Shown: positions 1 through 45,720, counted from the stretch's first letter. The stretch is 45,720 nucleotides of DNA from Gammaproteobacteria bacterium (GCA_011051755.1 DRKN01000057.1:1-45720), one strand, 5' to 3'. A program made the numbers and translations. Notes: generated from the letters alone by a model not told the origin.

Positions 1-308
1 GGCTTGCGTAATTATGCCTTCAGAGACTTATAATACAAAAGCGCAAGCCTGACCCTGTTTCCCCTTGAGCTGTACAGAGTCTCTAATTTTTTCACGTTCT
101 TATTTGCGAAACGATGGAGCTGTTGGGTTCCTGAAATCCGGTTGCTTGCAGTTGATGTTTTGATAGGTGTGGCTCAAATTCCTTTCTTGACAAAAAACTA
201 AGGCGATTGGCAGGAACTTAATAGTTACCATATGAAATTGGTAATGGTACAGTTGCTGCCTGAGTACGGTGTTAATGCTGTCTTTAATATAGGGAGTTAT
301 ATAAGAAA

Positions 309-2372
309 ATGGATATAGTTCAACAAGGCGCTGTAAACAAAGTTGCATATATTAAGGGGGTGGATGGGTTACGTGCAGTCGCTGTTTTAGCCGTTATGTT
401 GTTCCACCTTGATTCGTATTTTTTGCCTGGCGGTTTTTCTGGTGTGGATGTATTTTTTGTCATATCCGGTTATGTTGTGAGCTGTTCTTTGGCGCGCTCA
501 TCTTCATCTGATTTATTTCGTTTCATTCTCAGTTTTTACGCCAGGAGAATCGTCAGAATTTTCCCTGCCTTAATTACATGTCTCATTATAGTAAGTATTG
601 TAACCACACTGTTTGTGCCGTCGCCGTCATCATGGTTAGGTAATGCAAATAATCAAACCGCTATGACAGCATTTTTTGGTGTCAGTAATTTTTATCTCGC
701 TTGGTTTAATGGTGAGTATTTTTCTCCTCGAATGGAATTTAACCCATTTGTCCATACTTGGACGCTAGGTGTTGAGGAACAATTTTATGTGATTTTTCCT
801 TTTATAATGTTTATTTGGATTAAATATAGGAAAAGAAAAACATTTCTAGGTTTTATCTCTAACTGGTTGCTGGCTGTGTTGTTGGTTATGTCTCTATTTA
901 TTTCATGGCAGCAAACCTCAGAAAGCCCAAATAATGCCTTTTATTTATTGCCAAGTAGATTTTGGGAGTTGGCATTTGGCGCATTACTTTTTAAGTTTCA
1001 TTCAAGGCAGAAGTTAGTGCCTAATACCGTAATTATAAAGCAATTGTGTTTATCAACAGGGGTGGTGTTGATTGGGCTTGGGTTTATTTTATCGGACAAA
1101 AACAGTTTTCCATTTCCTTGGGCGCTTCTTTCGGTTGGTGGCGCTCTTTTTATAATTGCTGGGCTGGTAAGTAAGGTGCTAGGGGCGAGGATAATAGTCC
1201 AGCGATTGTTGGAAAATTCGATGCTAGTGTACATTGGTAAAGTTTCGTTTTCCCTGTATCTGTGGCACTGGCCAGTTTACGTGCTTTTTCGCTGGACTAT
1301 CGGCTTGGAAACTATGTTAGAAATAATAAGTGCTATTGTGCTTACAGGCGTTTTATCCAGTATTTCTTATAATTACATTGAATCACCGATAAGAAAAAAC
1401 AAGTTTATTATGGGTCGACCAAGCTGGCATGTTGTTTCCTTTGGGGTTGGAATGGTCGTTGTCTCTTCTGTTTTTGCAGGCACTGTTTTTATGTCGCAGT
1501 CATTTTTAAGTCTTAGTGTTACAGAAAACAGGGAAATGTGGTATCCATATAATCCGCGTTCATTGCAAGCTGGTTCTAAGGGGGGCGGTGAAAAAATATT
1601 TAGTGGACGGAAGCTGTTTGTCTATGGTGATTCGCATGCTGGGGCATACGTTACTATGTTAGATAGTTTGTCAAATATAGATGGGGTAGAAGTTTATATA
1701 TATTCAAAGAGCGGCTGTAATCTTTCTGGATTATTGGTTCCTATAACGGCGAAATGCAAAAAATTTAATGAGAGGAGTTTATCTGAAATAGATTCGTTAT
1801 CTTCATTTGGTGATATTCTGTTTTTATCATCATTGGGGATGAGTCGTATTGGGGAGAATTATAAGATTTTAAATACAAAAGAAATTGTATCTAACCAGTT
1901 AAGCGAAGAGTCTGTGTCTAATCGCCGGCTTGCTCTGCATGAAACTGTTGGTCTCATAAGAAGATTTGAGGAAAAAAATATACATATTATCATTGAGGCG
2001 CCGAAACCAGTATTTATATCTCCCCCGTTTCGCTGCTCTGATTGGTTTAATTCATCAAACCCAATTTGTAGGGAGGGGGCTGTCTTGGCGCGTGACTTTC
2101 TTCTGGAGCACCGCAGGCCTGTTATGGATTCATTGGATTCACTGGCTAGAATTTTTCCTAAATTAATTATTTGGGATCCTTTTCCAATTTTATGTAAAAC
2201 AAATACATGTTCTTCATTTGATGAAAATGGGCCGCTGTTTTTCGATGTGGATCATCTTAGTGGGCATGGAAATCGTATTCTTCTTCCATCATTCCGGTTT
2301 CTTCTCAAAGAAACGTGGCTATCAACTCAGCAACCACCAGCTAAAACTGATGGATTAGTAAAATCGGAGTGA
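309..2372 (+). CDS. Acyltransferase family 3 (OafA/YrhL-like) with C-terminal SGNH-like domain
   Basis: 687 aa; N-terminal GVDGLRAVAVLAVMLFHLD and FSGVDVFFVISGYV, multiple TM helices, WHWPVY, then SGNH-like YGDSHAGAY block and DVDHLSGHG. Confidence 0.9.
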   Translation: MDIVQQGAVNKVAYIKGVDGLRAVAVLAVMLFHLDSYFLPGGFSGVDVFFVISGYVVSCSLARSSSSDLFRFILSFYARRIVRIFPALITCLIIVSIVTTLFVPSPSSWLGNANNQTAMTAFFGVSNFYLAWFNGEYFSPRMEFNPFVHTWTLGVEEQFYVIFPFIMFIWIKYRKRKTFLGFISNWLLAVLLVMSLFISWQQTSESPNNAFYLLPSRFWELAFGALLFKFHSRQKLVPNTVIIKQLCLSTGVVLIGLGFILSDKNSFPFPWALLSVGGALFIIAGLVSKVLGARIIVQRLLENSMLVYIGKVSFSLYLWHWPVYVLFRWTIGLETMLEIISAIVLTGVLSSISYNYIESPIRKNKFIMGRPSWHVVSFGVGMVVVSSVFAGTVFMSQSFLSLSVTENREMWYPYNPRSLQAGSKGGGEKIFSGRKLFVYGDSHAGAYVTMLDSLSNIDGVEVYIYSKSGCNLSGLLVPITAKCKKFNERSLSEIDSLSSFGDILFLSSLGMSRIGENYKILNTKEIVSNQLSEESVSNRRLALHETVGLIRRFEEKNIHIIIEAPKPVFISPPFRCSDWFNSSNPICREGAVLARDFLLEHRRPVMDSLDSLARIFPKLIIWDPFPILCKTNTCSSFDENGPLFFDVDHLSGHGNRILLPSFRFLLKETWLSTQQPPAKTDGLVKSE

Positions 2373-2426
2373 AACCTGGGTCATGCAATCTTGCATTATC
2401 CAATTTACGAGAAAAAGGGATCCGGG

Positions 2427-2860
2427 AAAATGGGGTGTGCGGTCGAGCCGGATCGATCATTCCAGCGGGTGGGAATCCTGCTCCGGCAAGGCAGGTCTAC
2501 CACTGGGTAGCAAGCATCGGGGTAACTCCACCAAAAGTAGGCGCTTTAGGCGAATGTCAAGCACGATGGGTGCAAGGCGGCAGGCCGTAAGCGGAAGTGA
2601 TTTAGCCTCACAAGTTTCCACATAAGCAGGGCGACAGCTTACCCTTCCTGGAAGCCTCCATTCTGTGATGCGCCAGACAAGTATTATAGAGCTGCTTTGG
2701 GGTTGTAAAGCATGGCATGTCCCCTAAAGGGCCTACTCTCGGTGAGCAACAGGAATGATGGGCAGCTCAGAAGATCCTGAGCTGTTTTTCAAGAAGAGGG
2801 TAAGCTGAACGAGTGATAATAAAACGAGAACAACTGATCCGGCTCTCTACCGCTCATCGT
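2427..2860 (+). other. Possible ORF-less group II intron remnant / structured non-coding RNA
   Basis: No credible CDS; starts with GTGTGCG (GUGYG-like 5' end), followed by GC-rich segments with many short complementary arms and text resembling group II intron domain I; no RT ORF or clear domain V found. Confidence 0.35.
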
Positions 2861-2899
2861 CATCCTGCAGGGAATTTTGGCAATCACGGCAGCTTGCAC

Positions 2900-3565
2900 C
2901 TATTTTTCGTAATAATCACGCAGCAGGCCAAATTGTTTGACGATTCGTTCGTCGTGAATGGGCGGTGAAAAACTGGCAAACCATCGGCGCTTCGGATCGA
3001 TTAACATAATCGATGATGGATGGTTGATTTGGTAGCTGTCCGGTGATTCGGAGGGCTTGCGAATGGTCAGGATGTTCAGCTGTTGGGTCAGTGCATCGAT
3101 GTCTGATTGGTGGCCTGTCAGACCGATAAATGCCGGGCTAAAATAGCCCATGTAATCTTTCAGCAGCTCGACAGTATCTCTTTCCGGATCCACGGAGACA
3201 AACACAAACTGTATATTGTCGTCTTGTTCTTTCTCCGCGAGCATATCGGCGATGTTGACCATTTCGGCAAGGGTGGTTGGGCATACGTCCGGGCAGGATG
3301 TATAGCCAAAAAAAACGAAAGACCATTTGTCTTTTAGTTGATCGAGAGTGAAGGGTTGCCCCTGCTGGTCGATGAGTGAAAATTTTTCCAGGGGGAGGGG
3401 CTCGGGGCGTAATGTTGACAGCAAGGGCAGAGGGATGCTGATCTTCTTGTTGGTATCCAGAATTTCGCTGATTGACCATGCAAAAAGTGGCAGACTGATG
3501 AGCACTGCGGCGGCGATCAGCCAGCGGTGGCGAAAATTATTTTTCCTGGGGTCGTTTGTCGTCAT
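2900..3565 (-). CDS. SCO1/SenC family copper chaperone
   Basis: FFGYTSCPDVCPTTLAEM (CxxxCP), VFVSVDPERDT, late His; N-terminal TM. Confidence 0.92.
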   Translation of the reverse strand: MTTNDPRKNNFRHRWLIAAAVLISLPLFAWSISEILDTNKKISIPLPLLSTLRPEPLPLEKFSLIDQQGQPFTLDQLKDKWSFVFFGYTSCPDVCPTTLAEMVNIADMLAEKEQDDNIQFVFVSVDPERDTVELLKDYMGYFSPAFIGLTGHQSDIDALTQQLNILTIRKPSESPDSYQINHPSSIMLIDPKRRWFASFSPPIHDERIVKQFGLLRDYYEK

Positions 3566-3764
3566 TTTTGTTGCGCCTTTTACGCGCCTATGCTGAAAAA
3601 TCCAATTGGCAACATGTGCCCTGGTTTGCGCGTTTGCCGCTGTTCGGCAAGGATATCACTTGTCAGGATATACCGACAGGGAACTTGATGTATGGGATTA
3701 ATCGGCAAGTGGAGGTATGCCAGGCGGTTTTTCTTCATGTGGCACTTCCTTGTGCGACATTTTT

Positions 3765-4661
3765 TTACAGGGAGTCGTACACCATGCTGGTGAACAGGAC
3801 GACCAGATAGACGATGGAATAAAAAAACAGCTTCATATCGTAATCGCGATCTGAGCGGAGGAATTTCAGTGCCTGAAACAAGAAGGCACTGCTGATGCCG
3901 GCGGCTGTCACAAGATAGAGAGTGCCGGCCATGCCAAGCGCATAGGGGAGGAGGGCGGCCAGCAACAGGGCGGCTGAATAGATGGCGATTTTTTTCTTGG
4001 TCGCCTGTACACCTTTTACCACCGGTACGACGGGGATGCCGGCCCGTGCATATTCTTCCCGGTATTTGAGGGCGAGACTCAGGGCATGGGGTTGTTGCCA
4101 GATGACCATGATCAGAAAGAGGCTGAGGGCATTGAGATCCACCCCTCCGCTGATCGCGGCATAGCCGATGACGGGGGGCATGGCCCCGGCGATACCGCCG
4201 AACTGATTCGCCCAGTGGCTGCGTCGTTTCACGATCATGGTATAGATGACACCGTAGCCGAGCATGGCTCCGGCGGTCAGTAATGCGGCCGGCAGGTTGA
4301 CGAAGATCAGCATCAGTAGCAGCGATGAGCCCATCAGCGTCAGGGCCACGGCCAGGGCGCGGGCGGGCGATATCAGGCCGATGACCAGTGGCCGCCGGCT
4401 GGTGCGCTTCATCAGTTTGTCGATGTCGCGGTCATAGTATTGATTGAGCATGCAGGAGCCGGCCACCGCCATCCCCAGGGTGACAAAGGTCCACAGGAGG
4501 ATGTCCCATTGGGGCATGATACCCTTGTTGGCAAAATACATCCCCGTCAGCGCCGCGACGATGCTCAGGCCGACGATGCCCGGCTTGGTGAGTTCGATAT
4601 AACAGGCCAGGGAAGATTTTGTTGTTACGGGCTTGGCAAGTTGGCACTCTCTCGCATTCAT
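3765..4661 (-). CDS. cyoE: Protoheme IX farnesyltransferase (heme o synthase)
   Basis: UbiA-type motifs NQYYDRDIDKLMKRTSRRP and YTMIVKRRSHWANQFGGIAGAMPPVIGYAA; start at ATG 4661 (MNARECQ) preferred over 4703. Confidence 0.92.
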   Translation of the reverse strand: MNARECQLAKPVTTKSSLACYIELTKPGIVGLSIVAALTGMYFANKGIMPQWDILLWTFVTLGMAVAGSCMLNQYYDRDIDKLMKRTSRRPLVIGLISPARALAVALTLMGSSLLLMLIFVNLPAALLTAGAMLGYGVIYTMIVKRRSHWANQFGGIAGAMPPVIGYAAISGGVDLNALSLFLIMVIWQQPHALSLALKYREEYARAGIPVVPVVKGVQATKKKIAIYSAALLLAALLPYALGMAGTLYLVTAAGISSAFLFQALKFLRSDRDYDMKLFFYSIVYLVVLFTSMVYDSL

Positions 4662-4732
4662 AGGCTTCCCCTTACAGCACACCGAAAATACATGAATAGG
4701 CAATATAATAGTGACTGGGTCAGGATATCGAC

Positions 4733-4746
4733 TTGATATAGGTCAA
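4733..4746. promoter_or_regulatory. FNR/DNR-like box TTGATATAGGTCAA
   Basis: One mismatch to TTGAT-N4-ATCAA; ~70 bp upstream of the cyoE start. Confidence 0.6.
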
Positions 4747-4768
4747 TGCCGGCATGTTGCAAACTGGC

Positions 4769-6343
4769 TCAGTGGCTGGTGCCAGCGGAACGCCGGGTCT
4801 TGTTGTAGACGTTGTATTTCCCCGACGGCTTTTTCATGGGGATGCGTTTGACCTCCTGCAGGGTTTTGGCGTCGTAGATAATAAGGGCGCCGTCCATCTC
4901 CCAGATACTCACTAATGCGTGGCTGCCGTCGCGGGTGAATTCTACGTGCCCCACCGTCTTGCCGGGCGCCGGTCGCAGGGTTTTGACGATTTCGAGGGTG
5001 CGCTTGTCGATAATGTGCATGACATCCTTATTGGGGCCGAAAAATACGTCGACCCAGGCATAGGGGGTGTTTTCGTGGCTGCGCATGAAAAAGCCGGGGC
5101 CGAGGGTGTTGAGACGCTTGATCACCTTCCAGTCCCGCATGTTGATGATGCTGACCACGCCCTCTTTGAGGTTCGGGGTGGCCATCACCGGGTGGCCCTG
5201 ATATTTCCAGCTGATGCCTGAACCCAGGTGCGGGAAGCCGGGCAGGTCGATGTCTGCGACCTTGCGTGCACCGTCCAGAAATACCACCTGGCCCTTGCCA
5301 CCGCCGCGCGCGGAACCCATCAGAAAACGGTAATCCTGATCGAAGAAAAAGTCGTCCAGATAGTCGTCCAGGACGATGCGGCGCACGGGAAACCGCATCG
5401 TTTCGTCGGGAAGGACATCGCCGGAGTCCTTGCGATAATCATGCACCAGGCCGGTGTAGGGTGGCTTGGCATCGTCTTCGTAGGAGATCTCCCAGACTTC
5501 GGGAATGTCCTTCAGGGCGGCGATGAAGCTGTTGCGTGGCGCCGCCTGGTAGACCGCGCTGACGCGTGAACTCTTCAGGCCCCTTTCATCACCCACCGGG
5601 ATCACCTTGATCAGGGAGAGATCGCTGGCGTCGAGGGCCACCAGGGTGTGGGGGAGGTAGTTGCCCACCATCACATAGCGCCCGTCACCGGACACGGCTA
5701 GGTTACGGGTGTTGATTCCGGCGCGGATCTCGGCCACCAGCTTCAGGTTGTACATGTCGAATTTGCTGATCCAGCCGTCGCGGGAGGCGAAATAGACGAA
5801 GCGCCCGTTCTGCGCGTACTTCGGCCCACCGTGCAGGGCGCGCCGGGTGGCAAAACGGTAAATCGGCTCGAAGCTGTCGCCATCCAGGATAGTGGCATGG
5901 TGGTCGCCGATCTCCACCACGATGAACAGGTTGAGTGGGTCGGCGTCGTAGATGGGGTGGTCGGGCAGGCTGCCGGGGGCATTGTGGATGATTTGCGAGG
6001 CGATGATTTCTTCCGCCCCCCAGCGTGGGGTTTGTGGCAGGGGCGTGAAGATGTAGTCCACCAGGGTCTGGATTTGTGCCTCGCTGAGCTGGTCGCCAAA
6101 GGCCGGCATCTGGGTCGCCGCCAGTCCCTCGTGAATGGCGGTGCGGGCCTTGGCGGGTGAGCTGCGTCCCAGGTTGCTCGGCAACAGGGCCGGCCCCATT
6201 CTGCCCAGGCGATCTTTACCGTGGCACTCGCCGCAGTGCTCGTCATACAGCTGGGAGGCCGAAGGCGGTGGGGTGGCGTTACCAATACCGCTGCCCAGAA
6301 CGAGCAGGAGAAGGGCGCTGAGGGAGATGATTGGTCTGATCAT
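4769..6343 (-). CDS. nirN: Cytochrome c / d1-domain protein NirN
   Basis: Signal peptide MIRPIISLSALLLLVLGSGIGNA, one CGECH heme c site, then d1 beta-propeller-like repeats; last gene of the nir cluster. ATG at 6343. Confidence 0.85.
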   Translation of the reverse strand: MIRPIISLSALLLLVLGSGIGNATPPPSASQLYDEHCGECHGKDRLGRMGPALLPSNLGRSSPAKARTAIHEGLAATQMPAFGDQLSEAQIQTLVDYIFTPLPQTPRWGAEEIIASQIIHNAPGSLPDHPIYDADPLNLFIVVEIGDHHATILDGDSFEPIYRFATRRALHGGPKYAQNGRFVYFASRDGWISKFDMYNLKLVAEIRAGINTRNLAVSGDGRYVMVGNYLPHTLVALDASDLSLIKVIPVGDERGLKSSRVSAVYQAAPRNSFIAALKDIPEVWEISYEDDAKPPYTGLVHDYRKDSGDVLPDETMRFPVRRIVLDDYLDDFFFDQDYRFLMGSARGGGKGQVVFLDGARKVADIDLPGFPHLGSGISWKYQGHPVMATPNLKEGVVSIINMRDWKVIKRLNTLGPGFFMRSHENTPYAWVDVFFGPNKDVMHIIDKRTLEIVKTLRPAPGKTVGHVEFTRDGSHALVSIWEMDGALIIYDAKTLQEVKRIPMKKPSGKYNVYNKTRRSAGTSH

Positions 6344-6357
6344 GGTTGCTTGCCCAC

Positions 6358-7572
6358 TCAATGCTGCGGTGAATAGTGTTGTTTTTTGTGCCGGGAGACG
6401 TAGGGCGTGTTGAGCAGGCGTTCGCCCGCCCCGCTGACGCCGATCTCTTCGTCGCTGAGGTAACAACCTGGGTCTTCGGCCCAGAAATCATCGCTGACCT
6501 GATAGGCGCGCACCCGCGTGTTGCCGTTGCAGATGTCAAAATACCGGCATTGGCCACAGCGGCCCTTGACGGCTCGTGGGTGGGACTTGAGCCCGGCCAT
6601 GAGCGGGTCGGAGGTGTCCTGCCAGATCTGCGAAAAGGGCCGTTGATGCACGTCGCCCAGGGTGTAGTCCCACCACATGGTGTCCGCGTGCACCCTGCCC
6701 AGGTTGTCGATGTTGGCCACATTGACTCCCGATGAGTTGCCCCCCCACTGGGCCAGTTTGGCCCGCATGTGATCGACCTTGTCGGGAAAGTGTTTTTTTA
6801 TCCACAGTAGCAGGTAGACGCCATCGGCGTCGTTGTTGCCGGTGACGAATTCCTTTGTTTGTCCCTCTTCCACATAGCGCCAGCAGGTATCGAACAGCCG
6901 TTCCATGGCCTGGCGGGTGGTCTGGAATATCGTGTCGTCCTTGCGGTGCACATTGCCGCGCCCGGCATAGTTGAGGTGGGAGAAATAAAACTTGTCGATG
7001 CCTTCGTCTTCCATGAGCTGTAGCATCTGCGGCAATTCATGGGCGTTGTCCTGCATCATGGTGAAGCGCAGTCCCACCTTGGCGCCGCTGTCACGGCACA
7101 GGCGGATGCCGTTGAGGGCGGCCTCGAAGCCTCCGTCCATGCGCCGGAATACGTCGTGGGTCTCCTCGATGCCGTCGATGCTGATGCCGACATAGTCGTA
7201 GCCTACGGCGGCGATGCTGTCGATGTTGGACGCGTCGATCAGGGTGCCGTTGGTGGACAGGCCCACATAGAACCCCATTGCCTTGGCGCGGTGGGACAGG
7301 TCAAAAATATCGGGGTGCAGCAGGGGCTCGCCGCCGGAGAGGATCAGCACCGGTACGTGAAAGTCCTTGAGGTCGTCCATGACGGTAAAGATTTCTTCGC
7401 GCGACAGCTCGCCGGGAAAATCCTTGTCGGCGGAAATGGAGTAACAGTGCTTGCAGGTGAGATTGCAGCGGCGGATCAGGTTCCAGATCACCACCGGGCC
7501 GGGCGGCTTGCGCTTGGGCGTCAAGGGGGTGGGATTTTTCAGTTCCTGGAGATAGTGTGATATGCGGAACAT
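6358..7572 (-). CDS. nirJ: Heme d1 biosynthesis radical SAM protein NirJ
   Basis: CNLTCKHCYS radical SAM motif, LSGGEPLLHPD, C-terminal CGQCRYFDICNGNTRVRA. Confidence 0.93.
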   Translation of the reverse strand: MFRISHYLQELKNPTPLTPKRKPPGPVVIWNLIRRCNLTCKHCYSISADKDFPGELSREEIFTVMDDLKDFHVPVLILSGGEPLLHPDIFDLSHRAKAMGFYVGLSTNGTLIDASNIDSIAAVGYDYVGISIDGIEETHDVFRRMDGGFEAALNGIRLCRDSGAKVGLRFTMMQDNAHELPQMLQLMEDEGIDKFYFSHLNYAGRGNVHRKDDTIFQTTRQAMERLFDTCWRYVEEGQTKEFVTGNNDADGVYLLLWIKKHFPDKVDHMRAKLAQWGGNSSGVNVANIDNLGRVHADTMWWDYTLGDVHQRPFSQIWQDTSDPLMAGLKSHPRAVKGRCGQCRYFDICNGNTRVRAYQVSDDFWAEDPGCYLSDEEIGVSGAGERLLNTPYVSRHKKQHYSPQH

Positions 7573-7584
7573 GCTTGACTCCCC

Positions 7585-8070
7585 TTAGCCGACGATACGC
7601 AGGCCGGTCTTTTTCAAAATACGTGTGCTGAACAGCACCTCGTGTCCACGATCTTTCGCCCCCAGTATGGCCGCGATGTGGCGGACTTTTTCATCGACTT
7701 CGGCGCGGTCACGACCATGCACCATGGCAAACAGGTTATAGGGCCAGGTCGGCGGATGGCGGGGACGGTGGTAGCAGTGACTGACAAAGTCGAGCGCGCC
7801 GATGGTTTGTCCGGCTTCCTTTATCGCGTCATCCGGGACATTCCACACGGACATGCCGTTGCCCTTGAATCCCAGGGCATAATGATTCGGTACCGCGCCG
7901 ATACGGCGGATGGCGCCGCTGTCGAGCATGCGCTGCATGCGGGTCATGACATCATTGGCATCGAGGCCCAGCTGTGCGGCGATTATTGCATAGGGGCGTG
8001 GCGTCAGTGGCAGCCCCCCCTGGGTGACGGCAATGATGCGCCGGTCGGTGGCGTCGATGACGGTATTCAT
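7585..8070 (-). CDS. nirH: Siroheme decarboxylase subunit, Lrp/AsnC-like (NirH-like)
   Basis: TQGGLPLTPRPYAIIAAQLG, ALGFKGNGMSVWNVPDD, CYHRPRHPPTWPYNLFAMVHG; cluster position. Confidence 0.8.
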   Translation of the reverse strand: MNTVIDATDRRIIAVTQGGLPLTPRPYAIIAAQLGLDANDVMTRMQRMLDSGAIRRIGAVPNHYALGFKGNGMSVWNVPDDAIKEAGQTIGALDFVSHCYHRPRHPPTWPYNLFAMVHGRDRAEVDEKVRHIAAILGAKDRGHEVLFSTRILKKTGLRIVG

Positions 8071-8510
8071 AGCTCGAAGCGCAGCCCCACAAAAAACTCC
8101 TCTATCTTCGGCACGTTATACACCCGGCAGCCCGTTTTTTGTTCAATCTCGGTGAGCACTTCGTCTATCCTTTCCGCTGTTTCCGTTGCCAGCACAAACC
8201 ACATGTTCAGGTGGTGTTCCCGTTGGTAGTTATGCGCTACCTCCGGGAAATGGTTGACTTGCTCCGCCACGCGGTCAAAGCCTTCATCGGGCACATGCAG
8301 TGCGGCCAGGGTCAGGCCACCGCCCAGGCGCTCGGCATGGTACATGGGGCCGAAGCGGCTAAGAAGACCTTCCGCGAGCAAATTTTCAAGCCGTTCAATG
8401 AGTTCCTTTTCCGTGATCTCCAGCGTTTTCGCCACCTCGGCGTAGGGTCGCTCGGTGATGGGGAATCCCCCCTGCAGCTGGTTGATGATGGTGGCATCCC
8501 GGGTATCCAT
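8067..8510 (-). CDS. nirG: Siroheme decarboxylase subunit, Lrp/AsnC-like (NirG-like)
   Basis: LQGGFPITERPYAEVAKTL, HNYQREHHLNMWFVLATE; ATG at 8510 overlaps the upstream stop. Confidence 0.78.
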   Translation of the reverse strand: MDTRDATIINQLQGGFPITERPYAEVAKTLEITEKELIERLENLLAEGLLSRFGPMYHAERLGGGLTLAALHVPDEGFDRVAEQVNHFPEVAHNYQREHHLNMWFVLATETAERIDEVLTEIEQKTGCRVYNVPKIEEFFVGLRFEL

Positions 8511-9046
8511 CAGGCTTGGCCTTCCGACGGGCTGTGCATTCTCGCCACGACCGGTTGATGGGGTGGCGCATCGATATAGTGGGCCCCGCACTGCTTGAAG
8601 CGCTGGCGGCTGAACAACACTTCATGTTGGATAGCTTTCAGGCCACAACGCTCGATCAGATGCTCGATGTTGTGTAACACGGCAGCACGGTTTTGTCCGT
8701 GGATCATGGAAAACAGGTTGTAGGGCCAGTCCGGCAGGTGGCGTGGCCGACGGTAACAAAGGGTAACGAAATTCACGCCGCCAATGCGTCGGCCGAGTTC
8801 GTCCACCTGATCATCGGGGATGTTCCATACGGTCATGGCGTTGGCGCGGTACCCCAGTTCGTGATGACGCACCACCACCCCCAGCCGTTTTATGGTGCCA
8901 TCGGCCAGTAGCGCCTGGATGCGTTCGATGGTTTCGTTTTCACTCAAACCGATACGGGCGCCAATCTCGGCAAAGGGGCGGGATACCAGTGGCAGGCCAC
9001 CCTGGATGGCGGCGACCAGCTGTTGATCCCGCGCCGTTAATCCCAT
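8510..9046 (-). CDS. nirL: Siroheme decarboxylase subunit, Lrp/AsnC-like (NirL-like)
   Basis: IQGGLPLVSRPFAEIGARIG, CYRRPRHLPDWPYNLFSMIHGQ. Confidence 0.78.
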   Translation of the reverse strand: MGLTARDQQLVAAIQGGLPLVSRPFAEIGARIGLSENETIERIQALLADGTIKRLGVVVRHHELGYRANAMTVWNIPDDQVDELGRRIGGVNFVTLCYRRPRHLPDWPYNLFSMIHGQNRAAVLHNIEHLIERCGLKAIQHEVLFSRQRFKQCGAHYIDAPPHQPVVARMHSPSEGQA

Positions 9047-9486
9047 TGCAATGGAAACCCCAGGTCGATGTGGTACTCGGCCTGCATGGGCAGGGGTAGT
9101 ATGGCAAGACCCGTTTGCTGTTCGATGTGTTGCAGTAAGGCTTGTAGATGTTCCTGGGTGTTTGCGGTGACGACGAACCAGAGATTGAGGCGGTGTTCGC
9201 GTTCATAGTTGTGATTGACCCCGGGAAAGGCGTTGACCAGTTCTGCCACCGCCTCCAGTCTGGCTTCTGGCACCGTCATGGCCACCAGAGAACTGACGCC
9301 GCAACGCTGGGGGCGGAAAACCGGCCCGACCCGGCTGACGACGCCGCGCTCCGTCAGGGTGCGCAGACCGCTGATGACCTCTTCTTCTGTTACGCCCAAT
9401 TCCCCCGCCATGTCCGCAAACGGTGTGGGGGAGGGGGGCAGGTTACGCTGAAAATCGTTCAGCAGGCGTTTTTCCAGTGTATTCAT
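9037..9486 (-). CDS. nirD: Siroheme decarboxylase subunit, Lrp/AsnC-like (NirD-like)
   Basis: FQRNLPPSPTPFADMAGELG, NHNYEREHRLNLWFVVTA. Confidence 0.78.
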   Translation of the reverse strand: MNTLEKRLLNDFQRNLPPSPTPFADMAGELGVTEEEVISGLRTLTERGVVSRVGPVFRPQRCGVSSLVAMTVPEARLEAVAELVNAFPGVNHNYEREHRLNLWFVVTANTQEHLQALLQHIEQQTGLAILPLPMQAEYHIDLGFPLQWD

Positions 9487-9489
9487 AGC

Positions 9490-10689
9490 TTACAGGCCGA
9501 TCTCGTGTGCGCGTGAGGTAAAGAAGATCCCGCTGGGCTTGTCCGCCGGCAGTGTCGTGACCTGGCGGAGTGTTTCCGTGTCATAGACCACGATGAGGTC
9601 ATCGTCGCGAACCGAAATCCATATCTGCTCACCGCGGGGAGTGAATTCCATGTGCAGCACCGCCGGGCCCGGTTTTAGTGTTTTGACAATGCGCTGGGTC
9701 GGTACATCGATCACCTGCACGGTATCGTTGTCGGGGAAGGCGAAATTGACCCAGATCTGGCGGCTGTCAGGGCGGGCCATGACAAATACCGGTTGTCCGT
9801 GCACGGCGATGCGGCCAACCTCCTGCCAGTTTTTTTGCTCGATCACCAATACCTCATGACGGCCGACGGCGGGCACGAACAATAAATCCCCCGCCGCTGC
9901 CCAACCTTCCAGGTGTGGCATTTTGTAGACCGGCAAGGCCTGCTCGCCACGCCCATAGCCCCCCAAAATACGTTTCACGCCGGCGTCCAGATTCCATAAA
10001 TCCAGCAGGGCAAGGCCGTCTTCGCCGAACAGGCCGGCAATGTAGTAGCGGCCATCCGGCGTAATGAGACCGTCATAGGGAAATTTGCCGATGTCTCTGA
10101 ATTTGCGGATTTGTGGGTTTTGGGGGTCGTGCATGCCGACCACCCAGGTCTCACCCGCATCCCACAGGCTGAAGACGAAACGTTGGCCGGGGGCATCCAC
10201 CAGCCCTACCACCTTGGAGCGTTCGCCGTCGTGGCCGTAGACGGCGGGGATGTCGGCGAGCATCGTCAGGGTTTCCGCGTCGAATATCTTTACGCCACCG
10301 GGCTTGTAATTGCTGACGGCGATCAGGCGGCCATCCTGGGAGATGGCGCCGCCGATGCTGTTGCCGCCTTGCACCACACGTTTGACCAGTCGGCCGCGCA
10401 GGATATCCACCTTGGACAGGCCGCCGTCACGGCCGAAGACATAGGCATAGCGCTCATCGCGGGAAAAAACCGCTGAGGCGTGGGATAGATTGCCCAGTCC
10501 CTCCACGCGCGCGAGTATGCTGTGATGGGTGGTTTCCACCACCAGGGCGTTGCCAGCGGCGCGTTCGATGATGATGCCCATATCCCCTGTGCCACGCAGG
10601 GTGGCGACGTCTAACTGGGAACAGCCGGCTATCAGCAGCGATGCCAGTATCAGGCCCGGGGTGAAGCGGAAACGTTCCTTATTGGCCAT
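9490..10689 (-). CDS. nirF: Heme d1 biosynthesis protein NirF
   Basis: Lipoprotein-like signal (LIAGCSQ), d1-type propeller with no heme c motif; between nirC and nirD. Confidence 0.87.
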   Translation of the reverse strand: MANKERFRFTPGLILASLLIAGCSQLDVATLRGTGDMGIIIERAAGNALVVETTHHSILARVEGLGNLSHASAVFSRDERYAYVFGRDGGLSKVDILRGRLVKRVVQGGNSIGGAISQDGRLIAVSNYKPGGVKIFDAETLTMLADIPAVYGHDGERSKVVGLVDAPGQRFVFSLWDAGETWVVGMHDPQNPQIRKFRDIGKFPYDGLITPDGRYYIAGLFGEDGLALLDLWNLDAGVKRILGGYGRGEQALPVYKMPHLEGWAAAGDLLFVPAVGRHEVLVIEQKNWQEVGRIAVHGQPVFVMARPDSRQIWVNFAFPDNDTVQVIDVPTQRIVKTLKPGPAVLHMEFTPRGEQIWISVRDDDLIVVYDTETLRQVTTLPADKPSGIFFTSRAHEIGL

Positions 10690-11038
10690 GAGGTATTCCT
10701 TGCAGCATGCGTTTCACCAACCATGTGACCTCGTCTTCGTTGAGGATGGGGCGCCAGGGAGGCATGGCCGTGTTGGGGATGCCGTCGAGTATGACATCGC
10801 GCAACCATTCAGGGGGCTTGCCGGACAGCTCGGCGGGCAATAGCGGCGGACCCAAGCCCCCCGCCAGCGTCAATCCATGACAGGAACCGCAATCCTGTTT
10901 GAGCAGGTGAATCAGCTCGCCCTGACGGCTGGGGGAAATCCCTTTTTCCTGGGCATGCAGTGGCGTGGGAGACAATGCCAGCAATAGTGCCAGCAACAGT
11001 GCCAGGAAAAGCGTGACGACAAAAAAAACAGCCTGCAT
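10679..11038 (-). CDS. nirC: Small c-type cytochrome NirC
   Basis: MQAVFFVVTLFLALLLALLLALSPTPLHA signal, CGSCH site, downstream Met region (NTAMPPW). Confidence 0.82.
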   Translation of the reverse strand: MQAVFFVVTLFLALLLALLLALSPTPLHAQEKGISPSRQGELIHLLKQDCGSCHGLTLAGGLGPPLLPAELSGKPPEWLRDVILDGIPNTAMPPWRPILNEDEVTWLVKRMLQGIPHGQ

Positions 11039-11048
11039 GGAAATCCTT

Positions 11049-11858
11049 TTATGATCCCGCACTGGCGCAGAGACTGCCTGCACCTCGGGTGAGTGAAAAA
11101 TTCGATCTGTCTGCTGCCAGACAACTCAATGCTTCGGCAAGAGTGACGACACGTCCAATAACTATCAGTGAGGGTGGTCGGAAGTCAAGTTCATGCGCCC
11201 GTTGTGTGATATCCGCCAGGGTGGTGATGCAGCGGCGCTGTTTGGGTTGGGTGCCATTTTCGATAATGGCTGCGGGTGTCGTTGCGGACAGGCCGGCAGC
11301 CATGAGTTTTTGGCTGATCTCGGACAGGTGTCCGAGTCCCATGTAGACCACCAGGGTGGTGTCGGGATCGGCCAGGCTGGCCCAGTTCAGGTCGAGTGGC
11401 TGATTGGCCTGACAGTGGCCGGTAACGATGCGTACCCCGGAGGACAGGCCGCGATGTGTAAGGGGGATGCCGGCGTAGGCACTGCAACCTGCGGCCGAAG
11501 TAATGCCGGGAATGATCTCAAAAGAAAAACCATGTTCATGTAAGTATTTTGCCTCTTCGCTGCCGCGGCCGAAAATGAAGGGGTCTCCGCCTTTCAGTCT
11601 TACGACCTGGCGTCCTTTGCGGGCCAGATTCACCAACAGGCGGTTAATCTCATCCTGGGTCATGTGGTGGCGCCCTGCGGCCTTACCGACATAGATGCGC
11701 TTGGCGCCAGTGGGGAGAAGTTCAAGAATGGCCGGGGAGACCAAACGATCATAGACGATAACATCCGCTTGGCGAAGAATCCGCTGTGCCTTGACCGTCA
11801 ATAACTCGGGATCGCCAGGGCCGGCTCCCACCAAGTAGACATCAGGTATTTTGTTCAT
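11049..11858 (-). CDS. nirE: Uroporphyrinogen-III C-methyltransferase (SUMT; NirE/CobA)
   Basis: VYLVGAGPGDPELLTVKAQRILRQADVIVYDRLV, VRLKGGDPFIFGRGSEE, GITSAAGCSAYAGIPLTHR. Confidence 0.93.
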   Translation of the reverse strand: MNKIPDVYLVGAGPGDPELLTVKAQRILRQADVIVYDRLVSPAILELLPTGAKRIYVGKAAGRHHMTQDEINRLLVNLARKGRQVVRLKGGDPFIFGRGSEEAKYLHEHGFSFEIIPGITSAAGCSAYAGIPLTHRGLSSGVRIVTGHCQANQPLDLNWASLADPDTTLVVYMGLGHLSEISQKLMAAGLSATTPAAIIENGTQPKQRRCITTLADITQRAHELDFRPPSLIVIGRVVTLAEALSCLAADRSNFSLTRGAGSLCASAGS

Positions 11859-11949
11859 GCTTCACCCTACCTCTTATTTGAAGTTAACGAACAATGATAT
11901 TTTTCTCCAGCATTCCCTGCCTGGTTGTGTTTCAGGGAGTTAAAAAATT

Positions 11950-11989
11950 GATAAAAAAGGGGGGGTAATAAGGGTCTATTACCCCCCCC
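11950..11989 (-). terminator. Rho-independent terminator/attenuator between nirS and nirE
   Basis: GGGGGGGTAATA...TATTACCCCCCC stem; read on the minus strand it is followed by TTTTTTATCAATTTTTT. Confidence 0.8.
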
Positions 11990-12004
11990 TGAGCCTACAT
12001 CCGC

Positions 12005-13805
<1,801 letters not shown>

Positions 13806-13833
13806 GCGAATAAGACTTCGAACATTCGTGTAT

Positions 13834-15150
13834 TTACCCACTGTTTTCCTGGTGCGCCCTGACTTTTTTGTACATTCTCAATGCCGAGTAAATGTTTAAA
13901 AACAACAACAAGGATGAAAAAGCGAATAATATTGCCAGAGGATACAGAAACCATAGTGGTTTTAACGCGCTGCAGAGGAACAAAAGTAGTGATAATCCAT
14001 GCAGATAAAATTGCCGGAGAGCCCACCGTTCCAGGATGATTTCCTTCATGTTGGGCAATTTTATTCGCGCGTTGTTTTGGCCCTGCAAATGCAGCCAGAT
14101 GAGGAAAGGAACAATTTTGTACAACATGCCATTGACTACCGATACGACAAAACCGGCGATGAACAGGATGCCGAGCAAATAGCCGAATCGATGCCAGTTC
14201 GTCAATGCCGGCCACAGTTGCCCGGCCATCCAGAGGAGTGTGCATGCCAGAAGACTGTACATGGCAAGGTGCCAAAATCGTAATGTTACGTCCTTGATGT
14301 GTCGCCGCCGGTGTCTTTGCAGGTAAAGGGTGGTGCCGGCAAACAGGGCGAGGCCGACGGCGAGTGCCGAGGACAGGGCGCCCATCAGCAATGTCTGTGT
14401 CACGGGCCCGACAATGGGCAGCAGAGATATGCCGGCCCACGACACCAGTCCTGCCAGTATCAGTTTCGTCAGCCAGCGTTGCATCCATTGCGGATAACGG
14501 GGGGTCATTTGAAACATGGGCACAACCTCATAGGCAACGCCGATAACCAGAACACCCATCCAGCCGATGAGACCCCAGGCCAAATGGACATCGGTCCATG
14601 ACTTTGACAGGCCGGTGTCGAAAGACCCGATGTGTTCGGCAGCGAGCCTCAGACCAAGGGCAACGGCAACCACGAGTGAGCCGACCGCCAGCCACATACC
14701 ACTGACGGTCGAATTGTGCGCCTTTGCCTGCGCCAGGGAAAAGATGTTGATGGCGATGAACAGCAAAAAGCCGGCGCCTAGAAAAAACACGGAAAGCTGT
14801 ATTGCCGGGTTATTGTTCAGCAACAGACCGCCGGCCAGAACCAGGGCTCCCAGGGTCAGCAGAATATGGATGAGGGTACTGACCAGAAGGGGACGTGGTA
14901 TGGGGGAGCCCGTCAGCACCGGCAGCATTTGTGATATGGCTCCCACCATCACCAGAGAGATATAACCCAGGGCGATGAGGTGTGTTGCCGCGAGTGTCGC
15001 TGGTGTCCAGCGACTCAACAGAGTGTCCGGCCCATAGCTTATGAAAATGATCGCCGTCAGAATACCGAACAATGGCGCGGTGAGAAAAAAGCGCAAGGGC
15101 ACGGAAAGTGGTGGGGCTTGGGCCAGGGAGAGTCCGGATCGTATTGTCAT
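13834..15150 (-). CDS. Polytopic membrane protein resembling heme-copper subunit I/NnrS-like proteins; unknown function
   Basis: About 12 predicted TM segments with intramembrane His (ATHLIALGYISLVMVGAISQMLPVL, VHLAWGLIGWMGVLVIGVAYEVVPMF, WHRFGYLLGILFIAGFVVSVVNGMLYKIVPFLIWLHL). ATG at 15150 (MTIRSG). Confidence 0.6.
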   Translation of the reverse strand: MTIRSGLSLAQAPPLSVPLRFFLTAPLFGILTAIIFISYGPDTLLSRWTPATLAATHLIALGYISLVMVGAISQMLPVLTGSPIPRPLLVSTLIHILLTLGALVLAGGLLLNNNPAIQLSVFFLGAGFLLFIAINIFSLAQAKAHNSTVSGMWLAVGSLVVAVALGLRLAAEHIGSFDTGLSKSWTDVHLAWGLIGWMGVLVIGVAYEVVPMFQMTPRYPQWMQRWLTKLILAGLVSWAGISLLPIVGPVTQTLLMGALSSALAVGLALFAGTTLYLQRHRRRHIKDVTLRFWHLAMYSLLACTLLWMAGQLWPALTNWHRFGYLLGILFIAGFVVSVVNGMLYKIVPFLIWLHLQGQNNARIKLPNMKEIILERWALRQFYLHGLSLLLFLCSALKPLWFLYPLAILFAFSSLLLFLNIYSALRMYKKVRAHQENSG

Positions 15151-15751
15151 CTTGGTTGTATTGTTGTTAGAGGGTTGTTGTCCATAGCTGACTGTAAGAT
15201 GTGTTCTCCTGACTTTTTTAACACAAATTGTGTGAGTTTTATTATTTCCCCGACAAAAAACAAAGGCTTGTTGTCGTCTGTTTTTACCGATACGTTCTTG
15301 TCTCGATACAGGCGGCCTAAAAGCGTTTAAAAAAAGCGCGGATGCTTGGAAGTCTTGGCGATTTTTTACCACATATCAGTTCCCCCGGAGTTGATCAGGG
15401 GTTATTGCGGTGAATAATGACGGAGATCCCGTGAAGCAGGCTGGACAAGTATGGCCAAAAAAGGGAGCCGTTAGCGGCCAGATTTGCTGCCTTGCAATCC
15501 TCTCCTTGATCGCAAAAGTGCCAGCCATGTAGTCTGTGGTGAGATCAGGAGGCCGTAGAAGCTATGTTGCCCGACTAAAAACCCCTGGATAGCGACTCAC
15601 CCGGCCTACCCTCTTTTTCGTCAAATAGAGGGACTATTCTCTTCAAGTGATAAGCTTATTTAGTTCGCTATCAATTATATGCGGCGAAAACGATTAAGCC
15701 CGGTCGTTTTCCAGGATCCATCATACCATTGGCAGGTCATTGGACTGCGTG

Positions 15752-16015
15752 TCATTTCATTGCGAGATCAACGACTTTCTTCGCGATATTGTCATCTTTT
15801 CGCCAAACAAATATTTCAAAGAGGGTTTGTTTTCCTTCACGGATGCAATGTTTATATCCATATTCGTCCAGGAGTGTATACAGAGGAAACGGTTCCCGAT
15901 TATGCAATATGCGCAGATAGTGTCCGGGTGTCAGTATTTCAACGGCCTCCAGAATTTTCTCCATGGGGCCCGGAGGGTCGAGTTCGCTGACATTCAGTAC
16001 TCGTTCTTGTTCCAT
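15752..16015 (-). CDS. DUF2249 domain protein
   Basis: NVSELDPPGPMEKILEAVEILTPGHYLRILHNREPFPLYTLLDEYGY; overlaps the end of the hemerythrin gene. Confidence 0.8.
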   Translation of the reverse strand: MEQERVLNVSELDPPGPMEKILEAVEILTPGHYLRILHNREPFPLYTLLDEYGYKHCIREGKQTLFEIFVWRKDDNIAKKVVDLAMK

Positions 16016-16470
16016 TTGGCGATACCCCTTTTTTCTTTATGTTCGTGAATGTGCGCCAGTATTTTCTCCTGGTCACCGGCCAGTATATTATCCGCCATGG
16101 GGTAGAGGATGTTTTCTTCCTTGGTATTATGTTGTCGCATCATGACCATCAGGGTTTCAGATGAACCGAGGAAATGATCAGCATCCTGTTTTTTGATATC
16201 ACTCTGCATGTCTTGCATGAGTTGTCGCATATCATCGTGCTCCAGGCGCATTACCTGCGTGGGGCCTGCTGCATTTGCGGAGTGTTCATTGAGTGCAGGA
16301 AACAGAATACTCTCTTCTTTGAGGAAGTGTTCATTCATTTCGTCAATGAACCTTGTTAAGATCTCCTTTGCTTGCCACCATTCATGTCGCTGAACATGTT
16401 CCTCACTGCGAAAAAAAAGCTCGTCACAACGCACATGATCCGATGAAAAGGTGTCGCTGATTTTTTCCAT
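15994..16470 (-). CDS. Hemerythrin HHE-domain protein
   Basis: DHVRCDELFF, MNEHFLKEESILFPAL, RLEHDDMRQLM, MRQHNTKEENILYPMADN metal-ligand pattern. Confidence 0.85.
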   Translation of the reverse strand: MEKISDTFSSDHVRCDELFFRSEEHVQRHEWWQAKEILTRFIDEMNEHFLKEESILFPALNEHSANAAGPTQVMRLEHDDMRQLMQDMQSDIKKQDADHFLGSSETLMVMMRQHNTKEENILYPMADNILAGDQEKILAHIHEHKEKRGIAKWNKNEY

Positions 16471-16534
16471 GCTGTCCTCTTCATCTCCTTGAGAAGGTGT
16501 GTCCCTTTGTATAATCCATTCACCAAATCGTACA

Positions 16535-16548
16535 TTGATCTATATCAA
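16535..16548. promoter_or_regulatory. Perfect FNR/DNR box TTGATCTATATCAA
   Basis: Exact TTGAT-N4-ATCAA, ~65 bp upstream of the hemerythrin gene. Confidence 0.85.
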
Positions 16549-16723
16549 TATGCTGATACATTATACAAGTTCGGGTTCTCTTGCCAGGAAAATGGCGGGA
16601 GATCTTGTTTCTATAGGTGTATCTATGCTATCAATCCGGGGGCGGTTATCTCATCTGCAAACGGGGTTCAGTTGCAGGGTAATTTCCCTATGAAAAATTG
16701 TTATCGAGGAAAATGGTCATCTG

Positions 16724-17116
16724 ATGAATGAAAATAAGATTATTTTGACGGTGGTGGCGGTAGCGACCGTGTTGATGTTCCTGTTTCTGCCGACATTCAC
16801 TTTTCATGAGGAAGGCTTGAGGGGGGAGTACCATTTCATTTTAAACATTCCTGCGGATCACCAGATCAATGGCCCCCTGATATTGGTTGAATGGCTGGGC
16901 ATCGTCCTGTTTGCCGCCGTTGCCTGGACATTGGTAGGCTCGCGTAACAATAAGCGCAAGAAAGCCGAGAAAGAAAATGAGGAAAGCAATGAGAAAAACA
17001 ACAGGGACGAAAATGTACAGGGTACTACAGCGGTAGAATCAGTGAAAAACAACACTGAAGGCTCTGGTTCTGAGTCGTCGGGTGCGGATTCCGGTTGGGA
17101 TCAGGCGCAGAAATAA
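16724..17116 (+). CDS. Small membrane protein, unknown function
   Basis: Two TM segments, charged low-complexity C-terminus; ATG with plausible upstream region. Confidence 0.55.
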   Translation: MNENKIILTVVAVATVLMFLFLPTFTFHEEGLRGEYHFILNIPADHQINGPLILVEWLGIVLFAAVAWTLVGSRNNKRKKAEKENEESNEKNNRDENVQGTTAVESVKNNTEGSGSESSGADSGWDQAQK

Positions 17117-17278
17117 GCCGGAAATTTTTCAGTTGCCAAATCGCTCGAAACGAAGTTAACTATGGCCTGTTGGTGGCGTCAACTTGAAGAAACAGAGGTG
17201 TTATATACTGTCGATGATCGATCTACATCATGGCGTAGCGTGAAACATGACTTATTTTTTGTTTGAGGCAAGGTAATA

Positions 17279-18337
17279 GTGACAACGATGAATACATCCC
17301 AAGAAATAATGGCGACCCGCAATGGTGAAAAACAGATAGCATACTGGCTTCTTGCGGTATGCGCGGCGATTTTTTTCATGATCGTTCTGGGGGGGGTTAC
17401 ACGCCTGACGCACTCTGGTCTTTCCATGGTCGAGTGGGAGCCCATCATGGGGATTGTTCCCCCGCTAAATCAGGCTGAGTGGGAGGCGACATTCGAAAAA
17501 TACAAGCAGTTTCCCGAATACCAGTTAAATCTGGATATGGATCTTGACGGCTTCAAGTCCATCTTTTTTCTGGAATATGTACACCGCGTATGGGGGCGGA
17601 TGATCGGTCTGCTGTTTCTACTTCCATTTTTGTACTTTCTTGTCAAGGGATATATCAAAAAGCCCATGATGCCCAAGATGGTGATCATGTTCGTACTGGG
17701 TGGGCTGCAGGGAGTCATGGGTTGGTATATGGTAAAAAGTGGGCTAGTCAACGACCCACAAGTCAGTCAGTACCGGCTGACCGTACACTTGACGGCGGCC
17801 TTCGTCATTTATGCCTATATTTTCTGGACGGCAATGAATCTCTTGTTTACCAGGCCCAAGCCGCATGTCATCGATGCCAGGCCGTTACAGCGTTTTGCAT
17901 GGTGGGTGACGGGTTTGTTGAGTGTGACCATTATCTCCGGTGGGTTCGTGGCGGGCCTCAAGGCCGGTCTGGCTTACAATACCTTTCCGCTGATGGATGG
18001 TCATTTTATTCCCCATAACATGTTCGCCCTTGAGCCCTGGTACCGGAATTTCTTTGATAATATTGCTGCGGTGCAATTCGATCATCGCCTGCTGGCGGAA
18101 ATTTCATTGCTCCTTGTTGCCGCCCTGTGGTTTGTGTCGCGGCGTTATCATCTGACCGCTCGTGCCCGCACGGCGTTTCACCTGCTGCTAGCCATGACGG
18201 GGGTGCAGGTCATACTGGGCGTGGCGACATTGTTGCTTGTGGTGCCTACGTGGCTGGGCGCCACCCATCAGGGCGGTGCCGTGGTTCTGTTCACCCTTGC
18301 GCTAAATGTCAATCATGCACTCTTGACCGACAGATAG
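17279..18337 (+). CDS. ctaA: Heme A synthase COX15/CtaA family
   Basis: GGVTRLTHSGLSMVEWEPIMGIVPPLNQAEWEATFEKYKQFPEY, EYVHRVWGRMIG, FDHRLLAEI, GATHQGGAVVLFTLAL. Start codon uncertain (GTG or ATG 17288). Confidence 0.9.
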   Translation: MTTMNTSQEIMATRNGEKQIAYWLLAVCAAIFFMIVLGGVTRLTHSGLSMVEWEPIMGIVPPLNQAEWEATFEKYKQFPEYQLNLDMDLDGFKSIFFLEYVHRVWGRMIGLLFLLPFLYFLVKGYIKKPMMPKMVIMFVLGGLQGVMGWYMVKSGLVNDPQVSQYRLTVHLTAAFVIYAYIFWTAMNLLFTRPKPHVIDARPLQRFAWWVTGLLSVTIISGGFVAGLKAGLAYNTFPLMDGHFIPHNMFALEPWYRNFFDNIAAVQFDHRLLAEISLLLVAALWFVSRRYHLTARARTAFHLLLAMTGVQVILGVATLLLVVPTWLGATHQGGAVVLFTLALNVNHALLTDR

Positions 18338-18449
18338 AATGACCGACAGATAGAGGATTACCCGGCTTTACGCGATACAAAACGGCAATGTGCTGTGCGT
18401 TGCGTGCATATTTTTTAGGCGCTGGCGGATCGACCGCCGCCGGGAGGCT

Positions 18450-18803
18450 CTATTGGGGCGGGGGGTTGATGGTGGACATCATGATAAATGCCAGACCGAA
18501 GAGGATAATGAAAAAGAGAAAATGCCGGTAGGGTATCGGTTTTCCATAGGCGATCTCAAAACGATTAAGCGCCCAATCGGCGAAAAAATAGGCGGCGACT
18601 GCGCCCAGTGTATAGAGAATGGCAAATTCCAAGGTTGTCAGTCTCCTGTTTGTTATCGTGTTGTGCGGCCAGGGATCGTCAGATACGCTCTGCAAGGAAC
18701 GAGCAGGTTCCTGAACCGATGGCGTCAGTTTGTCTGCCAGCACTCGCGCTAACAGATTTTGCAGGCATAGGCGCAACCCAAGCATGCCAGCCCCGGGCCG
18801 CAC
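18450..18803 (-). CDS. Small hypothetical membrane protein
   Basis: Two TM segments in the C-terminal half; start uncertain. Confidence 0.4.
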   Translation of the reverse strand: MRPGAGMLGLRLCLQNLLARVLADKLTPSVQEPARSLQSVSDDPWPHNTITNRRLTTLEFAILYTLGAVAAYFFADWALNRFEIAYGKPIPYRHFLFFIILFGLAFIMMSTINPPPQ

Positions 18804-18837
18804 CCATACTTTATATATACTTTATACATATTTTGCT

Positions 18838-19212
18838 TTATTGCAATCCATTCATAAAGTCCATCATCTCGTCAAGTTTCTCACCTTTCAGCTTCATGGA
18901 GGGCATGGTGGTTTTTGCCTTGGGGTCTCCGGTCAATTCCTTGATTGCCTTTTTACCGTCGCCGAGCCACAGACGCATGTTTGCATCATCCCATATCCAG
19001 TCGGCGTTTTTCAGGCTCTTGCTGTACTTGCTGAAGCTGGTTGAACCGGCTTTATTCCCCATGAGATTTTTCAGGCCGGGGCCGACCTTGTTCGCTGTAC
19101 CAAAATCATGACATGCCTTGCACTTGGCCTCAATGCCAGCGCTGACGTTCATGCTTAGAAAGGCGCTGGCGGTAATGATGGTGGCGGCCGCTGTTTTGAT
19201 CATCGTATTCAT
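18838..19212 (-). CDS. Class I monoheme cytochrome c
   Basis: Signal peptide, CKACHDFG, KVGPGLKNLMGNKAG, TTMPSM axial Met. Confidence 0.9.
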   Translation of the reverse strand: MNTMIKTAAATIITASAFLSMNVSAGIEAKCKACHDFGTANKVGPGLKNLMGNKAGSTSFSKYSKSLKNADWIWDDANMRLWLGDGKKAIKELTGDPKAKTTMPSMKLKGEKLDEMMDFMNGLQ

Positions 19213-19278
19213 AAAACTCCTCCTGTCGGATTATGGGTGCCCAGTTGCAGGATTATCGCGAGTAAAGAGTTTGTCACC

Positions 19279-19292
19279 TTGATATACGTCAA
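19279..19292. promoter_or_regulatory. FNR/DNR-like box TTGATATACGTCAA
   Basis: One mismatch to TTGAT-N4-ATCAA, ~70 bp upstream of the cytochrome c gene. Confidence 0.65.
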
Positions 19293-19711
19293 GCTACGGT
19301 TACATTTTGTTTGCAAAATTGCAAGATAACATGTCTAAACAGGGGCTGGTTTACCCTCCCCGATCCCAGTTTATATCCCCCCTTTTTTTGTTGTCTGGCG
19401 ATGTCTGATCACTAAATATCATTATACATAGGCAGTTTCGCCTGTCTGCTCCTTGGCGCTGTAACGGGGGCAGGGGTCAACCCTATGCGGGAAACATTGG
19501 AAAATGTCTTGCTAACCCATAGATGGTGCTTTGAATCCGAAATTCTCAACTTTTGTGCTGTAAACCGACCCGTGATGGCTTTGTTAGCTGTCATTTGTCC
19601 CTGGTGCCGTCGTGTATGAATCCCCGTTCGTTTTTCCTGAGCAAGTCAGATGGTCTTTGCTGGAATGCAGGCATCGCCGGATGTGTGTGCCGGGCCTGCA
19701 TCTGAGGGTTC

Positions 19712-19725
19712 TTGATATAAATCAA
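19712..19725. promoter_or_regulatory. Perfect FNR/DNR box TTGATATAAATCAA
   Basis: Exact TTGAT-N4-ATCAA, ~62 bp upstream of the ba3-like operon. Confidence 0.85.
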
Positions 19726-19786
19726 GGAGTGGATTAGTAGGTTTAGTAGGATCGCAACGATGGTGGACAATCAGGAGGAGATAACG

Positions 19787-19951
19787 ATGCCAGATACCGA
19801 GAAAGCCAACGAAGAACCAGAACGCATCTCGCCAATGCAATCGGTTTTGGATAATCCCTTTTTGCTGCTTTTTATCGGCGTGGTTGTACCAACGGTTTTT
19901 TATCTCATATGGGGCATTATGGAACTGCTTTCCATCCCGGTAGCCCAATAA
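19787..19951 (+). CDS. Small single-TM subunit (IIa-like) of a ba3-type heme-copper enzyme
   Basis: ATG 19787 after AGGAGGAG; one TM (NPFLLLFIGVVVPTVFYLIWGIMELL) immediately upstream of subunit II. Confidence 0.7.
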   Translation: MPDTEKANEEPERISPMQSVLDNPFLLLFIGVVVPTVFYLIWGIMELLSIPVAQ

Positions 19952-19982
19952 ACCAATAATGATTTAATGAGGGAGGAAGACT

Positions 19983-20531
19983 ATGTCTACCCATAACACC
20001 CTGACCCCTCCACCGAACGACTGGTGGCGACATCCTATCGGGCGAGATGAGGTTCTATGGATCAGTATTGCCGCTGCTTGGTGTGTGATCATGACGTTTA
20101 TGATGGTCTACTGGTATTTTGCCGGCAATCAGAATCAGGCGGGAGAGGCCTACCGCATCAGCCCGGAGGCCTTTGCGGCGAAGGCCGATGAAATGGTGGA
20201 CAAATACACCATTCGGACGGAAACGGAGCTTGAGGTGCCGGTGGTGGCGGTGCCGCCGGGGGGCGACGTCTATATCGTCTCCAGCCAGTATCAGTGGAAC
20301 GTGATACCGGAATTGAAGCTGGGTGAGACGTACCGGTTCCATCTGTCGTCGGTGGATGTGAATCACGGCTTTTCATTGCAACCGATCAATGTGAATCTTC
20401 AGCTTGTCCCGGGTTACGACTACGTGTTGAATTTCACGCCAAATGCCGTCGGTGAATACAATATGGTCTGTAATGAATATTGTGGCCTTGCTCACCATGT
20501 GATGGTTGGCAGACTCTACGTTGTCGAATAG
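19983..20531 (+). CDS. Heme-copper oxidase subunit II with CuA site
   Basis: N-terminal TM; CuA motif VCNEYCGLAHHVM, DVNHGFSLQP. Confidence 0.9.
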   Translation: MSTHNTLTPPPNDWWRHPIGRDEVLWISIAAAWCVIMTFMMVYWYFAGNQNQAGEAYRISPEAFAAKADEMVDKYTIRTETELEVPVVAVPPGGDVYIVSSQYQWNVIPELKLGETYRFHLSSVDVNHGFSLQPINVNLQLVPGYDYVLNFTPNAVGEYNMVCNEYCGLAHHVMVGRLYVVE

Positions 20532-20545
20532 GGGAGGAGCAAATA

Positions 20546-22237
20546 ATGTCTAATGATTCTGAATTCCGTACCTGCCCGGACACGGGGCTGCGTATTCACT
20601 TGCCGGCCGAGAAGCTGATGAAGGCGAATGCCGTCGCGGCGGTTGTCTTCCTGTTGATTGGTGGTCTTTTTGGCCTGGCCGTGGCGCTGACACGCTGGCC
20701 GGCCGTGCATCTGCTGCCTGCGGAGTGGTTTTATATCGCCCTGACGGCGCATGGTACCGATATCCTGGTGGTATGGATCATCTTCTTCGAGATGGCGGTT
20801 CTGTACTTCACTTCCACGGTATTGCTCAACAGCCGTATGGCGACACCCAAGGTGGGCTGGGTCGCCTTTGCGCTCATGTTGGGGGGGGCCGTGATGGCAA
20901 ACGTGGTGATCCTCGACGGTTCATCCACGGTGATGTTCACCTCTTACCCGCCACTTAAGGCCAATCCACTGTTCTATCTGGGCTTGATTCTGTTCGCGGT
21001 GGGGGCGCTATTGGTGTGCTTTATTTTTCTTGGCACACTGGTCATTGCCAAGCAAGAGAAGACCTACGAGGGGTCTCTGCCACTGGTTGTCTTCGGTGCG
21101 CTGATAGCGGCGATCATCGCTATCTTCACCATTGCCAGTGGTGCGATCATCCTGATTCCCACGCTGCTCTGGTCACTGGGCCTGGTGGGTAATATCGATC
21201 CGCAGATGTATCGTCTGGTGTGGTGGGCCTTTGGCCATTCCTCGCAGCAGATCAACATGGCGGCGCAGATTGCCATCTGGTACGGCATCGCTGCCCTGTT
21301 GTTCGGCGCCAAGCCCTTGTCCGAGAAGGTCAGTCGCATGGCGTTTTTCCTCTACCTGCTCGCCTTGCAGCTCGGCTCTGCGCATCACCTGTTGTCCGAC
21401 CCCGGCGGTAGCATGTCGTTCCGGGTGTTCAACACCAGCTATGCCATGTACATCGCCGTACTGGGCAGCATGATCCATGCCTTCACCATACCCGGCTCGA
21501 TTGAAGCGGCGCAACGGGAGAAGGGCTTGAACAATGGTCTGTTCGAATGGCTACGCAAGGCGCCGTGGGGCAATCCGGTGTTTTCCGGCATGTTCCTGTC
21601 ACTGGTGTTGTTCGGGTTCATTGGTGGCATCACCGGCGTCACCATGAGTGTGCAGCAAATCAACATGATCATTCACAATACGACCTATGTGCCCGGCCAT
21701 TTCCACGGCACGGTTGCGGCGGGTACAACGTTGGCATTCATGGCCCTGACCTATTGGCTGTTGCCTGTCCTGTGGCGCCGGGACGTATTCATGCCCAAGG
21801 TGGCGCAGTGGTCCACCTGGATGTTTGGTCTGGGTATGGGTGGATTCGCCATCTTCTTCATGGCGGCGGGACACCTTGGTGTGGCGCGACGACACTGGGA
21901 TATGACCTTCGCGGGTAATCCTCTGGGCTTTGAGTATTCTGCCACTGTGTATCTGTTCATGGGTGCTTCGGGTATCACCGCGGTTATCGGTTCCCTCGGT
22001 GCTTTGGCCTATATTCTCTGCACCGTAGGGACGATATTGATTGGTAAACGCAGGCCTGATGATGCCGCACCGGCGGTTTCTCCCGAAGGTGTCGAGGCGA
22101 TCACAAGCTACGGAAATCGTGGCAAAGGTTGGGAAGCCCCGGGCTCTCTGGTGCTGGTTGCCGTGTTTATGGTGTTCCTGGTTGTCTACTACTTTGCCAA
22201 CTGGAAGTACTTGGGGAGCGTCTGGGGAATCAGATAG
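20546..22237 (+). CDS. B-type (ba3-like) heme-copper oxidoreductase subunit I; oxygen reductase or NO reductase unresolved
   Basis: FGHSSQQIN (helix VI), SAHHLLSDPG (helix VII HH), VPGHFHGTVAAGTTLAFMALTYWLLP (helix X); ATG 20546 after GGGGAGGAG. Confidence 0.88.
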   Translation: MSNDSEFRTCPDTGLRIHLPAEKLMKANAVAAVVFLLIGGLFGLAVALTRWPAVHLLPAEWFYIALTAHGTDILVVWIIFFEMAVLYFTSTVLLNSRMATPKVGWVAFALMLGGAVMANVVILDGSSTVMFTSYPPLKANPLFYLGLILFAVGALLVCFIFLGTLVIAKQEKTYEGSLPLVVFGALIAAIIAIFTIASGAIILIPTLLWSLGLVGNIDPQMYRLVWWAFGHSSQQINMAAQIAIWYGIAALLFGAKPLSEKVSRMAFFLYLLALQLGSAHHLLSDPGGSMSFRVFNTSYAMYIAVLGSMIHAFTIPGSIEAAQREKGLNNGLFEWLRKAPWGNPVFSGMFLSLVLFGFIGGITGVTMSVQQINMIIHNTTYVPGHFHGTVAAGTTLAFMALTYWLLPVLWRRDVFMPKVAQWSTWMFGLGMGGFAIFFMAAGHLGVARRHWDMTFAGNPLGFEYSATVYLFMGASGITAVIGSLGALAYILCTVGTILIGKRRPDDAAPAVSPEGVEAITSYGNRGKGWEAPGSLVLVAVFMVFLVVYYFANWKYLGSVWGIR

Positions 22238-22327
22238 CGCAGGCAGTTGCCATGCTGGTGAGAGAGGGGGGTCTTATTCCTCCCGCCCTTCTTTCATCAG
22301 ATGGTTTTCGCAGAGTCTGATATCCAT

Positions 22328-22358
22328 GCCACCGATGCAATGTCGGTGGCTTTTTTTT
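22328..22358 (+). terminator. Rho-independent terminator
   Basis: GCCACCGA-TGCAATG-TCGGTGGC stem followed by T8, downstream of subunit I. Confidence 0.85.
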
Positions 22359-22554
22359 GCCTGCTGCCGATAAGATATGCTCACAATTGCTGCTTGTGGG
22401 CAAGAGGATACCGTGCAATTATGGTTCAGGGTTTTGACTCGCCAGTGATTGATCGGAACATAAAATTATCGAATGATGGAAAAGGTGCCTTTGGCGCTAT
22501 AATGGGTTTGCCCGTGTACTTCAAGGCTACATAGATAACAGAGGCAGAGAAACC

Positions 22555-23448
22555 GTGCGGCATCCATCATGGCTAAAAATGACTACTTTCCTGGTGGCTT
22601 TTCTATGTACCCATAGTGTTGTGCATGGCCAGGAAGCCCCTGCCTCGGCGGCGAGTTCCTCTGCTGCAGGCAATCAAGCAGAAAACACTGATGATACTGC
22701 ATTATCCCGTCATATCGATGATCAGGCGGCGTTGGCGTTCAGCCAGGCTGCGATAGGCCGTCCGCTGAATGATTACAGTCTGCTGGATCGTGAAGGAAAA
22801 CCGGTCAAGTTTACCGATTATCGTGGCAAACCACTGCTCATCAGCATGATATATTCCAGTTGTTTCCATACCTGCCCGGTGATTACCCAATACCTCGCGC
22901 GTGCGGTAAAACTGGCGCGCAGTGCGGTGGGTGAAGACGGTTTCAATGTTGTCAGTATCGGTTTTGATGCCCGTTATGACCGGCCGGACTCGATGAAAAC
23001 ATTTGCCCGTCAGCGAGGTGTATCCGATGACCCCTATTGGAAATTTCTTAGCGCAACGGATGCGACGGTCATCCAGCAATTGTCTGATAATCTCGGCTTT
23101 ATCTTTACGAAAACACATACCGGATTCGACCATCTCGCACAGATCACGGTGATCGATGGTGAAGGAAAGATATACCGGCAGATATACGGGGAAAATTTCA
23201 ATCCTCCCGTGCTGGTGGAAACATTAAAGGAAATTGTTTTTGGCAATTCGGTGTCTTCGGAAATAAGTTTCGCCAGCTTTGTCAATAAGGCGCGCTTGTG
23301 GTGTACGATCTATGATCCAAACAGTAATACCTATCGCTTCGATTATTCGATGGTCGCTGGCCTTGGGGTCACGTTTATCATCCTTGCCATTTTCATATAC
23401 ATTATCGTCCGCATGTGGATCAGGGTCTTGTCCAGGAGTAGCGCCTGA
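22555..23448 (+). CDS. SCO1/SenC family protein with C-terminal TM
   Basis: MIYSSCFHTCPVITQYL (CxxxCP), signal peptide; GTG start. Confidence 0.85.
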   Translation: MRHPSWLKMTTFLVAFLCTHSVVHGQEAPASAASSSAAGNQAENTDDTALSRHIDDQAALAFSQAAIGRPLNDYSLLDREGKPVKFTDYRGKPLLISMIYSSCFHTCPVITQYLARAVKLARSAVGEDGFNVVSIGFDARYDRPDSMKTFARQRGVSDDPYWKFLSATDATVIQQLSDNLGFIFTKTHTGFDHLAQITVIDGEGKIYRQIYGENFNPPVLVETLKEIVFGNSVSSEISFASFVNKARLWCTIYDPNSNTYRFDYSMVAGLGVTFIILAIFIYIIVRMWIRVLSRSSA

Positions 23449-23560
23449 TTGGCCGCTACTAATCATTCATGAATGCGCACATTGAACCCTAAGTTCATCA
23501 TTTCTGCATTCTGGATCTCAATCCGGCACACCTGGAATTTATAGAGGCTCCCCACCGATA

Positions 23561-25183
23561 ATGGCCGTTTTGATAAAGTTGCAAAGGGCGGGATTACGCC
23601 TGTTTCAGAGCCTGGAGCGATTGCTTGGTCATGTCTTTCGTGAGTTCAATAATCCCTTCTATAGTTTGGGAGCTTTGGCGTTCTACTTTTTTTATATTAT
23701 TGTCGGCAGCGGTATTTATTTATTTATATTTTATGAGCCCTCGATCAAGGGCAGTTTTGATACGGTCGACTATTTGACGCATGAGCAATGGTATTTTGGC
23801 GGCATAATGCGCAGCCTCCACCGTTATGCCTCGGATGCCCTGGTATTGGTCATGGTCTTGCATATCTTGCGCGAGTTCACCCTGGATCGTTACCGGGGCG
23901 CCCGTTGGTTTACCTGGGTGACCGGCTTTCCGGCGTTGTTGTTGATTTTTTCCAGCGGTTTGATTGGCTATTGGCTGGTGTGGGACACACTGGGACAGTA
24001 CATTGCCGTGCGATCAACCGAGTGGCTGGATTGGCTGCCAATATTTTCTGAACCGTCGGCACGAAATTTTTTGACGAATTCAAGCGTTTCCGACCTGTTT
24101 TTTCGGCTTATCCTCATTGGCCATATTGCGATTTCCATCTTCCTCTTCGTTGCCTTGCTGGTGCATGTGAAAAATATCAGCAAGGCCATTACCAGTCCGC
24201 CGCGGAATCTTGCCGTTGGAACCTTTCTGTGCCTGCTGATCCTATCATTGGCGTTGCCGGCGGTCAGTCAGGAGCGCGCGGACTTAAGCCAGGTGCCTGG
24301 TATCATCCATATTGATTGGTTCTATATGTTCGCCTATCCCTTGATGGATCACTGGTCAATGGGGGGTGTATGGGCGTTGGTGGCGGTGATAACGCTATTG
24401 TTACTGTTCTTGCCCTGGTTGCCTCCGCAGCGTCATCGGCCTGTGGCGAAGGTATTGCTGGAAAAATGCAGTGGCTGTAGCCTGTGTGTCATGGATTGTC
24501 CCTATGAGGCCATCATCCTGCAACCACGTACTGATGGTCACCCCAGCTATGTGCGTGAAGCGGCAGTGGTTGCGGATAACTGCGTCGGCTGTGGCATTTG
24601 TACCGGCGCCTGTCCGTTCTCCCGGCCGCCGCGGGGGGAGGAGTTGTTGACAACAGGGATTGATGTGCCCTCGCGGGACATTCAACACCTCTACCGTGCA
24701 AGCGCTCTGGCATTGGAGGCCTTACGTTCAAACACCAAAGTGCTGGTCTATGGCTGTGATCACGGCGTTGCTTTGGATAGCTTGGCTATCGAGGACGTCG
24801 CGGTGGTCAGTTTGCCGTGTACGGCGGCGCTGCCAGCCTCGTTCATTGGCTATATGTTACGCCATGGGGCCGATGGCATTTTTCTGACGGGTTGTCGTAG
24901 GGGGGACTGCTACCATCGGCTGGGCAATATCTGGGTAGAGCAGCGTTTGAGCCTCGATCATCAGTCCCGGCCTCATTTACCCCGCTGGATTCCCCGGCAA
25001 CGTATTGGTTATTACTGGGCAGGGTTGGATGACGAAAGGCCGTTGATAAGGGCGATTGATCGCTTTCAGAAAGGGCTGCATGACTTTTCAGCAGCCAACA
25101 ATGGCCAGCACGAAGAGGATTCCCTTCCTGACCCTGTGTCGATTCAAGGTACCCGCAAACAGGTTTCCAGCGAAAAACATTGA
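23561..25183 (+). CDS. Cytochrome b :: 2x[4Fe-4S] ferredoxin :: MvhD-like fusion (copy 1)
   Basis: Cyt b helices with bis-His pairs 14 apart (SLHRYASDALVLVMVLHILREF; GHIAISIFLFVALLVHV); CSGCSLCVMDCP and CVGCGICTGACP; MvhD-like VLVYGCDHG...SLPCTAALP...LTGCRRGDCYHRLGN. Confidence 0.9.
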   Translation: MAVLIKLQRAGLRLFQSLERLLGHVFREFNNPFYSLGALAFYFFYIIVGSGIYLFIFYEPSIKGSFDTVDYLTHEQWYFGGIMRSLHRYASDALVLVMVLHILREFTLDRYRGARWFTWVTGFPALLLIFSSGLIGYWLVWDTLGQYIAVRSTEWLDWLPIFSEPSARNFLTNSSVSDLFFRLILIGHIAISIFLFVALLVHVKNISKAITSPPRNLAVGTFLCLLILSLALPAVSQERADLSQVPGIIHIDWFYMFAYPLMDHWSMGGVWALVAVITLLLLFLPWLPPQRHRPVAKVLLEKCSGCSLCVMDCPYEAIILQPRTDGHPSYVREAAVVADNCVGCGICTGACPFSRPPRGEELLTTGIDVPSRDIQHLYRASALALEALRSNTKVLVYGCDHGVALDSLAIEDVAVVSLPCTAALPASFIGYMLRHGADGIFLTGCRRGDCYHRLGNIWVEQRLSLDHQSRPHLPRWIPRQRIGYYWAGLDDERPLIRAIDRFQKGLHDFSAANNGQHEEDSLPDPVSIQGTRKQVSSEKH

Positions 25184-25193
25184 TCTAGGTCAT
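25180..25193. promoter_or_regulatory. Weak FNR/DNR-like site TTGATCTAGGTCAT
   Basis: Two mismatches to the consensus; ~75 bp upstream of cyt b fusion copy 2. Confidence 0.35.
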
Positions 25194-25267
25194 GCTAAGT
25201 CAAGCGATAAATTAGTTAATCTTGATCGTGCCAATGGGGATTTCCCCGGACTCGGGAGTGATACGAC

Positions 25268-26857
25268 TTGCTTAAACTATTTCAGGATACCGGGCACCGG
25301 GCATTCTTGTTTGCTGATCGTTTGGCAAATGCCATTTTTGGCTCGCAGTGGAATCCTTTATATCACCTGGGCACGATGGCCTTCTTCTTCTTCTACATCG
25401 TGCTTGCCAGCGGCATCTATATCTATATCTTCTACGACACGAGCGTTGTGGATGCGTATACCTCCGTTGAATACATGACACATGAACAATGGTATCTGGC
25501 GGGTGTTATGCGCAGCCTGCACCGTTACGCATCGGATGCGATGGTTGCCACCATGGTTCTGCACTTGCTGCGCGGCTTTTTTTTCGACCGTTATCGCGGT
25601 GCGCGCTGGTTTTCCTGGACAACCGGCATTCCAATGTTGGTGATGGTTTTCGCCATCGGTATTACCGGTTATTGGCTGGTGTGGGATCAGCTGGGGCAGT
25701 TCGTTGCCGTTCGCACCTCTGAATGGATTGACTGGCTGCCCATTATCGCCGAGCCCACGGCGCGCAATTTTCTGACCAACACCAGTGTCACGGATCTCTT
25801 TTTCAGACTCCTGGTGGTGATCCACGTGGCCCTGCCGCTGATGTTGCTAGGCTTAATGCTCCTGCATGTCACCCGGCTCAACGATGCCAAGATCAACCCG
25901 CCGGCCGGTTTGGCGGTAGGAGCCACTGTGGCGTTAGTGGTGCTGTCGCTGGTCAAACCGGCCGTCAGCCATGAGGCGGCAGATTTGGGCACGCTGCCCA
26001 CCCAATTGAATCTAGACTGGTTTTATCTGTTTATTTATCCGCTGATGGATCTGTGGTCGATGGGTGCCGTGTGGGCGTTGGTCGGTGGCGGTCTACTGTT
26101 GCTGGCACTCATACCCTGGCTGCCGCCAAAGCGCCGTGAACCCGTGGCCGTGGTTTATGCCGATGATTGCAGTGGTTGTAATCTGTGTGTTGAGGACTGC
26201 CCCTATGAGGCCATCATGCTGGAAGCGCGCACAGCGACGACAAGCGCAGGCCGCTATCAGCACCTGCCGATTGCCGTGGTTGAAGAAAGCAAGTGTGTCA
26301 GTTGCGGTATTTGTACCGGCTCCTGTCCATCTTCCACACCGTTTCGTCAAACCGATGCGGTGCAGACCGGGATCGATATGCCGCACAGGAATATTCAGGA
26401 TCTGCATGCCGCCACCCGCGAGGCGCTCGCCAACCTGACAGGACAGACCAAGGTACTGGTTTATGGATGCGACCATGGCGTCGAGATGAGCAAAGTGGTA
26501 CAGGCAGGGGTTGCCATGATCAGCTTGCCCTGCACTGGCGCATTGCCGCCGTCGTTCATCGTTTATGCCTTGCGGCAGGGTGCTGACGGTGTTTTTCTAA
26601 CCGGCTGCCGCAGTGGTGATTGCTTTCATCGTATCGGCAATGACTGGGTGGATCAGCGTATTACCCATCATCGCAAGCCTTATCTTAAGCGCTCGGTTCC
26701 TCACCAACGGGTCAGGCGATACTGGGCTGCGACCTCGGATCACAAACAACTGGTCAACGAAATCGAATCCTTTTGTCAAGCATTACGGGATATTTCTCCT
26801 GCGGCTGCAACGACTGAGGCACAAGATGTATTGCCGGGCAATGAGACGCGGGGATAA
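25268..26857 (+). CDS. Cytochrome b :: 2x[4Fe-4S] ferredoxin :: MvhD-like fusion (copy 2)
   Basis: Same architecture: SLHRYASDAMVATMVLHLLRGF; IHVALPLMLLGLMLLHV; CSGCNLCVEDCP, CVSCGICTGSCP; VLVYGCDHG...SLPCTGALP...LTGCRSGDCFHRIGN. TTG start. Confidence 0.9.
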   Translation: MLKLFQDTGHRAFLFADRLANAIFGSQWNPLYHLGTMAFFFFYIVLASGIYIYIFYDTSVVDAYTSVEYMTHEQWYLAGVMRSLHRYASDAMVATMVLHLLRGFFFDRYRGARWFSWTTGIPMLVMVFAIGITGYWLVWDQLGQFVAVRTSEWIDWLPIIAEPTARNFLTNTSVTDLFFRLLVVIHVALPLMLLGLMLLHVTRLNDAKINPPAGLAVGATVALVVLSLVKPAVSHEAADLGTLPTQLNLDWFYLFIYPLMDLWSMGAVWALVGGGLLLLALIPWLPPKRREPVAVVYADDCSGCNLCVEDCPYEAIMLEARTATTSAGRYQHLPIAVVEESKCVSCGICTGSCPSSTPFRQTDAVQTGIDMPHRNIQDLHAATREALANLTGQTKVLVYGCDHGVEMSKVVQAGVAMISLPCTGALPPSFIVYALRQGADGVFLTGCRSGDCFHRIGNDWVDQRITHHRKPYLKRSVPHQRVRRYWAATSDHKQLVNEIESFCQALRDISPAAATTEAQDVLPGNETRG

Positions 26858-26861
26858 GGCG

Positions 26862-27362
26862 ATGCAGATATTCCAATATCTTGGACAGGCATTCTGGTAC
26901 CTTCTTTTTATCGCCTTCATCGGCTATTTTTCAATGTCTCCCGCCTATACTTTTATGGCGCCAGATCAGGCATTGATTAAGCTTGCCTTTAATCATTCCG
27001 GGAAGTTAAAGCTGCCGTGCCGGGAGTTTACGGCGGAAGAGCAGGCTGCAAAGCCGAAACACATGCGTATAGCGTTCGATTGCCCAAGGGAACGTTCCCC
27101 CGTCTATGTGATTATGAAAATTGATGGAAAGCTTATTTTTGAAAAAACCATTAACCCAGCGGGTTTTGCAAAGGACTTGTCTTCGCCCTTATATGAGCGG
27201 ATTGCACTAAAGGCTGGCCAATACCACTTATCTCTCGGTATGCGGGATCATGTCGATACCGAAGGTCTTGACTATGAGTTCGAAGGTTCTATTACATTGG
27301 CGGCCTCGCAAATTCTGGTGGTTGGCTTCGATTCTGAGCATAATGAGTTTACATTCCAGTAA
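26862..27362 (+). CDS. Small membrane-anchored protein, unknown function
   Basis: N-terminal TM (FWYLLFIAFIGYF) then ~130 aa soluble domain; ATG 26862 four bases after the copy 2 stop. Confidence 0.7.
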   Translation: MQIFQYLGQAFWYLLFIAFIGYFSMSPAYTFMAPDQALIKLAFNHSGKLKLPCREFTAEEQAAKPKHMRIAFDCPRERSPVYVIMKIDGKLIFEKTINPAGFAKDLSSPLYERIALKAGQYHLSLGMRDHVDTEGLDYEFEGSITLAASQILVVGFDSEHNEFTFQ

Positions 27363-27522
27363 ATTATCGGCGGGATTCATGTGGCAGTTAAGTAGCAGGT
27401 GCTATAAGGGACAAACCGGAACAACGATATTGAAGAAGGGTTCGTTGACACTATAATCACGGCCCTATAACCACGGTGTTGTTGTACGTACAAAAGATGA
27501 CGTTAGCTTACGAGGGCTATTG

Positions 27523-28887
27523 ATGAGCAAAAATTATTCCTATGTATTGCCAGAGCCTGATGAAGAATCACGCCGACTTTCCGCAGGTTGGCTGATATTG
27601 GGCATTTCGGCGCTGGTAGCCGCGGGCTTGCTCGCGATTCTTCTTGTTATGGCGCGAACGCCCTATATCAAAGATATTTTCCCCTGGAATAATTTTTTCA
27701 AGACCGCGATGGTTGTTCACGTCGATCTTTCCGTGTTGATGTGGTTCTTACCCTGTGCCGGCATGATCTGGAGCTATAATTCCACCCGCCGGCATCTCAA
27801 AACGGGGTGGGTGGCGCTGTGCCTGGCGTCTCTCGGTACGGCCATCGTTGCGGTGTCGCCATTTCTGGGTTCTGGCGAGCCCTTGATGAATAATTACTTT
27901 CCCGTCATTGACAGTCCTGTGTTTCTCACCGGGATGGTTTTGTTCGGGATCGGTTTTACGCTGTTGGTCATGCGCAGCTTGAGCCTTGGTTGTTCGCCGA
28001 TCGGACCATTGAAGGATGGGACTGCGGGACTGCGCATTGGTATATACACGGCCTCGATTTCCTCGATTGCTGCCGTGGGCACATTGGTTTGGGCTTATCT
28101 GTTGATCCCTGATTCCGTTCAGGGTTGGGAATATTATGAGGTTCTGTTCTGGGGCTCCGGTCATGTATTGCAGTTTACTCATACCCTGTTGATGATCGTG
28201 GCCTGGTTGTGGCTGGCCAGTGTCAGTGGTGTGCGTATCACGCTGTCTCCACGCCTGACGAGTCTGATTTTTGCTCTTGGTGTTGTGACGATCCTCATTA
28301 CACCTTATATTTACCTGAGTATCGATATCATGTCGGTTGAGTCAGCGGTCTGGTTTACCCGCCTGATGACCGCTGGTGGTGGCTTGGCTGCGCTACCTTT
28401 TGGCCTGGTCGTAATCGTTGGGCTGTACTTGGCCAGCCCTCCCTCTGCACAAGACCGGGTTCTCCGGGTGACGCTTTTTTATTCACTCCTTTTATTCGGT
28501 GTCGGTGGTGTTCTTGGTTTTATGATACGGGAAAGCAGTACCCTGATTACGGCCCATTACCATGGGTCAAATGGGGCGATTACCGTGGCCTTTATGGGGC
28601 TGGTCTATTTTTTATTGCCCAAGATCGGTTTTGATAAAGTACAAATGCGTTTGGCCAGAATCCAGCTTCACGCCTTTGGGCTGGGTCAGCTTCTGCATGT
28701 TTTGGGACTAGCCTGGGCTGGAGGCTACGGCATGCGGCGTAAGATCGCTGGAGATGGACAGAGCCTGGATAATTTCCAGCAAACCGCTGGCATGGCGATT
28801 ATGGGGATGGGCGGCTTGATTGCCGTCATCGGTGGTGTCTTGTTCCTGTATCTCGTGGTGCGTGCCATGTGGCCACGCAAGAAGTAG
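27523..28887 (+). CDS. Divergent heme-copper oxidase subunit I-like (cbb3/Nor-like annotation likely) protein
   Basis: Helix II VVHVDLSVLMWFL, helix VI GSGHVLQFTHTLL, helix X TAHYHGSNGAITVAFMGLVYFLLPKI; helix VII HH pair not found. Confidence 0.8.
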   Translation: MSKNYSYVLPEPDEESRRLSAGWLILGISALVAAGLLAILLVMARTPYIKDIFPWNNFFKTAMVVHVDLSVLMWFLPCAGMIWSYNSTRRHLKTGWVALCLASLGTAIVAVSPFLGSGEPLMNNYFPVIDSPVFLTGMVLFGIGFTLLVMRSLSLGCSPIGPLKDGTAGLRIGIYTASISSIAAVGTLVWAYLLIPDSVQGWEYYEVLFWGSGHVLQFTHTLLMIVAWLWLASVSGVRITLSPRLTSLIFALGVVTILITPYIYLSIDIMSVESAVWFTRLMTAGGGLAALPFGLVVIVGLYLASPPSAQDRVLRVTLFYSLLLFGVGGVLGFMIRESSTLITAHYHGSNGAITVAFMGLVYFLLPKIGFDKVQMRLARIQLHAFGLGQLLHVLGLAWAGGYGMRRKIAGDGQSLDNFQQTAGMAIMGMGGLIAVIGGVLFLYLVVRAMWPRKK

Positions 28888-29272
28888 ACGGCTTGTATGA
28901 TTGGGTTTTATGGGTGGTGTTGAAAAAAATCGTCAAAATTGTGGTATAAATTGTGGTATTACAAAGAGTTGCTCCAGGGGTGTGGCGAGTTCCTTGGCTT
29001 TGCCGGGTAGCTGCGATAAAGGGGCCAATAGGCGCAGGGTTTTTGGGCGTGTAACAAATAAGGGAAATTGCTTATTTTATAATATCAATTTATCGGGTAG
29101 GGTGGTGCGGAGTGTGTGGGACACCGTGTTTGACGTGTTCAGTTTCCACGCAAAAAAATGCCGGGCTGATATTTTCTCTCATGTTCGGAGAATGATTCGT
29201 GTGCATTGTCAATACTGTTTTTATTGAGTGGCCGTCATTGTTTCACACAGAAGTGAAAAGCGGGTTTCTTGC

Positions 29273-29962
29273 ATGAAAAATTCCTCCATTTTGGCGAATA
29301 TCCCCTTGTTCAAGGAACTGGATTCCAGTCAGCTTGCAAAAATTTCATCCGCCACCCATGAGATCACCGTCAATAAAGGGCGCATCCTGTTTAATAAAGG
29401 CGACCCTTCTGATGGCTTTTATGTTGTTGTCTCCGGTCGTATAAAGCTCTCATTTGTATCGAGGGACGGGAAAGAGTTTATTGCCGAAATTTTTGGGCCG
29501 AACCAGAGCTTTGGAGAGGCGGTCATGTTCCTGGGCAAGGCATATCCTGTGTGTGCCCAGGCATTGATGGATTCGAAGATCCTGCATGTGCCAAAGAGCG
29601 TTGTGTTTGATGGCGTCGATCATAACTCGGGATTTGCCCGTCGGGTGATAGCCGGACTCTGTGCCCGGCTGGTGGACAGAATCCAAACGCTGGAATATCT
29701 GACGGTGTATTCCAGTATCCAGAAGGTCATCGGCTATTTGTTACGGGAAATAGAATTGGCCGAGTCGGCAAAAAATACGACAAATAACGAAGCTGACGTG
29801 CTCCTTGCCGTTAACAAAGCCACACTTGCCGCGCAGTTGAATCTTACTCCGGAAACACTTTCCCGGGTTTTGCATAGACTGGTGGATGAAGGCTTGATTC
29901 GCGTTGAAGGAAAGACCATTCATATCTGCCATGTGCAGAAAATGCGTGATTTCAGTGGTTAG
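29273..29962 (+). CDS. Crp/Fnr family regulator (Dnr-like, lacks FNR-type N-terminal Cys cluster)
   Basis: cNMP-binding fold (NKGDPSDGFYVVVSGRIKLSF, FGPNQSFGEAVMF) plus HTH LAAQLNLTPETLSRVLHRLVDEGLI. Confidence 0.9.
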   Translation: MKNSSILANIPLFKELDSSQLAKISSATHEITVNKGRILFNKGDPSDGFYVVVSGRIKLSFVSRDGKEFIAEIFGPNQSFGEAVMFLGKAYPVCAQALMDSKILHVPKSVVFDGVDHNSGFARRVIAGLCARLVDRIQTLEYLTVYSSIQKVIGYLLREIELAESAKNTTNNEADVLLAVNKATLAAQLNLTPETLSRVLHRLVDEGLIRVEGKTIHICHVQKMRDFSG

Positions 29963-29995
29963 TCCGGATATTTCATGGCGTTTGCTGGGATGGGT

Positions 29996-30019
29996 GTAAG
30001 GAACGTGCACGTTCCTTAC
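29996..30019. repeat. 24-bp perfect palindrome GTAAGGAACGTGCACGTTCCTTAC
   Basis: Read directly; 34 bp after the regulator stop. Confidence 0.9.
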
Positions 30020-30047
30020 CATTCGAGCTGACTGTATGCCATTAGTG

Positions 30048-30072
30048 GCGTGGGCACATTTTGTGCCCACGC
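30048..30072. repeat. Inverted repeat GCGTGGGCACA-ttt-TGTGCCCACGC
   Basis: 11-bp perfect arms. Confidence 0.85.
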
Positions 30073-30128
30073 GCCCGCTCCCTATTTTGTATGGGCATGA
30101 ACAGTTTGCCCGCCTTGCTTGGCTTAGT

Positions 30129-30608
30129 TCACGGACATAGATAAGGAGAAGGACAAGGTGGTGGTGGTGGGTTAGAGGGGTCACTGCACAAAGGATCATA
30201 TGGGGGGCGTGGGCTGGGAAGATCCCACCATTTTTTTGTTATTGTAAAATTTAAGCGGTTTGATTTTGGTGCGGATCTCGATCCTACGGCAACTCGTTCA
30301 TTTCTGATCCAGCCGCAATGCACGGAGTTATACGGCAATTTTCCCACAACGATGCTCAGGACTCCGGCGCTATTGGTGTGACCAATTTGTGTTCCATTAT
30401 GTGTGTGGATTCCTGGAGTGCCATTAAAATTTGTGTGAGTTCGCCATGAGTAGACGGGCTGATTTGGTTTTATTGGGTTGGTATAAATCGTATGTATTGC
30501 ATAATCCCCAAGATAATAGACCTCGGTGCCATAGCGGGACGAGAAGGTTTGAGCAAATACACTGCTACAGAAAAAAGAGAACATCATAAAGATTAATATT
30601 TTTTTCAT
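30129..30608 (-). CDS. Hypothetical secreted protein with Pro-rich C-terminus
   Basis: Signal peptide MKKILIFMMFSFFCSSVFAQ; no recognised domain. Confidence 0.6.
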   Translation of the reverse strand: MKKILIFMMFSFFCSSVFAQTFSSRYGTEVYYLGDYAIHTIYTNPIKPNQPVYSWRTHTNFNGTPGIHTHNGTQIGHTNSAGVLSIVVGKLPYNSVHCGWIRNERVAVGSRSAPKSNRLNFTITKKWWDLPSPRPPYDPLCSDPSNPPPPPCPSPYLCP

Positions 30609-30868
30609 TTCTAATTTCCCTTTAAAAGTTGAAAAGATTGTGGCTATTTGCCAGCCAGTCTTTGCTCAAAATATTATAAAATCACCTCCCTTAAATAAAT
30701 TAGCCAGAGGAAAATTAGCCAGAGGGACTTGTGGCTGCCTGAGGAGAGCCCGCTACTCTCTGAAAAGTTTCAGTTTCACTTTACAAGAGTAGGATACGGA
30801 TCCGTCTTTTTCCAGAAATGATGATAGGAAATTCGGGTAATAATACCGTTATTTGAAATGGCACCACG

Positions 30869-30903
30869 ATACCTGCAAAAATACGCTTTGCAGGTATTTT
30901 TTC
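30869..30903 (+). terminator. Rho-independent terminator with no assigned upstream + strand gene
   Basis: ATACCTGCAAA-AATACGC-TTTGCAGGTAT followed by TTTTTT. Confidence 0.75.
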
Positions 30904-31109
30904 TCGTTTCATCTATTATAATCTGCACTTACTAAGATATGCCATTACCTAGTCGGTATACGATTCCTCAATAATTCAGGAAATCCGATGGTTTTCGATA
31001 AAAATATTGGGATTATGTCGACTATCCCGCGCTCTTCTTAGTAGTATAGGGCACTACATCCGTAACGAGTCACTGTTATTTGTCATTGTGAGCAAACGGC
31101 CATCGTTGA

Positions 31110-32124
31110 ATGTCTAATCGTCCCTCTTCCTTATTTTCCAAGCTCGTCACCGTATCTTTCGTCCTGTCATTTGCGTTGATTGTCTTGAGTTCCCAGATGC
31201 GCTTGTCGAATCAGGGACTGGGGTGTGACGACTGGCCCGATTGCTATGGCCGTATCGATATCGTCAAGTATGCCGGAGATATTGCCGCCACGGCTTCACG
31301 CAGCCTGCAACCGGGGACGCTGGCGCCACCGACAGCGGTGGAGCGGGCGCACCGGGGGGGTTGCCAGTGTTTTACTGATGTTCATCGTGGCGCTTGTGAT
31401 CGTCGCCTGGCGCCAGCGCAAGGACTCGGGGCCGGGCATGACCCTGCCACTTGGGGCCCTGGCCGTCACCCTGTTTCTGGCCGTGCTGGGCGTGTTGTAC
31501 GGATCACCGCTCCTCAGGCCGCCCGTGGTGATGGCCAACCTGCTGGGTGGCATGGCCCTGCTTGGGATGCTTTGGTGGCTGTATCTGTCCCAGCACCCGG
31601 GGTCGACAGCGGATACTTCACCGGGGGCGGAAAGGTTACGAAAATGGGCGTTGCTCGGGTTGGCGCTGGTGGTCGCGCAAACGGCACTCGGCGGCTGGGT
31701 GAGTTCGAATTTTTCAGCCCTGGCCTGCCCGACATTTCCTCTCTGCAAGGGCGTGCTGTGGCCGGAGATGGATATTCCCGCTGGCTTTACGCTGCGCCAC
31801 CTGTTGGTTGTCAGCCCTGAAGGGCGGGTCGTTGTCGAGCTGGCGGCGACACTGGCTGTCCATATGGTGCATCGCCTGGGCGCCGTTCTCGTTTTGCTGT
31901 TTGTGGCTTGGCTGGGCTATCGGGCGCTAAAGCTGGGTGGCCGTACCCGGAGCCTGGGCATGGTTGTTTTTGTGCTCCTGGGTTTGCAGGTTCTGTTGGG
32001 CATGGCGGTGGTTGTTTTCAGTGCCCCCCTTGGCGTTGTCGTCACGCATAACGCCACGGCTGCGTTGCTATGGCTGACGCTTCTCGCACTCATCCACCGT
32101 CTTCCGCAAAGCCGGCGCCATTAA
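31110..32124 (+). pseudogene. Second COX15/CtaA-like heme A synthase, frameshifted in a G7 run
   Basis: Frame 1 MSNRPSS...LSNQGLGCDDWPDCYGR...AVERAHR continues in another frame as GVASVLLMFIVALVI...THNATAALLWLTLLALIH; one G too many at 31354-31360. Confidence 0.8.
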
Positions 32125-32298
32125 CGGGCTGCAACGGGCTGCGGGACGTCAATTCCGCTGGTTGGCTAATTGCACTGATTGATCTCAATGACTCAAGTAT
32201 GTTCGCAGGGACGAGCGAAAGCCCCTCTCAGTTGGGTTTGTGAACCCGTGAGAAACACCCATGTATGTGCCATCACTACCGTCCCGTTAACCTCACAT

Positions 32299-32370
32299 CG
32301 TCATGCCGGGTTTGACCCGGTATCCAGTAAGCCGTTGAAACCACTGGATTCCGGCCCGCGCCCATGACGG
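32299..32370. repeat. Dispersed palindromic repeat-like element
   Basis: CGTCATGCCGGGTTTGACCCGGTATCCAGT...CCACTGGATTCCGGCCCGCGCCCATGACGG: imperfect inverted arms typical of bacterial REP/MITE-type repeats. Confidence 0.6.
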
Positions 32371-32626
32371 AGAGAGCTTATCGATATTTATATCCTCAAC
32401 ACCTTTGGATATTCCGCAGTTCAAGCACTATCGCAACGACAGCAAAACAAAATCAAGTTAATGGGACAGCAGTGGTGTGCCATACTGAAGTTTGGCGGCG
32501 GGATAGTCTGAATCGTCTGCCGTGCTGTGATACCGCCCAGCCAGGAGTGGCCCGGGTGGCGTCGCGCTGGCGATGACACTCTGATCCGACAGGCATCCGC
32601 TTGGTAGACTTTCTGAGGATGAGCAA

Positions 32627-33658
32627 ATGAAGAAGGGTCTTTCCTTCTTGCTGGCACTGGGCATTGTTGCCGGGGCTGGCGCCTATTTTTGGTTGCAGCA
32701 GCCTCAGGATGGCGATGACGGCAGCCCGCTTGTTTTATACGGCAATGTCGATATCCGTGAGGCGCAACTGGCTTTCAATGCCAGTGAACACATCGCCGAG
32801 ATACGAGTGCAGGAGGGTGACCGTGTCAGCAAAGGGCAGCCGTTGGCGCGCCTGCACACTGAGCTGCTGGAGGCGCAGTTGGCCGAGGCCGGGGCGGCGG
32901 TGGAGGTTCAGCGGCAGGTGCTGGCCAGACTGGAGGCCGGCAGCCGTCCGGAGGAGATTCGCAAGACCGAGGCCGAGCTACAGGCAGCCGAGGCACAGGC
33001 CAAGGCGGCGCACGACAGCTACCGTCGCGTGGCGCGGTTGCTGGAGAGGAAACTGGCCTCGCCCCAGGACGAAGAACAGGCCCGCTCCCAGGCCGATGCC
33101 GCCGCCGCCCGGGTGAAGGCGGTGCAGGCCACCCTGGCCCTGCTCAAGGCCGGTGCGCGCAAGGAGGACATTGCTGCTGGCCGTGCCCAACTCGCCGCGC
33201 GCGAAGCGGCCTTGAAACAGGCCCGGCAGCGTTTAAGCAATGCCAGCCTGCACGCCCCCGCTGACGGCATCATCCGTAATCGCATCCTCGAACCCGGCGA
33301 CATGGCCTTCCCCCAGTCGCCGGTATTGACCCTGGCCTTCCTCGATCCCGTGTGGGTGCGTGCCTATCTGCCCGAACCCATGCTTGGCCGTGTGCGTCTG
33401 GGCGCCACCGCCTGGATCACGACGGACAGTTATCCCGACAAACGCTATCCAGCTTGGGTGGGCTATATTTCACCCACCGCCGAATTTACGCCGAAGACCG
33501 TGCAGACCCCGGAGCTGCGCACCCGGCTGGTTTATTCCGTGCGCATCATCGCCTGCAACCCCGAGGGTGAGCTGCGTCTGGGCATGCCGGCCAGTGTCAG
33601 TATCGAGCTGGATCAGGTGGATGCCGGCAGCCAGCCGCGGCCCTGTGGTGGCTCTTGA
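32627..33658 (+). CDS. HlyD-family periplasmic adaptor (YbhG-like)
   Basis: N-terminal TM, LVLYGNVDIREAQLAFNASEHIAEIRVQEGDRVSKGQPLARL, long coiled-coil, LHAPADGIIRNRILEPGDM. Confidence 0.9.
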   Translation: MKKGLSFLLALGIVAGAGAYFWLQQPQDGDDGSPLVLYGNVDIREAQLAFNASEHIAEIRVQEGDRVSKGQPLARLHTELLEAQLAEAGAAVEVQRQVLARLEAGSRPEEIRKTEAELQAAEAQAKAAHDSYRRVARLLERKLASPQDEEQARSQADAAAARVKAVQATLALLKAGARKEDIAAGRAQLAAREAALKQARQRLSNASLHAPADGIIRNRILEPGDMAFPQSPVLTLAFLDPVWVRAYLPEPMLGRVRLGATAWITTDSYPDKRYPAWVGYISPTAEFTPKTVQTPELRTRLVYSVRIIACNPEGELRLGMPASVSIELDQVDAGSQPRPCGGS

Positions 33659-33966
33659 GCCACTTCCTCATCGTGTTCCATTTCTGCACCGGGCCTCGTT
33701 GTATCGCCAGCGGGCACGATAGACCGTAAAAAAACGGTAAAAAATCCGCCAATGCACGCCAATAGACGCACATATGCACAGGTGAAAACGGGTTTCCGCC
33801 AGCTTGCAGGGTTTGCACGGAAATTTTCGTCCGGCAATGGTGAGCCAGCGGGGTTTTTTATTGGCGTTTATTCGCGTGCATTTGCGGACTGCACCCATTT
33901 GCAAACCCATTCGATCCCCGCCTTTGGCAATAGACGTCTGCGCAGCTGGGTCACATGTAGCGGTCA

Positions 33967-35748
33967 ATGGGTGCCAGCATGAAGCATGATGTTGCGCTTT
34001 CCTTCCGCGACGTCCGCCAGACCTTCTCCGGCGGCGAACATGCCCTGTACGCCCTCGATGGCGTCAGCTTTGATATCGCCCCGGGCCGGGTGACCGGTCT
34101 CATCGGTCCCGATGGCGCCGGCAAGACCACCCTTATGCGTCTGGCCTGTGGCCTGCTGCGTCCGGCAGCGGGTGAGATCCGTGTGCAGGGTCTGGATGCG
34201 GTGGCCGAACCGCTGGCGGTACAGTCGGCGGTGGGCTATATGCCGCAGCGTTTCGGTCTCTATGAAGACCTCAGTGTGCAGGAAAACCTCGACCTCTATG
34301 CCGAACTACAGGGTCTGCCGGCGGAAAAACGCACCGCCCGCTACGACGAATTGCTGCACATGACCGGCCTCACGCCTTTTACCGCCCGCCTCGCCGGGCG
34401 GCTTTCCGGCGGTATGAAGCAGAAGCTGGGTCTGGCCTGCGCCCTGCTGCGTGCGCCACGCCTGTTGTTGCTGGATGAGCCTACCGTCGGCGTGGATCCG
34501 CTGTCGCGGCGCGAGCTGTGGGCCATCGTCTATCGCCAGGTGCAGGCGCAGGGCATGAGCGTGTTGCTCAGTACCGCTTATCTCGATGAAGCCGAGCGTT
34601 GCGATGAAGTCTTGCTGTTGCACCAGGGCAAACTGTTAGGCCAGGGGCCGCCGGCCGATTTCAGTGCCGAGGTACAGGGCCGTACATTTCAGGTGAGTGC
34701 TGCGGATATCTCCCAGCGCCGCTTGCAGACCCGTCTCAGCCAGGCCCCGGGGGTACTCGATGCCTTGGTGGAGGGGGAGACGGTGAGGCTGGTCATGCAA
34801 CAAACTGGCGAACCCGCTGCGCCAGACCTGTTGCCGGATCTTAACGACGTGTGTATCCGTTCCGTTGCGCCGCGCTTCGAAGATGCCTTCGTCGCTCGCC
34901 TCAAGATCCGCCACGCCGCCGCCGCGACACTCGGCGGTCTGAACCTGCATATCGACGCCTCCGGTGATGAGGAGGTGATTCGGGTGCATGGGCTCGTGCG
35001 CCGTTTCGGTGATTTCATTGCCGTCAACGACGTTAGCTTCAGCGTGTGCCGTGGCGAGATCTTCGGCCTGCTGGGCGCCAACGGTGCGGGAAAAACCACG
35101 ACTTTCCGCATGCTCTGCGGCCTGCTGCCGGCCAGTGGCGGTGAGCTGTCAGTGGTCGGCCACGATCTGCACAGCGCACGCGCCGAGGCCCGCCGCCACA
35201 TCGGTTACATGGCGCAGAAATTTTCCCTCTACGGTGATCTTTCGGTATTGCAGAATCTGCGTTTTTTCGCCAGCAGCTATGGCCTGCGCGGCCGAGTGCA
35301 GGATGAGCGCGTGCAGTGGGCGCTTGATACCTTTGAGCTGGCGGACTACCACGAGGCCAATGCCCGCGACTTGCCGTTAGGTTATAAACAGCGCCTGTCT
35401 TTCGCCGCTGCCCTCATGCATGAACCGGAGATCCTGTTTCTCGACGAACCCACTTCCGGTGTCGACCCACTGGCGCGACGTGAATTCTGGGCGCGTACCA
35501 ATGCCCTGGCCGAGGCCGGGGTGACGGTGCTGGTGACCACCCACTTCATGGAAGAGGCCAATTACTGCGATCGTCTGGTGATCATGGCCGAGGGCACGGT
35601 GCTGGCCGAGGGCACACCACGTGAAATGAAGGCCCGCGCGCGTAGCGCGGATCATCCCGACCCGACCATGGAAGATGCCTTTATCCAGCTTATCGAACAA
35701 CGCGAACCGGGCGAAGGTAAAGGTAGAAAAAAAGATGAAAAAAAATGA
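33967..35748 (+). CDS. ABC transporter, tandem ATP-binding domains (YbhF-like)
   Basis: Two Walker A motifs (GPDGAGKTT, GANGAGKTT), LSGGMKQKLGLA and LPLGYKQRLSFA signatures, LLLDEPTVGVDP and LFLDEPTSGVDP. Start may be ATG 33979. Confidence 0.93.
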   Translation: MGASMKHDVALSFRDVRQTFSGGEHALYALDGVSFDIAPGRVTGLIGPDGAGKTTLMRLACGLLRPAAGEIRVQGLDAVAEPLAVQSAVGYMPQRFGLYEDLSVQENLDLYAELQGLPAEKRTARYDELLHMTGLTPFTARLAGRLSGGMKQKLGLACALLRAPRLLLLDEPTVGVDPLSRRELWAIVYRQVQAQGMSVLLSTAYLDEAERCDEVLLLHQGKLLGQGPPADFSAEVQGRTFQVSAADISQRRLQTRLSQAPGVLDALVEGETVRLVMQQTGEPAAPDLLPDLNDVCIRSVAPRFEDAFVARLKIRHAAAATLGGLNLHIDASGDEEVIRVHGLVRRFGDFIAVNDVSFSVCRGEIFGLLGANGAGKTTTFRMLCGLLPASGGELSVVGHDLHSARAEARRHIGYMAQKFSLYGDLSVLQNLRFFASSYGLRGRVQDERVQWALDTFELADYHEANARDLPLGYKQRLSFAAALMHEPEILFLDEPTSGVDPLARREFWARTNALAEAGVTVLVTTHFMEEANYCDRLVIMAEGTVLAEGTPREMKARARSADHPDPTMEDAFIQLIEQREPGEGKGRKKDEKK

Positions 35749-35796
35749 AAAAAAAGATGGGAAAAAAGGTGAGGGGAAAGACAAGGAGGTGGTGGC

Positions 35797-36918
35797 ATGA
35801 ACATGCGTCTACGCCGCCTGTGGGGCATGATCCGCAAGGAGAGCCTGCAGATCCTGCGTGATCCATCGAGCATCTCCATCGCCTTCATCATGCCGGTGAT
35901 CCTGTTGCTGCTGTTTGGTTACGGTGTGTCGCTGGACGCCAAAAATATCCCTTTGGGCATTGTCATTGAACAGCCGGATACTGCCGCCCAATCCCTGGCC
36001 GGTGCCTTCGACCGCTCCGAATTTTTTCGTCCGCAGCGTTTTGCTGCCATACAGCAAGCCCGACAGGCGCTGGCCGAGCGCCGCATCGACGGTATCCTTT
36101 GGTTGCGCAACGATTTTTCCAGCCGCCTGCTGAGTGGCAACGAGGCCCCCATCGGTGTTTTCGTCAATGGCGTGGATTCCAATCAGGCCAATATCACCAA
36201 GGGTTATATCCAGGGCACCTGGCAGGCCTGGTTGCAGCATTTCGCCGCTGCACAGGGGCGGGCGCTTGATCTGCCGGTGGTCATGGAACAGCGGATATGG
36301 TTCAACCCGGCCCTCTCCAGCCGCCTGTTTCTGGTGCCGGGGCTGATCGCCATTATCATGACCATGATCGGTTCTCTGCTCACTGCTATGGTGGTGGCGC
36401 GCGAATGGGAGCGTGGCACCATGGAGGCTCTGATGGTGACGCCGTTACACATGGGGGAGATGCTGGCCGGCAAGCTGATTCCCTATTTCGCGTTAGGTAT
36501 GGGCGGTATGTTGCTGAGTGTGGCCATGGCCTTGTATCTGTTTGACGTGCCGTTGCTCAGTCCCTTTTGGCTGCTGATGCTCTGTTCAGCGCTGTTCATG
36601 TTGGTGTCACTGGCCATCGGCCTGCTGATCTCCATCGTCACCCGCAACCAGTTCCTTGCCGGTCAGGTGGCGTTGGTGGTGAGTTTTCTGCCCAGTTTTC
36701 TGCTCTCGGGTTTTCTGTTCGACATCCATTCCATGCCCGAGTGGGTGCAAATCATTACCTATCTGGTACCGGCGCGTTATTTCGTCGCCATTCTGCAGAC
36801 CCTGTTTCTGGCCGGGCCGGTGTGGCCGGTGGTGCTCGTCAATGCTGGTGCGATGTTGCTGATGCTGGTGATTCTCACCGTGCTGGTGGTAAAGAAATCG
36901 TACAAGAGATTGGACTGA
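35797..36918 (+). CDS. ABC-2 type permease (YbhS-like)
   Basis: IRKESLQILRDPSSISIAFIMPVILLLLFGYGVSLD, VAREWERGTMEALMVTPL. Confidence 0.92.
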   Translation: MNMRLRRLWGMIRKESLQILRDPSSISIAFIMPVILLLLFGYGVSLDAKNIPLGIVIEQPDTAAQSLAGAFDRSEFFRPQRFAAIQQARQALAERRIDGILWLRNDFSSRLLSGNEAPIGVFVNGVDSNQANITKGYIQGTWQAWLQHFAAAQGRALDLPVVMEQRIWFNPALSSRLFLVPGLIAIIMTMIGSLLTAMVVAREWERGTMEALMVTPLHMGEMLAGKLIPYFALGMGGMLLSVAMALYLFDVPLLSPFWLLMLCSALFMLVSLAIGLLISIVTRNQFLAGQVALVVSFLPSFLLSGFLFDIHSMPEWVQIITYLVPARYFVAILQTLFLAGPVWPVVLVNAGAMLLMLVILTVLVVKKSYKRLD

Positions 36919-36948
36919 GATGATGCCCGCACAGTTTCAAGTATCCTG

Positions 36949-37363
36949 TGTAGGAGCGGCTTCAGCCGCGAAAAATCTTATCTTGGGATCAATGGAAAGC
37001 TCGTCGCAAAGATACGCAAAGAAATAATATGGGTCACTATTCAGCTCGCTACAGGATCATGAAATTCACCGAGAGGTGCCTATCCATATTGTGCGCATGG
37101 CGCACACGACATCTACCCGTAGCGTGTGCCATGCGCAGGATATCCTCTGGATATGGAAACTGCTCATGATGGGAAGACACGGGATCCTGACTCACTCATG
37201 CCTTTCCTTCTGGCGTTCATTTCATCACTGTATTTTCTGTGTTTTTCGTGATGAATAGTGATAAACATGGTTTATGTTGCGGGGCTTTGCGACTTTGGTG
37301 GTTAACTATTTTCTGGGGACAGCAATTCCACCCACGGCTCATGGTCGCGGCTGAAGCCGCTCC
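36949..37363. repeat. Segment bounded by inverted REP-like sequences
   Basis: TGTAGGAGCGGCTTCAGCCGCG at 36949-36970 and its inverse CGCGGCTGAAGCCGCTCC at 37346-37363. Confidence 0.75.
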
Positions 37364-37407
37364 AGGGATAGCAAGCTTTTCATTTTGGCAATTGGCGGAG
37401 TACTCGT

Positions 37408-38520
37408 ATGAAACTCTTTCACATCCTCTCTCTCGCCCGCAAGGAATTCCTTGCCCTGATGCGCGACAGGCGCAGCCGTATCATCATTATCGTGCCGCCC
37501 ATCATCCAGCTGTTTATCTTCGGCTTCGCCGCCACCTATGATCTCAACGACGTACCGGTGGCGGTTTACAGCGAAGACAGTGGTGGAGCCTCACGCGAGC
37601 TGCTGGCGCGTATCGAGGGCTCGCCGCATTTTTCTATTCGCCACCGAATCAGTAGTGCTGCCGAAATCGCACCGCTCATCGATGATCGCAAGGTGCTGCT
37701 GGTGATCCGTCTCGGTCAGCGCTTCAGCGCCGATTTGCAGCGTGGCGACCCGGCGCCACTGCAACTGATCATTGACGGCCGAAATTCCAACACCGCCATG
37801 ACCGCCCTCAATTACCTGCGCGACGTGGTGTTGGATTTTAACCGTGAGTGGCAGCACGGGCACGGCCAGACCGGCCTGCCGGTCAGACTGGAAATGCGTG
37901 CCTGGTATAACGAAAATCTGCAATCACGTTGGTTCATCGTGCCTGGCATCGTCGGTTCGCTGATGCTGGTGGTGACCTTGCTGGTCACTGCCCTGTCGGT
38001 GGCGCGCGAGCGTGAGCAGGGCACCTTCGATCAGCTGTTGGTCACCCCGTTGCGGCCGGTGGAGATTCTTATTGGCAAGGCCATCCCCGGCATCCTCATC
38101 GGCCTGCTGGAGGCGACGCTGATTATCGTCTTGATGGTGTGGTTTTTTGAGGTTCCTCTGCGTGGCAGCATCCCGGCCCTGTATTTGGGTATTCTGTTGT
38201 TTCTTATCGCCACCGTGGGTGTGGGGTTGATGATATCGTCCATTGCCGTTACTCAGCAGCAGGCCATCCTCGGCGCCTTTCTGTTCATCGTCCCGGCGGT
38301 ACTTCTGTCCGGCTTTACCACGCCCATCGCCAATATGCCAGAGGTGGTGCAGTGGCTCACCTATCTTGATCCGCTGCGCTATTTCCTGATCATCGTGCGC
38401 GGCGTGACCTTGGAGGGCGATGGTTTTGCCCTGCTGTTCCAGCAATTCTGGCCTATGGCCATCATCGCTGCCGTCACCTTGATTTTGGCCGGATGGTTGT
38501 TCCGACACCGGATGTATTAA
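37408..38520 (+). CDS. ABC-2 type permease (YbhR-like)
   Basis: ARKEFLALMRDRRSRIIIIVPPIIQLFIFGFAATYDL, VAREREQGTFDQLLVTPLRPVEILIGK. Confidence 0.92.
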   Translation: MKLFHILSLARKEFLALMRDRRSRIIIIVPPIIQLFIFGFAATYDLNDVPVAVYSEDSGGASRELLARIEGSPHFSIRHRISSAAEIAPLIDDRKVLLVIRLGQRFSADLQRGDPAPLQLIIDGRNSNTAMTALNYLRDVVLDFNREWQHGHGQTGLPVRLEMRAWYNENLQSRWFIVPGIVGSLMLVVTLLVTALSVAREREQGTFDQLLVTPLRPVEILIGKAIPGILIGLLEATLIIVLMVWFFEVPLRGSIPALYLGILLFLIATVGVGLMISSIAVTQQQAILGAFLFIVPAVLLSGFTTPIANMPEVVQWLTYLDPLRYFLIIVRGVTLEGDGFALLFQQFWPMAIIAAVTLILAGWLFRHRMY

Positions 38521-38679
38521 GAGGGGTAGGGAGGGCTGACTCTCGCGCACTTGAATCGGCGAATGCCAAAAAAAACCGTGCAAAATGGTGTTATTCAACA
38601 ATTTTTTTAGGAGAAATGCTTTACCTTCCCGGTATGGCCAATGGACTAAAGGTTCAAATATTGGTAATGCCAGGGAGGT

Positions 38680-41600
38680 ATGTCAGTGGAATCACAGGCC
38701 AACATCAGTAAGTTTTCCGCGCCGCGACTGCATCGAACCTACCCGCGTATGCGTCTGTTCAAGCAACTTGATGCTGCTCAGACAATACCGCTGATCTGGA
38801 TCTCGGCCCCGGCTGGATCGGGCAAGACATCGCTCATTGCCAGCTGGCTCAAGGCCAGAGGGCACAATGCCCACTGGTACCAGGTGGATGAGAGCGACAC
38901 GAATATTACCACCTTTTTTTATCACCTCGGCCTGCTGGGCAGGCGGGCCGCCCCACACCTAAAACAGCCAATGCCGCTCCTGATTCCTGAATACCTGGCA
39001 GGTCTGCAAGCCTTTAGCCACCATTTTTTCCGTGAACTGTTCAGACGTATCAAGGTTCCCGGAGTACTGGTGTTGGACAATTATCAGGATGCCGGATTGT
39101 TCCTGCACGAGATTCTGCAGGCAGGTTGCAGCGAGATTCCCGAAGGCATTAGTGTTGTCATCATCAGTCGCAACAAGCCGCCACCGGCCTTCGCCCGTTT
39201 TCGGGCTAACGGTGCACTGGCTCTGTTGGATTGGGGGCAACTCAGGCTGACGCAGGAAGAGACCTGCGCCATTGCCAATGACAGCGCCGGCAGTCCGCTG
39301 GATGACATCGACGTGCAGGCTCTGTACGCACAGACCGATGGTTGGGCTACGGGCCTGGTGCTGTTGTCTGAACGGGCGGGGCGGCTTGGTAAGCTTGGCC
39401 CGGATCCGACGGGCTCCCAAGCCCTGTTCGACTATTTCACGGCTGAACTCTTTGACCGTCTGGATCCAGACACCCGCCATGTGCTGACCCGCAGCGCCCT
39501 GCTGCCAAGCGTGAATTCCGCCATGGCGTGTGCCCTGTCCGGCAGAACGCAGGCTGAATCCATCCTCGAAACCCTGTGCCATCACAATACCTTCACCGTG
39601 TGCGGTTCCGGCCCGGTGTATGAATTCCATCCCCTGTTTCGCGCCTTCCTGGAACAATGCCTGCGTGAAGAACTGCCAGCGGCCGAGTTTGCCGCCCTGC
39701 AACGACAGGCCGCCGAGCTTCTGGAGACCGCAGGAGATATCGATGCCGCAATCACCTGGCGCATCAGGGCGGGTGATAGTGAAGGCGCAGCCAGCTTGAT
39801 TATGGCCCATGCCCAGAGCTATCTGGTGCAGGGGCGGGCGAGCACCGTGGTGGGTTGGATCACGGCCCTGCCGAGGGTGGTCGTCGCGCAAAATCCCTGG
39901 TTGGGATACTGGTGTGGCCTGGGTGAGCTGGCCAGCAGTCCTGGCGCGGCCCGTGTTCAGCTGGAGGACGCCTATGGGCGTCTCAAGGCTCGGGGAGACC
40001 GTCCCGGCCAAGTGCTCGCCTGGTGTGCGGTGGTGGACAGTTATGTCTACGAATGGCGATGTTTAGCGCCGTTGGATCGCTGGATTGATGAGGCCGGGGT
40101 GATTGACACCGCCATCCTCGATGCCTTGCCCACCGCCATTGGCGATTATTTTGCCTGCGGTCTTTTCAAAGCCCTGATGCTGCGCCAGCCGGCGCATCCA
40201 CTGATTGGGCGTTGGGCGCAACGGGTACGGGATATCGTGTTGTCCGGTGATGATTTCCAGCTACGATTCCGTATTGGTCCCCTGTATTTGCAGTACGCCG
40301 GTCTCAATGATTTGCAGGGTGCCGCTATTGCCCTCGAGGCGCTGCGTAGCGTTGCCCGCCAGATCGATGGGTGCAGTGTGATCCGCGTCTCTCTCCAGGC
40401 CATGGCCGCCGGCTTAGCCCAGGGTAGCGGTCATCACGAGGCGGTTATGGATCATGTGCGAGAGGGGCTGATGCAGGATGAACACTCGGCTGTTCGTATC
40501 TGGAATCACTCCCTGCTGGGACATGCCGCCATGTCTGCCCTGTTACACGGGGATCGCAATCTGGCCGAGGACTACCTCTTGCGGATGAAAGACAGCTTGG
40601 TGGCTGACCGTTACATGGATCTGTCGACATACTATTTTGTCGCTGCGTGGCATGGCTTGCATTACGCCGACGAGGAGACGGCATTGCGTTATGCAAAGCT
40701 TAATGGCGAGTTCCTCATCAAGTCGGGGATTCGCCTCTATGCGCCCTTTGCTGAGCTGATGCTGGCCCAGGCCGAGTTTGCAAATACTGCTGTGGACGAG
40801 GCCAAACACAAAGTGGAGGATGTCTTGGGTCTGGCAGGGCGTGGCAACAACCGGCTTGCCCAGTATCTGGGCTGGCTGCTGAAGGCTCATATGGCCCGTC
40901 AGTTGGGTGAGACGGCCAATGGTCTTGCGGCCCTGCGTCGTGCCCTGGGTATTGCCCGGGCCGGGGGCATGGTCGCTCACTACCTGCCGCAGCGGGCAAT
41001 CAGGGCGCTTTACATCCTGGCCCTGGCGAACGATATCGAAACCGATTATGTGTGCGGTGCAATACGCACACTGCGTTTGAGTCCGCCTGAACCACAGCAC
41101 GCTCCAAATAACTGGCCCTTCCCCGTCAGAATTTATACCTTGGGGCGTTTTAGCCTGCTGATCGATGATACTGCCCTCGACGAGACGCAGAAGAAAAAAC
41201 AAGCCAAGCCACTGATTTTGTTGAAGACATTAATTGCCATGGGCGCGCGCGACGTGCATGAGGAACAGTTGCAGGAGGCCCTGTGGCACGATGCCGAGGG
41301 CGATGCCGCGCATCGAGCCCTGATCACCAATCTGCAACGGCTACGCAAGCTGCTGGGTGAAACGGCCGCCATCGACTATAGCGATGGACACTTATCGTTG
41401 TCGTCACGGCACTGCTGGGTGGACACATGGGCCTTCGAGCGGGGTATTGCTGATGAACCGATGCAAGCCGAGGCCATTGCCCAATACCGCGGTGGATTTC
41501 TGCCTGGCGAGGAGGCCTCCTGGGCCTTGGTTCCGCGTGAACGCCTATGGCGAAAATTCAATCGGGCTGTGGTTGCACGGGGTGAACGTCTCGAGGCCAG

Positions 41601-41850
41601 CGGTGCCTGGACAGAGGTCATTACTCATTATCAGCGAGCTTTGGATGCCGATCCCGGCTGTGAAGCCTGCTATCAGGGTCTGATGCGTGTCTACGCAATC
41701 CAAGGTCAGCACCAACAGGCTCTCAAGGCCTATGATGATTGTCGGCAACTGATGCATGCCCTGTATGATATCGCTCCTTCCTCTCAGACTGAATCACTGC
41801 ATCAAAAAATCCGTGAAACGGTGGCAGAAAGCCTGCCTGTCATTTATTAA
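38680..41850 (+). CDS. STAND/MalT-like ATPase regulator with C-terminal winged-helix + BTAD (SARP-like) region
   Basis: Walker A SAPAGSGKTSLIASWL; TPR-like middle; C-terminal IYTLGRFSLLIDDTALDETQKKKQAKPLILLKTLIAMG...LQEALWHDAEGDAAHRALITNLQRLRKLLG then BTAD-like TPRs. Confidence 0.8.
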   Translation: MSVESQANISKFSAPRLHRTYPRMRLFKQLDAAQTIPLIWISAPAGSGKTSLIASWLKARGHNAHWYQVDESDTNITTFFYHLGLLGRRAAPHLKQPMPLLIPEYLAGLQAFSHHFFRELFRRIKVPGVLVLDNYQDAGLFLHEILQAGCSEIPEGISVVIISRNKPPPAFARFRANGALALLDWGQLRLTQEETCAIANDSAGSPLDDIDVQALYAQTDGWATGLVLLSERAGRLGKLGPDPTGSQALFDYFTAELFDRLDPDTRHVLTRSALLPSVNSAMACALSGRTQAESILETLCHHNTFTVCGSGPVYEFHPLFRAFLEQCLREELPAAEFAALQRQAAELLETAGDIDAAITWRIRAGDSEGAASLIMAHAQSYLVQGRASTVVGWITALPRVVVAQNPWLGYWCGLGELASSPGAARVQLEDAYGRLKARGDRPGQVLAWCAVVDSYVYEWRCLAPLDRWIDEAGVIDTAILDALPTAIGDYFACGLFKALMLRQPAHPLIGRWAQRVRDIVLSGDDFQLRFRIGPLYLQYAGLNDLQGAAIALEALRSVARQIDGCSVIRVSLQAMAAGLAQGSGHHEAVMDHVREGLMQDEHSAVRIWNHSLLGHAAMSALLHGDRNLAEDYLLRMKDSLVADRYMDLSTYYFVAAWHGLHYADEETALRYAKLNGEFLIKSGIRLYAPFAELMLAQAEFANTAVDEAKHKVEDVLGLAGRGNNRLAQYLGWLLKAHMARQLGETANGLAALRRALGIARAGGMVAHYLPQRAIRALYILALANDIETDYVCGAIRTLRLSPPEPQHAPNNWPFPVRIYTLGRFSLLIDDTALDETQKKKQAKPLILLKTLIAMGARDVHEEQLQEALWHDAEGDAAHRALITNLQRLRKLLGETAAIDYSDGHLSLSSRHCWVDTWAFERGIADEPMQAEAIAQYRGGFLPGEEASWALVPRERLWRKFNRAVVARGERLEASGAWTEVITHYQRALDADPGCEACYQGLMRVYAIQGQHQQALKAYDDCRQLMHALYDIAPSSQTESLHQKIRETVAESLPVIY

Positions 41851-42173
41851 CACGGCATATATAGTTGCCAGGTTAATAGCTACCACCATACCCACCATCT
41901 AATTATTGCTATACCTGTTGTTGGCAAGCGTCGGTCGATGACTAATAAAGCGGTAATAATCCCACTATTTTCTATGTTACTCCGGTGTTACTGGCCGCCA
42001 CTACTATGGATTCATGCCCTCGATAAGGCTTTGCCAGAGTCGAAAGCCGTGATTTCCGAGTTTGGCTGGCCATAGAAGAAAGGAGAAAGTTAGATGCCGG
42101 AAGGTTAAAGAAATAGATAATCATTACGTACATAGAAAAAACACCAGTAAAAATCAAAAGACGGAGATTTATC

Positions 42174-43106
42174 ATGACGCATGAAAAAGAGAAAATGCAC
42201 TTTGCAAAAATCCAGCAGGTGAAGGAAAGTGGGGAGGGAAGCCTCCTCGGGCTGACAAACGTTGTCGGCATTGGTATTGGCTATAAAGAGGTGAAAGGAG
42301 AAGCAACAAACGAAACCTGTATCAGTGTTTATGTGCAAAAAAAGATGGCGCTGGAGGAGCTGGAATCTTGTGATCAGATTCCCAAGGCATTGAATGATGT
42401 GAAGACCGATGTGATTGAAGTCGGTCGCATTGAGGCGCAGGCCTTTACAAGCAGGGTGCGTCCAGCAAAGCCGGGCTACAGCATTGGGCACCCAAGAGTG
42501 ACAGCGGGAACATTTGGCTGCTTGGTCAGGAAGACCTGCTCTCCTTGTCGTATCTTCATGCTTAGCAACAATCATGTTCTCGCGAATTCAAATGCAGCCA
42601 ATATCGGTGATTTGATTTTACAGCCGGGTTCGGCAGATGGTGGAAATCTTACGGGGGATGCCATTGCTCGCTTATCTCGGTTTATACGCATTCGATTCAA
42701 TGATCCTGAAGCGTATAACCTGGTGGATGCGGCGATCGCAAAACCGATTGGTCGGCGTAATGTCATTGCATCAATTGTGGGGATTGGCATCCCCAAGGGC
42801 ACGGTTGAGGCCACGCTTGGCATGGCCGTGATTAAAAGTGGTCGAACAACGGAAACCACTGTTGGAAAGGTTATTGGGGTCGATGTGACGGTCGCTGTCG
42901 GTTTTGGCAGCCCTGGAGTTGCTTATTTCCGTAATCAGATCATGACTACAAACATGTCTCAGGGAGGCGACTCGGGTTCTTTATTGTTGAGTGAAAAGAC
43001 GAGTGAGGCAACAGGACTGTTGTTTGCGGGCTCGAGTTCAGTAACCATCCACAATAACATCAGCAATGTATTGATGGCGCTTGGTGTGGAAATTGTGACT
43101 GCATAA
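42174..43106 (+). CDS. Trypsin-like (S1-fold) serine protease-like protein with N-terminal accessory domain
   Basis: Triad candidates: LSNNHVLA (His), LVDAAIAK (Asp), GGDSGSLLL (Ser). No obvious signal peptide. Confidence 0.75.
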   Translation: MTHEKEKMHFAKIQQVKESGEGSLLGLTNVVGIGIGYKEVKGEATNETCISVYVQKKMALEELESCDQIPKALNDVKTDVIEVGRIEAQAFTSRVRPAKPGYSIGHPRVTAGTFGCLVRKTCSPCRIFMLSNNHVLANSNAANIGDLILQPGSADGGNLTGDAIARLSRFIRIRFNDPEAYNLVDAAIAKPIGRRNVIASIVGIGIPKGTVEATLGMAVIKSGRTTETTVGKVIGVDVTVAVGFGSPGVAYFRNQIMTTNMSQGGDSGSLLLSEKTSEATGLLFAGSSSVTIHNNISNVLMALGVEIVTA

Positions 43107-43534
43107 GGAAAAATGTATATCTAAAGGATGGTTGAAGATAAAATTGACAAATTAGCCGTCCCGGCTCCATAAATTGTTTAGGGTGCAGGAATCTCTGGAG
43201 TTTTGCTTCTGGCTTAAATTTATGACGACCAAGCTTTACAGTATCGTCGACTTTTGGGTTTCAAGGGCATTGTATCCTGAAAGAAGTTGGAACAAAATAT
43301 ACAGTATTTTACTTAATCCTTCCCTCACTGCGGGTTTGGTGAGGGAGGGACTTCTTGAATTTGCAGAAAAAATTCTTATGATGTATGTCAATATGATTTA
43401 ACAGTGCCTTACCCGTTGAATTTTGTACAAAATGTCGAAGAAATAGTTTTTCAGGCATAAAAAACCCCTCTCCCCAAATTCTGCAAAATTTAAAGAAGGA
43501 GGGTCTATACACCAACATTATAAACGGTATTAAT

Positions 43535-43859
43535 ACTCAAGTTTCGGGGTTCAAAATCAGAGGGTTGTGACTATAACATGAACATGTTGAATGCACAGGA
43601 TATCTGCATGGACGTGCAGTGCAAAATTGAGTGGAGCAAACAAACAACGACCTGATTTTTCCGTAAAATCAAATGAAAGGGCGCTACCGTATCCGTAGGG
43701 TGGGCACCGCCCACCGATGCAGGCCTCCCGTGTCCGGCCGACACTCTACGGTTACCGTAGATAAGTGCAGTCAGCGATTTCGGGACATTAATCGGCTATA
43801 AAAATCATTTAATTTCAACCCTTAATGAGTAAGTTGAAAATGAAGCCCGAAACTTGAGT
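43535..43859. mobile_element. Putative MITE-like element with 19-bp terminal inverted repeats
   Basis: ACTCAAGTTTCGGGGTTCA at 43535-43553 versus TGAAGCCCGAAACTTGAGT at 43841-43859 (18/19 complementary); no ORF inside; contains the palindrome GTGGGCACCGCCCAC. Confidence 0.5.
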
Positions 43860-44153
43860 GATAGTACATTGGGTTCCGGCCATGCCGGGTTAGGGAATTA
43901 TATCAAGATATTCCAGGGGGAAGTGTTGAAAGAGGATGTGCAGAAGATTGATCAGATACGTGCTAAATTTGATGATTTGATCATGGCGATAGATGGGGTG
44001 GAATCCATCAGTATTGGCTTGACTGAGCAGGGTAAAACTTGCCTCATGTTAGGTGCTTCGGTTCCCGTTGAGAAGATCCGGGACAAGCTGCCAAAAGAGA
44101 TCTTCAAGATACCTGTAAAAATCATCTACATCGGAAAGGTCAAAGCTCAGTAA
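43854..44153 (+). CDS. Small protein resembling the N-terminal domain of the upstream protease
   Basis: VESISIGLTEQGKTCLMLGASVPVEKIRDKLPKEIFKIPVKIIYIGKVKAQ parallels VVGIGIGYKEVKGEATNETCISVYVQKK...IPKALNDVKTDVIEVGRIEAQ. Start uncertain (TTG 43854 lies in the repeat; GTG/TTG near 43924 possible). Confidence 0.5.
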   Translation: MSDSTLGSGHAGLGNYIKIFQGEVLKEDVQKIDQIRAKFDDLIMAIDGVESISIGLTEQGKTCLMLGASVPVEKIRDKLPKEIFKIPVKIIYIGKVKAQ

Positions 44154-44343
44154 TGGGTTTGGCTTGTCAAGTCCAGGAGATAAGTATCCAGCCGATTTTG
44201 ATTATTGAGAATTAACTTCTTTGAGGACTGATTGTATGCTGAAAGGCCGTCAATATTTTCAACATATGCTCTGCTGGACGTTAGTTTTCATGCTATGAAA
44301 ATCAACGGGTCAGCCGTATGATTATATGATGAAGCTGGCTATT

Positions 44344-45720
44344 TCAGGAAGTCTCATCAGGTCTCTCGGGGGCATAAACACTTGTTTCAACTTCGTATTT
44401 TTTCCTTATAGGAATAGTGACCGCATCACGAGCCATATCAACAATCGGGAGTTTTATCGTGTCATCTTCCAGTGCCCAGCGAGCATAGCGATTATTGAAT
44501 TTTCTGTAACGGACCGTGGAGCTGATAGTGACCGGGCCTTTGGCCCAGCTGGGAATTGTAAAGTCATAAAATACGATATCGGAATCGCCGGCCTTGATGA
44601 TTTTTTTATAGCTATCTCCGACCGTATTAAACAAATCATGCTTCCAGACATGTTGGCCTTGTCGGTCAATTGGAATAGACAGATAAAATTGAGCTGATGG
44701 ATCGACGTCATTGTTTTCTGTTAATGCGCCACTTTCATAAATAACGCTGTTTTGAGCATCGACAACTTTAAGATGTATCCACACCTCGTTAATATCAGTG
44801 GATCCACCAGGGAAATCATGGCCAACATTGGCATTGGTAACAATCACGTTTAGCGAAACTTCCTCATTCAGATAATAGTAGGCGGGTGATTCTTGTGTTA
44901 GTGAGATTTCAGGAGAAACGTATTTATGACTGTGAGTGGCGTCGGATCGATTGGGTTTTTCTATATTGATACGTACTTTGTCGGCTTGAAGAAATTCTGT
45001 GGTTAATCGTAATTGTTCTTTGTCACCGGTGTAGAAGGGGATAGCGGTATTTGCTCCTAACGACCGGTGAGATCGTGTTAAGCCATTTTTATCCGCTGAG
45101 GGGTCATCAATATCCTCAAGTGGGAAATGGCAATCCTGGCACCTGGTGATTTGTTGGTCAGAGAACTCATGTGTGCTTTGCCCGGAGTAAGGGCTGTTTA
45201 GCCATGCTGAATATTCATCTTGCATTTTTACCCATCCCCAATTGTTGATATCTTTGTCCATAAATTGAGTATGGCAGGTAGCGCAGAATTCTGCTTGCGA
45301 AATGATAGGACGATTCATGTCAATACGATGGCTTCGAGGCTGTATACGTATCAGATAATTATGTAGTTTTGTTGCCAGCCAGTTATCGCTGTCGGCAAAA
45401 AGGTAGTCATTTTTAGGCGCTGCGTTATAACTGGCAACACCTTTGAGATGCACGACCCGATCTATTCCGTGACAACCCATACAGCCAACACCCTCAACCA
45501 TATGCCCATAGGTATCCAGCTTTCCTCCCGTCGTGAGTTCACCGCTAAGTAAGGCGATGGGTGCATGGCAGCCTTCACAATAACGGGTTGCCGGCATGCC
45601 CATTTTTTCGGCGAGTAAGTTAATGTTGGTTTGATAACTTTTATCCGATGCAGCCTGCGCATGCATTGATGATTTCCATTCTTCTGTGACAGCCGCATGA
45701 CAGGTTCCGCAACGATCTGA
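44344..45720 (-). CDS. Multiheme cytochrome c, N-terminus beyond the window edge
   Basis: Heme motifs CEGCH, CMGCH, CATCH, CQDCH; the same frame continues above the ORF-track Met as SDRCGTCHAAVTEEWKSS, adding CGTCH. Confidence 0.85.
   Translation of the reverse strand, partial: SDRCGTCHAAVTEEWKSSMHAQAASDKSYQTNINLLAEKMGMPATRYCEGCHAPIALLSGELTTGGKLDTYGHMVEGVGCMGCHGIDRVVHLKGVASYNAAPKNDYLFADSDNWLATKLHNYLIRIQPRSHRIDMNRPIISQAEFCATCHTQFMDKDINNWGWVKMQDEYSAWLNSPYSGQSTHEFSDQQITRCQDCHFPLEDIDDPSADKNGLTRSHRSLGANTAIPFYTGDKEQLRLTTEFLQADKVRINIEKPNRSDATHSHKYVSPEISLTQESPAYYYLNEEVSLNVIVTNANVGHDFPGGSTDINEVWIHLKVVDAQNSVIYESGALTENNDVDPSAQFYLSIPIDRQGQHVWKHDLFNTVGDSYKKIIKAGDSDIVFYDFTIPSWAKGPVTISSTVRYRKFNNRYARWALEDDTIKLPIVDMARDAVTIPIRKKYEVETSVYAPERPDETS

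Follow-up and report, generated by a model that had tools for sequence, protein, structure and literature searches.

Genetic organization of the locus

The tandem genes CB1 (23561-25183, + strand) and CB2 (25268-26857, +) are found in a 45,720-nucleotide stretch of gammaproteobacterial DNA (GCA_011051755.1, DRKN01000057.1), referred to here as the window, and encode paralogous proteins of 540 and 529 amino acids, respectively, sharing 54% identity. CB1 comprises a six-transmembrane (TM) cytochrome b followed by two [4Fe-4S] motifs (about 24455-24625) and an MvhD/FlpD domain (about 24737-25081), and the corresponding cytoplasmic modules of CB2 are encoded at about 26156-26338 and 26450-26791. 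Both genes belong to a cassette in which a small TM peptide, a CuA subunit, a B-family heme-copper subunit I, an SCO protein, CB and a protein designated X follow each other, often with an oxidase-like pseudo-subunit thereafter. The original prediction addressed CB1 and CB2 and omitted the Gln-type eNOR of the same cassette, subunit X and the surrounding denitrification island.

In the window, the cassette starts with an unannotated open reading frame (ORF) of 54 amino acids encoding a single-TM peptide (19787-19951, +), and a similar ORF is present 5' of the CuA subunit gene in nearly all loci. This peptide is probably a small IIa-like eNOR subunit, and its ORF may escape gene callers. The putative eNOR subunit II (19983-20531, +) consists of one TM segment and a cupredoxin domain with a complete CuA motif, as assessed from the Pfam COX2 match and alignment of the ligands. 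The gene for subunit I (20546-22237, +) starts at ATG 20546 with a ribosome-binding site, and is followed by one encoding an SCO1/SenC copper chaperone with a C-terminal TM segment (22555-23448, +), whose position between eNOR and CB is conserved. Downstream of CB2 are the genes for X (26862-27362, +), for the conserved pseudo-subunit (27520-28887, +), a B-family relative that has kept four of the six metal His and lost the HH of TM VII, and for a Crp/FNR-family regulator (29228-29962, +) that recurs near CB loci. The gene at 27520 was considered as a second catalytic NO reductase and discarded, as two of the three CuB His are absent. Heme A/O synthases are also encoded in the window, and a second, divergent heme A synthase (CtaA/COX15) paralogue lies near the cassette (31225-32124).

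Domain architecture and fold of CB1 and CB2

The modular composition of the two proteins was examined using Pfam and NCBIfam models, profile searches against solved structures, and alignment of the metal ligands in 63 homologues, which together bore out the predicted fusion, in adjacent paralogues, of a bis-heme cytochrome b to a pair of [4Fe-4S] motifs and an MvhD-like domain. Cytochrome_B (E 1.5e-18 for CB1 and 1.6e-23 for CB2), FlpD (E 3e-12 and 2.6e-20, respectively) and Fer4 all scored above the Pfam gathering thresholds in both proteins. A profile built from 39 homologues aligned residues 19-218 with cytochrome b6 (6rqf, 8e-37), residues 297-377 with the C-terminal ferredoxin domain of HdrA (5odc_A) and residues 383-499 with MvhD (5odc_D, 8e-16), the latter being recovered at 5e-12 when the FlpD part was used by itself; the MvhD-like assignment was thus upheld in profile searches. 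The match to this domain architecture is far beyond chance.

The heme His pairs 85/99 and 186/200, predicted from their bc1-like 14-residue spacing, are kept in 63/63 homologues, as are the eight ferredoxin Cys, and the FlpD Cys 401, 422, 447 and 452 are present in 63, 63, 62 and 61 of the 63 sequences, respectively. The MvhD Cys set of CB consists of these four residues; the first Cys group, which is tight in canonical MvhD, appears to be reduced to a single Cys in CB. An AlphaFold model of CB2 (pLDDT 87.7, pTM 0.87) resembles the bc1 cytochrome b fold across about 285 residues, with helices A-D holding the four heme His and followed by helices E and F. As judged from this model, from a hydropathy scan, which alone missed helix B and was read together with the model, and by analogy with cytochrome b, the chain past helix F is predicted to enter the cytoplasm, where the two [4Fe-4S] motifs precede the FlpD domain. 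On the periplasmic side, an xDWFY motif occupies the place of PEWY in bc complexes, with D250 and W251 found in 62/63 homologues, and W139-D140 is kept in all 63. Conservation of DW in this motif is suggestive of a quinone site, which would also fit quinol, rather than NAD(P)H, as the donor.

CB has features of two known systems. With cytochrome bc1/b6f it shares a bis-heme core of four helices, in which the His are spaced by 14 residues, helices E-F and probably a dimeric state, whereas it differs in having neither Rieske protein nor cytochrome c1/f, in the cytoplasmic Fe-S/MvhD arm placed after helix F and in the presence of subunit X; the periplasmic xDWFY motif resembles PEWY in part but is altered from it. 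As originally predicted, no Rieske or c1 gene was found among the cassette genes; those seen in the genome belong to an ordinary Rieske-cytochrome b-c1 operon on another contig. A Rieske motif was likewise found in none of the CB homologues searched, and the single CxxCH strings of two other proteins, located in the Fe-S region or, in one case, outside it, are not conserved. With HdrABC-MvhAGD (5odc) it shares the ferredoxin and MvhD modules in the order in which they are fused in HdrA2, the C-terminal part of which is also matched by CB in NCBIfam, below the equivalog cut-off. However, these modules are mounted on b hemes and not on the HdrA FAD domain, and in a denitrifier; no hydrogenase, HdrBC, HdrA FAD domain or MvhAG was found among the annotated genes of the window.

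Besides cytochrome b6, the named NCBIfam models nearest to the cytochrome b half are ExtP/ExtQ of a selenite/tellurite reduction operon, although the matches to cytochrome b6 and ExtP fall below the equivalog cut-offs, far below in the case of the Ext models, and the latter do not include the Fe-S arm. The same list of domains is found in RME88945.1 (cytochrome b6, DMSOR-beta-like and FlpD), which is given in Table A3 of PMC8756737 only as a domain match, an ORF with a cytochrome c-like C1 domain; such a fusion was thus seen in passing, whereas no complex or function was proposed there. The original prediction recognized no named complex of this composition, and none was found in the papers searched.

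The heme-copper enzyme and its denitrification context

Subunit I of the window, a B-family heme-copper protein related closely to ba3, has all six metal His, and a Gln (GHSSQQIN) stands where the cross-linked Tyr would be. A Gln at this position is the mark that defines eNOR (PMC8756737), an enzyme with which Gallionellaceae have been credited (PMC10734462); the CuA-containing subunit II is a further feature shared with eNOR. The window enzyme differs from other eNORs in that its clade is connected with CB and X, both of which are missing from the sister Gln clade. The gene order subunit II - subunit I - SenC had first suggested sNOR, an assignment abandoned on account of the residue itself, which is Asn in sNOR and Gln here. 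On this basis the enzyme is considered an eNOR-type NO reductase, with NO as its putative substrate. In three Myxococcota bins (L025:4857-6293, L033:5036-6478 and L059:770-2206), a further heme-copper subunit I, which has Asn instead of the Tyr and comes with its own CuA subunit, is encoded directly upstream of the Gln enzyme, giving two NO-reductase-like enzymes in tandem. In loci L036, L038 and L039 and in other Aquificota, Nitrospirota and Bacteroidota loci, HFH of subunit I is changed to HFK, the low-spin heme His apparently being replaced by Lys.

The genes around the cassette include nirS, encoding cytochrome cd1 nitrite reductase (12005-13786, - strand), a source of NO, and a set of heme d1/nir genes (4769-11858, -) for a second c-d1 protein, NirJ, three NirDL-like proteins, a NirF-like protein and a tetrapyrrole methylase. 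An FNR/DNR-type box without mismatch, TTGATATAAATCAA (19712-19725, +), lies upstream of the eNOR-CB cassette, and further exact FNR-type boxes are found just 5' of nirS (13792-13805) and before a hemerythrin gene (16535); by our own estimate, far fewer than one exact box would be expected by chance in 45.7 kb. A gene for a small soluble cytochrome c (18838-19212, -), a candidate alternative donor to CuA, has a one-mismatch box at 19279. Adjoining nirS is a gene for a membrane protein without Pfam match (13834-15372, -), NnrS- or oxidase-like by eye, and the window edge carries a probable multiheme cytochrome gene (44344-45666, -). In the host genome, which is about 90% complete, matches to the COX1 family are limited to cbb3, the Gln enzyme and the pseudo-subunit; no other NO reductase was found via this family, and the Gln enzyme is therefore probably the only NO reductase of the host.

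B-family relatives such as ba3 reduce O2, and an oxidase function has been argued for sNOR, a similar enzyme (PMC6967387), so that the Gln enzyme might instead be a high-affinity oxygen reductase and the cassette an oxygen-respiring branch. This is regarded as very improbable, since all CB-linked subunit I sequences examined have Gln instead of the cross-linked Tyr and the enzyme lies beside nirS, with shared FNR-type boxes, in a nirS genome with no other detected NO reductase.

Distribution of CB and co-occurrence with eNOR

A scan of 85,462 species genomes yielded 62 CB loci, most of them from metagenome bins, in Pseudomonadota, Mariprofundaceae, Nitrospirota, Nitrospinota, Myxococcota, Aquificota, Bacteroidota and others; some hosts belong to lithoautotrophic groups (Gallionellaceae, Mariprofundaceae). 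Among 369 gammaproteobacterial genomes, CB was detected in 35 and a Gln-type subunit I in 34, with both in 33 (Fisher p 1.5e-43, a value that ignores relatedness, the carriers being spread over many families). The one other sampled member of the genus of the window had neither CB nor eNOR. Where the two were on one contig, 26 of the 28 pairs lay within 3.1 kb of each other, and in each of 20 further gammaproteobacterial regions CB is followed by X, the overall gene order eNOR-SCO-CB-X(-pseudo-subunit) being kept apart from minor variation and contig breaks. A survey of the gene neighborhood, proposed with the original prediction, thus placed CB in a conserved cassette with eNOR, SCO and X. No further universal partner was found in the wider neighborhood, where genes of the UbiA type (heme O synthase) and those for cytochromes c and cd1 are found repeatedly.

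A strong subunit I match was obtained in 19/23 genomes behind other CB loci, and in Bacteroidota and other phyla the Gln enzyme is also present in most CB genomes. A few CB genomes, some of them incomplete, had no detected eNOR (G215, G233, G379, G381 and G388). In 396 Bacteroidota genomes, CB was found beside Gln enzymes of the CB-linked clade wherever the subunit I gene was readable, a clade with moderate support (84/73) in a subunit I tree with long branches. The Gln enzymes of the sister clade in this survey have no CB alongside, indicating that CB is not needed for catalysis.

It is conceivable that CB is an ordinary quinone-linked module through which electrons from NAD(P)H or ferredoxin enter the quinone pool, with eNOR being fed by cytochrome c from bc1 and the genes sharing regulation and transfer only. 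The host encodes a canonical bc1, cbb3 and the adjacent small soluble cytochrome c, so that CuA could be fed via cytochrome c, which counts against a dedicated supply, and eNOR exists without CB. However, the near one-to-one co-occurrence and the fixed order with X and eNOR across phyla exceed what shared regulation would need, and this explanation is considered unlikely. The pairing of CB with eNOR across phyla instead points to an electron-supply complex for making N2O.

Putative cytoplasmic partner and dimerization, and subunit X

No NAD(P)H module was found near the cassette within the window. In relatives, three kinds of such module are attached: a NuoF-like gene lies directly beside the CBX genes in eight loci, and between two CBX copies in the complete ones; Nitrosomonadales, among others, have a second cytochrome b paralogue with a fused Fer2-FAD-NAD module of the BenC/MmoC type, partly read by eye; and a flavodoxin-FAD-NAD (diflavin reductase) module is fused to another cytochrome b paralogue. 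By analogy with these relatives, NAD(P)H is most likely the redox partner of the cytoplasmic arm of CB, and their modules are also the reason for proposing that electrons would run from NAD(P)H. Near an eNOR cassette, L151:3672-6212 (-) encodes a fusion of cytochrome b with an entire diflavin (CysJ/P450-reductase-like) module, in a NOX-like layout. The proposal that the b hemes exchange electrons with a cytoplasmic Fe-S partner holds in so far as CB connects its membrane hemes with an Fe-S arm on the cytoplasmic side, but it missed the NO reductase as partner.

The coupling akin to bifurcation or confurcation suggested at the same time gained no supporting evidence here, the NAD(P)H modules of relatives favoring entry of electrons from NAD(P)H. 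In its fullest form, CB would be a bifurcating quinol dehydrogenase passing one electron to CuA of eNOR and the other via the b hemes and Fe-S arm to NAD+ or ferredoxin, so that NO would drive reverse electron transport. The Qo-like motif, in part preserved (D250-W251), in a protein without Rieske partner, the NAD(P)-binding partners to which the Fe-S arm leads in relatives and the lithoautotrophic affiliation of several hosts are in keeping with this scheme. Textbook potentials are +90 mV for ubiquinone (UQ), about +250 mV for CuA and -75 mV for menaquinol. With UQ, the electron of the semiquinone would have a potential near -70 mV, insufficient to reduce NAD+, and only menaquinol would reach about -400 mV, a rough estimate with CuA at +250 mV. 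Furthermore, diflavin-reductase and BenC-type modules normally run NAD(P)H outward, and the system also occurs in Bacteroidota that are probably heterotrophs, making bifurcation improbable.

The suggestion that two copies form a heterodimer gained weight from the CB tree, which contains at least three independent tandem duplications: the window lineage shares one with Mariprofundaceae, another took place in the NuoF-type loci, and the Nitrosomonadales pair arose from a third, the other CB lineages having one copy. The repeated retention of adjacent pairs fits a putative dimer able to become a heterodimer.

Subunit X (166 amino acids) is predicted to consist of an N-terminal TM segment and a periplasmic beta-sandwich, for which no close solved relative was found in structure comparison. 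Only R78, P99 and D105 are invariant. A role as substitute Rieske protein or cupredoxin was dismissed, as there is no conserved Cys or His. Given the predicted structure and the absence of any conserved metal ligand, a docking role is more likely for X than one in carrying electrons. Nitrospirota, Aquificota, Bacteroidota and some Myxococcota have proteins in which X is fused to CB at the C-terminus, its TM segment carrying it to the periplasm, whereas X is encoded by a separate gene in Pseudomonadota and other Myxococcota.

Proposed function and significance

Taken together, it is suggested, with rather more confidence than doubt, that CB1, CB2 and X constitute a membrane complex supplying electrons to the adjacent eNOR-type NO reductase. 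In this we infer that the three proteins associate, that electrons run towards the reductase, that NO is its substrate and that the host has a partner flavoprotein. CB1 and CB2 would form a bc-type cytochrome b dimer without Rieske protein or cytochrome c1, the MvhD/FlpD domain of which may dock an NAD(P)H-linked flavoprotein on the cytoplasmic side. Electrons would then pass from the FlpD [2Fe-2S] cluster through the two [4Fe-4S] clusters to heme bH and on to heme bL towards the periplasmic side, from where they could reach either a quinone in a reworked Qo pocket, with xDWFY for PEWY, or CuA of subunit II directly. In the last step, they would move from CuA or quinone to the eNOR site and to NO, with X acting as a periplasmic docking subunit where the Rieske head would sit. 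More tentatively, and on balance doubtful, the cassette may represent a new class of energy-transducing complex, in which a Rieske-free cytochrome b dimer is physically joined to a heme-copper NO reductase and either splits quinol electrons between NO and an HdrA/MvhD-type Fe-S arm reducing NAD+ or ferredoxin, so that NO would drive reverse electron transport, or carries electrons from NAD(P)H directly to NO without bc1.

NO reduction makes N2O. Surveys that name genes singly, as cytochrome b, hydrogenase iron-sulfur subunit or cytochrome c oxidase, would overlook both the complex and the NO reductase. The cassette would give one eNOR clade a dedicated electron supply. It also shows a bc-type cytochrome b that is re-used without Rieske protein and connected to methanogen-type Fe-S modules across Pseudomonadota (with Mariprofundaceae), Nitrospirota, Nitrospinota, Myxococcota, Aquificota and Bacteroidota.
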